Source of the DNA: Antonospora locustae
Taxonomy: Eukaryota > Microsporidia
Direction of reading: 5' to 3'
Assembly: GCA_007674295.1 (NCBI GenBank)
Contig: CM017450.1
Location: 124,001-188,000 of the forward strand
DNA length: 64,000 nucleotides
The translations under genes were made by a program, and so were the position numbers. The notes under the pieces were generated by a model, which had not been told where the DNA came from, did not search any database, and worked only from the letters and a program-made list of their open reading frames with translations. Within the stretch, counting starts at the first letter, position 1, and each line of letters starts with the position of its first letter. Shown here piece by piece: positions 1 through 64,000 of this stretch.

Positions 1-1
1 T

Positions 2-286
2 ATAAATGACAGATTATCAAAGAGACTTGAATTTGGGACGATTGCATTCAAAACGTCTCTATGCGCGGACAGAAAAAGCCTGGAGTGTCCTGGATGTACA
101 TTTTCAAAGTACACGAGGATGACCAACCGCGTGGAGAACAGCGAGATCGTGTGCGAAGGCTCGCACATTGTGCTTGACTCGTCCAACCAAGCGTTTGCCG
201 ACGAGACGGGGAAGGTCTATGGGCGGAAGTACATCATAGAGTCGGGAATAACATTGAAGGACCCCAAGATATGCTACTTTGTGTAG
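2..286 (+). CDS. C-terminal end of an unrecognised protein (5' end outside window)
   Basis: An open frame runs from the window edge to a TAG at 284-286, giving 94 residues with no start inside the window. The sequence holds a CPGC motif about 30 residues in, preceded and followed by charged sequence, and ends in KICYFV. A single CxxC plus scattered cysteines (for example IVCEG) could form part of a zinc site. GC content and codon use match the neighbouring genes, which supports real coding. I cannot assign a family. The C-terminus faintly recalls the short RING-like tails of GID/CTLH subunits, but the match is too weak to name it. Confidence 0.6.
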   Translation: MNDRLSKRLEFGTIAFKTSLCADRKSLECPGCTFSKYTRMTNRVENSEIVCEGSHIVLDSSNQAFADETGKVYGRKYIIESGITLKDPKICYFV

Positions 287-519
287 AACATCGTGCCAGA
301 ACGCCTTCATATGCAAGAGTAAGATGCAATAAAATCAGTGTTAACAGGACGGGGCTGTGCTTTCTTCGTGTAGGCTTTCGGCTCTCTGTGCATCTCAAAG
401 CATACAGACAGCATCGTCTGCTTCCCACCATACTGCGCTGCAGCTTACAAAGACAGGCTTACAGAAGGGCATATGGTGCGGTTTAGTGTATAGTTTCTTT
501 ATTTATACCCAAGAAGGAA

Positions 520-924
520 TTATTGTCTTTGACGGTTGTTTTTCAGCTTCTTTCTGTCTGCACAGTCGTTTGTACGTATCTTGAACTTAGTGAAAAGCAC
601 CCCATCTTTGTAGTTTATGTCGCTGGATGTGACTTTTGTGCTCTTCGTGCGCCTTTGGCTGTTATCTATAAGTGTTCCGCGAAGAGGGCCAGGCTCTCTC
701 AGCACACCGCTTTTCATCTTGATTTTGCGTCCTGTGCGTTTTCGCATTGTATCATGCGTGTTCTTACGCACATCGTGCACCTTCGGTGCAACTTCAGCAT
801 GCCACGTCCCGTTCTCTCTGTTCCACGGGACATGGGCATCACCAGTTTCCTTATAGTACACATCCCATATTTTCCTTATCATGTATATAAACAAACCAAC
901 TGCCTCATCATCTTTTCTCGACAT
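520..924 (-). CDS. Small basic hypothetical protein
   Basis: A 134-residue frame on the minus strand, rich in Lys and Arg, especially in its second half (KKLKNNRQRQ at the C-terminus). No family is recognised. I prefer this strand over an overlapping plus-strand frame because an AAAATTTTTTT box lies about 13-24 bases upstream of this ATG, as at other starts in the window, and the composition looks like a nucleolar or RNA-binding protein rather than a shadow frame. The first 30 residues hold a short hydrophobic stretch (GLFIYMIRKIW). The gene is co-oriented with phosphofructokinase, about 240 bases downstream of it. The overlapping plus-strand frame remains an alternative. Confidence 0.5.
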   Translation of the reverse strand: MSRKDDEAVGLFIYMIRKIWDVYYKETGDAHVPWNRENGTWHAEVAPKVHDVRKNTHDTMRKRTGRKIKMKSGVLREPGPLRGTLIDNSQRRTKSTKVTSSDINYKDGVLFTKFKIRTNDCADRKKLKNNRQRQ

Positions 925-950
925 TCGAAGCGTGTGAAAAAAATTTTATT
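925..950 (-). promoter_or_regulatory. AAATTT-type start-proximal box
   Basis: Read on the minus strand, an AAAATTTTTTT run lies shortly upstream of the ATG at 924. Similar boxes precede several better-recognised genes here (S14, eIF4E-like, Utp4-like), so it is used to support this start. AAATTT- and CCC-like start-proximal signals are known in microsporidia; the function of this copy is inference. Confidence 0.45.
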
Positions 951-1161
951 TTAGTGTTTGATAAATTTTCCGTTTTTAGAAAACTTTTGTATGATAATCG
1001 TGTTTGTTAAAAAATTTTACCACAGTACAAATATGGCAGGACAGTCTTACTTGTTGCATGCAGCATATCGCAGGCACACTTCAGAGAGACTACATTTCGT
1101 CTAGCACCGTGCTAATGCATAGAAACAGCGATACCTGCAAGGTGTAACGCACTTAGTGGTC

Positions 1162-3648
1162 TCATTCTATCGACGTGCAGATATTCGCATACGCAAGCCA
1201 CCAGGGGCTCTTTTCTCGCTTCTTATCTGCGTCAAAGTCTTCCATACATGTGTCAATGTCGGTGAAAGTTATGGACCGCCCCTTTATTCCAATCAGCCCG
1301 AAGAGAGAGTCACTGTTGTGGGGCACAATGCCCTCGCTGTCCATATCTAGAATTATGTCGATCGCTTTTATTCCCAGAAGCGTTGCGTTGATTCTGTCAA
1401 GCGGACTTGGATTTGCACCTTCCTGTATGTGGCCGAGGACACAATACCTTGTGTTGAACCTGCCGTCGCCGTCCGTCTCAAGTAGCTTAGAAAAGGCGTC
1501 CGTGCTCACAGAATAGAATGTCTTTTCGTTTCTTATAAGGAGAATCCCGGGTCTTGGGCTCCCAACAAACCGCTGTTTGAGTCTCCTTGCAGTCTCGCTC
1601 AGATGGCCAATCAGATACTTCCGCTCAGGTATAAACGATGCAAATGCACCCGATGCAATTCCACCCATGACAGCAAGATAACCGCAGTTTCCACCGTGAA
1701 TCTCCAATACAAAGACAGTGTCCTTAATAGACGTGCTGCTCAAGCGCAGAACTTCGCTTACACGCGTTATGCAGTTTAGTGCTGTGTCGCTTCCGACACA
1801 CACCTCTGTGTGCGGCAGGTTGTTTGACGCAGTTGCCGGGACAAGAATGATCTTGACCGCAACACTGTGCTTCGCAAAGAGCTTCTTTAGACTTGCAATT
1901 GAAAACAGAGCCTCAGTACCTCCAACAACGATAAGTGCATCAAGTCTGTGCTCTCTAATTTTCTTGTAGATTCGCCGAGTGTCTTCCCGCCTCGGAATTC
2001 CTATTCCAATGGCTGATCCTCCGCTGCTTATCGACGCAACGTAGTCATACTCGCTTGCCTTCACTATCTTGTCGTCAAGGAGCCCCTCAAAGCCGTCATG
2101 AATGACATATATCTCCTGGCCCATTGAAAGACAGTAACGCACGACTGCATGGAGAGCAGAGTTCATTCCACCTGCTCTTTTTCCACCGTGTAGAATGGCT
2201 ATCTTCTTGGCACTTGTGGACTTGCTTCTCTGTTTTATGAGCTGGTCGTTGAGAAGAAAAGCTCTTTTGAAGGACGCCCCGCGCAGCTCCAGAATGCTAT
2301 TGAAGTCCCGCATCTCCCGATGCCTTGACATCTGGTTCCCGACGTCGAAAACCTCATCAAGATTGATGAAGCAGTACTCTCCATTCGAAATGCACACCAG
2401 CGAAGGCTTCACCTCGCTTGTGTAGAGGAGTCTCTCCATGGCTTTTATTCCCAATATGGTTCCAGATATCTTGTCGCTTGCAGAGGGCGGCCCGCCCCTC
2501 TGCAAATGTCCAAGCCGTAGCAGCTTGACCTCTGCCTCGACGTTTTTTGTCAGGTGGTCGATAATCTCTGCTGACGGTATGTGTTCATTCTTGTCATTGA
2601 CAGCTCCTTCGCTTACAATTACAAATATTCCCTTTTTACCCATTGCCCTTGACCGCATAACCTCCTCCAAAATCTCCTGCTTCCAGTCCTTGCACGGCAC
2701 TTCCGGAAGAAAGACGTAGTCTGCACCCGTTGCAAAGGATGACATGAGGGCTATCCACCCGCAGTCTCTACCCATAACTTCGATGACAAACACTCGTCTG
2801 TGCGACACCATTGTGGATATTATGTGGTCCACTGACTCAATGATTCTGTGAAGTGCAGAGCTTGCACCGAGAGTCATGTCAGCATGCGGAATGTCGTTGT
2901 CTATGGATGCTGGAATGGCAACCATTTGGAGGGTCTTCTTGGAGTCCTTGGGCAGCCTTCCCTCTGCCACTAGCTCCTCCACATACACAGGGAACTCGTT
3001 CAACAGAATCATAGAGCCTCTTATCGATCCGTCGCCACCAATCACGACTAGACCCTCGATTTTTCTTACAGAAAGGTTGTATGCTGCCTCCTTCCTGCCC
3101 TCACGGCTACGAAATCTCTCAGACCGTGAGCTCATCAGAAACGTCCCCCCATCGTTAATGATGTCATTCACCGAGTCCCAGTTGAACTTGTGGATGTTTC
3201 CTGTTATTAGTCCCTCGAACCCGCAGTACACGCCGTACATTTCGGCACCCCATTTGATTCCAATTCGCAGTGCCGATCTTATCGCCAGGTTCATGCCAGG
3301 TGCGTCTCCTCCACTTGTCACAATAGCTATGTTCTTGATCAGGTTAGTGGGGATGAAGGAAACAAGGATCTTGTTTCCAAACTCATCCGCAAGCTCGATG
3401 GGCATCGAGTACTGCTGATCCTCTTTCACAAGACCCTCTTTTGCAACCCTGTACATGACATCTGGCGAGTGTGTGTGGACATGTATAACGCTTCCCACTG
3501 ACTTGATGTGTGTGCTTTCGCTGCTTTTTATGTGGATAGTCTCTTTGCTGTACGACACAAGAAGTCCAATTTTTCTGTAGATGTCTCCGGACTTTTTCTT
3601 ATCAATGTTGCTGTCCTTGATCACAAACTCGCTTACCAATCTATCCAT
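1162..3648 (-). CDS. PFK1: ATP-dependent 6-phosphofructokinase, two-domain eukaryotic type
   Basis: Phosphorylates fructose-6-phosphate to fructose-1,6-bisphosphate, the committed step of glycolysis, in the cytosol. The 828-residue protein has an N-terminal extension of about 100 residues and two tandem PFK folds, as in fungal and animal enzymes. The N-terminal half holds the ATP-binding loop TSGGDAPGMN (about 111-120), GGDGS (about 204-208) and the catalytic-site segment ASIDNDIPHADMTLG with aspartates near 250 and 252. The C-terminal half has the degenerate counterparts (GGKRAGGMN, PATASNNLPH), as expected for the regulatory half that binds effectors. The ATG at 3648 follows a TATAAAG and a C-run upstream. 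The gene is divergent from the Ubp14-like gene. Confidence 0.95.
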   Translation of the reverse strand: MDRLVSEFVIKDSNIDKKKSGDIYRKIGLLVSYSKETIHIKSSESTHIKSVGSVIHVHTHSPDVMYRVAKEGLVKEDQQYSMPIELADEFGNKILVSFIPTNLIKNIAIVTSGGDAPGMNLAIRSALRIGIKWGAEMYGVYCGFEGLITGNIHKFNWDSVNDIINDGGTFLMSSRSERFRSREGRKEAAYNLSVRKIEGLVVIGGDGSIRGSMILLNEFPVYVEELVAEGRLPKDSKKTLQMVAIPASIDNDIPHADMTLGASSALHRIIESVDHIISTMVSHRRVFVIEVMGRDCGWIALMSSFATGADYVFLPEVPCKDWKQEILEEVMRSRAMGKKGIFVIVSEGAVNDKNEHIPSAEIIDHLTKNVEAEVKLLRLGHLQRGGPPSASDKISGTILGIKAMERLLYTSEVKPSLVCISNGEYCFINLDEVFDVGNQMSRHREMRDFNSILELRGASFKRAFLLNDQLIKQRSKSTSAKKIAILHGGKRAGGMNSALHAVVRYCLSMGQEIYVIHDGFEGLLDDKIVKASEYDYVASISSGGSAIGIGIPRREDTRRIYKKIREHRLDALIVVGGTEALFSIASLKKLFAKHSVAVKIILVPATASNNLPHTEVCVGSDTALNCITRVSEVLRLSSTSIKDTVFVLEIHGGNCGYLAVMGGIASGAFASFIPERKYLIGHLSETARRLKQRFVGSPRPGILLIRNEKTFYSVSTDAFSKLLETDGDGRFNTRYCVLGHIQEGANPSPLDRINATLLGIKAIDIILDMDSEGIVPHNSDSLFGLIGIKGRSITFTDIDTCMEDFDADKKREKSPWWLAYANICTSIE

Positions 3649-3692
3649 AACCGTGTCAATGTTGTCTTTATAAGATTTCCAAAAAGGGGGTA
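3649..3692 (-). promoter_or_regulatory. TATA-like element and C-run upstream of phosphofructokinase
   Basis: On the minus strand CCCCC (3686-3690) followed by TTATAAAG (about 3666-3673) precedes the phosphofructokinase ATG at 3648. C-runs near starts recur across the window and resemble the CCC-like signal described in microsporidia. Confidence 0.45.
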
Positions 3693-4186
3693 TTCCTAGA
3701 AACTGGTAAATCTGTGCAGAGAGACAGCAGATATGGACATGCTTTGCATCGAAACCAAGACCGCTTGCAGTGTGCAGGTGGCTGGCATTGGTGTGCTACG
3801 GGACCCTCTGTGTGTGTTTATTTTATCTGCCTAGACGCACGAAGGCACCTGAAAGAATTGTCCCGACTTGTCGTGCTGAAGACAGGATATTCTTTGGAGT
3901 TTGATCTGCTCTTCCTTGGAAGTAGTGTGCTTTGTGCGAAGCATGCTATGCGCAAATTGTGCTTCAGCGCTGAGACCCATGGAAGGATCCATTGGAAGAT
4001 CATCGGGCAAATGCTGAGTGGATTAAATACCATAGGAAAACACTGGAAAAAGTATCGCTGCATGAGCTTGGTCTTTGCACATAAGCTAGAATGCTTGCCA
4101 TCAACACACCTTGCAGTTATTTTTATGCACTCTGGCTCAAGACGAATAAAATAATCCCACTAAAAATAAACAATCCTCAGCACAGT
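3693..4186. other. Divergent intergenic region with a possible broken small ORF
   Basis: This 0.5-kb stretch separates divergent genes and is longer than most spacers here. A plus-strand ATG at 3733 opens only 33 codons (MDMLCIETKT...) before a TAG near 3831. A second plus-strand frame is open from about there to 4154, but its first ATG is internal. A frame-shifted small gene is possible. Nothing is recognisable and I do not call a CDS. Confidence 0.3.
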
Positions 4187-5857
4187 ATGGAAAATCTACG
4201 GATGTCAAGTTTCAGAGAGAACTGTGCATACTGTTGGAGGGGACTTGAGACACAACTCACGGTGTGTGTGTGTGGGTTGTCTGTGTGCGAAACACACAAG
4301 GGAATACACTTGCACACACCCGAGCACTCTGAACTTTACTGCGTAGCTGGGAGGGAGGATGTCACTGTCAGCAGCACAATTTTGTCAGAAGATGAGTGTC
4401 TTAAGGTAAAGGTGGGTATATTCAACATGATAAACTCCAAAAACAGGAATGAGACACTACTGTTCGAGACAAGCAAGGCAGATTGCCCACACATCTCAAC
4501 AAGCCCGAAGACAGCACTGTGCGCCCCCAGAACAAGATGTGAAGACGACACCTGCGATGTGCAGGCCAACCTATGGTCGTGCTTTGACTGTGGATATACA
4601 GGGTGCGGAAGAAAGCAGTATGGCGTGGAAGGAAACGGGCACTCTCTGCAGCACTTTCGAGAGACAGGTCATCCAGTCTCCGTCTTCGTAAAAAGTGTTG
4701 GGGAAGATGGCAGCAACGACACGTTCTGTTATGTGTGCGACACGTTTGTAGTGAACACGCAGATCAGAGAGGCGCGCCAGCAATCTGCGTCTGACTCCAA
4801 GTCATTTTTTGAGGTGCAGAGCAGCGCACAGAAGGCGATTTCAAGCAGCGAGGAGCATCCAGACATAGAAGCAGCACAAGGCCACGGCACAATGCACAGC
4901 GTGGGAGGCCGTATTGGAATAGAGAATCTTGGAAACACGTGCTACATATCCAGTGTGCTGCAGATGATTGCGTACATGGTCAATGTGGACTGTATGGAGG
5001 AGCACTTTTCACGATGTGAACAGCCTCCCCTGGAGTGCTTTGTCTGCCAGACAGTACGCGTTCTTCTATCCATTAGGTCGAGAATGTATGTTCCGATTGT
5101 CGACTTTCTCAGAGTGACATTCAGGAGCTTTCCGATGTTCGAGAGAAATGTCCAGCAGGACGCCTCTGAGTTCTTCATCTACCTTGTGAACCAGATGAAG
5201 GTTGCAGAGATAGAGGGAAAGGTCAGAAATGTAACAAGAGTGATGGACTACGAGTTGAATAACATCATAGAATGCAACTGCGGCCTGCGGAAGCGCAGAA
5301 GGGAGGAGAGCTTCTTTCTGAATATTCCCTTTAGCAGAGAAGTAAGCAGAGGTCTGGACGAATACTTTGAGGTTGCCGAGTACGAGTGCGAATGTGGCAG
5401 AATTGGAAAGAGCACAAACTATTTTAGGCTGCTGCCCGAGTACCTTATTGTTATTGTTAACCGTTGCAGAAAGGATGCATCGAAGATTCGAGACGATCTG
5501 ATAAGCAACGACGTTGTTGTCCAGAATGTTCTGGAGACCGTTCCAAACACAGACTACGTTGAGAGTCTTGCTAGTCTCGGATTTTCTCGAGAAGAGGCCA
5601 GCAATGCGCTGGTCAGAAGCGACAATGACACAGACAAGGCGTATGATATTCTTAGAAAGAACGAGAATTTTACACTTAGAAACAGGAGAAGTTACAAGAT
5701 CCACTCTGCAGTCTGCCACACAGGTGAAAGCATAACAAGCGGCCACTACACATGGATTGTGAAGGAGGGAGAAGAACTTGTCCATGTGGACGACATCAAT
5801 GTCCTTGCAGGAACAGAAGAAATTCTTAAAAGAGCATACATTCTCTGCTACCACTAG
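4187..5857 (+). CDS. UBP14: Ubiquitin-specific protease of the USP5/isopeptidase T (Ubp14) family
   Basis: Cleaves unanchored polyubiquitin chains to recycle ubiquitin. From the ATG at 4187 the protein has 556 residues. An N-terminal Cys/His-rich segment (CAYC, CVCG, CETHKGIH; about 13-42) resembles the first UBP zinc finger, and a clear ZnF-UBP follows (about 119-190: CEDDTCDV, CFDCGYTGCGRK, GHSLQHF). The catalytic Cys box is GIENLGNTCYISSVLQM with Cys about 252. One UBA domain (SLASLGFSREEASNAL) precedes the His box, SGHYTWIV. Family members usually have two UBA domains and about 800 residues, so this copy is compact. An upstream in-frame ATG at 4091 exists, but 4187 fits the family N-terminus better. 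Confidence 0.93.
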   Translation: MENLRMSSFRENCAYCWRGLETQLTVCVCGLSVCETHKGIHLHTPEHSELYCVAGREDVTVSSTILSEDECLKVKVGIFNMINSKNRNETLLFETSKADCPHISTSPKTALCAPRTRCEDDTCDVQANLWSCFDCGYTGCGRKQYGVEGNGHSLQHFRETGHPVSVFVKSVGEDGSNDTFCYVCDTFVVNTQIREARQQSASDSKSFFEVQSSAQKAISSSEEHPDIEAAQGHGTMHSVGGRIGIENLGNTCYISSVLQMIAYMVNVDCMEEHFSRCEQPPLECFVCQTVRVLLSIRSRMYVPIVDFLRVTFRSFPMFERNVQQDASEFFIYLVNQMKVAEIEGKVRNVTRVMDYELNNIIECNCGLRKRRREESFFLNIPFSREVSRGLDEYFEVAEYECECGRIGKSTNYFRLLPEYLIVIVNRCRKDASKIRDDLISNDVVVQNVLETVPNTDYVESLASLGFSREEASNALVRSDNDTDKAYDILRKNENFTLRNRRSYKIHSAVCHTGESITSGHYTWIVKEGEELVHVDDINVLAGTEEILKRAYILCYH

Positions 5858-5938
5858 CAGCTGGCCCTGTTGTTTCCACTAGGCCTCTGCAATCAAGTGT
5901 CTCAGCTCTTCACCAATAAGTTTGTGGATCTGTGCCCC

Positions 5939-6286
5939 ATGGGCGGAGATGGCGGATACATTCCGCGGCGCGGAGATCTCGTAGTTAGAAGCACAAGAAG
6001 AGAAAGCGAATTATATGCAGACGAATGCAAGCTGCAAAGGATGTATTGGAACCGTAGCGGATGCTTTTTTGAAGCTCCCGGCCCAGGGAGAATCAGATTG
6101 AGACCCGTAATGGAATGCGGACAGGCTTATTGCAGCGTATCAAACAGAATAATTCGAAAAGCGGCTTTTTCTTTTCCGTGTGGCTGCGTTTTTGATTCAC
6201 ACGTGCTTGAGTTCATAATTGAGCTCTGCCCTGTCTGCGACTCACAGATAGAATGCTTTGTGGAGATGAAAAATAGTGCTGGCTGA
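5939..6286 (+). CDS. RTF2: Rtf2-type RING-like protein, short form
   Basis: Rtf2 family proteins act at stalled replication forks and in splicing-linked fork control. This 115-residue protein begins MGGDGGYIPRRGDLV, matching the family hallmark N-terminus (MGxDGGxIPxRxELV). It continues with a first Cys-containing strand (VMECGQAYC) and ends in the C2-type RING-like segment SFPCGCVFDSHVLE...LCPVCDSQIE. Normal family members have 200-300 residues, so the disordered C-terminal tail is missing. The start is fixed by family alignment; an earlier in-frame ATG at 5870 adds residues that do not fit, and CCCC sits directly before 5939. The gene lies 81 bases after the Ubp14-like stop on the same strand. 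Confidence 0.85.
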   Translation: MGGDGGYIPRRGDLVVRSTRRESELYADECKLQRMYWNRSGCFFEAPGPGRIRLRPVMECGQAYCSVSNRIIRKAAFSFPCGCVFDSHVLEFIIELCPVCDSQIECFVEMKNSAG

Positions 6287-6909
6287 TTTCGCATCTGCCG
6301 GCACATGGTGGCTGTCAGTGCATTTATTAAAAAGATCGCTTCATGGACGTAACGCCTCTCCAAATGGGCTGCCGGTTTTGAGCTCTGCTTGTATATTGCT
6401 CGAGCTGAGTTAACCTTTGGAGCTTGAAGCACACAGCATCGAAAAGGAAAGCGTTCGGACGCCGTCCTACAACAAAGATACATTTTTTAGATGCAACAAC
6501 ATGTTCCACACAATCCGCCTGAACGGCCAGCAAAGACACAACTTGACTATGATCACGTTTCAGCGTAAATTCTAATGTGGCCGCTGCGTTTCTGCATCCG
6601 TATTTGTGCTCAGGAACATTGCGCTACATTAGTGGGCTACGTTGTTTTCTTTGTCACAGTGAAAAATGAAATTAATCGCTGTACATCGCGAATGTGTATG
6701 CACCTCCGTGCACTAGAAAGATAAACATCGCCCACCCTCTGTAAAGTGCACAAAATAAACACCCCCACTAATTTGGCACATAGCCATGGAAGCCACTTCA
6801 CTTGCAAGATCTTTCTTCCAGATCTTTTTATTTAAATGTGCCTGGCACCTGGAGAACGAGTGTCGCCTGGCTGGATGACCAGGAAGTACGAAGCACTACA
6901 CTGCAGCGC
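6287..6909. other. Gene-free convergent spacer
   Basis: About 620 bases lie between the convergent ends of RTF2 and ribosomal protein S14. Both strands have only short open frames that rely on non-ATG starts and resemble no family. No tRNA fold or repeat is visible. Confidence 0.5.
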
Positions 6910-7317
6910 TCACAGCCGCCTTCCGCGACGCCCACCCTTTCGCCTTGTGCGGTCTGTGGGAGTGGGGGTTGCGTCCTCAACGCGCCCCAGCTTGAGCCCG
7001 TTTCTTATCAGCGCTCTCAGTGCAGCCTGTGCACCCGGGCCTGGAATTGCGCTCTTCACGCCGCCGCGGCCACGCAGTTTGACATGTACTGCAGTGATTC
7101 CCCTTTCTATGGCTTTCTGTGCTGCATCTTGCGCGGCAAGCATGGCTGCATACGGCGAGCTCTCGTCACGGTGAGCCTTGACCTTCATGCCGCCACTGAC
7201 CTTGCACACTGTCTCTGAGCCAGTCAGATCAGTAATGTGGACAAACGTGTCGTTGCTTGTCGCAAGAATGTGCGCTACACCAAACACAAGGTCCTTTGTG
7301 CTGATATCCTCTGTCAT
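6910..7317 (-). CDS. RPS14: 40S ribosomal protein S14 (uS11)
   Basis: Component of the small-subunit platform near the E site and mRNA exit. The 135-residue product has the family core: [20 protein letters not shown], the [18 protein letters not shown] segment, and the glycine-rich [19 protein letters not shown], followed by a basic tail [11 protein letters not shown]. Length equals the usual eukaryotic form. The ATG at 7317 is chosen because it matches the family start and is preceded by CCCC and an AAATTTTTT box; an earlier in-frame ATG at 7383 would add 22 atypical residues. No intron is visible. Confidence 0.96.
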
Positions 7318-7340
7318 TGGGTTGGGGCTAAAAAATTTGG
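7318..7340 (-). promoter_or_regulatory. AAATTT box plus CCCC before S14
   Basis: On the minus strand AAATTTTTTAGCCCCAAC precedes the S14 ATG within 20 bases. It combines both start-proximal signals seen repeatedly in this window. Confidence 0.5.
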
Positions 7341-7379
7341 CGTGACACGCCAGTAAGGGAAGGATACAGAAATGCACAC

Positions 7380-7862
7380 TCATGCTCTGCTGCTCCTTTT
7401 CGCCGGCTTGGAGCCTCCTCGATGGCCAGCGCCTCTTATAGCTCTTTTCGCACCCGTCCTACGCACGCTGCTTTTTGGGCCCCGGCTGCTGAAGGGTCTC
7501 CGCCGTTCCCTCTCTGCTGCGCTGCCTCTGGAGACACTTGCAGAGCCTCGCACTGTACTCGATCTTCTTCTGCTCTTCATAACCTTGATGGTGTCATCTT
7601 GACTCTCTTCTTTGCGCAGGCGTCTGCGCTTACTAACTTCCCCACCAACCCGTCTTCTTCCACAAGATGTTGGTCGTACGCTTGCTGCAAGACCCTGTGG
7701 ACGCATCTCTTCTTTTGCTCTTATTGCAAAGGCGGGCACTTTCTTCAGCAGAGTGCCGGTTCCTTCGAAATGCTTTTCCTTGAGCTCTTGCAGGAACTTC
7801 AGTGCTGTGTCTTTGAACTCCTGCTCCAAGTCCAGATCGCCGTCATTCGCAGCTCGCTCCAT
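7380..7862 (-). CDS. Lys/Arg/Ser-rich hypothetical protein
   Basis: A 160-residue protein. Residues 1-45 are acidic and probably helical ([23 protein letters not shown]); the rest is strongly basic and low in complexity (RRRRVGG-like, [16 protein letters not shown]). The tail suggests RNA or nucleolar association, which is inference. It lies 62 bases upstream of S14 on the same strand. No family recognised. Confidence 0.55.
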
Positions 7863-7966
7863 ATGGGCACAAATACTCCGGAATCACGTCTGCAGACTGC
7901 ATCCAAGCACTGAGATCGAGAGACGTTGCTGCACAAAGAAGGCAGGCGGCGTAGCTTTTATCAGAT

Positions 7967-8284
7967 TCACGGTATCCACATGAACAGGTCCTCAAACTCC
8001 AGCTCCTGTGTGACTTCGGCATGGGAAACGGTCGTCTTTTTGCTCTTTGCAGCTGCTGTTTTTGATCCGCACGTGTTACACACAATCCGGATGTATCTGT
8101 GTGTTTCTTCTACCCTGCAGTTCACATTCGGCTCGAACAGAACCAGGCACCTTGCGCAGAACAGGGATTGCACGTCTACAGGCACACTCTCTGTGCACAG
8201 AAGCTTGGAAAGGACATAGGCCTCGTTCCCTGTTTTTTTGTACAATGGAAGGAGCGAAAGCAGATATTTGTGCGCTGCACCCAT
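7967..8284 (-). CDS. RPR2: RNase P/MRP subunit of the Rpr2/Rpp21 family
   Basis: Predicted protein subunit of RNase P (tRNA 5' processing) or RNase MRP (Snm1-type). The 105-residue protein has an N-terminal helical part (MGAAHKYLLSLLPLYKKTGN) followed by the family zinc ribbon: CARCLVLFEPNVNCRV, then IRIVCNTCGSK, giving two CxxC pairs about 28 residues apart. The ATG at 8284 is chosen because GGGG precedes it and the helical segment starts there. The frame stays open upstream to 8380. Whether it serves RNase P, MRP or both cannot be told from sequence. Confidence 0.75.
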   Translation of the reverse strand: MGAAHKYLLSLLPLYKKTGNEAYVLSKLLCTESVPVDVQSLFCARCLVLFEPNVNCRVEETHRYIRIVCNTCGSKTAAAKSKKTTVSHAEVTQELEFEDLFMWIP

Positions 8285-8351
8285 CCCCTTGTCGTCTTCG
8301 CACAAATCAAGGGCCCATAGTGCAGCGGGGAGGCGGCCAATTTGCAAGAAT

Positions 8352-9455
8352 TTATTGTGTGTCGGAAAACTGCCGCACATGTGGCTCTCTTGTTACAAAG
8401 TGGTGGTTCAACAACTGGAAGGCACTTGGACGCTCCCTTGCAGACGGGTGCATGCACTGTATCACGAAGTCCTGCAGAGCAGGCGAAGTGTCCTCTCGAA
8501 ACCGGACGCGTACACCGCCCGCAAGAAACCTCCTGAATGCCTGCAGGTCCCGCTCTCCATCGGTGTAGAAGGGCGTCCTCCCCAGGCTGAGAAACCAAGC
8601 AACCGCACCCAGGCAGTAGATGTCCGACTTCAGTCCGTGGATGTTTTCGCGCACAACTTCGGGCGGCTTGTACGGAAACGTGCCGTAGCTCTTTGTTGGA
8701 ATGTACGTCTCGGACATCTCCCTCCCCCCGACATCGTTGTCGAGCATCCTTCCGTAGCCCAGGTCAATGAGCTTGAACCGCACCGCTCCGTCAGTCTCCT
8801 TTCCCATGATGTTCTCTATTTTGATGTCGAGGTGTGCGATGTTCATTCTGTGCAGGTACTCAAGTGCTTGAAGAACGTCTCGCACGATGCGCCTGATGAT
8901 CTCCTCATTTCTGTTCACATAGCGGTGCGAGAGCCGGAGCGAAAGGTACTCCGAGATCAGCCATATGATCGTCTGCCTTTCGTTTTTTCGGTTGACAAAG
9001 CTGGATCGGAACGTCTTGTACGTCCTCATTATATTTTTGTGCTGCACAACACGTGATATTGCGTCTTCCTGCGACGGCGAGTCTTCTCTGAAGATCACAC
9101 GCTTGATGACTACTGGCTTTGCGTTTCCTGTGTACAGAAGGACCGCTGTGTACGGTGTCATCTTAATGGGACGCAGTCCCAGGCTGTTGGAAAAGGCACG
9201 GAACTTGGTGTTCTGCTCTCTTCTGTCGCTTGTCGCCAAACACGTGTCCACATGCGAGTCAATTGCAATGAACACGTTCCTGGATATCTGCTCCCTTGCC
9301 ATGCTGTTTAAAATTTTTTTTGTTATCAAAAACAGCACGATAACTGCCAGAACAAACATCCGGCGAATGAAGCTACGCTTGCGGAACATCGCATTCGCCT
9401 TCTGCCTTGTGCTGGCGATGCAGACATCCCAGATTTCGTGCAGCTCTTTTTTCAT
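8352..9455 (-). CDS. Membrane-anchored protein kinase-like protein
   Basis: A 367-residue protein with a hydrophobic segment at about 33-46 (MFVLAVIVLFLI) flanked by basic residues, likely a signal anchor, and a kinase domain from about 95 to 350. Visible kinase elements are VVIKRV (Lys about 118), the catalytic loop HLDIKIEN (about 208-215), DLGYG in place of DFG (about 231), PYKPPEV as the APE-like segment, and SDIYCLGAVAWFL for subdomain IX. The base Asp, Lys and Asn are kept but HRD is HLD. The Gly-rich loop is not clear. Substrate and compartment are unknown; a membrane kinase facing the cytosol is inference. It is divergent from the next membrane protein. Confidence 0.82.
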   Translation of the reverse strand: MKKELHEIWDVCIASTRQKANAMFRKRSFIRRMFVLAVIVLFLITKKILNSMAREQISRNVFIAIDSHVDTCLATSDRREQNTKFRAFSNSLGLRPIKMTPYTAVLLYTGNAKPVVIKRVIFREDSPSQEDAISRVVQHKNIMRTYKTFRSSFVNRKNERQTIIWLISEYLSLRLSHRYVNRNEEIIRRIVRDVLQALEYLHRMNIAHLDIKIENIMGKETDGAVRFKLIDLGYGRMLDNDVGGREMSETYIPTKSYGTFPYKPPEVVRENIHGLKSDIYCLGAVAWFLSLGRTPFYTDGERDLQAFRRFLAGGVRVRFREDTSPALQDFVIQCMHPSARERPSAFQLLNHHFVTREPHVRQFSDTQ

Positions 9456-9549
9456 TGCCTTCTTTGTTCTCGGTGTTCTTTTTGTGTTTTGATTTTATTT
9501 ACAGACGGAGTATGCATGCGTTCGCAGGGCATCTGCCGTACCTGTCAGG

Positions 9550-10209
9550 ATGTTTCCAGACTGCAGGATAATGCGGGGCGGTGCGCAGGAGGGCGGGCAT
9601 TCAACCCCAATGCCTCCTGCGTGTGTCACGGTCCTCGACCCTGTGTCGATGCGGGAGAGACGCAGAAGCCATATGATAGCGCTCCTCCTTTACTACGTCC
9701 TCCTCACCACTAGTGTGCTTCTTCTACTTGCAAAGGCAACACTGTGCAACATGAAGATGGACGACGATGCTACAGAGAGAAGCTTCAAGCGCTTTGCATG
9801 CGCGCTTGTTCTTGCTGCAAGGATGTCTGAAATTGCTGCAAGAAGAAGACTTTCAGAAGCGACTGCAGTCCTTGCTGAGTGGGCACTTCTTGAAATAAGA
9901 TGGGTTCTTGCAGGCGCTGGTGTGGAGATCTTTGCAAGTGTATCTGGCCACGTGTACCTTGTCTCACTGAGCACGTGCTTTCTCGTGTTTTCGATGAGAA
10001 GACGCCAAGCGTTTGCACTCGTCGCTACAAAGCTGTTCGTTGTACTTCTTCTGAATGCATATCTTCTAAGGACGATTTTGTTCTACCACACGAAGTCCGA
10101 GTGCCTTGGCGGTGCAGTGCTCTCGATGGCAGCGTGTGTTCTCCGCGTGTCAACATACACAGAGAGGGTCCCTGCCTGGCACCGCATCGCCAGCACCAAT
10201 GTCCAGTGA
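9550..10209 (+). CDS. Integral membrane protein of unknown function
   Basis: A frame of up to 219 residues. After a polar N-terminus it has hydrophobic segments at about 43-62 (ALLLYYVLLTTSVLLLL), about 100-130 (weaker), about 135-150 (HVYLVSLSTCFLVF) and about 153-175 (AFALVATKLFVVLLLNAYLL). The start is uncertain: in-frame ATGs also occur at 9649 and 9673, and the hydrophobic part begins after the latter. No family recognised. It is divergent from the membrane kinase and 44 bases upstream of E1 beta on the same strand. Confidence 0.6.
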   Translation: MFPDCRIMRGGAQEGGHSTPMPPACVTVLDPVSMRERRRSHMIALLLYYVLLTTSVLLLLAKATLCNMKMDDDATERSFKRFACALVLAARMSEIAARRRLSEATAVLAEWALLEIRWVLAGAGVEIFASVSGHVYLVSLSTCFLVFSMRRRQAFALVATKLFVVLLLNAYLLRTILFYHTKSECLGGAVLSMAACVLRVSTYTERVPAWHRIASTNVQ

Positions 10210-10253
10210 AAACGTGAAACAAACGCGCATTTAAGTGCTACAGCGTAATGTGA

Positions 10254-11255
10254 ATGGAAAGTGAATGGATAACCGTGAGAGAAGCAATAAATAAGGCGCT
10301 TGACGAAGAGCTCTGCAGGGACAAAAATGTGATTGTCCTTGGCGAGGAGGTGGCGAAATCGGGAGGTGCGCACCAGGTCACGAAGGGGCTCCTTGCAAAA
10401 TACGGAAATTGCAGAGTGATGGACACGCCAATCAGCGAGATGTGCTTCACTGGATTTGCAGTGGGCGCGAGCTTTCTCGGGCTGAGACCGGTAGTGGAGT
10501 TTATGACGTGGAATTTTGCGCTGCAGTCGATCGACCAAATCATCAACTCGTGCGCGAAGACGCGGTACATGTCGGGCGGGCGTGTCTCGTGTCCGATTGT
10601 GTTTCGGGGTCCAAATGGCTACAACCCGGGGTACGCTGCACAGCACACGCAGGATTTCTCTGCGTACTACGGCTGTGTTCCAGGGCTTCAAGTGGTTTCC
10701 CCGTACTCGGCGCGCGACTACTATGGCTTGACGAAGGCTGCGATTCGAGACGAGAATCCTGTCGTCATTTTGGAGAACGAGTCGATGTACGGAGATCGCT
10801 TCAGGATGTTTCCTGAGTTCGCAACGGACTTCTGCCAAAACCTGGGCAGAGCAGTTATTGAAAGGCCTGGGCGGGACGTTACGCTGATTGGCGCGTCTGT
10901 TGCAGTGAAGACGTGCCTTGAGGCTGCAGAGACTCTTGAAAGGAGCGGTGTCAGCTGCGAGGTTATCAATCTCGTCTCAATTCGCCCACTTGACAGGAAC
11001 ACTGTGCTGTCGTCAGTTGCCAGGACACGCAGGGCTGTTGTGGTCGACTTCGGGTGGCCTGCGTTCGGCATCGCGTCCGAGGTGTCTGCACTCATCAACG
11101 AAGCGCTCTTTGGGAGGCTCCTGGCGCCCGTTGCGCGTGTCTGCGGCGAGGACGTCCCAACGCCGTACGCAGCGAATCTCGAAGCACTGAGCTTCCCCAC
11201 CACGGAGCGGGTACAGCGCGCCGTGCACGACTGCGCCGAGTACAGCAGGAATTAA
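10254..11255 (+). CDS. PDB1: Pyruvate dehydrogenase E1 component, beta subunit
   Basis: Beta subunit of the thiamine-diphosphate E1 that decarboxylates pyruvate. The 333-residue product covers the whole family fold: ITVREAINKALDEEL at the N-terminus, LGEEVAKSGGAHQVTKGL, the conserved MDTPISEMCFTGFAVGAS, FMTWNFALQSIDQI, and GPNGYNPGYAAQHTQDFSA. The transketolase C-terminal domain follows (LIGASVAVKTCLEAA, RPLDRNTVL). There is no obvious N-terminal mitochondrial targeting sequence, in contrast to most eukaryotic E1 beta. It faces the alpha-subunit gene tail to tail with an 11-base gap, an arrangement suggesting joint retention. No E2 or E3 gene is present in the window. Confidence 0.97.
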   Translation: MESEWITVREAINKALDEELCRDKNVIVLGEEVAKSGGAHQVTKGLLAKYGNCRVMDTPISEMCFTGFAVGASFLGLRPVVEFMTWNFALQSIDQIINSCAKTRYMSGGRVSCPIVFRGPNGYNPGYAAQHTQDFSAYYGCVPGLQVVSPYSARDYYGLTKAAIRDENPVVILENESMYGDRFRMFPEFATDFCQNLGRAVIERPGRDVTLIGASVAVKTCLEAAETLERSGVSCEVINLVSIRPLDRNTVLSSVARTRRAVVVDFGWPAFGIASEVSALINEALFGRLLAPVARVCGEDVPTPYAANLEALSFPTTERVQRAVHDCAEYSRN

Positions 11256-11266
11256 AGCACAAACAA

Positions 11267-12295
11267 TCAGTTTTTAACGACGTCTCTAAAAAGCTCCGTC
11301 GGCTCGGGCTCAAGCATTGCAAGTGCTACGTCGACCTCGTGGGCCACGTGTGACCGCACGTCGGCTTTGATGGCAGCAATGTGCTCTGCACCAAATCGCT
11401 GCACAAGAGCAGACTCTGTGTGGCCTAGCGCGTTTCTCTCTCGCTCTCGCCGGACCTCGGTCTCGTCGCGGTAGACGATGCCGTCCGTAGTCGAGTGACC
11501 GCAGAGCCGGTAGGTGTCGATCTGCACGATCAGTGGTCCCTTCTGCAATGCGTGCTCGCGGGAGACTTCGAGACACCGGGTGACTGCAAAGATGCTGCGT
11601 CCTAACACGCGCAGTCCTGGAAGGAAGTCTGCGCGTTTGTAGAAGTCGTCATTAGCACAGGCATCTGCTACACACGTCCACATGCTGTACGCGTTGTTAA
11701 CGACAACAAAAACAATTGGCAGGTTCCAAATTTTGGCCACGTTGAACGACTCGTGAATTTGTCCCTGATTTGAGGCTCCATCGCCGTAAAAGCAGAATAC
11801 CACTGCCTTTGATGTGGTGTCGCGCACGTCCTCAAGGCCCTCGTTGTACTTCAGCGCGTACGCCATGCCGCATCCGAGCGGGACCTGTGCGCCCACAATG
11901 CCATGTCCCCCGAAAAGGAGATCGTTGTAGAGATGCATCGATCCGCCTTTCCCCTTTGCGACACCGCCAGCACGTCCGAGAAGTTCTCCAACGATTTCCC
12001 TGACAGGGATTTCTGCAGCAACGGCCAGGGCATGACAACGATACGAACCGATGAACTTGTCGTTTCTTGCAACATGACACAGAGCTGCGTATACTTCCTC
12101 CTGGCCGATGTCGAGGTGACAGAAGCCGCGGATGAGTCCCCTCGAGTACATCTTAGAGATACTTTCGTCCATGTACCGCATACAGAGCATCTTTCTGTAA
12201 AGCTTTTCAACGTCATCGTATCTAATCTTGCAGCTCAGGTTTCCAAGCGAGATATTGTGTGCAATGAAGTCAACCTTCTCCTCGTAAAAGTCCAT
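11267..12295 (-). CDS. PDA1: Pyruvate dehydrogenase E1 component, alpha subunit
   Basis: Alpha subunit of E1; binds thiamine diphosphate and Mg2+. The 342-residue protein contains RGFCHLDIGQEEVYAAL, SYRCHALAV, the GGSMHLY loop, and the ThDP motif GDGASNQGQIHESFN ending in VVNNAYSMWT. A regulatory-loop-like segment TYRLCGHSTTDG follows near the C-terminal part. The canonical YRYHGHS phosphorylation loop is thus YRLCGHS; the serine is kept. The ATG at 12295 is used because the longer frame (to 12385) begins with GTG. No clear targeting peptide is visible. It is co-oriented with CHK1, 110 bases away. Confidence 0.97.
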   Translation of the reverse strand: MDFYEEKVDFIAHNISLGNLSCKIRYDDVEKLYRKMLCMRYMDESISKMYSRGLIRGFCHLDIGQEEVYAALCHVARNDKFIGSYRCHALAVAAEIPVREIVGELLGRAGGVAKGKGGSMHLYNDLLFGGHGIVGAQVPLGCGMAYALKYNEGLEDVRDTTSKAVVFCFYGDGASNQGQIHESFNVAKIWNLPIVFVVVNNAYSMWTCVADACANDDFYKRADFLPGLRVLGRSIFAVTRCLEVSREHALQKGPLIVQIDTYRLCGHSTTDGIVYRDETEVRRERERNALGHTESALVQRFGAEHIAAIKADVRSHVAHEVDVALAMLEPEPTELFRDVVKN

Positions 12296-12405
12296 TTCGA
12301 CTGCAACTGGCCGGCTTTTGGTTTTGAACGCGAAGGGGTGGTGAACTTCTGCTTGAAACGAAGCTGTTTCAGAAGCCACCAACACAACAGCGTGTTAAGC
12401 AGCGA

Positions 12406-13638
12406 CTATGTTGCAGAATTATGTGGAAATGCTGCCTTGATGCCATCCGCAAGAATTGTGACGAGTGTTTTAAACTCGAGAGAGCATCCACGTAGTTTGC
12501 GGAAAGTGATGCAACAGACGTTTGAGATGTTCTTCGTGCTGATTTCTCCTGAAAGAACACCCCGCTTTCTGTCTGCAGTGGAAAACGCAATGACAGAGTC
12601 TTCAGCAACGTACTGCACGACGTTCTCTGCAAGCAGCGCCTGGATTTTCTCGAGAACTGTCTTTTCGTCTCTGAAAACGTAGATTCGCCTCAGTGAGGGT
12701 GTATTATCGACAACTGTTGGCTGCGACAGGACGAAGTTCGTTTTCTGATTGCACTGGACGGTGCCTGGCTGAGAGAATATGATTCCTGTGCACTGATACT
12801 CCATGTGCTTTGCAAGGCGGGCTCTGTCTGTGCAAAGACCGTTCTCATCCATCAGGGCATTATCGCCTGCAAACCACTCGCTATTCTCGATCTCTGTAAT
12901 CTGAATGCGCTTACATGGGTCGACTGTAAGCATCCTCTTGATAAGCGAAAGAACGACAAAGGGGATCCTGTTGAAAGGCGAATAGTTGTGGTACTTTAGC
13001 TTTACATATGCTTCGAAACGGGGATCCTCCATTGTAGGCTCGTTCCAGGCCAGTACGCCTGTGTGCATTATCAGCAGGACGAGGCCGCACGACCAAATGT
13101 CCGCCTTATCGCCCTCGTATTTTCCGCACAATACCTCTGGCGCCATGTACATGTAGCTTCCTACAACTGACCGCATCTTCCGGCGCTTTCCCTTGTAAAC
13201 GTATAACGTCGCAAACCCGAAGTCCGCAAGCAGAAGATTCCCGTTTTTGTCGATCAGCAAGTTGTCCGCCTTTATGTCCCTGTGGCAAATACCCATTTCA
13301 TGGAGATGTTTCACTGCGCTCACGAGTTGTCTGAAGTAAAAGTGTGCAAGCTCGTGCGGAAGCCCCACGCCGATTTCAATGAGGTCCATCAGCTCGCGCG
13401 GCGCCAGACTCAGCACAATGTAGAAGTTGCTTTCGTCCTCGTAGAAGTCGATGAACTTGAGAATGTTGGGGTGAGACAAACTCCGATGTATTCGTATTTC
13501 CTTCTGTACTTCCTTGGTGGACTTGAAAGTCTTCGAAATGATTTTTATCGCGAACTTCTGCTTGTTGTCATCAACTCCCTTCTTCACCTTTGACGTAGAG
13601 CCGCTTGCAAGCGTCTCGAAAATTTTGTAGTTCGCCAT
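12406..13638 (-). CDS. CHK1: Checkpoint kinase Chk1 homologue
   Basis: Serine/threonine kinase of the DNA-damage checkpoint, acting downstream of Mec1/ATR. The 410-residue protein has an N-terminal kinase domain (about 1-260): FAIKII with Lys about 32, catalytic HRDIKADNLL (about 119), DFGFA (about 139), and MYMAPEVL. The linker contains two SQP motifs (FSQPGT, LSQPTV), as expected for a Chk1 regulatory region. The C-terminus (about 310-400) resembles the Chk1 KA1-like domain, with STADRKRG, CCITFRKLRGCSLEFK matching the family TTDRRNN and FRLSKGDGLEFK. This C-terminal match is what separates Chk1 from related CAMK-type kinases. Canonical length is about 480, so it is shortened. Confidence 0.85.
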   Translation of the reverse strand: MANYKIFETLASGSTSKVKKGVDDNKQKFAIKIISKTFKSTKEVQKEIRIHRSLSHPNILKFIDFYEDESNFYIVLSLAPRELMDLIEIGVGLPHELAHFYFRQLVSAVKHLHEMGICHRDIKADNLLIDKNGNLLLADFGFATLYVYKGKRRKMRSVVGSYMYMAPEVLCGKYEGDKADIWSCGLVLLIMHTGVLAWNEPTMEDPRFEAYVKLKYHNYSPFNRIPFVVLSLIKRMLTVDPCKRIQITEIENSEWFAGDNALMDENGLCTDRARLAKHMEYQCTGIIFSQPGTVQCNQKTNFVLSQPTVVDNTPSLRRIYVFRDEKTVLEKIQALLAENVVQYVAEDSVIAFSTADRKRGVLSGEISTKNISNVCCITFRKLRGCSLEFKTLVTILADGIKAAFPHNSAT

Positions 13639-13738
13639 TCTATGAAGGGCCTCAAAAACGGAAATTTTTTTGTGCGCCCGTCATGCATAAAGTTGCTTTT
13701 GGCGCAAAATCAATGCTAAAGCGTTTTTATTTGCAATT

Positions 13739-15523
13739 CTATTTTTTCAGGAATTTCTTTTTGTCTGCGGCCCTTTTAAATCCTTTTGTGATTTCTGTCC
13801 AGTCATCGTACACAAGCACCAGATTTCTGGGTGTCGCGTGCATGCTGTATACGAGCTCGCCCACGTACGTCTTTTTCAGGTTAAATTCCGAATTAAGGCC
13901 GTAGCTGTAGACTGAGGACGAGCTGCAGAAAAACATGCGATCTCCTCGTTCTGCAAGGCCCCGCACCTCGTGTACGTCTTTGATGTACTTCCGGTCCACG
14001 ATGGTGTTTCTAGAGATATCAAATCTTGTCACGACGTACACAGCGGATGTGCCCTTTCTGCTGAGTAAACACAAGTGTTCTCCCACAAATACGTCAAGTA
14101 TTCTGAACGGAAAGTTCATCTCGGTCTCCTCCAGCGTGGGGCCAACCAATATGCACGACTCCGAGAAGAGAAGAAAGTTCCCAAGAGAAAAGAGCTTTTC
14201 GTAACCCGGTACGCTGATTTTCTTTGCAGTTTCGAGCGTTGAAAGTGAAATTAGCGAAATCAGTAGCGGATTCTGCAAAACAAGGTATTCGCCGAAAAAT
14301 AACAATTCTATGCATTTTTCCATATCACGAAGATGCTCAAGACGAAACACTGTGTCTCGCATCCTTCTATAAAGGCGTGTTTTGCATTGTGTTGTGTACG
14401 CGAAATGGTCTTCGCAGAGTGCAATACATGATGCAACTTCTTCCAGGTGTAGCTTCATAAGGTAGCGACAAGGAAGCTCTTGTGGATGTGCTGCGTCCAG
14501 AGCATCCTCGCTCAGCCGAACCAGAAGCTCCTCGCTATGCACTTCATTTTTGTGCATAAACGATTCTTCCTTTTTGCAGGGCTCTTCGTCCACAGCGTAG
14601 AAGTCGACGCTTGTTTTATTGTTGATTGCGATTACGTTGTCCGTGCACGCTGAGATTCTCCGCCTCGGATAAAACTTCTTGAAGTGTAACGAGTCCTCTT
14701 TCGCCTCGTAGAACGCAATTATCGCGTCTCTCCCCGCTGATACGACCTTTCTAGCAAACACACCCAGACACATTGCTTCTGAATAATGCGCGTCTGTCTG
14801 CGCAAACCTGACAAACCTTTCATCTACGTGCTTGTAGCAGACGAGACGCGAGTCCTGTCCAATGAAATACAAATAACCGTCATTTGCAATCGCTACAATT
14901 GCTGAGTCTCGCACTTGGATCGTCTGCAGCACAACTCCTCTTTCTAAGTCAATTATAAATGCCTGTCCTGTGATTGTAGTTGCAATTGCCGTACTGTTTC
15001 CATTCTTTGCAATGCAGCACACGCAATCACCAACAAACAATTCGCTGACGTCGTCGCCTTTTACAATACCAACCTTTCCGTTCTCATCGCCAAAAACAAG
15101 CCGCTTCTTGCATTTCATCAGGGCAGTGATCCGCGCCATTCCATGATACACAAGCTGGTCATCACCCCGATGTTCATAAATTCTCCCTTCTTTCGCGTAG
15201 TAAAAGCGTGCCTCTTTATAATTCTCGAACCTGTTTGCAGCAACCACCCCGATACATTTGTCCTGAATTCTCTGCAACCTGAAAGAACGCGTATCCATCA
15301 GAAAAAGCCCAGTTTCTGCTGCGATTGCGATGCCTGAAAGACCCACGCATGCCGCATGCATTGCCTTTACGCCAATATGGACGGTTGTAATGAGAAAGAT
15401 CTCGCGAGAGTAGAGATGCATGTCCCCTGCGTCTGTAAACACAAAAAGCCACGCTTCATTCGACGCGAATGTCGTCACTGGTGACGGAACACGCGTGACT
15501 TGCTTTAGAAGACTTATTTCCAT
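13739..15523 (-). CDS. UTP4: Utp4/Cirhin-like double beta-propeller protein
   Basis: Predicted t-UTP subcomplex member of the small-subunit processome in nucleolar pre-rRNA transcription and processing. The 594-residue protein is all beta in character with weak WD-like repeats; visible repeat ends include VFGDENGKVGIV, YFIGQDSRLVCYK and VVSAGRDAIIAFY. The order of these segments, the linker leading into CRYLMKLHLEEVASCIALCEDHFAYTT, and a terminal basic KKKFLKK resemble Utp4. Start is set at 15523, where GGG-complement CCC and an AAAATTT box sit directly upstream; the frame is open further to 15574. The 5' end overlaps the transporter stop by 68 bases. Another nucleolar propeller protein remains possible. 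Confidence 0.7.
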   Translation of the reverse strand: MEISLLKQVTRVPSPVTTFASNEAWLFVFTDAGDMHLYSREIFLITTVHIGVKAMHAACVGLSGIAIAAETGLFLMDTRSFRLQRIQDKCIGVVAANRFENYKEARFYYAKEGRIYEHRGDDQLVYHGMARITALMKCKKRLVFGDENGKVGIVKGDDVSELFVGDCVCCIAKNGNSTAIATTITGQAFIIDLERGVVLQTIQVRDSAIVAIANDGYLYFIGQDSRLVCYKHVDERFVRFAQTDAHYSEAMCLGVFARKVVSAGRDAIIAFYEAKEDSLHFKKFYPRRRISACTDNVIAINNKTSVDFYAVDEEPCKKEESFMHKNEVHSEELLVRLSEDALDAAHPQELPCRYLMKLHLEEVASCIALCEDHFAYTTQCKTRLYRRMRDTVFRLEHLRDMEKCIELLFFGEYLVLQNPLLISLISLSTLETAKKISVPGYEKLFSLGNFLLFSESCILVGPTLEETEMNFPFRILDVFVGEHLCLLSRKGTSAVYVVTRFDISRNTIVDRKYIKDVHEVRGLAERGDRMFFCSSSSVYSYGLNSEFNLKKTYVGELVYSMHATPRNLVLVYDDWTEITKGFKRAADKKKFLKK

Positions 15524-16451
15524 GGGCTTCAAATTTTCTCGGAATTCCGGTTTGATTCTTAATGAGGTGTGCACGAATGCTGCTGTATTGGTAGACGATT
15601 ACCCCGACTACGCACAATACGTATCTGCAGAGCACGTCTGCAGTGAATCCTCCTTCGATCCACCACTCTGCAATGATATCTGATGAGGTGTGAATGAGAA
15701 TAGACGTAAGTATACGCGGGATGAGTTTGAAAAGAAACGACATTGCGAACGTGCAGTACGCAAACATTGTGTACGAAGCAGCGATCATATGAAATTCTGT
15801 AGTTTTTAGAGCGCTGAAGTCCTCCCATTTGCCGAGAAAAATACGCTTTCCCAGAAGAAACGCAACTGCAAGGAGAAGAGTGAGTGACTGTGCTACAGTT
15901 ATGTACGCGTGCGGACAACTTATTTTCTCACGAACTTTGTAATCGAAGATGAAAAACGCGGATCCGCTGCAAACAGACGCAAACGCTACAGATATGCACG
16001 CGTATGGAGGATTTCGTTTTGCCTTTGCCTGTTTTCCACGGCTGAGCAGCAGCAAGCTGATTATTATCAGCGTGATTCCAAAAATATTAGAAAGGCGGAG
16101 CCTGTTTTTCATGAAAAAGACTGAGAATACATAAATTGCGATGAGCCTGGGCTGCATACAAATTGTTGTGCACATAGCGCTCAAACTTGGCGAAAATGCA
16201 ATATGAAGCTGGATGGACACGAAGAAAAGGGCAACTACGATTGATGTTGGGACGATAATACCCCGTGAGTTTCCTCGTTGAATAAAAAACGATATTGTCA
16301 TGATGACAGCTGCACAATAAATTGAAATGAGTGTTCCAGATTTCTCGCTGACATGTCTGTGCATTCTAAGAAGAATGTTCTGTGTTGTATAGACGGCAAA
16401 TGCTGTAAATATGAGTGGCATGTGGATGAAAAAGACATTTCTTTTGCTCAT
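15456..16451 (-). CDS. Nucleotide-sugar transporter (SLC35A-like)
   Basis: Predicted Golgi/ER antiporter importing UDP- or CMP-sugars for glycosylation. The 331-residue protein has about nine or ten hydrophobic segments and the family features FVSIQLHIAFSPSLSAM (start of the central helices) and RLSNIFGITLIIISLLLLSRGKQAK (a conserved G-rich helix and basic loop), with IVYQYSS near the end. Start at 16451 is supported by CCCC directly upstream and by the basic-hydrophobic N-terminus MSKRNVFFIHMPLIF. The last 68 bases overlap the start of the Utp4-like gene in another frame. A decayed paralogue lies just upstream. The substrate cannot be told. Confidence 0.8.
   Translation of the reverse strand: MSKRNVFFIHMPLIFTAFAVYTTQNILLRMHRHVSEKSGTLISIYCAAVIMTISFFIQRGNSRGIIVPTSIVVALFFVSIQLHIAFSPSLSAMCTTICMQPRLIAIYVFSVFFMKNRLRLSNIFGITLIIISLLLLSRGKQAKAKRNPPYACISVAFASVCSGSAFFIFDYKVREKISCPHAYITVAQSLTLLLAVAFLLGKRIFLGKWEDFSALKTTEFHMIAASYTMFAYCTFAMSFLFKLIPRILTSILIHTSSDIIAEWWIEGGFTADVLCRYVLCVVGVIVYQYSSIRAHLIKNQTGIPRKFEAHGNKSSKASHACSVTSDDIRVE
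15524..15540 (-). promoter_or_regulatory. AAAATTT box plus CCC before the Utp4-like start
   Basis: Minus-strand GAAAATTTGAAGCCC abuts the ATG at 15523. It lies inside the 3' coding part of the upstream transporter gene, so the signal is embedded in coding sequence. Confidence 0.45.
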
Positions 16452-16469
16452 TGGGGTAAAAAAACATTT

Positions 16470-17100
16470 ATTAAAGTCCTTCGAAGAGGTACACAAGAAC
16501 GCCAACAATGCACAGAAGATATTTTGGAGACACTCCACAAGCATTAATATAAAAGATATCACGTGTGCACAAGAACAAGCGAAATGGTTCTTGATACAAC
16601 TTCAACTAGAAATAAAAGAAAAGCATCGTGATGTCCATGGCAGTATAAGAAAGAGCCATAGCATAGATCGAATTCTATTTTTTTTCATTTCTAAGAGCAA
16701 TCTGCACAATACTGGCGATGGCTGATGCTGAGATTCCTGCGTACCTGAAAATTTTGACTTTGTTTCCCAAAAAGACGATAGAAAGTGCATATACGATTAT
16801 GAAATGGTGTTTAAAAAACATGGAATTGTACATTGTGCTCAGCTTTGAAGCAAAGTGAAAGCGTAAATGTTCTGTTACGAAGATAAGCACAGACTCTATA
16901 AATGAGCGACCAAGGAGTTTCCTTTGTTCTTATTCTTCGCTAAAAAGAAAGAAAAATACATCAAGGACAGCCAGCAAGTAGGCGGTATAGAAAGGGTTCG
17001 TATTGAAAGAGCTCAACCCGCTAGAACGTATTAACAATTGATGGGTTGTATATGCCAATGCATAGAAAAGAAGCACGAGTGACTGATTTACTAAGCGAAT
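16470..17100 (-). pseudogene. Decayed tandem paralogue of the nucleotide-sugar transporter
   Basis: Minus-strand translation shows pieces homologous to the intact neighbour. YALAYTTHQLLIRSSG (near 17040) parallels the neighbour's TAFAVYTTQNILLRM. A segment with HLRFHFASKLSTMYN and IVFLGNKVKIFRYAGISA parallels QLHIAFSPSLSAM and the NRLRLSNIFGI region. KYLLCIVGVLVYLFEGL at the distal end parallels RYVLCVVGVIVYQYSS. One in-frame stop (after LFSEE), a frame change after the NEKK segment, and the loss of the middle helices mark it as dead. No ATG is visible at the head. It ends next to the intact gene's promoter. Visible as a pseudogene; the tandem-duplication origin is inference. Confidence 0.75.
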
Positions 17101-17110
17101 ACTGTTGCTT

Positions 17111-17461
17111 TCTATCTTTTAACGGAAATCTCGCTTTAAATACAAAAAGGGGAGATTTTTATTTGGAGGAACAGATTTAGCTTTCTTTAGCATGAAATCG
17201 CCTACAAAAGGAGTATTTTCAATTTTTTTGGTAAAAATACCAACTATATTGCCATATAACGATGTAAATATACGCACTTGCAAATAGGTAGCATAGTAAT
17301 TAGTTCTCAATAAAGTAAGGTTTTTAAGTTTGTAAGAACTTTGTATAAGCTTCATATGTAGCATAAACCCTAAATGTGATTTTTATAAGTTTTTTCAAAA
17401 TAATGTCATGCTTTAAATTAAAAACAAAAAGATTCGAACCATAAAAAATTAGAATGTTTTA
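17111..17461. other. A+T-rich spacer with doubtful ORF
   Basis: Between the transporter pseudogene and TAF9. An 81-codon minus-strand frame with an ATG at 17364 resembles nothing known and is Lys/Leu/Tyr-rich as expected of chance frames in A+T-rich DNA. Not called as a gene. Confidence 0.4.
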
Positions 17462-17866
17462 TCAGTAAACTCTTCTTTTATTCTCGCTATCCTTTTTAAG
17501 AATTTCGTAATCTAAGTTAAACAATGCAACCTTAGCAGGTGGAATTGATAACAAAAAGTCTCCGTCTGGAGCAATAAGTGGCTTGGAATTTACGGACACT
17601 GCCAACTCATTTATGTAGTCTCTTGGTGGTGGCGGTACAAAGTGCCTTCCGATTTTTGTTTGTAGAGCAAGTTTGATATCTGGAACGGTTATTTTTGTTC
17701 TTTTGCAGTGCTCTGAATACAGCTTGGCGTCTTTTAATATGTCTGTAGCGTATTTGTAAGCGTACTCGAGCACCTGTACAAGCACCATTGGCTCGCACTC
17801 TTCTACGCCAAAAGATCGCATCAATATTGAAACCACCTTTGCGTCTCTTGGAGTAGTGTCAACCAT
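17462..17866 (-). CDS. TAF9: TFIID/SAGA histone-fold subunit TAF9
   Basis: Histone-fold subunit of TFIID and SAGA that pairs with TAF6. The 134-residue protein begins with the family core: PRDAKVVSILMRSFGVEECEP (alpha-1), VLEYAYKYATDILKDAKLYS (alpha-2) and CKRTKITVPDIKLALQTKI (alpha-3), about residues 6-95, then the short conserved C-terminal part with FVPPPPRDYINELA and LPIAPDG-like sequence. Yeast TAF9 is a little longer. Start at 17866 is the only ATG giving the full fold. It sits at the start of the A+T-rich transition. Confidence 0.9.
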   Translation of the reverse strand: MVDTTPRDAKVVSILMRSFGVEECEPMVLVQVLEYAYKYATDILKDAKLYSEHCKRTKITVPDIKLALQTKIGRHFVPPPPRDYINELAVSVNSKPLIAPDGDFLLSIPPAKVALFNLDYEILKKDSENKRRVY

Positions 17867-17925
17867 AAGGGCAGCAGCAAATTGTTGTTGAAAAATCTCT
17901 GTGTCTGTTTTATTTCATTTAGCTA

Positions 17926-18234
17926 TTAGAGCTCCCGTGTCTTTTTCTGGGCCTCTTCTGCTCTGAGTATTTCTTCAAAGAGATGCTGTCTGTATTTCAT
18001 TTTCTTTTGCTTGTTGAAGTATTTCTCGATGTACTTTTCTTTTCCGTTCATGAACAACTGGAGGGGGACTCTCGGTGTTAATAGCGACTGTGTATCAGAT
18101 AGCTTGTGCACTAGGACTCTTAAATAAAAAAACTCCAACTTTGTTACAAGGGCATAAACCTGGGTAGCGTAGGTTAGCGCTAATAGAAGAGATTGACTTA
18201 CTCTAAATAAAACGACAAAAAATGTTGAGTGCAT
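17926..18234 (-). CDS. Small hypothetical protein, possibly spliced
   Basis: A 102-residue frame without a recognised family. The first 45 residues are hydrophobic; from about residue 60 it is charged and helical (NGKEKYIEKYFNKQKKMKYR, EEILRAEEAQKK). Eleven codons after the ATG the minus strand carries GTAAGT (intron would begin at 18201) and, 42 bases later, CAG (18160), with GCTAACC about 15 bases before it. Removing these 42 bases keeps the frame, so an intron near the 5' end, as in other microsporidian genes, is possible. Alternatively the protein starts lower, at MNGKEKY. Coding status is moderate. Confidence 0.45.
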   Translation of the reverse strand: MHSTFFVVLFRVSQSLLLALTYATQVYALVTKLEFFYLRVLVHKLSDTQSLLTPRVPLQLFMNGKEKYIEKYFNKQKKMKYRQHLFEEILRAEEAQKKTREL

Positions 18235-18456
18235 TTAGTTAAATGGGAATTTTAACAATAAAATAGTTATTACAGAAAAGACATTCAATTATCTTTTTTA
18301 TTTTACTGTAAGCAGACAGATCAACAAAGATTAACAAAAAGGGAGTGTTTCGAAATATATTTTCTTTGTATTCAAACACTTATTATGAAATAGCATTTCA
18401 GAGGCCTCACAAATAGTGAAACCTTTTATAAATAAAAGGAAGATATCATTTATATT

Positions 18457-19041
18457 TTAGTAAACTGCGCCTGTAAGAACAATTTTTCCAGGCCCTAAAA
18501 CACGCAGTGTTAACACCTCTCCTGCATTATATTTATATCTGAACAGACTATTGACACACAATTCCCAGCTTAGAGTACACAGTGTAGCATCTCTGCCGTT
18601 TATTTCAACAACAAGGGAAGTACGTTCAATATATTCACTATACACTATTCTTGCTGAAAAAAAATCAATATCAAACTCTTCATGAATAATAACAAGTTCA
18701 TTTTGTTCAAGTTCCTTGCAATAAATATATCTTAAAATCAATATTTCCTGCTCAATTATATTCTCTTCACTTTTAATATAAACGCCGCTTATCTCAATTG
18801 TGTTATTGTCTGTGTAGAATAAATGAGAATGTTGTGCTTCTAGAAGTGCTCTGATTTTAATACATTCTATCTTTTCGGGTACAAATGTAAAAATTGGGGT
18901 TGTAAAATTCGAATGTTCGTAAAACAAGTTTGTGTTTTTTTTGTCACCATAGGATATAACCCTTATCTCTTCAATTATAAAATCCCTTTCAAGTTTTATA
19001 TAACAACTTTCGCTAGTTATCAAAAACTTTTCTTGCGACAT
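18457..19041 (-). CDS. Hypothetical protein, probably beta-rich
   Basis: A 194-residue protein rich in Ile, Glu and Tyr with alternating hydrophobic-polar strands (for example FIIEEIRVISYG, IEISGVYIK, LVVEINGRDA, LTLRVLGPGKIVL), suggesting a beta-sandwich such as a nucleoplasmin-like or Cupin-like fold; this is a guess from pattern. No family hallmark seen. Start is the ATG at 19041; the upstream is A+T-rich without a C-run. The frame length in such DNA and even amino-acid use support coding. Confidence 0.6.
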   Translation of the reverse strand: MSQEKFLITSESCYIKLERDFIIEEIRVISYGDKKNTNLFYEHSNFTTPIFTFVPEKIECIKIRALLEAQHSHLFYTDNNTIEISGVYIKSEENIIEQEILILRYIYCKELEQNELVIIHEEFDIDFFSARIVYSEYIERTSLVVEINGRDATLCTLSWELCVNSLFRYKYNAGEVLTLRVLGPGKIVLTGAVY

Positions 19042-19663
19042 AATAAAAAACTAAAAATAATTAAGAAAGGGGTTATTACACCATTGCTTAAAAAATAATT
19101 ACAGCACAGACAGACATAATTAAGCTGACCCCAAAAGGCTGTTCCACAGTAAGCATTTGAATACAAAGAAAAAACCTTTCTAAACAAAAGATTTAAATAA
19201 CATAAAAAGTGTTTTAAATGTTTAGTAATTATATTTTTATTAATATCAGGAGATTTTCGTTAAACATTTTGATTAATTAGTTTTAAATAATGTTGAATCA
19301 ACTAGATGGATTATTTTATGTTGAATTGTAGTTTGTTGTTTAAATTTTAAAGAGACAACATCGTAATTAACAATTTGTATATCAAGACTTATAAAAAAGA
19401 GACAACAAATACGAGATAAGTGAATATTATAAAAATAACTTTTAAAATGCGAAGATGTTTTTTTTTGCAGGACCATATTAAAACAACTATTTTGTTTTAA
19501 TGTACAGTGAAAGAGTTTGTTGTGAACAATATTTTCTCTTACTTGATGGCACTTTTTTATGCACATGAAAGTAAAAAATTATATTTCATTTAACTTATGG
19601 TGAAATATTTTTTAGCGAATGATTTTTAAACGCGTAGTCTTGGCACAAAAATATGAAACCCAC
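19042..19663. other. A+T-rich spacer upstream of DNA ligase I
   Basis: About 620 bases between divergent genes. A 97-codon minus-strand frame (19273-19566) has no recognisable family and a composition like random A+T-rich sequence. I see no RNA gene. Confidence 0.45.
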
Positions 19664-21484
19664 ATGGTAAAAACAACCTCTATAAAATTCGCTGATTTAT
19701 GTACAGTATTTCAGAAAATAAGCGAAACTAAAAAAAGAATTGAAATACAGAATATTTTAACCGAATTTTATAAAAAAGTTATAGAAGTTGATCCTGAATC
19801 GCTAGTAGCAGTTTTATATCTATGCAACGGTACATTAGCACCAGATCATCATAACAAAGAATTGGGAATAGGTGAAAGTATTATAATAAAAGTTATTTCT
19901 GAAGCAAGTAATAGATCAATAAAAGCAATTAGAGAAGAATATAAAGTAGTTGGAGATCTGGGAACTATAGCGTCTAAGTATAAATCAAATCAGTTAAGTA
20001 TATTTAAAAAAAAGAATATGAATGTAGTTCAAATATATGAAGAGTTAATGAAAATAAGCGGTGAAGAGGGAAGAAAATCACAAAACGCCAAGCAAAGACG
20101 AATGTTATATCTTATATCAAACACAGTAGCTATGGAAACAAAGTATCTTATACGTATTTTCGAAGGAAAATTAAAAATAGGATTAGCTTTAAAGACAATT
20201 TTAATAAGCTTATCTTTTGCAACTTCAAATAACGATAATATAAATTATAGCGAAAATCTGAAGACAGCTTACAACTGTCAACCTTCATTTGAAACTATTA
20301 CACCATTATTACTGAAATACGGATCAAGAGATATACATAATCATGTTAGCATTAACCCTGGGATACCTTTAAAACCTATGTTAGCGCAGCCCAGTAAAAA
20401 CATAACCGCAGCTTTTAAAAGATTATGTGACTTTTTTACATGTGAATACAAATATGACGGTGAGAGAGCACAAATACACAAATATGACAACACATTTAAG
20501 ATATATAGCAGAAGCTCAGAAGATCTAACAAATAAGTATCCTGACCTTCATGAAGTTTTAAAAAATATTGCAAGGGATGATATCGATTTTGTTTTAGATT
20601 CAGAAATTGTAGCATTCGACATCGATAAAAATGTGCTTTTACCTTTTCAGATACTCTCGACTAGAAAAAGAAAAAATGTTGACATAAAACAAATTAAGGT
20701 TAGTATCTGTATATACGCTTTTGATATTTTATATTTTAATAATACGTCAGTTATTAATAACAAACTAAGTGAAAGACGTAAGATTTTGTTTGATAACTTC
20801 AATGAAATAAGTGGAAAGTTTAAGTTTGTAACATTTTTGAATTGTTCATCTGTTGATGAAGTAGATTCTTTTTTCAACCAATCAATTAAAGACAATTGCG
20901 AAGGGTTAATGATAAAAAATTTAGAAACCAACTCTGAATATACGCCATCAAAGAGATGCTACAATTGGATAAAAATTAAAAAGGATTACATAGCAGGTAT
21001 GAGTGATAGCTTAGATCTAATAGTTCTAGGTTGCTATCATGGAAAAGGTAAAAGAACCGGTTCATATGGTGGATTTTTAATGGGATGTTATAACGATGAA
21101 AATGATGTATTTGAAACTATTTGCAAATTAGGAACTGGTTTTGCTGATGAAACTTTATCAATGCTTTACAACAAGCTTAAACTATTAGAAATAATGTACC
21201 CACAAAATGTTGTTGATAAAGGAAACTTAGATCCAGACTTGTGGGTGGAACCTAAATATGTATGGGAAATACAGGCTTCAGGATTTTCATTAAGCCCTAT
21301 TTACAGTGCCGGAAAGACATATTTAAACGGAAAAGGGTTATCGCTTAGATTTCCCCGATTTATTAGAGAAAGATCTGATAAAAACATAAACAATTCAACA
21401 TTATCATCTCAAATAGCTTTAATGTATAAAAATGCGATTAAAGATGATGTTAACAGTAACGATAATGATAGTTATGATTATTAA
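19664..21484 (+). CDS. CDC9: ATP-dependent DNA ligase I
   Basis: Seals nicks between Okazaki fragments and in excision repair, in the nucleus. The 606-residue protein has an N-terminal DNA-binding domain (KFADLCTVFQKI...), the adenylation motif KYDGERAQIH with the catalytic Lys, SEDLTNKYPDL, FVLDSEIVAFD (motif III), SICIYAFDIL (IV), EGLMIKN (V), RCYNWIKIKKDYI (Va), and the OB-fold with SLSPIYSAGKTYLNGKGLSLRFPRF. The long N-terminal tail (PIP box, targeting) of other ligase I proteins is absent. The ATG at 19664 has CCC upstream; an earlier ATG at 19619 is in frame. Codons are strongly A/T-ending, unlike genes left of 15 kb, so it lies within the transition. Confidence 0.95.
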   Translation: MVKTTSIKFADLCTVFQKISETKKRIEIQNILTEFYKKVIEVDPESLVAVLYLCNGTLAPDHHNKELGIGESIIIKVISEASNRSIKAIREEYKVVGDLGTIASKYKSNQLSIFKKKNMNVVQIYEELMKISGEEGRKSQNAKQRRMLYLISNTVAMETKYLIRIFEGKLKIGLALKTILISLSFATSNNDNINYSENLKTAYNCQPSFETITPLLLKYGSRDIHNHVSINPGIPLKPMLAQPSKNITAAFKRLCDFFTCEYKYDGERAQIHKYDNTFKIYSRSSEDLTNKYPDLHEVLKNIARDDIDFVLDSEIVAFDIDKNVLLPFQILSTRKRKNVDIKQIKVSICIYAFDILYFNNTSVINNKLSERRKILFDNFNEISGKFKFVTFLNCSSVDEVDSFFNQSIKDNCEGLMIKNLETNSEYTPSKRCYNWIKIKKDYIAGMSDSLDLIVLGCYHGKGKRTGSYGGFLMGCYNDENDVFETICKLGTGFADETLSMLYNKLKLLEIMYPQNVVDKGNLDPDLWVEPKYVWEIQASGFSLSPIYSAGKTYLNGKGLSLRFPRFIRERSDKNINNSTLSSQIALMYKNAIKDDVNSNDNDSYDY

Positions 21485-21497
21485 AATACACTTTTTA

Positions 21498-21516
21498 TTT
21501 AGGGTTAGGGTTAAGG
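21498..21516. repeat. Telomere-like TTAGGG stretch
   Basis: TTTAGGGTTAGGGTTAAGG, 14 bases after the DNA ligase stop, with a second GAGGGTTAG at 21531-21539. Two exact TTAGGG units by eye. It sits at the left border of the gene-free A+T-rich region. Confidence 0.6.
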
Positions 21517-22074
21517 AAGAATGTTGAGTTGAGGGTTAGATGTCTCTTCCTAGCTATTTCTTATTTTTGTGTAATGCGATCTCCCTTTATAAATAAACAG
21601 CTTTTATTGATTTTTCAATAATTATTTATTGGTTTTAATATAAAAATCATTTTTGAAAAATCAATATAATTAATATAAAAATTTTACTTTTCATAAAGAG
21701 TTATCTTTGTAATTTTCTCTCATTAAGTAGAACCTTTTAATAGTTCAGTGTAAAACCTGTGCTTATTTTTTGTGACAATAGCGAACAATTACGTATGAAA
21801 TTTGTAGAAATCGATAGAATACATATCTGTTGATTTTTTTTGAAATAACTGTTTATTAAATTTTAATATTAGGAAAGCTTTATAAAGCATCTCACTGCTT
21901 AATGTGCGTTCAAGCTTGCGGGTATGTTAGTTAAATTATCGATGTAATATTTAAATAAAATATATTTTTATTTAATATGGAATAAAGCTTTATCATTCCT
22001 TTATTTTTGTAGCCGTTTGTAATAATTTTAAATTAATTCGAAGAAACATTTAGGTTACTTTAATTTATATTAAA

Positions 22075-22155
22075 AAATATTTTAGTATTGTTTTATTATA
22101 TACGAAAATTCTGTTTTAAAATTATTTAATACAATAAAACAATACTAAAATATTT
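22075..22155. repeat. 23-bp palindromic pair
   Basis: AAATATTTTAGTATTGTTTT at 22075 continues to 22097, and its perfect reverse complement occupies 22133-22155, with a 35-bp A+T-rich spacer. A strong hairpin or cruciform could form. Confidence 0.7.
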
Positions 22156-22275
22156 CGTTTGTTATATAAAAACACAAATATTACTTATATTTGTTATATT
22201 TATTTAAACAGAATATTGACAACTGTCTCTCTTTTTAATTGATAACAAAACAACATAGTGTGTATAGTTTCAAAG

Positions 22276-22361
22276 TTTTTTATATAATAACTCTATACAT
22301 ATCCCTGTTTAGGAAAGCTTTATAAAACACCACATGGTCGCAACTCACCATGTGCAAGTTG
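22276..22361 (+). repeat. 86-bp inverted repeat, left copy
   Basis: Contains CTCTATACATATCCCTGTTT, then AGGAAAGCTTTATAAAACAC, then CACATGGTCGCA. The reverse complement recurs at 23038-23123, with the first about 65 bases identical and a few differences at the inner end. A shorter relative of AGGAAAGCTTTATAAA is at 21871-21886. Confidence 0.8.
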
Positions 22362-23037
22362 TACATAGTTTTAGGAGATTACTACATGGTAGCCACTAGA
22401 GCATTGCTGTTTGAGCAAGAATGCCCGTCTAATCTGGCTATTACTACAAATTATGTAGCAGATCAGCTGCATTCTCTAAGATAACATTTAAACAATAAAT
22501 TACAATAGTTAATAAATTAGTTTAATATATTATATTAATAAATTACTTGTTCTCTTATAAAAGGAAACATAGCAATAAAGACCCCAACAGGCGAATATGG
22601 TGGTAAGAGTCACGTATCTTCACATTATCATTATAGAACAAGAATTAATTTTACACAAAATTACAAACTAGACACCTATGTGAATTAAAATGCATTGTAA
22701 ATGAAATGGTGGGTTGAAACATCCCAGGATATTTTGTATTATATTCCCTAATGTAGGAATTTGTTTATAAATACTTTACCTAAATTAACGAATTATTTTA
22801 ATAATAAATAACATTTAATATAAAGTTAATGTCAGTACATTATAAAAACAATTAATTTATAGTTGAAATAATTTAATAATTTAGGTAAATATCCCTCTTG
22901 CTTTAACTGTAATCAATAACTTGTTGTTTTATATAAAAATCTATATAGAGCTTAAAATGTTTGTTCTTTATAATATTAGTATTATTTGTAGATTAGTTAA
23001 TACAATATAAATGTGCTCGATATTTGTGAACACAATG

Positions 23038-23123
23038 CAACTTGTATATGGTGGGCTGCGACCATGTGGTGTTTTATAAAGCTTTCCTAAACAGGGATAT
23101 GTATAGAGTTATTATATAAAAAA
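23038..23123 (-). repeat. 86-bp inverted repeat, right copy
   Basis: Reverse-oriented partner of 22276-22361; the pair encloses about 676 bases of A+T-rich DNA without a gene. The pair could be the ends of a small inverted-repeat element or an inverted duplicate. Confidence 0.8.
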
Positions 23124-24008
23124 TTATTTAAATATAATGTTTCATATTATTCATATAATTTATTACAAATGACAAGGTGTATTGTTTAACTTTTTTTTTT
23201 TCAAGTTACTGGGGTTTAACAAAAAAACATTTTTCATTTATTACAAAACATAGTCATAACAAAATAATGTTAATTAAGATCTAAATAGAAATCAATGTAT
23301 ATTTAAGGCATTTAATGTATAAATCATGTTTTATTTATAAAACCTTTTTGTTAATGAAATTAATATATTTTAGATTTAAAGTAATAAATGTAAATTACGT
23401 TGTTGCTATAATAGTCAATTTTTTAATTTATAAATTAGTAAAATTACCTTTATAGATTTTTTATTATACAATTTTTATTTCTAATAAGCCTTATTTAACT
23501 TTCAAAAAGAACCTTTCAAAAATTTATACATATTGTTTTTATAAAAGTTTTATTAAAATTCCAAGTTAAACTTTCTTGATGCATCTAGGCCGGTTTCAAT
23601 ACATCATCTAACCAATAAACTTCAATTTTCAGTATGTTGTTTATATTCAATTTGTAAAAAAAACAGGTGTTTTTATAAAATATTCGTACATAATTATTTA
23701 ACTTTATTAAGTGTATAACAATTATCTATCAAGAAAAAAATACAAGTTTATGAAATATAATGGAAAATTGGTCTTTTAACAGTATTTATCTATAACATAA
23801 TAAGTATCAGATAAAGATTAGAATCAGAGGACACAATAAAGCCTATATTATAAAGTGATCTTTATATGTATAAACGACTGAAAATAAATATGATGTACAG
23901 AAAGTTGTAAAAGTTAAACCAGAAAAATTTATTTATAAAGGCCTTTCTTGTTATATTTAAACTTGGAACAATCTGTTAGAGACCTTTTTAGATATAATGT
24001 TCAATAAA

Positions 24009-24210
24009 TTACAACACGTAATCATGCTTGTAATAGTTCTTCACAATGTTGTAGTCTTGATGGTATGCTTCCACATATCTTGAAATTTCACTCACCTTCT
24101 CGTACATCTTGTAGTACGGAGTCATCACACCATTCCATGTCATCACATAAATTACACTTACTTTCACAAGTATATTTCTTCAACTCAACAGCTAGAGACT
24201 TGTTAAAAGT
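24009..24210 (-). pseudogene. Degenerate C-terminal tail of an R4/Dong-like non-LTR retrotransposon protein
   Basis: Minus-strand reading gives SLAVELKKYTCES, then after a frame change VIYVMTWNGVMTPYYKMYEK and on to KHDYVL before a stop. This parallels the tails inside the inverted-repeat arms (SLAAKLNK, LYVMTQNGVTTLYHKKYLEE). In intact R2/R4-type elements this segment follows the restriction-like endonuclease core. Frameshifted and short, so dead. Confidence 0.65.
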
Positions 24211-25635
24211 TGAACAGTAGTACTATACATTTTTAATATATTTATCTGTAACGAAAATGTGAACGTTTACAAAAGATTTATTTTTAACCAAAAAATAAAA
24301 GTTTTATATATTACTAGTTATAGAGATATGTTAACAAACTTTAAATTAAACATCATTGATAATCGAAATAGAATAATAAGATTGTAATATAATGTATAAC
24401 ATAAGTTAATATATTTAATATATATGTTATTTTCAAATCATTTTTATGAACTACATAAGTTATACGATTTTTTATTCTGTTAGTATTTTTTTATAAAGTT
24501 CTACAATCAAATTTGATTAAATATTAATTGATCATAATTATTTTTAATAGCTACATTTTTGTATTATTTTAATGTTCTATTGTTAAACATAACTAATATG
24601 TTTTACTTAATTGTACTTATTATGATTTTATAAATTAAACATAAACAAAAGTATATTAACGTGTTTGTAATATTTTAAATATTAATTTTGTAGATGAATA
24701 AAATGTACTATGAGTAGAAACAATTATATATTAATAACTTTAATTTAAAGTGAAATGTAAGTTGTTAGTTTAATATTTTTAATAATGGTTAGTCAGATTT
24801 AAGATAATAACATAGGTGTCAATTGCAAGAAAACAAATTATTATGACATTTTAAAGATTAATATTGATAATAAGAAAGTAAAACATAACCTATTAAGAAC
24901 TTGTACCACTTATATGGAAGTATATTTAAACATATTTTATTTATTTTTAAACTCATTACTTAAAAGAAAAAGCTCATCTATTTTAGAACATTTAAAAATC
25001 TTTCTAGTGATATTTTTTTGTAAATTATTAAATTATACTAAAAATGTAATACAATTCCATTCTGAACCTAAATAATATCCGATACATAAATAATAAATGT
25101 ATATTAAATATAATATTAAGTAGTTCAATCTATTGTCACGTTAACAAAGATTATTTTAATTCAAAGCTAATTTTATATACAATAAGATAATTTTATTAAT
25201 TGTAAAAATATTTTTATCTATATATAAACATTTTATATATTATAATTAAAAAAATGTTCATTGAAACAATATTATAAATGTAAATTGCGCATTGTATTAA
25301 ACGTGTGTTATACAAAATAAAAGTATAATAAATATTAAGGAAATTGTGGTTAAAACATTTTAAGAATAATAGTAAAAAAAATTATAAATATTTTTAGGCT
25401 TTAAATAATAATTGTATTAAAACATTCAATGATTTTAGTTGTTGTATTTTATTTATGAAACCAACTTTTTCTGCACATCATTCTTTTTAATGTCAATACT
25501 GCTAAATAAAAATATATAATAATGAAAAAAAATAATAAACAGGAAATTTAATGTATAGCTTGAAATTAATATTTTAATAGTTATTTATTACAATATCATC
25601 AAAAATCATAATAAAAATATAGATATATGTTTATA

Positions 25636-26104
25636 AAATACATATTTCTATACCTAATGCTTGAAGTGAAATAGATTGTTAAAGGCCATTCCAACATCAG
25701 ACCAATAAACTCTACCATATTAATATTCAGATCCACCAAGCACAGTCTTTCTTAGCTCGCAATCATGTTTGCAACAGTTCTCCTTAATGCAACAGTGTGA
25801 ACGTTAGTCTCCATGTTCTTTGGAATTTCAATCTCCTCGAGATACTTTTTGTGGTATAGAGTCGTAACACCATTCTGCGTCATCACATAGAGTGTCACGC
25901 ATGCCTTGAATCCGTGGTTTTGTTTAGTTTTGCAGCAAGAGACTCATACTTGCGAATATTCGCAATCTTGATCTCTTGCAATATCTCCACAAAAGTGATT
26001 CTCATTCCTGCAATAGTCACTTCATTCTTACTTTTATTATAAACCACAATATCAGGCTTATTATGGCCAAACACTGGTCTGTTTGATATGTATGCTTGGC
26101 ATTA
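25636..26104 (-). pseudogene. 5'-truncated non-LTR retrotransposon tail, copy 1 (outer, left arm)
   Basis: Minus-strand translation gives RPVFGHNKPDIVVYNKSKNE, VTIAGMRITFVEILQEI, KIANIRKYESLAAKLNK, then a frame change, then CVTLYVMTQNGVTTLYHKKY to a stop after ANMIAS (stop at 25752-25754). It is followed by about 115 bases of 3' UTR to the arm edge. This resembles the restriction-like endonuclease end of R4/Dong-type reverse transcriptases (KPDIVV plus the EVGI motif). The second catalytic acidic residue is lost (IAGMRI), so it is dead. The reverse-transcriptase core is absent, as expected of 5' truncation. Confidence 0.75.
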
Positions 26105-29100
26105 TACACATGCGATAGTTTTCACAATTCTTTCAACTTAAATATAAGTATAGTAATTAAATCATTTGTATAATTAATATAGTAATATATAAGACAAACT
26201 TATTATATACAATAGAATTGCCGTTATTTTTTTAATAGATAATTTAACAGAAAAAAATTATTATCAAGAATTATATAAAACGAAGTTTTATTAAGTATAG
26301 TAAATAATAATTATAATATATAGGTGTTTATAGAAACTTTGAAACTTTTAAAGTATCGAACAGATTTAAAAACCAAATAATTATATATAATTTATTTTAA
26401 ATTTTTGCTGACATCTATGGGGTGCATGAAGTTTCAATTTATATAAAGATTCCTATAAAATTTTGAATTGTATAATGCTAATTTTGAAAATAGAATTAAA
26501 AATAACAACTATCATAAGTAAAAATATAAAAGTCTTTAAAAATATTTAAATAAATTCATTAAAAGACCATAGGATACCATCTCATCAAAACAAACAATTA
26601 TTTTAGATAACATAAATTAATATAGTAATTAATAAGTTTATATCTACATTAAAAATAATAATTAATACAGATATATAGTCTTCCTAAGATATAGCGGCTG
26701 GAATAACAATCATGATATTGATAACTTTTGTTATAATAATCATTTTTTTGAGCATCATTATCTAGTTATAAGTATTACTGACATTTTGGATGACATACTA
26801 AATTACTCTGTTAGCTAAACTTTCGAAATTCTTTGGTTGGAATGTACGCTTTAAAAATTTTTATAATAAAACTGTTTTTCAAAAAATATATATAAAGATT
26901 GACTTTGTGGATAAAACTTACAAATGTGGATTGTTATCCACTTTGATCTAATAATGAAAGTTAGTCATGAAAAAAATATCAGTATAAAAATTATTTAAAA
27001 AAACAAATGATAATTTATAATAAAAGTAAATTCAGGTGAATGATATAATAATAAGGAGTAATAATAAACATATTTGATGTTATTCAAATAGGAAATATGA
27101 AGAAATTTATAACTCTAAAAATTTAATTATAATAACTTGTTAGTTATATATATAAATTCACTGTGAAACAATTACTAGAAGAGAATTGCTAATAACAGAC
27201 TCAATAAGTATCATCACCTTCATGTTTAGTTCTTCATTACTGTGCTACAACCTTGTGTTTATAAACTACATTAACATATTTTTACTAGAATATTATTATT
27301 TAAGTCCCAAAATAAAGTTAAAACAAACTTAAGCTGTAGTAACAATCTTGTATGTTTTGTCTTAAATTACATGATGTGGTGGTTTTTTTTTCAATAAAAT
27401 ATTACCATTAAAAAATAGAACCACTTATTCAGAAACTATTATTTCAATATTATTCAAGTCCAGTGCTGGAAACTGTTTCTAGAAAGTTATTTCACAATAA
27501 CCATTGGATATATTAAAAATGATCTTTCTAAATAAATGTTAAAGATTGTTAAATATTATTTAATAACACAAAGATAATGTAGATAACTTTTTATTTAAAT
27601 ATATTTATTGATAAAGTTAACCTCAATTATGTTTCTTTTAAGAACATTTTTGTTGATTACATTTATTGTATATATTTTAAATTTTACTATATTGAGATTA
27701 TGCAATCATTTTTTGAGATGTCACTGTCTATATAGGAAATTGTCATGGAACAGAAGGTATATATTATGAAAATAATACATTGTTATTTCATAGTAACATA
27801 AAAGTTTAATAATATAAAATTCAAAATTACAAAAGTTATTGTAATAGAAATGCATATAATAATTCATATTCAACATTATATATGAAGGTTTGTCTTGATC
27901 AAATAAGTTATAATTAAAATATGTTATATGTAGTTAAATATTTTGATAGTAACTTTTTAATATATGTATGGTTTATTAAAAATGTCTTTGTACTCATTTT
28001 AGATATACTAATTAAATATTTCTTTTTACATACTTATTAAAAACAATAATAACTGTTGATTGCAATGGAATTTTTATAAAACTTTTGATTTTTATTAATT
28101 GTAATAATGTTTTTTAATTATTGTTATATAAATTGAACCTTAAAATAAGATATTTAAGTTAGTATTAATATATTTTTAAAACTTTTATAATGATAAGTTT
28201 CTATTTAAAATAATCTTTATCTTAGTTATAAATGCATTAAAAGCATGCTATAATTGACAAATGACTTATAATTACATCTCATCTTCTATATTGATAATAT
28301 TTAGATAGGATTCTTAGGTATCTGCAAATCAAAGCGCAGAGGGCACATTTTAAACCAAAACCGCCTAATACGTTTTAGAAATACTTCTTAAATGGAAATA
28401 TGAACACGTTGTTACCTTAAAAATACTATAAATATTTTTATTTATTAAAATTAATTTAAGATATAAAATATTCCTAATATAAATTCAATTTTTTTATTAA
28501 TAGTTTTATTGACAAAGCTCTTATTTAGGATATTTCACAAAAAATATTACAGTAAAATTAAAACTATAGTATACAAAAGTTCTATTTTTTTATGTTTACC
28601 CCAACTTCACCTACATAATATTCACTTTTATTTAATTTATTTTAACAATGATGAATTTTTTAGTCTGTTCATATAAATGAATAATCCTTTTAATGTTTGT
28701 AAATTTTTGCAGTATTTATTACAAAAATTATACATTTATATAGGTTGATTATTAACATATTTATTTTCTGTTAAATGTTAAGCGTCAAACACAACTTTAT
28801 GCTTTTTATTTACAACACATAAATCTTGAAAATACAATGAATTGCTTACTATAATTGTAACATAGACTTATGTGCGTTTTGCTATTTTTATATTATAATC
28901 CTTTGTACGGGTATTTTTTGATAGTCTCTTTATTAAAGGTAATCAGAAGTACAAAAATCTATTATCGAATACATTAATACAGTTTTTCACTTTAATATTT
29001 TTCAAAAATACTATATTTTGGTACATAAAAATTTTTAATTATAAAAACTACAAATTTTCTATATATAACATCTAATTTTTACAATTATAAGAAATTTGTA

Positions 29101-29549
29101 TTTATCAGTTTGAATCTAAACAAATTTCACATACTATTTAATAATGATGAATAACATTTAATTTTGTTAAACTATTCGAGTATATATAATGCATTATAGA
29201 GCATAATTTACAACCTGAATTCCACTACTGGTTTTCTATGTATTAAGTTATATTGAGTTATGAAATAACTAATATTTTTCTATATTTGTTTAAAAATGTT
29301 CTTTTTTTATTATTAAATTTTATAAAATTTCTGTTGTGAAATAAAAGAAATAATGCGAAAATACTATTTTAAATACAAATGTTTATTTATATTTTTTTAT
29401 AAACAGATTTTATACTTTTTTGCTTTTATTTTTTAAGTATCTTTATTTATATTGCTGTCTGATTTATATTTAGTAATCTATTGTTTTATAATAATTATTT
29501 TAATTTGGAAAAAACTAAATCAATACCTTTTATTATAATTTGTAAAGGG

Positions 29550-29930
29550 ATCACTTTTGTGGAGATATTGCAAGAGATCAAGATTGCGAATATTCGCAAG
29601 TATGAGTCTCTTGCTGCAAAACTAAACAAAACCACGGATTCAAGGCATGCGTGACACTCTATGTGATGACGCAGAATGGTGTTACGACTCTATACCACAA
29701 AAAGTATCTCGAGGAGATTGAAATTCCAAAGAACATGGAGACTAACGTTCACACTGTTGCATTAAGGAGAACTGTTGCAAACATGATTGCGAGCTAAGAA
29801 AGACTGTGCTTGGTGGATCTGAATATTAATATGGTAGAGTTTATTGGTCTGATGTTGGAATGGCCTTTAACAATCTATTTCACTTCAAGCATTAGGTATA
29901 GAAATATGTATTTTATAAACATATATTGTT
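29550..29930 (+). pseudogene. 5'-truncated non-LTR retrotransposon tail, copy 2 (inner, left arm)
   Basis: Same 364-base unit as copy 1 in opposite orientation: ITFVEILQEIKIANIRKYES at the 5' break, stop at 29795-29797, 3' end at the inner arm edge. It lacks the upstream KPDIVV part, so its 5' truncation point differs from copy 1. The frame change after TTDSR is shared with the other copies, so it predates duplication of the arms. Confidence 0.75.
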
Positions 29931-32900
29931 TTGACTACTGTGTTGTACACTTTACCTAGTTCACAATTTATACTCATCGATAATCTTTATTTAGTTGAGT
30001 ATTGAAATTATAACTTTTGTTTATATTGTAGCTACTATAATATTTTTCACATATATTGATTTTATTATTTGATATATTTTTGATAATAACTAATATAAGT
30101 ACATTTGTTTGTTAAAAAATATTTTATTTAAAACTTTAATAATAATTATTCTTTGTATTTATATTTTTGTATATAGAATAGTATTGCATTAACTTTAACC
30201 TTATTTTTTATGTAACTGTAATATTTAAAAAACTTGTCACTTTATTTATATCGAGAATGTTATTACTTTTTGTTATTAATTTTTGACAAAGTTAATTGAT
30301 TATGCCTCAATTTTTATAACGAGTTTTGCATTTTACAATAATATGTAAAGTTATTGTCAAAGTTACTAAAATTCAGAATCAAGTAATTCTAGTATGTCTA
30401 ATTTATCATGATATTATAAGTCATAAATAATATTAACTGTTATTTGACTTTTAAACACATATAAATATATAACTAAATACAAAATATGCAATTTTAGTCA
30501 TTATTATATAATTAATTTTTTATACTTTAATCACTTACAACTAAACAAATTATTTTTAAAATTATCTTAATATTTGTCAATGTTCAATAAATAAGGCAAG
30601 GAATTTAAGATTATTGTACATAAATATGACAACAATAATGGCCCTCTTTTCCGTATCAACTGTGAAGGTAGTTCAATAAAGGATTACTAATTGACGCTAT
30701 CCGATATAAGCACACATGAATTTTGGTTATCTAAAGTTTTATTGACGCTATTACTTCTAAAAATATTTATTGTATATTCTTTACGAAGAATAATTGAATT
30801 AAAGAATATATCAAAAAGTAAAGTGCGCTATGCAGACTATAAAGTTTAATCAAATAAAGCTTTAGAATCAAGTTAGACATATGTGATTTACTAATGAAAC
30901 TATCGTCTAAAGAAAATTAACAAATTTATTCAGTATCATTTAATTAATTTCTAAAATAACTAGAACCTACCTACTAATTAATTTATTAGTAAGTATATAA
31001 ATATGTTTTAATCTATAAAATTTCTTCTACATAGTGGTATGAGGTATTTCTAAACATATTTATATAAGTTTATACCTCTCTTCACTATTTTTAATAAATG
31101 TATACCGTATAAAATCACAATTATTTTTATATAATCTCTTCATCTGTATGTTAGTCATACATAGTTAAGCACTAAGACTTTGTTATTAAATATTTCTACA
31201 TATACGTGTTCATTTTATCTAAATACATATGACTTAACGTTCTTTGATAATATTAATAACTTTATTGAAAAATTTTCTTTAAAGAAAATAATACTAAAAT
31301 GCCTTAAAAGTCGATAAGTGAATGTCTTACTTTTTTGCCATCAAAAGATCGTGAATAGTAATGTGGATGTTGTTACAAAAACCTACAGCGGACTACTGTA
31401 TCTTGTCCATCTTTTATGAGCACTTTTGTCATCTTATATTTTAAAATTGTTATAAAAGAAGTAAAAAAATACATACATATATGAATGTTGATAAATAATA
31501 TTTTAAATGTGTATGATATACATTAAATTTTAAATAAGCAAAAAAACAACCGAATTCTCAAATATTCATTAAATTTTTGATAATAGGTTAATATATCATA
31601 ATTACATAATAAATAACACACAATTAACTCTATAACAGTTTAATGTAAAATAACTTAATTATAAAAATATTTAACATACATTTTTCAAAGAAAAATATTA
31701 TGATGTAAAATTGTGATATTATATTATCTATATTTAAATCGTATAAATATAAAATTCAAAAACAATATTATATTCAATATTTATGTAAGTCATTTTACTT
31801 TATTTAAAATGTCCTAAAACTAAAATATCAGATGATTTTTTTAAGTTTTTGAGTATTAATTCTGTTAAACCTATTCACTAAGATAAATAACATAGTATTA
31901 GGTCATAATTTGAAAAGATAATGTATTAAAGAAACATCTTAAGTCTGCGAGAAAACTTGTAATTCAATCCTAAATTGCGACATACTTAAGATGCTAGTCT
32001 AGATGAGAACATTTAAGACCTTTTCTTTTTAACAACATTGTAGTATCAATGACATCGGTATAGCGGCTAATATGTTTGTGCCTGCAGAGATTAGTTCAAA
32101 TGTTCAGCATGGTAGCAATGGAACTATGTTACTAAAATAACTAGATAGATCCCAAATAAGGTATTTTACCTTTTAATAATTTCATCAAGCTTGAATAAAG
32201 GTAAAATGATATTAAGAAACAACAGTTTAGATTTCTATGATGTTTTTAGAATAAATGCATCTTGTTTTAGCCAAGTAGAATGGTTGTTCATTATAGGACT
32301 TTCGAATCCAGTGAAATCTTTGTACTTGTCCGTATGGCACATCCCTAGCAGCTACATGCATGCGCTGAATTATCACATAATCACATCTTCTCTCTAGATA
32401 TCCCCAGAATTTGAAAATGCTAGTAAAATTCTTAAACTACCTTTGAATATATTAATATTAAAAGTTTTTATTATAACGTAAGTACAAAAATATGTAATAA
32501 GTATTTCTAAACTTTTTAATTTTGAAATTTTTATACATTTTTATTTACTTTCAATATATATTGTTAAAAATCTTGAATTTTAAAGTTTTTTTAGTAAAAC
32601 ATTTTAACTATTTAAAATGTTAACTGTCTTTGCTCATAATTTATGTGTTAATTAGCATGAAAATAAAAAATTTAAATAGTACTTTTAAAGTTTAAATACA
32701 GCTGAGTTAATTTTAAAAGTATAAAGTTGAAAGTAGTTATCGTTATACAAAGAGTTATATTTATATTATATTTAGTTTTTTAATATAACAGTTTTATTAA
32801 CAAAATAATTAAACGAAACTAAAAACAAAAACGCTTCTGACAATAGCTGTAGTCAAACACATGTTTACATATTTTAGCTTTTAAGCACAATGTATGTGCT

Positions 32901-32971
32901 TTTTATACTTTTGTAGTAAAAGAAATAATTAAATCAAAAAAGGATTTTATAATAGATTTCATATAATTATT
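29931..32971. other. 3.04-kb core between the inverted arms
   Basis: Single-copy A+T-rich DNA. The part 31920-32400 is less A+T-rich by eye and has a 68-codon plus-strand frame whose first codon is TTG, with no family resemblance on either strand. A few further islands (near 30640 and 31320-31430) show short coding-like stretches interrupted by stops. No intact gene, RNA or tandem array is seen. Confidence 0.6.
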
Positions 32972-33352
32972 AACAATATATGTTTATAAAATACATATTT
33001 CTATACCTAATGCTTGAAGTGAAATAGATTGTTAAAGGCCATTCCAACATCAGACCAATAAACTCTACCATATTAATATTCAGATCCACCAAGCACAGTC
33101 TTTCTTAGCTCGCAATCATGTTTGCAACAGTTCTCCTTAATGCAACAGTGTGAACGTTAGTCTCCATGTTCTTTGGAATTTCAATCTCCTCGAGATACTT
33201 TTTGTGGTATAGAGTCGTAACACCATTCTGCGTCATCACATAGAGTGTCACGCATGCCTTGAATCCGTGGTTTTGTTTAGTTTTGCAGCAAGAGACTCAT
33301 ACTTGCGAATATTCGCAATCTTGATCTCTTGCAATATCTCCACAAAAGTGAT
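32972..33352 (-). pseudogene. 5'-truncated non-LTR retrotransposon tail, copy 3 (inner, right arm)
   Basis: Mirror image of copy 2 with the same 5' break (next to GGGATCAC in the other orientation) and the same 3' end; stop codon at 33105-33107 on the minus strand. Confidence 0.75.
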
Positions 33353-36300
33353 CCCTTTACAAATTATAATAAAAGGTATTGATTTAGTTTTTCCAAATTA
33401 AAATAATTATTATAAAACAATAGATTACTAAATATAAATCAGACAGCAATATAAATAAAGATACTTAAAAAATAAAAGCAAAAAAGTATAAAATCTGTTT
33501 ATAAAAAAATATAAATAAACATTTGTATTTAAAATAGTATTTTCGCATTATTTCTTTTATTTCACAACAGAAATTTTATAAAATTTAATAATAAAAAAAG
33601 AACATTTTTAAACAAATATAGAAAAATATTAGTTATTTCATAACTCAATATAACTTAATACATAGAAAACCAGTAGTGGAATTCAGGTTGTAAATTATGC
33701 TCTATAATGCATTATATATACTCGAATAGTTTAACAAAATTAAATGTTATTCATCATTATTAAATAGTATGTGAAATTTGTTTAGATTCAAACTGATAAA
33801 TACAAATTTCTTATAATTGTAAAAATTAGATGTTATATATAGAAAATTTGTAGTTTTTATAATTAAAAATTTTTATGTACCAAAATATAGTATTTTTGAA
33901 AAATATTAAAGTGAAAAACTGTATTAATGTATTCGATAATAGATTTTTGTACTTCTGATTACCTTTAATAAAGAGACTATCAAAAAATACCCGTACAAAG
34001 GATTATAATATAAAAATAGCAAAACGCACATAAGTCTATGTTACAATTATAGTAAGCAATTCATTGTATTTTCAAGATTTATGTGTTGTAAATAAAAAGC
34101 ATAAAGTTGTGTTTGACGCTTAACATTTAACAGAAAATAAATATGTTAATAATCAACCTATATAAATGTATAATTTTTGTAATAAATACTGCAAAAATTT
34201 ACAAACATTAAAAGGATTATTCATTTATATGAACAGACTAAAAAATTCATCATTGTTAAAATAAATTAAATAAAAGTGAATATTATGTAGGTGAAGTTGG
34301 GGTAAACATAAAAAAATAGAACTTTTGTATACTATAGTTTTAATTTTACTGTAATATTTTTTGTGAAATATCCTAAATAAGAGCTTTGTCAATAAAACTA
34401 TTAATAAAAAAATTGAATTTATATTAGGAATATTTTATATCTTAAATTAATTTTAATAAATAAAAATATTTATAGTATTTTTAAGGTAACAACGTGTTCA
34501 TATTTCCATTTAAGAAGTATTTCTAAAACGTATTAGGCGGTTTTGGTTTAAAATGTGCCCTCTGCGTTTTGATTTGCAGATACCTAAGAATCCTATCTAA
34601 ATATTATCAATATAGAAGATGAGATGTAATTATAAGTCATTTGTCAATTATAGCATGCTTTTAATGCATTTATAACTAAGATAAAGATTATTTTAAATAG
34701 AAACTTATCATTATAAAAGTTTTAAAAATATATTAATACTAACTTAAATATCTTATTTTAAGGTTCAATTTATATAACAATAATTAAAAAACATTATTAC
34801 AATTAATAAAAATCAAAAGTTTTATAAAAATTCCATTGCAATCAACAGTTATTATTGTTTTTAATAAGTATGTAAAAAGAAATATTTAATTAGTATATCT
34901 AAAATGAGTACAAAGACATTTTTAATAAACCATACATATATTAAAAAGTTACTATCAAAATATTTAACTACATATAACATATTTTAATTATAACTTATTT
35001 GATCAAGACAAACCTTCATATATAATGTTGAATATGAATTATTATATGCATTTCTATTACAATAACTTTTGTAATTTTGAATTTTATATTATTAAACTTT
35101 TATGTTACTATGAAATAACAATGTATTATTTTCATAATATATACCTTCTGTTCCATGACAATTTCCTATATAGACAGTGACATCTCAAAAAATGATTGCA
35201 TAATCTCAATATAGTAAAATTTAAAATATATACAATAAATGTAATCAACAAAAATGTTCTTAAAAGAAACATAATTGAGGTTAACTTTATCAATAAATAT
35301 ATTTAAATAAAAAGTTATCTACATTATCTTTGTGTTATTAAATAATATTTAACAATCTTTAACATTTATTTAGAAAGATCATTTTTAATATATCCAATGG
35401 TTATTGTGAAATAACTTTCTAGAAACAGTTTCCAGCACTGGACTTGAATAATATTGAAATAATAGTTTCTGAATAAGTGGTTCTATTTTTTAATGGTAAT
35501 ATTTTATTGAAAAAAAAACCACCACATCATGTAATTTAAGACAAAACATACAAGATTGTTACTACAGCTTAAGTTTGTTTTAACTTTATTTTGGGACTTA
35601 AATAATAATATTCTAGTAAAAATATGTTAATGTAGTTTATAAACACAAGGTTGTAGCACAGTAATGAAGAACTAAAAATGAAGGTGATGATACTTATTGA
35701 GTCTGTTATTAGCAATTCTCTTCTAGTAATTGTTTCACAGTGAATTTATATATATAACTAACAAGTTATTATAATTAAATTTTTAGAGTTATAAATTTCT
35801 TCATATTTCCTATTTGAATAACATCAAATATGTTTATTATTACTCCTTATTATTATATCATTCACCTGAATTTACTTTTATTATAAATTATCATTTGTTT
35901 TTTTAAATAATTTTTATACTGATATTTTTTTCATGACTAACTTTCATTATTAGATCAAAGTGGATAACAATCCACATTTGTAAGTTTTATCCACAAAGTC
36001 AATCTTTATATATATTTTTTGAAAAACAGTTTTATTATAAAAATTTTTAAAGCGTACATTCCAACCAAAGAATTTCGAAAGTTTAGCTAACAGAGTAATT
36101 TAGTATGTCATCCAAAATGTCAGTAATACTTATAACTAGATAATGATGCTCAAAAAAATGATTATTATAACAAAAGTTATCAATATCATGATTGTTATTC
36201 CAGCCGCTATATCTTAGGAAGACTATATATCTGTATTAATTATTATTTTTAATGTAGATATAAACTTATTAATTACTATATTAATTTATGTTATCTAAAA

Positions 36301-36796
36301 TAATTGTTTGTTTTGATGAGATGGTATCCTATGGTCTTTTAATGAATTTATTTAAATATTTTTAAAGACTTTTATATTTTTACTTATGATAGTTGTTATT
36401 TTTAATTCTATTTTCAAAATTAGCATTATACAATTCAAAATTTTATAGGAATCTTTATATAAATTGAAACTTCATGCACCCCATAGATGTCAGCAAAAAT
36501 TTAAAATAAATTATATATAATTATTTGGTTTTTAAATCTGTTCGATACTTTAAAAGTTTCAAAGTTTCTATAAACACCTATATATTATAATTATTATTTA
36601 CTATACTTAATAAAACTTCGTTTTATATAATTCTTGATAATAATTTTTTTCTGTTAAATTATCTATTAAAAAAATAACGGCAATTCTATTGTATATAATA
36701 AGTTTGTCTTATATATTACTATATTAATTATACAAATGATTTAATTACTATACTTATATTTAAGTTGAAAGAATTGTGAAAACTATCGCATGTGTA

Positions 36797-37265
36797 TAAT
36801 GCCAAGCATACATATCAAACAGACCAGTGTTTGGCCATAATAAGCCTGATATTGTGGTTTATAATAAAAGTAAGAATGAAGTGACTATTGCAGGAATGAG
36901 AATCACTTTTGTGGAGATATTGCAAGAGATCAAGATTGCGAATATTCGCAAGTATGAGTCTCTTGCTGCAAAACTAAACAAAACCACGGATTCAAGGCAT
37001 GCGTGACACTCTATGTGATGACGCAGAATGGTGTTACGACTCTATACCACAAAAAGTATCTCGAGGAGATTGAAATTCCAAAGAACATGGAGACTAACGT
37101 TCACACTGTTGCATTAAGGAGAACTGTTGCAAACATGATTGCGAGCTAAGAAAGACTGTGCTTGGTGGATCTGAATATTAATATGGTAGAGTTTATTGGT
37201 CTGATGTTGGAATGGCCTTTAACAATCTATTTCACTTCAAGCATTAGGTATAGAAATATGTATTT
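36797..37265 (+). pseudogene. 5'-truncated non-LTR retrotransposon tail, copy 4 (outer, right arm)
   Basis: Mirror image of copy 1, carrying the longer KPDIVVYNKSKNE part; stop at 37147-37149 on the plus strand. The 3' end coincides with the outer edge of the arm. Confidence 0.75.
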
Positions 37266-40200
37266 ATAAATAAATTGTTAATAATTATACAAAATGAGAT
37301 ACGTTAATAAAAATATGTAAAATATTTATAATAATATATATTTATAAAATTGTAAGTATCATGTTCAAAATTTTAATATTTACAAATAAAATTAAACTTG
37401 TTTAAAAATATATTATCGTTTTATTTTATAACAAATTTCTTAGCGTTAACTATAAATTTATAATTTATTATATAACAATACAAAAATTAATTATAAAAAC
37501 ATGATTATTATTAAATCTATCTATATGTGATAGAATTTAATTTCAATAATGCTTCAAAATATTACTTTGTATTATCTTATGATATTACAATTCTACAACT
37601 TTTATAATAATATTATTTGTTAACGAAAATTAAATAAGATCATAAGCATTTTACGATTGCAGTATAGAACAATATACATATTACATTTTAATTTGTAATC
37701 TTGTACAAGTTGAAAATGCAAATTACTTTCCATGGAAATTACAATGATAAACAAAGTAGCATAGATAATCTAAGTTTAAACGTGAAACAAACATTAACAA
37801 GACGTATAAAATTAGGTAATAAGGCTTAAAGTTAAAAAAAAAATACAGAAGAATATTTTTGTGCATTACATTTCTATCAATGGTAATTGTAGATAAAAGA
37901 CTACTATAAATGTGAATTTAAAGATATTTATGATTTTTTATGCTCTTTTAGAATTAACATAAAGAACTAGATTAGAATGGTCATAAATTGAGAAGTTTTC
38001 TTGTAAACAACCAACGAAAATTTTAATTTTATAATAATTAATATATTTAGAACGGAAGATATTAAATAATTTTATGTGAAATTTATAATTTAATACATTT
38101 TAAAAATAAGTTTTTTGAATCTTGAATTTTTTTTAACTTTAACTATGAAAAATATAAAATACGAGGCATATGTCGAATAGAAAAATGTTTTTATTATATG
38201 TAACTTGACTTATACAGAATAATTTATATAGCCAATACTTACTTTAATAAATTTAAATATAGATTGTACCTAATTATTATATTCTAACACACATTTTAAA
38301 ACTTCGAAATATTTTATCATCTAACATTCATATACATTTAATTAATTTTAGTAAAGATTCATTATAATATAATGCTTTATTTAAATATGATCTTGATTTT
38401 ATTAAAAATAAAGATTTCTAAATCACTATCTAAATTTTGTTTTTATTCTCTTTATTTTATTTATGTTTTTTTGACTTTATTAACAATTTTTTATGTAATA
38501 ACAAACCGCTATAATTAATGGTAATCACCACAAACATTTTAGAAATGATTTTTGAAAGTATTATTTGTTAACATAATGATTAATTTAACGGATGTTGGGT
38601 TATTAAAGGAGAATATATTATTTTATTCCTTTTCAACTTAAATGGATAGGTAAAGTCCATTACATTCATATGGCCTATAACCTTGGTTCTCCGCATATTT
38701 CGTTGATATTAGTTAACAAGAATTAATGAAATTATATTAAAAAATACACTTATTATTATTGTTTATTATTCAAAAAATACTGGTGTAATCGTCTTTTATT
38801 ATTATTAAATTTATAATGATTTTTACTTATCAGTACCACTATCGTATTTTATGCATAATACTGTTAAAATAAGTATTTATACAAAATTGTGTAACAAATT
38901 TACTTTTATTTAAAATTTTATTTAAAACTACACAAAAAGAAAATATTTGGCCAATTTTTTCAATATATTACATCTTATCATTGCACACGAGAACTTTCGT
39001 TCATAGGTGCTACTTGTACTTTGAAAACCAACCATATGCTTAAATGTATTTGTTGTGTGCTTTCAGCACAAAAGACAATTATGTTTATTAACTGTGTTTA
39101 TCTTGTTCCTATAATTTATTTTATTAATAATATACTAACTGTTATAATACCTATTATTGATATTTATAAATTCTATTTAAAGATATTTGCATGTTTATAA
39201 TATTTTAAATATTCTTAAATATAAAGTTATATTAATAAACTTTATTTATTCATGATTTAATATCTTATGTTCGTTACATTTATTTTTTATAACTATTTTG
39301 TTGAAAAATCTAATTTCTTTGTTTATTTATAAATACAACTTATAGATTCTTAGATATACTTTATAATCTCTTATTATCGTATTTTGTAATAAAATATAAT
39401 AATATAAAATCGATATTTATTTTATCTCAACATGTAATGTTATAAATTTATATACATATTTAACATTAAATTTTATTTATATTTCATTAAACCTTCTTGC
39501 TGAGTATGAATATAGCAATAATCTTGTACTAGAAACGGTCTCCCGTTAGCTGTTTGAGTATTGTCTGTAATTACAAAGTACTTTCTGAATAAACCCGATT
39601 GTGTTTGAAATATATATTATTCAATAAAATAAAAATAACACATTTAATTTTAGATTACAAATAAACTCTATAACGTAAAATATAATTTTCATAAATACAG
39701 ATAACTTATATTACAAAATTACTCTATTGACTACAATCATAAAGTATTTAAACCTAAACATTTTATCGTTATCCAAAATCTATCATAACTACTACTATAT
39801 CTTTGTTATTTAATATTTATTTACTTTTAATAAAATTTTTCGTAGGTTTTTTAATTTTATAAAAAGCACTAAAAGAATAAATAACTCATAATTAGGCACC
39901 TAAGGCTAATATTTGATAAGTTTTTATTGCTTATTCAAAAATCAAATGACAATCATCAATATAAGTAAAACTCAATTGTAACAGAGCATAATACTAACGA
40001 TATTTACATAATAAAAATGATATCGCTATGCATTGTCTCCACAAACTGCATTTTCTTTGACATTATTTAGTAACATTTTTTTCTATTTTCAAAATACATG
40101 CATAATTTTTATCTTTTTAATACTATTATTATAAAACATGTATCATTACTAATATTTTAAAGTTACTTTTTATTAATAGACACTTTTAATATTATATAAC

Positions 40201-40639
40201 ATTATAATTAAATGTTTTACTTTTATTTAAATATGTTAGGTAAAAAATACACAAATTAAGTAACAATACATCGTTATAAGCAATTAATCAATAGTTAAAT
40301 GAATGTTTTATTAAATAAATTGTAAAAAGACTATTTACAAGGAAAGAAGAGAACTATTTAAAATCAAAAAAGAATGGATAAGTTAATATGAAAATGATGC
40401 TTATAAAACTTGTTTAACACAAAAACGTAAGGAAAACACATAAGGCTATACAATATGTATAGTATATTGATTATTTCTATATTATCATACACAATTATAT
40501 TTAAGTATGAAAATACTAAAAATTGTTTGTTAAATATTGATCATAATGTTTTTAGGATTATTTATTTAGAAATCTATTTTTGTTTTATTCAAATAGTTAT
40601 TATTAAACAGCCTGTTAGAGACAGTTTTCTGCACTATAA
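37266..40639. other. Gene-free A+T-rich flank, right of the inverted repeat
   Basis: Very A+T-rich sequence with no frame above 60 codons that looks coding and no long repeat recognised by eye. A few G+C-richer islands (for example 38590-38700 and 39490-39560) hold no recognisable content. Confidence 0.55.
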
Positions 40640-40745
40640 TCAATAAACTTTGCACATTTGTACTCAGTTACTTCATTCAACAACATTTTTCAGTTCGCAA
40701 TCATGCCTGCAACAATTCTCCACTCATCCTATAGTCTCAAATCAT
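40640..40745 (-). pseudogene. Short diverged remnant of the retrotransposon tail
   Basis: Minus-strand GTGGAGAATTGTTGCAGGCA continues as ATGATTGCGAACTGA, encoding WRIVAGMIAN then a stop. It parallels the terminal RRTVANMIAS of the arm copies, and the downstream bases also show similarity. Only the last few residues and some 3' UTR remain. Confidence 0.5.
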
Positions 40746-43700
40746 TACCATAATGCTTTTAGGAAGAATGAAATTTTTATATGAAGAATTTTTTTTAAAA
40801 GTTATTAATTTAAAAAAATAATTTATTGAAGAGATGTTTTAATTAAAAATATATGTTTTAGTTAATTCATTATTTATGAAAACTTCTATTTTTATTTGTT
40901 ATATATTATGTACACATTTCACTTAACTAGTAAGTTCTGTTTTTATTATAGGTGCTTATTTATAATTAAAACCAGAACAAGGTTGATAATAAAAAAATAA
41001 ATTATTGGTTATGTGTCATATAATTCTTTATATTTTATTTTTTAATTAATAAAAATTACATAATAGAGTTTCGATCAAATATTGTTTTGTTCAGAATAAT
41101 AGAACACTAATAAGATTTTAATAAGTTTACAATATTTACAATATAATAAAATATTAGATTTACATTTTTTTAGTAAACTTTCAATTTTTACTTTATTGGT
41201 CAAAAAGAGAAAATTACTTTTATAAAATGGATATTTGTTTTTAATAATATAAAAATAAAGCACATTGATAACAATTTAATTGTATGTTGTTTTAAATCCG
41301 TATTGTAATGTAAAATATATTAAATTCAACGAAGATTGAAAATATATGCATATATGTAAAATGTAACAAACAGAGACAAATTTATACATTAATGTCTTTA
41401 AAATTAAAAGATATTTAAGAAAGACCATATATATTTTTATATCATCATGAACTATCTAAATACAGTAGAGGCAGTGATCATCTGGTGAATCTTCTCTATA
41501 TAGAGACGAGCAGAGACTCAAATGTAAAAAAGGTCATGAACTGGAAAAATTATCAGGTTGTCAAGATAGTAAATACCCATGTTAAGAATTAAATATAGTC
41601 GAAAACAATGCCAGTTTTTTGTATTTATAAGAACATTTTACAACAATGCTATTAAGAACATACCGAAGCACAAATATCGTGTCTCTATGGAAGTATACAA
41701 ATTATCTATCAAAGCAGTTAAGTTGTTTGTGTATGCGGAGAAAATCCAACCCTACTTATCTAAAAGATAAACAGTATGTATAGCAGTATCCCTTCTTCAT
41801 TTCATCAAAAAGAATACTTTATGAATAAAATATATATGTGATTTTTTATAATCATCTGTGTTAATTTTAGAAAACATAATGATAATTTATTTGTAAATAG
41901 TGATATATAGACCCGTTGCATTATTGTTTAACAATTTTTTTCATATTTAAGTATGATCGGAATTATAATTAGGAAAATGCCTTTTCGTTATTACAAAGTG
42001 TTTCCCGCACTTTTTAAATAATAACATAAATTTTGTTAAACTGGTTTATCCTAATTTTTTATGTATTATGATACCCTTACATTTGTAATGTTAAAATGAT
42101 ATATGGAATAATACTTATACATGATTTTTAAAATGAAAAGTGATAGAATGATGTTAACAAAAATATGATTTTGAATAATTTATATTTTTAAATAGATCAT
42201 CGTTGTTTAAAACGTAATAGAAGAAAAAATAAAATTCCTATTATATTGAATAATTACTGTTTATTAGTGATGATGCATTTAGTACACCTAGAGATGTGGG
42301 GCGCAGCAGAGATACCGCAGCAGGTGGTGGTGGTGCAATGTCTGCATAACTTCACGCGATCATTCTTTGACAAAAATAAATACTCGATGAATGACAAACT
42401 AAGTACCATTGCAACACGAATACAAAGCACAAGTGATAAGTTTTGCCCAAATTTCCTGAAGTAAAATTTTATAAATAAACGGTTACCATAAAACTGACAT
42501 TTGTTTGGAAAGAGCATTTTGGTTTCAGGATCTCAAACGAAAGTATTATTATTATAAATGGGAATGGCAGCAATAGGTATGGCGGAGAATGCTTCTGTAT
42601 TGACAAAACTGTAAAAGCATTAAATGCATATTGTGAATTTGTAAAAGATTTGGATGTTTCCTATTTTCGCAAACCATTGTAACTAACCATTTTATGTAAT
42701 TCTTAGAAATAGGTTGATAATTGAAAATGAAGAGAATGTGAACCAATTTTTCTGAGTGTAATAAAATAAGATATATATAACGAAGGGTTAACGAAAACCG
42801 AGATGAATACAACGTGTAGTACAATAGTTATAAGATTGATTAAAATAATGAGTGGTATACACCCTTTTAATTTTACACTCTCACAAATATAGGGTTGTCT
42901 TGATCCTTTGCTATCACGCATTGAGGTACAAATTATGTGGTATGATACAAAGATGGATGATCCACAACATTCAGAAGACGATTACAAAAGATTTAATTCT
43001 ACACACTGCAAATTGTTTATTCAGATGAGTATGTTCAGGGAAATGTAGTCTGTGTTTAAAATAAGTCACGATTTGTTGATTGCGCTATCATATAAGTTTT
43101 GGTTAACGATATTACAGAACCTTTTAATCTGAAACCTGCTAAGGCTCCATTTCCAATCAATAAAATAAATTGAAACATGTCATATTCGCATAAATGATTT
43201 CTTTCTATGCGTCCTTAAAACATAAAATACAAAGAACGAATGGGACACATTATTTAATATTTGAGAGTTTTAGTGATTATTGAACCTGATTCAACTTAAC
43301 CGCCACTAAGAATAAAATGTTATCTGCTTTCAAATCATCGTTACCTACCTGTAAAATATTTTTACAAAAATTTATTCTTTTCGGAATTGAAGCACAAACA
43401 ATACTTTTTTTATTGGGTTGGACACTAGAAGGACTGTTTTGTCGCACAACTCAGTTGAATATAATTTTGAACGTTTATCAAAGCAATAAACCCTCATCTT
43501 TCTTTTCCCTGTACAAAACACTCATATCTTTTTTAATAAAGGGCCTGGGAGAGAAAATAAAGGAGACTTGTCTCTGACCATTAGAACATACAAAAAAATC
43601 ACAGAGTGAGGAATCAGATCAATTCTCACAAGCATTATTCTGTAATAACAATATCGATTTGAGAAATGCATATCGTGTCACAATGTAGGGTAACTTATTG

Positions 43701-45228
43701 ACTTGTAATTGTAACACAATAATATGAAATATTACACATATTAAGATTCACCAATGTGTATCGTAAAAACCAACACTAGTGAAATTCTTTGTCTTTAAAA
43801 TTTTTTTTACGCTTCTTCACCTTTGGCTGTGAAATTTGCCTTGGAATGGATAATACGCCTCACATTTTGAAAGGGCTGCATGTGTTAAGTTCAGCTTGTT
43901 ACTAATTAGGTCTGATGCTTGAAAATAAACGCCTGCCATATTGCTTATCGCTCGATCTTCTTAAAGCATCACATGGCTGTAGCCTATCTGCTCGTTGCGT
44001 TCGAGCTCGCGGAATTTATACGAGCATAATTGTGCAGAACGTCTCATACGCATCGAATATTTTTCTTTATAACTAAATTGTAGTCACATAACACAATTGG
44101 AATAAATTATGCAGAACCGGGATGAATTTGAAAAGAATACAATAAAAGATGTCCATGAAAAAATAAATTCTCTTTTTCTTTTACACATCTTTCACATTAA
44201 GTCTTACAACGTCCTCAATAGAATACACAGTTCAAATAAAATAAAAATACGGTTTTGAAATCGCCACACCCTAAAAGAAGTTTCGTTTATGCATTTGTGC
44301 ACGAACTTTGTGGCGCTTCGAGGGCCATTTTAAATTCTACTCTACGCTCTTCACTGAAGGGCTTGGTTGTGGTTGAAGAAGTTCCAGCCCGTTATGTAGG
44401 TCTTCAACCCACTTTATGCTTTGCACTTTCAGTCGCCAGGTCGAAAGCTTAGTAACAAACAGTCAATAAATAATGTTTGTAAGCGAATGTTTCTGCACCC
44501 ATTGAAATACGTCGTCACAGAAACTCTTTGTACTTCCATTTACAAATCAACCAGCATTCAGCTGCAGGCGAAGAAGGATTTAGAACCCACCGTTCTCTAT
44601 GAAGTCGTAACACAAAAAAACCTGAAATTAAACAAAAATAAATTTTTGAAGAACGGATGGAAGTCTTGGAGTATTTGAACGCCAGAAGCGTCCGAATAAA
44701 AGGTGTGTAGCAGAGTCGTATCATGTTGAGAAGTGGTATTTCCATCGATTTTCCTCACAATTTGCTTAAAAGCTTTCGGTAACCGCTAAACTTGAACATC
44801 AAAGAGTCTTTTTTCTTAAGAAGCAGAACCTACACAGATGTTTAAATAATGCATAAAAGCATAAAACAATTTTAAATTTCTCGCATAAAATGAAGCTTCT
44901 TGTTCTAGATGTACGTATATTCGTTACGCATGAATTCCTTGTAATTAGTATCACTTTATGCATAAAATCAGCGTAAATAAAACATAGCTAAGGGTAATTT
45001 ACTCACGCGCAGCAAATTTCTTACAAAAGCATCTTAAGTGAAGCTCGTTTTGGACCTCAGAGATTTGTGTTGTCCGTTCGGACTCCACACGCATAAAAAC
45101 GTCTGTGGTCAATTTTATGCAACACCGAGAAAACGAATATGTTCCATCTGTGAGCGAATGCATCCACGAAGCGGGGTACCGAAAAGCCACTTGACTCTGT
45201 TGGTTGAACATCGAGGTGATAAGGCCCC
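40746..45228. other. Right part of the gene-poor region, composition rising to normal
   Basis: A+T-rich to about 43.8 kb, then less so. Coding-like but broken stretches occur at 41450-41770 (two plus-strand frames joined by stops: NLLYIETSRDSNVKKVMNW, then a 63-codon frame beginning MLRIKYSRKQC), 42246-42464 (72 codons) and 42560-42680 (GECFCIDKTVKALNAYCEF). I recognise no family in them; they may be gene relics. Frames at 44255-44678 begin with non-ATG codons or are short. No RNA gene seen. Confidence 0.45.
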
Positions 45229-46086
45229 ATGGAGCTGAACGATGACACTGTGAGGAGCTTTCGCCGAGTAAAGCAGCTTGAAGAGGACGAGCGAATCCGC
45301 TCGGCGAGTTACTCGCCGAGCGGGGCACTGCTTAGCGCGGGTGTCGGCAGGCGTCTGAAAGTTTACTGCACACTGAGCGGCTCTGTGAAGAACATCGTGA
45401 GCACCGAGGCTCCCGTCCTTGTACACGTAACTGAAAGCAGCGTGCTCCTCGCATCTGACCAAAACATTCGGCTGCTGAGCCTCTACGACAACAAGTACAC
45501 GCGTATGTTCAAGTCGCACGCAGACAGCGTGCAGTGGATATCCGCAAGCTCGTACAGCGACTTCTTTCTGTCGTCGTGTAGTAGCGGAGTGCGGCTGTGG
45601 AGTCTCGAGTGCAGAAACCCGATTTACAAAGCGGACGTGCGACACAGCCGGGCGGTCTTCATTGCAGAAGACAACTTCGTCATCGCAACCGATTCGCTTT
45701 TGTTGCTTTACGATGTCCGTAGTCCGGCTGGGCCATTCAAGTCAGCACGCATTCCGTATGAGAGGCATCGGAGACTCTTTGCGACGAGCAGGCTTCTCTG
45801 CGTAAGCGGAGATCGCAGTCACCGCATCTTCGACTTTGAGGGCCGCCCCATCCACTCAGTGGAGACAGCGAGAGAGAGCCATGTCACACTCACCCCCGAC
45901 TCGCAGTACTCCGTCTGCTCGTCTGGCACGTATTTGATTTTCACTGACATCGCGTCAGATAGGCGCGTTTGCGCACTGAAGGACCACGAATCCAGCCTCG
46001 GCGTGGTCGAGTGCAACCCGAAATACGTGCAGCTTGTAACGATCTCTCGCGAGCTGAATTTGTGGATGCCTCTTGCTAGTGCATAA
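45229..46086 (+). CDS. SWD2: Swd2/WDR82-like WD-repeat protein
   Basis: WDR82/Swd2 is a subunit of Set1/COMPASS (H3K4 methylation) and of the cleavage/polyadenylation factor. The 285-residue protein starts MELNDDTVRSFRRVKQL, like the family's start (DxxxRSFRxAKxF), and has weak WD repeats including RIRSASYSPSGALLSAG, YDNKYTRMFKSHADSV, FFLSSCSSGVRLWSLECRNP and LLLYDVRSPAGPFKSARI. DNKYxRxFxxH, followed by a deviant WD unit and then LYDxRSxxxGPF, is characteristic of WDR82. CCCC abuts the ATG at 45229. The first gene right of the gene-free region. Confidence 0.85.
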   Translation: MELNDDTVRSFRRVKQLEEDERIRSASYSPSGALLSAGVGRRLKVYCTLSGSVKNIVSTEAPVLVHVTESSVLLASDQNIRLLSLYDNKYTRMFKSHADSVQWISASSYSDFFLSSCSSGVRLWSLECRNPIYKADVRHSRAVFIAEDNFVIATDSLLLLYDVRSPAGPFKSARIPYERHRRLFATSRLLCVSGDRSHRIFDFEGRPIHSVETARESHVTLTPDSQYSVCSSGTYLIFTDIASDRRVCALKDHESSLGVVECNPKYVQLVTISRELNLWMPLASA

Positions 46087-46197
46087 GAAAATGGGCTGAA
46101 TTCAACTGAAACATCTTTATTCATGCGTTTAGAAAGCAGTGAAATAAAGATGTTTTCGACTTTTATTGAGCACTTGCACATCCCAAGAAACGGGCGC

Positions 46198-46323
46198 CTA
46201 TTTGTGCATCTTCACAAATAACTTCAACGCCCTGTTCGTTATTTCCTCCTCCTCATTTTCCACACTCATCCGCACAGGCCGTCTTGTCCTGTAAGATCGG
46301 TCCACTACGTCCCAGAATTCCAT
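46198..46323 (-). CDS. Very small ORF of doubtful status
   Basis: A 41-residue frame from the ATG at 46323 (MEFWDVVDRSYRTRRPVRMS...EEEEITNRALKLFVKMHK). CCCC lies a few bases upstream of the ATG, as at real starts in the window, and it fills the gap between the convergent Swd2 gene and the downstream deubiquitinase. No family seen. Could equally be the 3' UTR of either neighbour. Confidence 0.3.
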   Translation of the reverse strand: MEFWDVVDRSYRTRRPVRMSVENEEEEITNRALKLFVKMHK

Positions 46324-46397
46324 CTTCGGGGTACATTTTTTTCTTACAAGCGCTCTTTTCTGCGTTACTCGCCTCGCACAAGCAGTTGATGCCAAAT

Positions 46398-49058
46398 TTA
46401 CGCGCTGATCTCCACCAAGAGCATCTCGTCTCCCATCTCGTCGTCGTCGTCAACCACAATAAGAAGCGGGCCCCGTCTAACAATAAGGGAAGCGGCGTTA
46501 TAGCGAGTGCAGATGCTCCCAAAGCGCTGAATACCCTCTGTGCAGAGAAAAAATGGGTATCCATAAGGATCTCCGTCCACAGTGAAAACGATCTTGTTGA
46601 ACCTTCCCCTTCTGAGATTCTGCAAAACAATTAAGTTCTCTTCGTAGAAGACATGCTCGTTTCTGCTCATTACAGCCAATTCAAACGAGTTCTTTCGAGA
46701 GCGAACAAACGAGAATTCCTCATCAAAGCTCAGACACTCAAAGTGCCTGAGCTTCCTCGCCAGAGACTCTACGGTCGCATCTCTTCTCACAACAACCGAA
46801 TGAATGTGATCGATCTCGTTATAATTGTCAGAGCCCTGACCCACATAAACAGTCTTGTGGGACTCGTGTACACGCACGCAGAGCTTCTTTACAGCGTCAG
46901 CACACAGCTCCTCGTTAATCTCAGAGACACTTGGCTGGGTGTGTGCAGTCTCCATCGCAGATTCACTCTCCAACGTGTTGCCGCCTGTACACACCAAACT
47001 GTTCTTCCAATCGATGGAAACGCCTCTGCTCATGAAAACGTCTCGAACGATGTCTTCAATGCTTCCGACTCTCGTTGAGCGCTCTACAAAGACGCCCCCG
47101 AGACACTTTCTCTTGCGTACCCACTGCCGAAACCTGAAATAATCTTGGTGATCGTTAGCTAATATTACGTATATCCCATCAAGAACAATCTCATGTTCTC
47201 CCTTCAGCGTGTTAAGTGTGCCATTTCCCTCCTGCGAATCTTTTTTCTCGATTTTTCTGATCTCTTCACCTTCTATACGGAAGTACTCGACTGCATCCAG
47301 GTCACGGTCTCCAACGAATACGTAGCCAGAAAGCACCAGACTTCGCGGAAAGAGGTTCTTGCAGACTGTAACAGGTGCGTATCGTTTCACAAAATAGAGT
47401 CTCCTCTTGTCATCTTCACCACCTATTGGCTCGATGTCTGTGCCTATGCAGAAAAATATATCTCCGTTTGCACGCATCGAGCCATCAATGCGCTCTGTTT
47501 TGTTTTCAGTTACACGAAAAAGGGCAAAAAAACCTGGCTTTCTCGGGAGCCAAAGCTTAACCTCAATTTTGGACAGAATGTCGTTCTTGATTGGTCTAAG
47601 CCTGACGCTTGGATATTCATCGGAAAATAGCGTCAGCGCTGTGTAACGAGGCATGTCGCTTATCGAGAAGTAGAACGAAAGCCCCGGATCTACGGCTTCG
47701 TCTGTGGCACCTACGTTCACTATCCTGCTAAGATACTCCGAGGTGCTGCTAGCCTGGCTGTAGCTTTCTGAAGCTGTTTCTTGACAGCTGTTGATGCTTG
47801 GTGTAAGAAAGCGCGCTGGAGTTGCGTCAAGGCGGAGCTGCGGGCGGGAACTTGCAGATATTCGTGTGAGAATTCCTTCTTCACCGTGAAACACACGCTC
47901 CCATTCACTTTCTTTCACGTAGAACAACATTTGAGCAACAAACTTCATTTGTTCCCCAGTAACAGGATGTTTTCCACCAAACTCAAATATCTCAAAGTCG
48001 TTCAGGTATGTCACGTTGCTATCATTAAATTTTATCCACCTTCCGTTCAGAAGCACGTTGCAGAAATAGTGCGCTTTCTCTGCCGTGTTTTCACGCACTA
48101 TCACTGCGTACAACTTGTAGCTGGGAATAATGTCTAACGAAATGAAGAACGGATACTTGCAATATTTCATAGAACTGTCTTCCTCTGTCTCAGGCCTCTT
48201 CAGGTAGAGAGCAAGCACGTCCGGCCACTCTTGTACTTTGAAGCGTTTCATTGCCTGGCACGAGCCATGTTCCTTGCATTCGTATTGTTCGAGATTTTCA
48301 GCAGTGAGAAAGGCACGGAGAGCGTTTTCAAGCGTGTCACAGACATCTAATGATATTTCACGAAACGACTCAAAGACATTCACCTCACATCCGCAGTCCA
48401 ACTGATAGATAATCACGAAAGTACCAGAAAACAGACAACTACCCGTCTCATTGAGAATGCGGAGAAAAAACAGTCGCACGTCCCGATACGTATCTTCTAG
48501 CGGTGGAATAAGTAAATTAAGTAGTGTGACTGGCTGATTCTCTGTCTCAAGATCAATAAAAAGATCACTTAGTGACGTTTCCTGTTTTTCCGCATACACA
48601 TAGTACCTGAATTCAGGTAGATTGAACAACATCTGCAACACAGAGATGACATGACACGCGTTCCCTGGGTTAAATATTCCGTTATATCTTGCTGCCTGAC
48701 GACCAGATCGTATTTTTACGGAAACTGTGTGTCTTGTAGCGAAACTGTCTGTTATCAAAATGTCCGCATCTTGTGGAAAGTGTCGGTGAAACGAAAAAGG
48801 CACAGAATCAACCATGACAAGCACACGGAAGAAACCTCCTGCATGCCCAAGATATTCAAGAGAAAGTGCAGTGCTTGTCATTGAAAGACGCCATGTCTCA
48901 TTTCTAGCCTGAAAGTTTGTACTGACTCCAGGTACTGCATTCCACGTGATGTCCATTTTGTTTTGTTTACAACGCCTTATCTGCACATGTTGTCTCAGAA
49001 TTCCGTGACGATTTAGAGTACTTTCAGCATGAGCGTGTGCAGAAGCAGGCAGCAGCAT
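46398..49058 (-). CDS. UBP15: USP7/Ubp15-like ubiquitin-specific protease, divergent
   Basis: The 886-residue protein has a weak N-terminal MATH/TRAF-like part (about 37-120), a ubiquitin-protease core with catalytic box YNGIFNPGNACHVISVLQML (Cys about 135) and the His box AHYFCNVLLNGRWIKFND, and a long C-terminal region (about 480-880) resembling the ubiquitin-like domains of USP7 (RLYFVKRYAP, SLVLSGYVFVGDRD). The Cys box is unusual: NPGNACH where NxGxTCY is typical, though the Cys and the following hydrophobic helix remain. An AAATTTTG box precedes the ATG at 49058. A second in-frame ATG at 48956 is where the MATH part starts. Activity is likely but not proven by sequence. Confidence 0.75.
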   Translation of the reverse strand: MLLPASAHAHAESTLNRHGILRQHVQIRRCKQNKMDITWNAVPGVSTNFQARNETWRLSMTSTALSLEYLGHAGGFFRVLVMVDSVPFSFHRHFPQDADILITDSFATRHTVSVKIRSGRQAARYNGIFNPGNACHVISVLQMLFNLPEFRYYVYAEKQETSLSDLFIDLETENQPVTLLNLLIPPLEDTYRDVRLFFLRILNETGSCLFSGTFVIIYQLDCGCEVNVFESFREISLDVCDTLENALRAFLTAENLEQYECKEHGSCQAMKRFKVQEWPDVLALYLKRPETEEDSSMKYCKYPFFISLDIIPSYKLYAVIVRENTAEKAHYFCNVLLNGRWIKFNDSNVTYLNDFEIFEFGGKHPVTGEQMKFVAQMLFYVKESEWERVFHGEEGILTRISASSRPQLRLDATPARFLTPSINSCQETASESYSQASSTSEYLSRIVNVGATDEAVDPGLSFYFSISDMPRYTALTLFSDEYPSVRLRPIKNDILSKIEVKLWLPRKPGFFALFRVTENKTERIDGSMRANGDIFFCIGTDIEPIGGEDDKRRLYFVKRYAPVTVCKNLFPRSLVLSGYVFVGDRDLDAVEYFRIEGEEIRKIEKKDSQEGNGTLNTLKGEHEIVLDGIYVILANDHQDYFRFRQWVRKRKCLGGVFVERSTRVGSIEDIVRDVFMSRGVSIDWKNSLVCTGGNTLESESAMETAHTQPSVSEINEELCADAVKKLCVRVHESHKTVYVGQGSDNYNEIDHIHSVVVRRDATVESLARKLRHFECLSFDEEFSFVRSRKNSFELAVMSRNEHVFYEENLIVLQNLRRGRFNKIVFTVDGDPYGYPFFLCTEGIQRFGSICTRYNAASLIVRRGPLLIVVDDDDEMGDEMLLVEISA

Positions 49059-49082
49059 GTGCTGCTTTACAAAATTTGTACC

Positions 49083-49607
49083 TCATCGAAAACTTGCACT
49101 CATCGAATGAAGTGGATGTGATCTATTAAGTACGATCTTCTGTGTAGGCTGCGCCCTGCAACTTTCATAGTAGTAAAACCCCTTGAAGCTATCATTTTGC
49201 TTGTTGTAGATGCAGTAGTAATAACCATCGATCGATGCGCCGGGAATGTGTTTCACACTTGGGTCTGGGAGAAGAAAGAGCTCTTTGATACGCATGAAGA
49301 GGAGGCTTGCGCATAGAGGGTCGTATCTCTCCATAAAGTCGTCTTTCCACTCGTTGAAGGTTGCCCAGTGTGTCATCTCTCCCGTCTCGCGGAACTTTTT
49401 TTCAGAATCGACGATTTCGCATTCAAAGTACGTGTGAATTATGTCATGTTGCTTCGTCAAATTGAAGATCTTAAACGTGCCGCACATGAAGAACTGGGAG
49501 AGATCAAACACGTCCACTTTCATATCAATCTTGAAGGGGCCTGTGTGTGTTTTTTGTTCACCTTCGTACTTGGAGCCGTTCTCCAAACCAAAATGCCAGC
49601 TTTCCAT
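49083..49607 (-). CDS. VID24: GID4/Vid24-type substrate receptor
   Basis: GID4 is the substrate receptor of the GID/CTLH E3 ligase that degrades gluconeogenic enzymes with N-terminal proline. The 174-residue protein has the family core: GTFKIFNLTKQHDIIHTYFE (impact-like GxxxIxNLTxxHxxIxTYFE), HWATFNEWKDDF, LFMRIKELFLLPD and KHIPGASIDGYYYCIY, ending with KGFYYYES. It is shorter than yeast Vid24 (about 360) and lacks the N-terminal extension. ATG at 49607. It lies 24 bases upstream of the deubiquitinase on the same strand. Presence of gluconeogenic substrates in this organism is not addressed by the window. Confidence 0.85.
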   Translation of the reverse strand: MESWHFGLENGSKYEGEQKTHTGPFKIDMKVDVFDLSQFFMCGTFKIFNLTKQHDIIHTYFECEIVDSEKKFRETGEMTHWATFNEWKDDFMERYDPLCASLLFMRIKELFLLPDPSVKHIPGASIDGYYYCIYNKQNDSFKGFYYYESCRAQPTQKIVLNRSHPLHSMSASFR

Positions 49608-50029
49608 GCATTTATTAAAGAACTTTTTTTATCATTATCATTAGCCTCCTTTTTATGCAAGCTTTGTAAAAGAGAAACAATAAAAGGAGAATGTATGGCT
49701 TTTATGCTTTTTGGAAGAATAAATACATTTAATGAGCCGCCATTTGGAAAAAATGATGCATAAATTCATATTCCATTTTGGTGTTTATTATTTTTTATTT
49801 ACAAATGTTGACTGTTTGGTATGGGAACTAAGTATTGCACAGAAAGTAAGTGCAAGTGGTATGTGCGCTGATGTGCATATGGATTTCTATCATTCTTTTT
49901 GAAAGCATGTGCATTTTTTATTAACAATATTTGGAAGCTGTCAAATATGATGTGAAAACCTTTTTGACTTCCTTATTGAGAAATATTTGTGATTTTATAA
50001 AGGATTTAAGTAAGAAAAAAGGGCTCACC
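49608..50029. other. A+T-rich spacer before the secreted repeat protein
   Basis: A divergent intergenic region with T-rich tracts and no supported gene; upstream in-frame extension of the next gene has only a TTG start. Confidence 0.5.
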
Positions 50030-50848
50030 ATGAGGCAATTAGGTGTGACAACCTTTTTTCTGTTATTTGCTATGTTTAGCAGGCAATCGGATGTTGTTCA
50101 TGATAATTCTACAGGGAAATTGACTAATGTTGATAGCTTAACGGAGAGGGATCGCGAGACAATTGACATTAATCCTCGAAGAGGGAGACATGAAGATGAT
50201 GAAGCTATTACTAAAGTAAATAAAGACGAAAACGGTAAATCTGTGGAGGAAAAAGAGAGAATTTTAATGGGAATAAATCTCGATGGGAAGAAGCTTGATG
50301 AGAAGCCCGATGAGAAGCCCGATGAAAAGCCCGATGAAAAGCCCGATGAAAAGCCCGATGAAAAGCCCGATGAAAAGCTTGATGAGAAGCTTGACGAGAA
50401 GCCCGATGAGAAGCCCGATGAGAAGCTTGACGAGAAGCCCGATGAAAAGCCCGATGAAAAGCTTGATGAGAAGCTTGATGAGAAGCCCGATGAAAAGCTT
50501 GATGAGAAGCCCGATGAAAAGCCCGATGAAAAGCCCGATGAAAAGCTTGACGAGAAGCCTGTGAGTGAAGAAACTATTAAATACTTGATGGAAGATTTAA
50601 AGAAATCGATACAAGAAACTATCAATATCGGCTTGAAAGAAATTACAAAACTAATCAAAAAAGAAAGCGATAGTGGCCGGTGCGATGAATCCGAGAAAGA
50701 AAACAATAGCGCTGAGAAAGAGGAGCCTAGCTCTTCAGGGGACATCAAAAGCTCTGAAAATACAAAAGAAAGTGAAGGCAAGAAAAAAGTATACTTTCAA
50801 GGTCACTGGTACAGTTATTCAACTACTCGAAGCCCAAATCGCCCTTAA
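50030..50848 (+). CDS. Secreted low-complexity protein with DEK tetrapeptide repeats
   Basis: Starts at the first in-frame ATG (50030); upstream the frame is open only from a TTG. The 272-residue product begins MRQLGVTTFFLLFAMFSRQS, a plausible signal peptide with cleavage near residue 20. Then come an acidic linker, 22 tandem tetrapeptides of PDEK or LDEK (50294-50557), a charged helical stretch (SEETIKYLMEDLKKSIQETI), an acidic Ser/Glu region, and a tail ending YFQGHWYSYSTTRSPNRP. No family. Signal peptide plus charged repeats suggest a spore-wall, polar-tube or host-exported role, but that is inference. No membrane anchor after the signal is seen. Confidence 0.75.
   Translation: MRQLGVTTFFLLFAMFSRQSDVVHDNSTGKLTNVDSLTERDRETIDINPRRGRHEDDEAITKVNKDENGKSVEEKERILMGINLDGKKLDEKPDEKPDEKPDEKPDEKPDEKPDEKLDEKLDEKPDEKPDEKLDEKPDEKPDEKLDEKLDEKPDEKLDEKPDEKPDEKPDEKLDEKPVSEETIKYLMEDLKKSIQETINIGLKEITKLIKKESDSGRCDESEKENNSAEKEEPSSSGDIKSSENTKESEGKKKVYFQGHWYSYSTTRSPNRP
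50294..50557 (+). repeat. 12-bp coding minisatellite (22 units)
   Basis: Twenty-two 12-base units encoding PDEK or LDEK (8 L units, 14 P units by my count), with synonymous variation limited to GAT/GAC, GAG/GAA and the first two bases of Leu/Pro codons. Homogeneity points to slippage or unequal exchange. Confidence 0.85.
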
Positions 50849-51050
50849 GTCGATTCTTAACGTTTCTTTTTAAATAAAAGAACGTTTTATTGATTTTTAT
50901 TCTTTATTTAAGTTTTTTTGTCTTCTTGAAAGAAAATCTTGCTAAGATGCTTTTCCAAGTTTGCAACATTGACATTGAAACCACCTGCGAAACATCCTGT
51001 AACGTGCAGTTGGTCACTTATGCGGATAAATCAGAGGAAAATACATCCGC

Positions 51051-52076
51051 ATGATGGCACGCGAAGAATTCAAGAAGCCATTTTATATAATAGAACATGC
51101 CAGGAAGCTTGTCGCTAACTCTCGCCTTCACAGAGCAATAGCAAGACAGCTCGATCCCAAGGATCCGATGCCAGTGAAAAGAAGCGAACTCCAAAACTAT
51201 GCGTACTATGGAATAGGCGACGGGAAGCTTCGTCCCATGTTGTGGAAGGTATTTCTCTATCATTATAGCGAAAACAAGTTCAAGGCAGAGGCCTATGCGA
51301 GAGAACGAAAAGCTGCGTATGCACAGTACCTGAAGCATGCGATTGAGACAAAGGCGCAGAACGAAAACATCGATTGCGTGATTGCGGAGGATGTGAACAG
51401 AACGGTTTTATTTCCTGTGCAGAATGCAGTTGCAGACACGATGCACTGTAAGTTTCTAGACGCAATGTCCGGCGAAGGGAGCGAAAAGACACACAGAGAT
51501 ATCGTGAAAACGATTCTGCTCGTATTCAAGGTGACGAATCCGGCAATTGACTACGTCCAGGGAATGCACATGCTTGTGCTTGTGATTTACTACGTCCTTG
51601 CAGGCGGCAATGATTCTGAAGATGCAGAGTCAGACACGTTCTTCTGCTTTCTGAGTCTCGTCTCCGAAATCGGCGAATATTTCGTGGAGAAGATGGATGA
51701 TAAATACAGTGGAATCACACAGAAACTGAACCGAGTCATCGATATCGTCAGAAGTTTTGATCCCGAGCTCTACGAAAATATGCAGACAAAAAGCCTGGAT
51801 AGAAACATCTTCCATTTTCGGTGGGTGATTCTCTCATTTGCACGGGAGTTTCACATTGATGATGTTGTATGGCTCTGGGATCGGTTGCTCAGCGATTCTA
51901 CACGCTTCGAGCTCGTACTCTACTGTGCAGCAGCAAAAATCGTTCTGCTAAGACAGCGAATCATGGAAAGCGACTTTTCCACCTGCATGAAGATCTTTCA
52001 GGAGAGTATCGATGTGGATGTCCATTCGATGTTCTTCAAGGCAGATGAGATGCGCAGAACAGCTTACATGTTCTGA
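51051..52076 (+). CDS. TBC-domain Rab GTPase-activating protein (TBC1D13-like)
   Basis: Predicted GTPase-activating protein for a Rab in vesicle traffic. The 341-residue protein is nearly all TBC domain: LRPMLWKVFLYHY, the arginine-finger region CVIAEDVNRTVLF, NPAIDYVQGMHML with the glutamine finger, SFAREFHIDDVVWLWDRLLSD near the end. The order and the VNRT segment resemble TBC1D13/Gyp-type proteins of similar small size. The ATG at 51051 is followed by a second ATG. The target Rab is unknown. Confidence 0.85.
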   Translation: MMAREEFKKPFYIIEHARKLVANSRLHRAIARQLDPKDPMPVKRSELQNYAYYGIGDGKLRPMLWKVFLYHYSENKFKAEAYARERKAAYAQYLKHAIETKAQNENIDCVIAEDVNRTVLFPVQNAVADTMHCKFLDAMSGEGSEKTHRDIVKTILLVFKVTNPAIDYVQGMHMLVLVIYYVLAGGNDSEDAESDTFFCFLSLVSEIGEYFVEKMDDKYSGITQKLNRVIDIVRSFDPELYENMQTKSLDRNIFHFRWVILSFAREFHIDDVVWLWDRLLSDSTRFELVLYCAAAKIVLLRQRIMESDFSTCMKIFQESIDVDVHSMFFKADEMRRTAYMF

Positions 52077-52085
52077 GTAAAAAAA

Positions 52086-52156
52086 TGCACCAACCGGGAA
52101 TCGAACCCGGGCCTCGTCCGTGGCAAGGACGTATCATACCACTAGACAATTAGTGC
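52086..52156 (-). tRNA. tRNA-Gly (anticodon GCC)
   Basis: Minus strand. Acceptor GCACTAA pairs with TTGGTGC; the T-arm is CCGGGTTCGATTCCCGG; the anticodon arm CGTCC-TTGCCAC-GGACG has GCC in the loop, so it reads GGC/GGU. No intron. Boundaries lack the CCA, as is normal in eukaryotes. Confidence 0.95.
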
Positions 52157-52236
52157 TGGCCTACAAACGAGCATATGTACAAATATCTGCAGAATACTTC
52201 AGAGCCACTTTATACTGAGCAGCTTTATTAAATACA

Positions 52237-52737
52237 ATGACTGTACAATGTCTGGTAGTACAAAACTCGTGCGCAGGGACCCCCAGAGCAATGAGAACAC
52301 TCGAGTATTGTCCAAATGCTACGGATATCAGCCGCAGAAGTGCTATAAAGAAGTTTGGAAACATAGATATACCGTCGCCATCCGTGCAAGAGCCTCTTCC
52401 GTTCAAGCTCAGCAGTACAGAGCCCACCAAAGAGATCGTAACAGGAACATACAGGGCACCAGTGATCGTCTCAACAGGAACACAGAGCTACACTACAGTA
52501 AAAGTTTTCAATCTGCCGCTCAAACTTTCCAAAAGGGAGTTTGAGGCCTTCATTGCAGGCCACACGAGGGCCTCTGTATCCACGCTCACGTTTGTAACAG
52601 ACAGAGAAAAGCGAACGTTCCGTGGCTTTGCGTTCTGCGGCTTTGCGGACACAGAGGTCGCAAGCTCGTTCATCAAGGATATTGACGGACGTGTCATCGA
52701 CAACTACAAAGTCGGTGCCATGATTGTCAGACGGTAG
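52237..52737 (+). CDS. TIF35: RRM-domain protein, probably eIF3g-like
   Basis: The 166-residue protein ends with a full RNA-recognition motif (about 87-166: TVKVFNLPLKLS as RNP2, RTFRGFAFCGFAD as RNP1, DGRVIDNYKVGAMIV). eIF3g has the same layout, with a C-terminal RRM after a low-complexity N-terminal part and no second RRM; GTYRAPVI before the RRM is compatible. The eIF3g zinc knuckle is not seen, so another single-RRM protein is possible. Start ATG at 52237. Confidence 0.6.
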   Translation: MTVQCLVVQNSCAGTPRAMRTLEYCPNATDISRRSAIKKFGNIDIPSPSVQEPLPFKLSSTEPTKEIVTGTYRAPVIVSTGTQSYTTVKVFNLPLKLSKREFEAFIAGHTRASVSTLTFVTDREKRTFRGFAFCGFADTEVASSFIKDIDGRVIDNYKVGAMIVRR

Positions 52738-52747
52738 TCTGTTCATG

Positions 52748-53278
52748 TCAGCCTATCTTGCAGCATCTATTTTGCTGCTTTGCATCCTTAAAAAGTTTCT
52801 TGGAGTGCCTGCTCAGTTCTTCGCTTTGGTCAATTAGCTTGTCTAGCTTTTCGCCTCTGTTCAGAACATTCTCCAAAGTGTCTTTCAACACGGCTTTTGT
52901 CTCCTCAAGCTCCCTCTCTACAGCCTCTATCGGGCACTTTTCCCTCCAATTCTCGTGCTCTCTCATAACGATCCTGAAGTTCCCAGAAGAAGCCTCGTCC
53001 ATCATCTTTAGCACCGTATAGCTGGGCCTGCTGCCAACTACAACAGCCACAAGTATAAAGCCGTAATCCTTTGTGCAGAAGCGATACTCTTTTCCATCAT
53101 GCATGTACGTAAACTCCTTGTAGATCTCTGTGTCCAGAACACGCGCTATCTTTATAGAAAACATACGAATAACCTCCTTGATTGCAAATTGCGCAAATAA
53201 CTGGGTGCCTTTCAGATTGAACTCCTCCTTTGTGATTTTGTATTTGTCCTTATCTATTGCTATCAGAGCAGTTATCAT
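52748..53278 (-). CDS. YKT6: R-SNARE Ykt6
   Basis: Longin-SNARE acting in ER-Golgi, vacuole and autophagy fusion. The 176-residue protein starts MITALIAIDKDKYKI, has a longin-like domain (about 1-115), then the R-SNARE motif (VERELEETKAVLKDTLENVL, NRGEKLDKLIDQSEELS with the zero-layer Arg), and ends CCKIG. Family members end in CCAIM or CCIIM, so the double Cys for palmitoylation and prenylation is kept, but the last residue is Gly, atypical for a farnesyl acceptor motif. An ATG 33 bases earlier (53311) is in frame; 53278 fits the longin start and has CCC upstream. Confidence 0.9.
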   Translation of the reverse strand: MITALIAIDKDKYKITKEEFNLKGTQLFAQFAIKEVIRMFSIKIARVLDTEIYKEFTYMHDGKEYRFCTKDYGFILVAVVVGSRPSYTVLKMMDEASSGNFRIVMREHENWREKCPIEAVERELEETKAVLKDTLENVLNRGEKLDKLIDQSEELSRHSKKLFKDAKQQNRCCKIG

Positions 53279-53503
53279 TAAGGGTCCGCAATTATTCGCT
53301 CTCTCTGCCATTCTTCACAAAGCTCTGTTGGAGAGGTCTTTTATTACAGAACCTACTACACTCTGTAGCAGGAGAATTTGAGAGAAGTCTCAATGTTTTG
53401 TATTATAGTCTCTGGGTTACCAGTTAACTTTTCTAGAAAAGACTACGTATGCCAGTTTTTTCTAGAAAGAATTAAAAATAAAAAAACAAGAAAGCCCCTA
53501 AAC

Positions 53504-55540
53504 ATGACCAGCAAGGAGATAGATGCAATTGGAATAGATCTTGGAACAACATACTCGTGTGCTGCATACTTCACAAAGGGTGGAGTAGAGGTAGTCTGCA
53601 ATAAGGAGGGAAAGCCAACAACCCCGTCTGTCGTGTCCTTCAACGAAGAGCCTGGAAGAAAGGAATTAGTCAAGCTCGTAGGAGAAGCTGCACTTTACAA
53701 GAAAACAACAAATCCCTCTTCCGTGTTTTATGACGCAAAAAGACTTATCGGACGTAGCTTTGACGATCCAGTGATACAGAAGTTCATATCTAACTGGTCG
53801 TTCAAGATAATCAGGTGGGACATGAATCAGAAGAAGGAAACGAATGTCAAGTCAAAGGACACAGTGGATAACATCAAATTCAAGTTTGTTCATGAGGACG
53901 GCAAAGTTTCGTATTTCGACCCTGTGCAAATCAGCGCCTATGTGCTCATGGAGATGAAGGAGGCAGCCGAACAGAGCCTTGGAAAGAAGATCGAGAAGGC
54001 AGTTATAACTGTGCCTGCGCACTTCAAGGACAGCCAAAGGCAGTCCACGTTGTCTGCAGCTCGCATTGCAGGTTTCAAGGAGGTGCGCCTTTTGAACGAG
54101 CCAACTGCAGCTGCACTTGCCTACGGCTACAAAAGGTCAAAGGACGAAATCGCCAAGCAGAAGGACGAGCGAATTCTGGTATTTGACCTTGGAGGCGGCA
54201 CGTTCGACGTGTCATGTCTGAACTTCGAACCGAGCACAGACCAGGGCGGCATAGCAGAGACGCTTGCAACAGAGGGCGATACGTTCCTCGGTGGCAGAGA
54301 CTTTGATAACGAGATATTCGATTACGTGTTGAAGTGCTTCTGCGAGAAAAACAGAGTCAGCATCGGTAGCATATCTGACAAGTCCAAGCGAAGGTTGCGA
54401 ATAGAATGTGAAAGGGCTAAGCGCATACTTTCCTCTACGCCTCGTACTACTGTTGAGATCGACTACTTCCATGATGGCACCGAGCTCTCTGTGGAGATCT
54501 CGCGGACCATGTTCGAACAGCTCTGCTCGAAGTATTTCAAGAGATGCATCGAACGCGTGGAGGGTCTTCTAATGACACTCGGTGGCACGCATCCCGTCTA
54601 CAGTAACGACGGCTTCATCACAAACAAGAAACAGAGCCTGATTAATCAGGAAAAGGCAAAGATTCACAAATGCATTCTCGTTGGCGGCAGCTCGCGAATT
54701 CCGATCGTCCAGAACATGTTGAAGGATCTTTTTGGAGAAAGCAAAGTGTGCTCTCCAGTACATCCTGACGAGGCTGTTGCCTTTGGTGCTGCGTTCCAGG
54801 CTGCTCTTGTGATGTGCCCCGAGGCAACGAACCAGTCTGAGTCGCTTCTTCTCATGGACACAGTCCCGCTTGACATCGGCTGCGAGACAGCAGGCGGTGT
54901 ATTCACGGTGATTATCAAAAGAAATTCAACGATTCCAATCAAGCAGAAGCAGGTGTTCACAACGTATGCAGACAACCAGCCGTCAGTCACAATTAACATC
55001 TATGAGGGCACGCGCCCGATGGTCGCGGACAACACACTTCTGGGCTCGTTCAACCTCGATGGGATCCCGCCGGCGCCGCGCGGTGTGCCGCAGATTGAAA
55101 TCTCGTGTGATGTTGACAACAGCGGGTGTCTGAAAGTCACTGCACGCGACATGAACACATCAAACTCAAAGGAGCTTGTGATAACCGATCTGAAGGGCAA
55201 GTTGAGTCAAGAAGACATTGATCGTATGATTGCGGAGGCAGACAAATACAGAGAGAGCGATGACAAGAGACGAATGCGTGCTGAGAAGAAGAATCTTTAC
55301 GAAGCAGAGATCTTCAAAGTGAAGACAATCGCGACACAGAGCAAGAACGAGACGCTTCTGAACGCGTGCAGCGAGCACGAGAGGTGGCTTGTAAACAACC
55401 CCGATCCAGATGTGGATGAGCTTGATCAGCGTATCAAGATGCTGGAGGAGCTTGTCAAGTCTTCTGGTGCTGGTGTTCCGCCACAGGGTAGCAGTGATGG
55501 CCCCGTAGGTGATGGTCCTTCGGTCGAGGAAGTTAATTAA
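53504..55540 (+). CDS. SSA1: Cytosolic Hsp70 chaperone
   Basis: ATP-driven chaperone of the cytosol/nucleus. The 678-residue protein starts [20 protein letters not shown] (the ATPase signature) and has [21 protein letters not shown], the linker-region VPLDIG, and substrate-binding and lid domains. The tail is GPSVEEVN, so the usual EEVD, which binds TPR co-chaperones, has Asn last. The ATG at 53504 follows CCCC and is favoured by family alignment; the frame is open to 53378. Length slightly exceeds the usual 640-650 because of small insertions (for example near residues 105-125). Confidence 0.96.
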
Positions 55541-56133
55541 AAGCCTTTGGTGTTTTTTTTTGATCCTATGCATCCTACAATGTCGCTATTTATGTCCAGT
55601 TTGCTGCAGTCCACACAGCCCAAGTGCATACAGGAGTCGGATATATCGAAGTGAATGCGTGCTTATGGGAATTAAACAGACGTTATAAGTTACCTCTTAT
55701 CTGCGCTAGAATACTGTGCAACTCATTTTTCTTATAAGACAGAATGTATGACTAGTTAGACAAAATCGGGTGATGCTAAAGAATGCCCTGCATAATTTTA
55801 GAGAAGAGGCCCTGTATAAGTGGGACAATACGTAATCTTCCAGTAGTGGCAGAAGTCGCTAGAACTGGAGCTTCAAGGTTATCGTATTAAGGCTAAGTTT
55901 CCTGTTTGCAGTTTTTTTGCAACCGTGACACATAACAGGAACGAGGAGTGGCTGCAGACAATTTCATTCCGGAGTGAGAAGAATCTCGACAACACCGTCG
56001 CAAGGCTGCAGCAATAGCCCTTCAGTCGAAGACGACACAAAGCATCTGGCGTTTGTACAACTTATCGTTTATTGACAACTCTCTTTTGAAAAACTTCTCT
56101 AAAGCACACCAGCTCAGCCACTTCTGGAACACT
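55541..56133. other. Gene-free convergent spacer
   Basis: About 590 bases between the convergent Hsp70 and Cia2 genes. No coding frame above 60 codons with a family, no tRNA-like fold and no repeat recognised. Confidence 0.5.
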
Positions 56134-56631
56134 TCAGCGTTCGGTCCCGTACTTCGGGATGATAGAATCGAGCATCTCGACCATGTGCACGTTTTCAAGG
56201 GCTGCCATGACGCGATCTTTGTCATTGAGCTGCTTGCACAGCGCCCTCCAGCTCACGTGCGTGTCCTCTGCGACAAATACACGCGTCCAGTACTCCTCCC
56301 CCACATATTTGAGCATTTGGAGCTTGATTGCCAGCCCGATAACACCCGCCATGGAGCAATGGGGAATTGTTGGCCGGAACACAATGCTTACATACTTCAA
56401 CGGAAGGCCCCGGTGTTTGAGTGCCTCCGTGGTTCCCCGAATCTCTCCGACGTCAATATCGTCCGGGCGAACGACGCCAAGCCTCTCAAGCGAGTACGGA
56501 TGCTCGGGGTCACGAATGTCGCGTATGAGCTCAAAGATAGTTTCCCGCGAGATGTGCCTAAGCTTTCCGTCCACAAAGGACAACTCTGCCCGTGCTTCGC
56601 TGATCTCACTTAGTGTGGGGCTGGGATTCAT
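56134..56631 (-). CDS. CIA2: Cia2/MIP18-family iron-sulfur targeting factor
   Basis: Component of the cytosolic iron-sulfur assembly targeting complex, which delivers clusters to DNA-metabolism enzymes. The 165-residue protein has the MIP18 core: IRDPEHPYSLERLGVV, FRPTIPHCSMAGVIGLAI (the conserved Cys), and HVSWRALCKQLNDKDRVMAALEN near the end. Start ATG 56631 with CCC upstream. Length is normal for the family. Confidence 0.93.
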   Translation of the reverse strand: MNPSPTLSEISEARAELSFVDGKLRHISRETIFELIRDIRDPEHPYSLERLGVVRPDDIDVGEIRGTTEALKHRGLPLKYVSIVFRPTIPHCSMAGVIGLAIKLQMLKYVGEEYWTRVFVAEDTHVSWRALCKQLNDKDRVMAALENVHMVEMLDSIIPKYGTER

Positions 56632-56677
56632 TGGGTGCAGCGTCCGAAATATAAAAGACGCCGACAGACTTGCACAA

Positions 56678-57217
56678 TCAGCTATGGAGCAGCGCGTTTC
56701 TAAACGAGGAGTTGTCGCGCAGAGACTCGTCGTTCTTCTTGAACTCGACTAGAATATAGAAGTCGATGCCAAGTGCTTGCTTGATCTCCTCAATGTCCTC
56801 AGTCCACTCTTCTGGCTTCGGACAGTTCCTCGTCCAAATTCCGAGAATGAAATGCTTTGGGCGGATACTGAGCACAATTCCGTTGATGTTGATTTTTCTG
56901 AACGACTGGGCACAGAAGTGCACAAGAATCTTCTCAAAGACGCGCTGACCCACCTCTTTCTTCAGCCGCAGAATGTACTTGCCGCCGTTTATGTTTCTCT
57001 TGTCTTCCCACATCGCCTTGATTCCCACCTTGAATATGTTGATGTCCATCACAGACATCGTCGAAAGCGGGCACAGGTGGTGCAGAAAGTAGGACAGCTC
57101 GGCTGTGTTCTGCAGCGTACATATCGGCTTGATTGTGTCCGCAAAGTTGTCGACTTTCTCTCCCCTTCTTGTCTTCTGGACAACTGTGATCTCCACCGGA
57201 TGTACAAGCGCAGACAT
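56678..57217 (-). CDS. eIF4E-family cap-binding protein, divergent
   Basis: The 179-residue protein keeps the family core FKVGIKAMWEDKRNINGGKY, with the cap-stacking Trp of MWED, and the following ILRLKK strand, then NGIVLSIRPKHFILGIWTRN near the end. The first cap-binding Trp is not present as W; the position lies in DNFADTIKPI, where class II (4EHP-like) members have Tyr. The eIF4G-binding Trp motif (normally VEDFWxLY) is TAELSYFLHH, with no Trp. The start at 57217 is fixed by CCCCC and AAAATTTT just upstream; earlier codons are in frame but lack homology. Could be a 4EHP-type repressor or a strongly diverged eIF4E. Confidence 0.85.
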   Translation of the reverse strand: MSALVHPVEITVVQKTRRGEKVDNFADTIKPICTLQNTAELSYFLHHLCPLSTMSVMDINIFKVGIKAMWEDKRNINGGKYILRLKKEVGQRVFEKILVHFCAQSFRKININGIVLSIRPKHFILGIWTRNCPKPEEWTEDIEEIKQALGIDFYILVEFKKNDESLRDNSSFRNALLHS

Positions 57218-57240
57218 TCTGGGGGACTTAAAATTTTGGA
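57218..57240 (-). promoter_or_regulatory. CCCCC and AAAATTTT before the eIF4E-like start
   Basis: CCAAAATTTTAAGTCCCCCA precedes the ATG at 57217 on the minus strand (C-run 57221-57225, A/T box 57230-57237). The clearest case of both signals in the window. Confidence 0.5.
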
Positions 57241-57339
57241 AGCAATGCGAAATGTGTTTGCACCCGCATTCAGCAGTTATTCTCTCTCGGTTTGTTTTGT
57301 GCGCTTTCATTGAAAGTCGTTTCGGGTTCCAAATAAACA

Positions 57340-58554
57340 ATGGGAACTCTGCTGGTCGCACACTTTGTATTTGCAGGCGCGGCCCGGCTGATGGCGCTAA
57401 AAGGACACGATCACGTGTTTGTCACCCGCTCTGGAAGCTCGCTGTCACTTGCAGGGCCCAGAATCGGCAGCTTTGTGAACCAGCGAGTGTCGGTGCACAA
57501 CAGAATTTTGTATTTTGAAGAGGACGGGCAGCGGTACTCGCTGGTGATGTTCAGTCGCGACATAGAAGTGAAGGTTGCAAAGAGCACAGGCGAGCGCAGA
57601 GTGTCCTTTTTCTCAAAAAAGAGGTCTCTCGACCTTTTCCATCTGGGCACGTTATCGGACGAGGAGAAGAAGGTCGAGAGCGCTGAGGAGAAAGCAAACA
57701 CCGGCAGAAAAAAACCCCACACAAAGAAGACGCACCGTCCTAGTAGCGAGCCCACATTTCTTGATCCAAACGAGAAGTTCCGCATCGCGAAGCCCAACTC
57801 CAGTGCTCGGCCTGCGGGCACGGCACTTGACACAGGTGCAGTCCCAGAAATGCGCCCAGCAGCACAGAGAGGCAAGGCTGCGCCACCAAGCGCCATAGAT
57901 CACGGCGTCGACGAACAGGAGACGCTACCAGAGGATGATGCGCCGCCCAGGAGACCACCGCCACCTCGCAGAGTGCCAGTGCCTCCACAGGAGCCGAAGT
58001 TCCACGTGGAAAGCGACTCTTCTATAGATGACGGAATCAGCTATGCGATCAGAAACGTCCGCATAATGGAGCTCGATAGCGAGTACTTCGCACTTGTGTC
58101 AGAAAACAACATCTGCGTCACGTACTTTGAAAACAAATTTATCTTTGCACGATGCGCCAAGAGCGAGGGGCAGAAGTTCAGGCTACACAACATAGAGGAC
58201 GTCAAAAGAATGTATGCGCAGAGAGGTGGGGATGAGAGGCCGCGCATAGACAACTCCCTGGGCGGCGACACTGCACAGCTGGTACTGCCTCGCCCGATTC
58301 TGGAGTACATTCCGCAGATTACAGACAGCCTGGTGCCGCCCACAAAGGGCATCCAGTCCTCAAGGGGCATCGCAGGGACGCCTTTCAGGACAAATGAGAG
58401 GAGAGCTGTTGTAAACACAGAAAAGGCACCTCTCGGCCTGGCCCTTGACTCAGACAGCCTTGAATACGACCTGGGCAAGGGCACATTCTCGCGGGAAAAC
58501 ATGCTGAGCAAGCTCAAGCAGACACTTGATGCAGCAAATATAAGCGAGTTTTGA
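57340..58554 (+). CDS. Hypothetical protein with possible signal peptide and proline-rich middle
   Basis: A 404-residue protein. The first 15 residues are hydrophobic (GTLLVAHFVFAGAARL), a possible signal peptide; then a beta-rich part to about 75, a basic/low-complexity middle (KKPHTKKTHRPSS, APPRRPPPPRRVPVPP), and a C-terminal region from about 225 with strands such as SYAIRNVRIMELDSEYFALV. No family recognised. Divergent from the eIF4E-like gene. The proline-arginine stretch suggests an SH3 or WW ligand-like linker; function unknown. Confidence 0.7.
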   Translation: MGTLLVAHFVFAGAARLMALKGHDHVFVTRSGSSLSLAGPRIGSFVNQRVSVHNRILYFEEDGQRYSLVMFSRDIEVKVAKSTGERRVSFFSKKRSLDLFHLGTLSDEEKKVESAEEKANTGRKKPHTKKTHRPSSEPTFLDPNEKFRIAKPNSSARPAGTALDTGAVPEMRPAAQRGKAAPPSAIDHGVDEQETLPEDDAPPRRPPPPRRVPVPPQEPKFHVESDSSIDDGISYAIRNVRIMELDSEYFALVSENNICVTYFENKFIFARCAKSEGQKFRLHNIEDVKRMYAQRGGDERPRIDNSLGGDTAQLVLPRPILEYIPQITDSLVPPTKGIQSSRGIAGTPFRTNERRAVVNTEKAPLGLALDSDSLEYDLGKGTFSRENMLSKLKQTLDAANISEF

Positions 58555-58603
58555 GATGAAAGTACACAATAAACACATTCAAGCACGCGACTGCCTGCTG
58601 TGC

Positions 58604-61600
58604 TTAGGAGTGCACTATCTTTAGGCAGCTCTGAATGTCCCTGATCACTGTGATGTCCCTGCAGCTGAGACACTCAACGAGCTCGGCGAGGACGAACTTC
58701 ACCAGCTTCCTGTCTCCCGACTTGATCAGCATGCCAAGAATCGCATAGACCTCCTCCTTCCTGATTCGCGGATAGAGCATTCCGTACACGCGCACCTCCC
58801 TGCTGAACTCAGCCAGCCTGTTCTTCATTCGTAGCCGCAGAATGTTGTACACAACCCTCAGTGCCATGTCCTCGTAGAGTATTCCGTAGCTCTGCATCGC
58901 AAGGTGCTCCTTTGAACTCTGCTCCTTCATCACAGCAAGGCCGGCAACAACCGCGTATGCATCGCATATGCACCTCACACACTCTGTTCGGCATGCAGCT
59001 TGTTGTGCCAGAAGACTTCCACCCGAGTTGTCTACCAGGGCCATGCGCACTACACTTGCAGCAAGCTCCTCAGTCTCGTCTCCTCTGGGCGGGCCGTTCT
59101 GAAACACATGTGCAAGAAGCTCGTTTCGCACTGTGCAGAAGTCGCCCAGCCTGTGCTCGGCATAGTATGCCTCATTGTCGATGTTTTCCCGTATTCCCTG
59201 CCAGAAGCCTCGGACGACCTCTGCATACGTGTCAAGATATCTCATCATTATTCTTTCGCGGGTACGTGTGCCTGTGCTGTAGAGAATGTCCTTGCTGACC
59301 TCTACAAACGTCCGGAACTTCTCGAGGCATCGAATGTAACGGCTTATCGTCCCGATAGCCTCCACTGCATTGCACCAGTCCTGTGCTTCGTAGATGGACG
59401 AGACAACTCTTGCATATAGCTCGCTGCTGGACTTGCGGTCGCAATATGACGTAGTGAGGTGCTGTAGTGCACTAGCTGCGATGCTGCTTTTGAGGAGTGT
59501 TGTGTACAGCACGATGACTGCGGCATAGTCCACGTGCACCAGGATGTGGTTGCAGAGCGTGAATACCTGGTTGCACAGTGTGCTCACTCGTCCTTCGCAC
59601 AGCAGGACTCTGCCAAGGGCCCTGCAAAACGTTGCCGTCTGTGCAGCGCTCAGACTGCTGTTGTAGTAGAGATCAAATAGGCGGACGTACACAGATTCAC
59701 TGTAGTAGCCAAGGGGTATGTTCAGGCACACGTCGACGTACAACTGCCGATTGTGGTGGGCTATCTCGGCCATCTCCTTGTCGACTACAGGAAAGCACTG
59801 GCTGTCGGCAGGATGCGGTGCGTCTCCCTCTATCCACTGTCCTGAAACTTCCGGCGTGGTTTCTGCAGTGCCCATAGCGAAGAATATTCTGAAAACATCT
59901 ATGCAGAGGGCTGCAAATTCGTTTTTCCACTTCACAAGGTCCTCTTCGCTGACACCCACTGCCTTTGTCTCTGCACGCAGGGAGGCGCTTACGAAGTCGA
60001 GGTACGTTCTGGAGAAGTGGTGTAGCCGATTGCTGCCAATGTAGCTGTTGATGTGCCCCATTGCCAGAAAAAAGATATCAAGGCTTCTCTGGAGCTGCAT
60101 GTATTCCGTTACACTGAGATTGTGTGTGGCGCTGTCAGCATTCACTGCAATTTTGTTTGGCACATCTGCAGCGTGCTCGTGCTTTTCTACTTGCAGCACG
60201 TCGCTGAGTCCATCAAAGTAGGCCTGGCTGAGAAAAAGACCGAATCTTTTGAGACACCCAAATACCTTGGGAAGAATGCTTTTCTCCGCAAACATTGCCA
60301 TCTCGCACTCTACGTGCTGACTTCGCAAAGTGCCAAAGATCTGGCAGAGTGCAGTTTCTACGACCTCTGGCCTCTCGTCATCAAGAAAAACCAGGACTCT
60401 CAAAAAGTAGGTGCGGAGTAGCTCCGCGTCCCGGCTTGCGAGAAAATCGCCAATCTCCTGGTACATGTTGAGCACATTTAGCACAATGCTCACATCGCCT
60501 GTAGCAGCATCCCCGAGAAACGCCATGATGCGGAGAATGTGCCCTACATCTATGAAGTATATGTTTTCGTCGACAATCCACTGGGCAACACGGAGGCTTT
60601 TCAGCGCAATGTCGTTCGCCATGTCGCAGTGCACTGTGTTGTTTTTTGCAACAACTGCGGCCTCAAGCGTCCCAAGCACAACTGTCCATGAGTGCTTCAG
60701 ATGGTCGCCGACAGTCTTCAGCACCTCAAGGAGAATCTCGAGCACGGCTGCATGGCTCCCGTGCGCCTTTGCAAATATTCCAAGGTAGAAAAGCGGAATG
60801 CTTTCCATACGCTCGCCAAGCTCGCCGAACATAGCACCCTCGTCGTGTCTGCAAATGCTCCCGTAGTATTCTAGAGCAAGCACCCTCACATGCTCGTACT
60901 CTCCCGTTCTGAGTGCTGCTTTGAAGCATGTTTCTATAAGATCTGTGCATTCGCCAGCAATGAGCCTGTCGAGGTTTGTTCTGTAGATGTCGACCACACG
61001 TTTCATCTTCTCTCCGCATGCAGACTCCTGAAAGGCAATAAGCAGGTGCCAGAGCGTCTCGTGGTCAAATCTCGGACTTTCTTTTGCTATGTGAGACCAC
61101 CCACTGTCGCTCAGGTTGCCTACAACCGCACTCCATGTGTCCTGCATGTACGAGGCTGTCTGCACAATAGTCTCAACACAGATTCTCTCGTCAAGAGCAG
61201 CAAGAGCCTTCACATATGCGTTGTACGTCTCCCTTATGTTTTTTGCAGAGGACCACATCACCACCATTCGCGATATCTCAGCCAGCATGCACCTGTCTGC
61301 AGACGAATCAATCAAAAACTCCTGGAAGATACGCGAGAAGACGTCCATGAGTGCAGAGCACACACCTGGGGACTCTTGCTCTGCTGAGCACTCTTTCTGC
61401 AGCACTTTTTCGTCTGGAATGTCCACCGAATACATGTAGGCGCATATGTTCCTGCACACACGCAAGCGCTTATCCATGTGCTCTCTGCTCTGCGTTATGA
61501 ACTGCACGATGTCTTCCATGGCCCTGCGGAGGCAGACGTAGTCTTCTGTGCCGAGTGCTTCTAGAAACTCGATGGCTGCTTCGGCATGGACCTCCTTGCT

Positions 61601-62512
61601 GCCTATGTACGCAGAAAGAACCTTTGCCACCGTGTTGCATAGCTTTCTTTTGCGAATGTACTTGAGCAAAACCCGCAGATACTGCCTCGCAAGGTCTTTG
61701 TCAAATCCTTTCTGCGATACCTCAAACACCTTTGCATGGCAGCTTCCAAGTGCATCCACGCCGGCATGGCTGCGCACAGTTGCATTGCATGCAGTTTCTA
61801 TGTCCAATGCGTTTTCTACTGTTATTTCAAGAATGTCAAAGAAGTACAGCATATTCGCTTTTTTTTGTGCTATTTTACTCCCGTCAGCAAGACCAAGAAC
61901 AAGACCAAATATACGCAGCACATCCGCCCTGTGCCTCTTGCACGCTGCATCTTGCGTCGCGAGGGCTCCCGAGACGGCTTTCTCATCGTACGCCGCTCCA
62001 AGTTGCCTGACATCGTAGAGGTATCTGTCGAAAACAACAAGGATCATCTGTTTCGAAATCACCTCAGCAGAAAGTGCAACGTGGTTGTACGTGCTCCCCC
62101 GCATTTCAACAACGAAGCTAAAGAGCCTTGCGAGGACCTCGTCGCGGACCTCGTCGCTTCCCATGAGATACGGTATGAACTGGAGTATCTTCAACTTGGC
62201 ATCCTCGTTCCAGTGCTTTGCCATTATCATCTCACAGATATCAACAAAGCGATCCTGCGGAATGAACGAGTGGCTCAGAAACAGTCTCACACAATCAAGC
62301 ACGTAAAGAGGCACCTTCTTCATGACGCCAAGAGCAAGAATAAACGGCCCAGGGATGTCTGTATCTCGTAGAATTTCACTTATGTTTTCACTACGAGCAA
62401 CAAAGTCAGATGCCTGCACGCAAAGCCCGTGGATGTCACTGCTTGTGTGTACAGTGTCTTTTGACAGTCGTGTCAAGCTCTCTCTGATGCTTTCCTTTGT
62501 CAGTGACACCAT
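58604..62512 (-). CDS. MON2: Mon2-like large HEAT-repeat protein
   Basis: A 1302-residue, almost wholly helical protein. The N-terminus (ENISEILRDTDIPGPFILAL, then VLDCVRLFLSHSFIPQDRFV) resembles the DCB region of Mon2 and large Arf-GEFs, followed by HUS-like segments. No Sec7 catalytic domain is visible, which favours Mon2 over a Sec7-type GEF. Mon2 acts at the trans-Golgi and endosomes with Dop1 and the flippase Neo1. Start ATG at 62512. Resemblance is limited, so a different HEAT/armadillo protein is possible. It is the longest gene in the window. Confidence 0.6.
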   Translation of the reverse strand: MVSLTKESIRESLTRLSKDTVHTSSDIHGLCVQASDFVARSENISEILRDTDIPGPFILALGVMKKVPLYVLDCVRLFLSHSFIPQDRFVDICEMIMAKHWNEDAKLKILQFIPYLMGSDEVRDEVLARLFSFVVEMRGSTYNHVALSAEVISKQMILVVFDRYLYDVRQLGAAYDEKAVSGALATQDAACKRHRADVLRIFGLVLGLADGSKIAQKKANMLYFFDILEITVENALDIETACNATVRSHAGVDALGSCHAKVFEVSQKGFDKDLARQYLRVLLKYIRKRKLCNTVAKVLSAYIGSKEVHAEAAIEFLEALGTEDYVCLRRAMEDIVQFITQSREHMDKRLRVCRNICAYMYSVDIPDEKVLQKECSAEQESPGVCSALMDVFSRIFQEFLIDSSADRCMLAEISRMVVMWSSAKNIRETYNAYVKALAALDERICVETIVQTASYMQDTWSAVVGNLSDSGWSHIAKESPRFDHETLWHLLIAFQESACGEKMKRVVDIYRTNLDRLIAGECTDLIETCFKAALRTGEYEHVRVLALEYYGSICRHDEGAMFGELGERMESIPLFYLGIFAKAHGSHAAVLEILLEVLKTVGDHLKHSWTVVLGTLEAAVVAKNNTVHCDMANDIALKSLRVAQWIVDENIYFIDVGHILRIMAFLGDAATGDVSIVLNVLNMYQEIGDFLASRDAELLRTYFLRVLVFLDDERPEVVETALCQIFGTLRSQHVECEMAMFAEKSILPKVFGCLKRFGLFLSQAYFDGLSDVLQVEKHEHAADVPNKIAVNADSATHNLSVTEYMQLQRSLDIFFLAMGHINSYIGSNRLHHFSRTYLDFVSASLRAETKAVGVSEEDLVKWKNEFAALCIDVFRIFFAMGTAETTPEVSGQWIEGDAPHPADSQCFPVVDKEMAEIAHHNRQLYVDVCLNIPLGYYSESVYVRLFDLYYNSSLSAAQTATFCRALGRVLLCEGRVSTLCNQVFTLCNHILVHVDYAAVIVLYTTLLKSSIAASALQHLTTSYCDRKSSSELYARVVSSIYEAQDWCNAVEAIGTISRYIRCLEKFRTFVEVSKDILYSTGTRTRERIMMRYLDTYAEVVRGFWQGIRENIDNEAYYAEHRLGDFCTVRNELLAHVFQNGPPRGDETEELAASVVRMALVDNSGGSLLAQQAACRTECVRCICDAYAVVAGLAVMKEQSSKEHLAMQSYGILYEDMALRVVYNILRLRMKNRLAEFSREVRVYGMLYPRIRKEEVYAILGMLIKSGDRKLVKFVLAELVECLSCRDITVIRDIQSCLKIVHS

Positions 62513-62682
62513 GGATTGTAAAAGACTTTTTTTTTATTTCTGGAGGTACAGCACCAATGAATGGAAGACCGCACCACAACACATGACACGTGCCAATTGG
62601 CAAGCTGTTTGTGGTAGAGCGATAGGACAGCACGGCGTCTGCCTGTGAAGAGCGTGCAGCCCATGGGGTGCATGAGGTGCTG

Positions 62683-63219
62683 CTAGCAGCTGTGCACGAA
62701 GAAGTGCAGAAAATATCTCCGCTCTTTTTCGTCAAAATATTCGCTCAGATTGTCTCCAGTAACCTGCCCCTCGTACCTGAACCCGAGGACTTTGTATGGC
62801 ACCGCAGAGATGTACAGAAAATTGCCACTGGATGTCTCTTCAAACCTGTACACAGGGTGTTTTCTTGCCTTTACAAACTCTATTTCCACGCCAAACCCTC
62901 TCAGCCCGTCCATGAGCAGACTTCTGGTTCTGATATACCCTGGTCTTGCAACAGCTCTTATCTGTGCACCTGCGAGCATCTTGCAGTGTCTCTTGCCACT
63001 TTTGTGCAGAATAAAGCTTTGCACCGTCGTATGCAGCGTGCGGCAGAGGCTGCACTCGTATCTGCCACTGTTGTTTGTGACAAAGTGCGGGTCTGCGTCA
63101 AGGCCATGTAACCTCTTGAGCAGTGCCGTGGACCTGCGCACCTTCTCGTCCTTGATGTCCGCGATTGTCGGTGGTACTGTGTTCTTGAAACCACCCCGTT
63201 CCTCTCTGTCTATGTGCAT
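62683..63219 (-). CDS. PRP11: Splicing factor SF3a subunit 2 (Prp11)
   Basis: U2 snRNP subunit needed for pre-spliceosome formation. The 178-residue protein starts MHIDREERGGFKNTVPP, like the family start, and has the matrin-type zinc finger YECSLCRTLHTTVQSFILHK, then SGKRHCKML (two Cys and two His), RPGYIRTRSLL and NFLYISAVPYKVLGFRYEG in the core. The C-terminal proline-rich tail of animal SF3A2 is absent. The earlier frame begins with TTG, so the ATG at 63219 is used. It shows that this organism retains a spliceosome. Confidence 0.92.
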   Translation of the reverse strand: MHIDREERGGFKNTVPPTIADIKDEKVRRSTALLKRLHGLDADPHFVTNNSGRYECSLCRTLHTTVQSFILHKSGKRHCKMLAGAQIRAVARPGYIRTRSLLMDGLRGFGVEIEFVKARKHPVYRFEETSSGNFLYISAVPYKVLGFRYEGQVTGDNLSEYFDEKERRYFLHFFVHSC

Positions 63220-63319
63220 GTGCCTCTCAGGGGCTGATGCGGACAATGCTTCGGTAGTCTAGCAACAACACTGCAACAAAGACACTATCCAATATGTCGC
63301 TGTTCAAAAAGGGCACATG

Positions 63320-63401
63320 TGGCAGCGGTGGGATTCGAACCCACGAACTCGTTGAGAGCAGATCTTAAGTCAGCCGCCTTTGACCACTCGGCAACGCTGC
63401 C
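63320..63401 (-). tRNA. tRNA-Leu (anticodon UAA)
   Basis: Minus strand, 82 bases with a long variable arm typical of leucine tRNA. GGCAGCG pairs with CGCTGCC; the T-arm is GTGGGTTCGAATCCCAC; the anticodon arm is GCTGA-CTTAAGA-TCTGC, with TAA in the loop. The arm has one U-U mismatch at its middle pair. No intron. Confidence 0.92.
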
Positions 63402-63717
63402 CTAAAAAAATAGATTTTCATTAATTGAATTTAATTTAAAAATGTATAATGTCCTGATATGTTTGCATACAATCGCATCACAGTTATTAACTGAGCACAC
63501 GAACTCTTTGTAAGATGTGCTTCCACTATTTGCAGTACATGATGTGGTAAAGCGAGAGTGTATATGCATTTGTCACTGCTCTTTTTTCAGTGTGTGGTCT
63601 CTTTATGTCGTGTATGTCAAAAGAAGAGGGCACCGGGCTTCCGACAGCGTTTTGTGATATTGGCAATGTTCCATTATTGTTTCAGAGAAGGCATAAAAAC
63701 ACAGCGGCTTAGCACCC
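63402..63717. other. Spacer before the last gene
   Basis: A+T-rich near the tRNA, then mixed. Contains a TATA-like GCATAAAAAC about 20 bases upstream of the next ATG. No gene supported. Confidence 0.45.
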
Positions 63718-64000
63718 ATGGGACATTCCGAATGCAGCTGCACAAGCGAGTCTGTGGACACATGTCCGTCTGAGCGCAGAAGACATGGTGACAGCAGAGA
63801 GTCGAGTCTTTGTCTTGACGGATGTTGCCAGAAGAATGATGAAGATGGTCGTGTAAGGTTATGCAAAGACGAGTGCATGGCTGGCATCGCAGGCATCAGC
63901 AACTCGATGGTGCACACAGGTAGTGTGCACACAAACAATGAGGTGCTTGTGAATACAGAGCAAGGTTGTGCAGGTGACAGCGATACCATACCACCCATGG
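63718..64000 (+). CDS. N-terminal part of an unrecognised Cys/Ser-rich protein (3' end outside window)
   Basis: An ATG at 63718 with CCC directly before it opens a frame to the window edge, at least 94 residues. The sequence is rich in Cys, Ser, Asp and Gly (MGHSECSCTSESVDTCPS, LCLDGCCQKNDEDG, RLCKDECMAG) with no signal peptide. No family. A minus-strand frame over the same region is rejected because it lacks a start signal and its composition is atypical. Confidence 0.5.
   Translation, partial: MGHSECSCTSESVDTCPSERRRHGDSRESSLCLDGCCQKNDEDGRVRLCKDECMAGIAGISNSMVHTGSVHTNNEVLVNTEQGCAGDSDTIPPM

What the first reader, a model, noticed from the sequence alone, without database searches (positions are those of the whole stretch)
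21485..45228. Candidate regional centromere: 23.7 kb gene-free A+T-rich DNA with a large inverted repeat at its centre
Seen: no intact gene over 23.7 kb in an otherwise gene-dense window, extreme A+T content, and two inverted arms of about 4.3 kb around a 3.04-kb single-copy core; the palindrome centre (about 31450) lies within 2 kb of the middle of the gene-free region. Known: regional centromeres of Candida tropicalis, Komagataella and Schizosaccharomyces have a core flanked by inverted repeats of similar kilobase size and are free of genes. Inference: this is a centromere of similar architecture in a microsporidian. I know of no described microsporidian centromere with this layout, but cannot check the literature. 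An internal heterochromatic or subtelomeric block is an alternative.
Basis: partly seen in the sequence, partly recalled or inferred. Interest (0 to 1): 0.92.

Follow-up and report, generated by a model that had tools for sequence, protein, structure and literature searches.

The report
Likely centromere of a locust parasite
A 24-kilobase gene-free, A+T-rich stretch, one of which lies on nearly every chromosome of this microsporidian parasite, is very probably the centromere that pulls the chromosome apart at cell division; the large mirror-image repeat inside this one looks like a local extra, not the rule.

Summary
Window 21485-45228 holds no gene, has about 22% GC against 49% outside, and contains 4.3-kb inverted arms (99.9% identical) around a 3.04-kb core. 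The genome (3,170,203 bp, 17 contigs; almost certainly Antonospora locustae CLX) let me test the centromere idea. GC sampling found one such block on each of 16 contigs and no clear second; contig C9 has no clear block. A second block read whole (C8:69996-93784) has nearly the same gene-free length (23,789 against 23,744 bp) but no large inverted repeat, and a search found no long copy of the C4 arm on other contigs. So the inverted repeat is not the defining feature. GC3 of an intact flanking gene falls to 22%, as in centromeric GC troughs of yeasts. The genome matches CENP-C, Ndc80, Argonaute and a divergent H3 that is a CENP-A candidate. Relics of one LINE-like element gather in and beside the blocks. 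Best reading: regional centromeres, 0.8; CENP-A binding is untested. The low-GC blocks are not new: I recall that the A. locustae genome paper reports them on 16 of 17 chromosomes, and a 2026 paper likens them to centromeres.

The parts
21485..45228 (.). gene-free block, 23,744 bp: proposed centromere of contig C4 (C4:145485-169228)
   Evidence: no ATG ORF of 100 aa or more; longest open frame of 22001-42000 as in resampled sequence
18601..42400 (.). A+T-rich zone (limits of 500-bp windows below 28% GC; not every window between is below)
   Evidence: GC per kb
25630..29930 (+). left arm of the large inverted repeat
   Evidence: 4301 aligned bp, 99.9% identical to right arm
32972..37270 (-). 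right arm of the large inverted repeat
   Evidence: search with the left arm gave no long copy on other contigs
29931..32971 (.). 3,041-bp single-copy core between the arms, GC about 22%
25615..26110 (-). element copy at outer end of left arm (LINE-like 3' end, broken frame)
29550..29930 (+). element copy at inner end of left arm
32956..33352 (-). element copy at inner end of right arm
36791..37290 (+). element copy at outer end of right arm
23915..24166 (-). older relic of the same element
27376..27559 (+). old relic inside left arm (its mirror copy is 35342-35525, minus strand)
39513..39605 (+). old relic of the element tail
40543..40719 (-). old relic of the element tail
18342..19188 (.). 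two short relics of the element tail on opposite strands (18342-18406 minus, 19124-19188 plus), in the left transition zone
   Evidence: (I6)
19619..21484 (+). flanking intact gene: ATP-dependent DNA ligase, GC3 only 22%
   Evidence: Pfam; GC3
45229..46086 (+). flanking gene on the other side: WD40-repeat-like protein (weak, below Pfam cut-offs), GC3 69%

Best explanation
The block is the regional centromere of chromosome C4. Each chromosome (16 of 17 here) keeps one gene-free domain, about 24 kb in the two read whole. I infer that CENP-A nucleosomes occupy part of it, that CENP-C binds them and that the Ndc80 complex links them to microtubules; the site would be inherited through chromatin, because the two blocks read share no long sequence. 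The domain became A+T-rich because nothing in it codes and because recombination, and with it GC-biased repair, is low there; the bias leaks into flanking genes. Dead copies of one LINE-like element collect inside and beside it. The C4 inverted repeat arose from a recent inverted duplication (or continuing gene conversion) of a 4.3-kb piece bounded by element copies; it is optional. Shown: anatomy, one-per-contig distribution at the sampling used, GC3 slope on one side, relics, matches to the kinetochore genes. Inferred: CENP-A occupancy, low recombination, origin and role of the repeat.
For: One block per contig: 167 tiles of 300-400 bp plus longer stretches; blocks at C1 153k, C2 43-65k, C3 65k, C4 142-166k (window), C5 109k, C6 87k, C7 131k, C8 70-94k, C10 43k, C11 65k, C12 65k, C13 47-54k, C14 65k, C15 21k, C16 65k, C17 14-24k (tiles at 25% GC or less); the 116 tiles above 25% outside C9 average 44.5% GC. 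Two blocks read whole have gene-free lengths of 23,744 and 23,789 bp. GC3 on the left falls from 52-67% (8.3-15.5 kb) to 47, 39, 47, 26 and 22% toward the block. CENP-C cupin at C4:203336 over cut-off (none of 14 control genomes over it); Ndc80 at C11:91661, E 1e-39; three H3-like genes, two 64-66% and one, C14:98028, 43% identical to human H3. The element at C8:72884-73135 has copies at C1:145255 (99%), C5:109999 (99%) and C13:44093 (92%), all within 8 kb of a low-GC tile.
Against: No CENP-A, Hi-C or functional data. C9 (171 kb) has no compact ultra-low block; 31 of its 32 tiles lie between 25 and 54% and one at 22%. Tiles are up to 22 kb apart: a second block shorter than that could be missed, and the two low tiles of C2 (22 kb apart) are counted as one block without proof that they join. 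C13 has a further tile of 28% at 65k, with 34% between it and the block, and C5 one of 28% at 87k. On the right of C4 the gene next to the block has GC3 69%, and the genes left of the C17 block fall only from 63-71% to 52-53%, so the trough in coding DNA is not general. The CENP-A call rests on divergence from human H3 only; the wider alignment of that gene contains a TAG (none in the histone-fold match), and the protein could not be fetched. Only 2 of 16 blocks were read whole.
Confidence: 0.8

Rival explanations
1. The blocks are A+T-rich heterochromatic or regulatory domains that are not centromeres; the genome paper, as I recall its abstract, linked the ultra-low GC regions to regulation of host defence in the fat body.
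For: No kinetochore data exist. An Argonaute match is present, so RNA-guided heterochromatin is possible. Element relics are common in ordinary heterochromatin (general knowledge).
Against: One and no clear second per contig at the sampling used, similar length in the two read whole and lack of genes fit a centromere and are hard to explain for regulatory or plain heterochromatic blocks, which need not be one per chromosome.
Confidence: 0.13
2. The inverted repeat itself makes the centromere, as in the homogenised inverted-repeat centromeres of Candida tropicalis.
For: Arms of 4.3 kb around a 3.04-kb core match the C. tropicalis sizes given in PMC7292649 (passages: 3-4 kb repeats, about 3 kb core).
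Against: The C8 block has no large inverted repeat. A search with the arm found no long copy off C4, so nothing suggests homogenisation between chromosomes; that search can miss repeats (one search did not list its own query's place).
Confidence: 0.04
3. The inverted repeat on C4 is an assembly artefact (fold-back read) inside an otherwise real block.
For: Arms are 99.9% identical and no reads could be examined.
Against: The arms differ at four sites and are separated by a 3-kb single-copy core, and both ends carry element copies of two lengths, which a simple fold-back would not give.
Confidence: 0.08
4. Chromosomes are holocentric, as proposed for microsporidia in general, and the blocks are incidental.
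For: Angst et al. 2025 (PMC12449221, passages) found no centromeric regions by GC or repeats in nine other microsporidian genomes and raised this.
Against: One localised block on 16 of 17 contigs and retained matches to a divergent H3 and CENP-C.
Confidence: 0.03

Closest known systems
Low-GC regions of Antonospora locustae (Chen et al. 2020, Microb Genom; abstract recalled, paper not held) and their mention in PMC13174016 (first part of Discussion read)
   Same: Almost certainly the same blocks: I recall about 25 kb, about 20% GC, 16 of 17 chromosomes. [quoted passage not shown] locustae' a local reduction in GC is seen.
   Different: As I recall, the 2020 abstract does not call them centromeres.
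Candidate regional centromeres of Microsporidia sp. MB (PMC13174016, passages and first part of Discussion)
   Same: Gene-poor, associated with LINE-type elements, most chromosomes with one.
   Different: There GC-rich (mean 47.6%), 30-82 kb, full of repeats and highly CpG-methylated; here GC-poor, mostly single-copy, relics only, methylation unknown.
Unique or A+T-rich regional centromeres of Candida albicans, Clavispora lusitaniae and relatives (PMC7292649, PMC12711049, passages)
   Same: Gene-free, no sequence shared between chromosomes, some but not all with inverted repeats (C. albicans CEN4, CEN5, CENR).
   Different: Those are 4-18 kb (passage whose subject I take to be C. albicans) and CENP-A-mapped; here about 24 kb and unmapped, in an early-diverging lineage.
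Candida tropicalis and Komagataella inverted-repeat centromeres
   Same: Size of arms and core on C4 (C. tropicalis figures).
   Different: In C. tropicalis all seven centromeres have the repeat, homogenised; here it is absent from C8.
Centromeric GC troughs of yeasts (Lynch et al. 2010; seen only as a reference-list entry)
   Same: Base composition of flanking coding DNA shifts near the block.
   Different: Here clear on one side of C4, moderate on the right of C8, slight on the left of C17.

Membership tests
Fungal regional centromere | one localised block per chromosome | tested here: met
   16 of 17 contigs with one block; C9 unclear; a second block under 22 kb could be missed
Fungal regional centromere | kilobase-scale gene-free domain with distinct base composition | tested here: met
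   C4 23,744 bp and C8 23,789 bp without a gene, about 20-22% GC; 2 of 16 blocks read whole
Fungal regional centromere | occupied by CENP-A / inner kinetochore | not testable with these tools
   needs ChIP-seq or CUT&RUN
Fungal regional centromere | genome encodes CENP-C and Ndc80 | tested here: met
   both over Pfam cut-offs
Fungal regional centromere | genome encodes CENP-A | tested here: inconclusive
   a divergent H3 (43% to human H3) at C14:98028, sequence not fetched, a TAG in the wider alignment
Fungal regional centromere | centromeres cluster in Hi-C | not testable with these tools
   no contact data
Homogenised inverted-repeat centromere (C. tropicalis type) | inverted repeat around a core at every centromere | tested here: not met
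   C8 block lacks one
Homogenised inverted-repeat centromere (C. tropicalis type) | arms shared between chromosomes | tested here: not met
   arm query (3878 bp) hits C4 and only a 117-bp relic on C8
Point centromere (S. cerevisiae type) | short conserved motif at each centromere | tested here: inconclusive
   a shared 20-mer was seen, but it belongs to the element tail and is also found outside blocks; no motif scan of all blocks was possible
Holocentric chromosome | no localised centromere | tested here: inconclusive
   localised blocks argue against it, but occupancy is unmeasured

The most novel reading that the evidence does not exclude
A. locustae has size-constrained regional centromeres: one gene-free domain of about 24 kb per chromosome, unique in sequence, that traps dead 3' ends of a LINE-like element and may be silenced through the retained Argonaute; the C4 inverted repeat would add a hairpin RNA source. 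C9 would carry a differently built centromere. This would end the view that microsporidian centromeres cannot be seen in sequence, at least for this lineage.
Probability: 0.35. Interest if true: 0.8.

Novelty: new member of a known kind. Interest (0 to 1): 0.62.

Why it matters
Centromeres have not been experimentally located in any microsporidian in the papers that I saw in part (PMC12449221, PMC10158259 and PMC13174016; passages, and the first part of the Discussion of the last); holocentric, subtelomeric or sequence-invisible epigenetic centromeres have been proposed. A compact parasite genome with one recognisable block on nearly every chromosome makes the question directly testable with one antibody or one Hi-C library, and gives an early-branching relative of fungi for comparing how centromeres evolve.

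Tried and rejected
Searched for a large inverted repeat in the C8 block: none. Searched both blocks for known RNAs: none in Rfam at E 0.5 or better; the window's two tRNAs lie outside the block. A 117-bp, 73% similarity between the C4 and C8 blocks first looked like a conserved centromere motif; its 59.9 bits only just exceed the best of 40 resamples (53.6), and it proved to be a relic of the element tail. Pfam gave no family above cut-off for the four element pieces (best E 0.049), and a protein search with two of its pieces found nothing; that it is a LINE-like (perhaps R4-type) C-terminus is my reading of the sequence from memory. The single RVT_1 match (C2:200289, 849-aa frame) may be telomerase; not checked. 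Ten ORFs of the 42-45 kb transition zone gave no Pfam family above cut-off. Nineteen low-GC tiles from 14 other contigs compared with both blocks showed no long shared sequence (best 45.5 bits). No relative of the organism could be compared: the tool states that none is held.
Full report
What the window is. The window is C4:124001-188000 of a genome of 3,170,203 bases in 17 contigs. The size and contig number equal what I recall for Antonospora locustae CLX (Chen et al. 2020, Microbial Genomics; not held). The DNA ligase beside the block has its best named matches among microsporidia, after three unnamed proteins and one filed as contamination of a louse genome. Most of the flanking genes that gave a Pfam match are ordinary housekeeping or regulatory genes.

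The interval 21485-45228 has no ORF of 100 aa with an ATG start. Window 22001-42000 has 21.8% GC, against 48.6% for 1-16000 plus 45001-64000. Its longest open frame, 101 aa, is what resampled sequence gives (66-125 aa in 40 resamples). The inverted repeat has 4301 aligned bases at 99.9% identity around a 3041-bp core.

One block per chromosome. Because only a limited amount of the genome could be read, I sampled it: 167 tiles of 300-400 bp plus 10-kb stretches and the two longer C8 stretches, with gaps of at most about 22 kb. The C4 block is in the window. Fifteen further contigs (all but C9) have one place or run of tiles at 15-25% GC and no clear second. The 116 tiles above 25% outside C9 average 44.5% GC; three are at 28-31% (C5 87k, C13 43k and 65k), all within about 22 kb of a low tile. 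Two low tiles on C2 lie 22 kb apart and are counted as one block without proof. In 400,000 random placements of 16 blocks on contigs by length, none put all 16 on different contigs. C9 is the exception: 32 tiles give 22-54%, mostly 25-41%, without a compact block. A block shorter than the sampling gap could have been missed anywhere.

A second block in full. C8:69001-102000 was read whole. Open frames of at least 330 aa (ending at 69995; its start may lie before the stretch read) and 321 aa (93785-94750) bound a gene-free interval of 23,789 bp, close to the 23,744 bp of C4. It has no large inverted repeat: the best self-match is an 80-bp palindrome. A search with 3878 bp of the C4 arm found four places on C4 and a 117-bp relic on C8; this search tool can miss repeats, for a later query from C8 did not list its own place. 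The inverted repeat is therefore not shared by the two blocks read, and nothing suggests that it is homogenised between chromosomes. The other 14 blocks are not known in this respect.

Base composition leaks into genes. On the left GC3 falls from 52-67% in the genes at 8.3-15.5 kb through 47, 39, 47 and 26% to 22% in the intact DNA ligase gene next to the block (the ORFs at 17462 and 17926 are short and unconfirmed as genes). An insertion of foreign A+T-rich DNA would not do this; a regional effect on mutation or repair would. On C8 the right-hand ORFs have 44, 50, 42 and then 64%. Against a general rule: on the right of C4 non-coding DNA of 33% GC (42001-45000) meets a gene with GC3 69%, and left of the C17 block GC3 only goes from 63-71% to 52-53%.

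Relics of one element. The four repeats that bracket the arms belong to a family of short 3' fragments of a protein-coding element. A profile made of 8 copies (7 from blocks, so biased toward them) gave 20 rows in 339.8 kb of window and fetched DNA and none in the reversed control: 9 rows in the C4 block, 5 rows (4 places) in the C8 block, 2 in the left transition of C4, 1 weak in a C17 block tile, 3 elsewhere (C9:7057, C5:2215, C15:4431). A sequence-only model of the tail, built from 11 copies, gave 14 matches in the window, all between 18346 and 42527, though it did not list the two outer copies of the arms, one of them a seed, and 7 in 22 other stretches: 4 in the C8 block and the same 3 elsewhere. 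Over the whole genome, a 20-letter pattern from the tail had 14 matches and none for the pattern read backwards; 9 lie in the two blocks read or within 8 kb of a low-GC tile (C1, C4 three times, C5, C8 twice, C13:44182, C15:27691) and 5 elsewhere (C4:129531, C9, C10, C13:110386, C15:4490). A copy on C8 at 72884-73135 has 99% identical copies at C1:145255 and C5:109999 and a 92% copy at C13:44093, each within 8 kb of a low-GC tile; weaker ones at C7:115724 and C6:102880 lie about 15 kb from the low tile, and one on C9 has no block to compare; a 64-bp match of another part of the query at C4:28455 lies outside. At protein level the outer copies' best other relatives, 50% identical, lie at C3:133410 and C9:7097, not at blocks. 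A separate stretch at C8:91574-92000 is 100% identical to C3:82689-83115, about 17 kb from the C3 low-GC tile. So the family is concentrated at blocks but not confined to them, with a bias of the probes toward blocks. The only reverse-transcriptase (RVT_1) match in the genome is C2:200289; I did not otherwise search for an intact copy of the element.

Kinetochore and silencing genes. CENP-C cupin: C4:203336-203575, E 1.3e-7, over the cut-off, which none of the 14 control genomes reaches. Ndc80: C11:91661, E 1e-39. Histone family: 9 matches, 6 over the cut-off. Against human H3: C1:323303 (64%), C1:167422 (66%, with a weak histone match below the cut-off on the opposite strand about 260 bp away, perhaps H4) and C14:98028 (43%). 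The last is the CENP-A candidate; its wider alignment contains one TAG, its histone-fold match none, and its sequence could not be fetched. Argonaute: C14:106790, E 2e-84.

How it most likely works. See the statement: a regional centromere marked by chromatin, not by a shared sequence. The role of the inverted repeat is open; as in C. albicans, where three centromeres carry inverted repeats that are not homogenised (PMC7292649 passages), it can be a by-product of repair. The outer element copy of the left arm has about 38% GC, against 19% for the arm interior, so it looks younger than its surroundings.

What is known. I recall from the abstract of Chen et al. 2020 an 'ultra-low GC region' of about 25 kb on 16 of 17 chromosomes, linked there to host-defence regulation; my 16 of 17 agrees. 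PMC13174016 (passages and the first part of the Discussion) proposes regional centromeres in Microsporidia MB and notes that similar regions in A. locustae are GC-poor. A search for papers with 'locustae' and 'centromer' gave only that paper (open-access library only). PMC12449221 (passages) found no centromeric regions in nine other genomes; PMC10158259 (passages) could not place them in Encephalitozoon and inferred CENP-A. So the blocks themselves are not new; the tests above and the C4 repeat are additions that I did not see in the listings or in the passages read.

Noticed in passing
G000 contig C9 (171,047 bp); loci L013, L044, L095-L102, L151-L154, L173, L175-L192: Odd chromosome: GC mostly 25-41% in the tiles, except 51-54% at 43-59 kb, and no compact ultra-low block. 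Not explained; could be a differently built centromere or a different kind of chromosome.
   Followed up: partly
C8:91574-92000 (L012:9574-10000) and C3:82689-83115: 427 bp of 100% identity between two chromosomes; on C8 it is an island of about 50% GC inside the A+T-rich block; no Rfam family.
   Followed up: partly
window 50289-50559: 22.6 copies of a 12-bp tandem repeat inside an ORF (50030-50848) with no Pfam family.
   Followed up: no
window 10254-12295: Genes matching transketolase-type and E1 dehydrogenase domains lie next to each other in convergent orientation (I read them as pyruvate dehydrogenase E1 beta and alpha), in a parasite of a group with reduced mitochondria.
   Followed up: no
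G000 C1:167422, C1:323303, C14:98028: Two canonical-like and one divergent histone H3 gene; a weak further histone match lies about 260 bp from the first on the opposite strand.
   Followed up: partly
G000 C14:106790-107665: Strong Argonaute (Piwi domain) match in an 807-aa frame.
   Followed up: no
protein search, P0004: A DNA ligase fragment, 87% identical over 72% of the query, is filed under the chicken louse Menopon gallinae as unverified contamination: apparently a close microsporidian relative in louse data.
   Followed up: no
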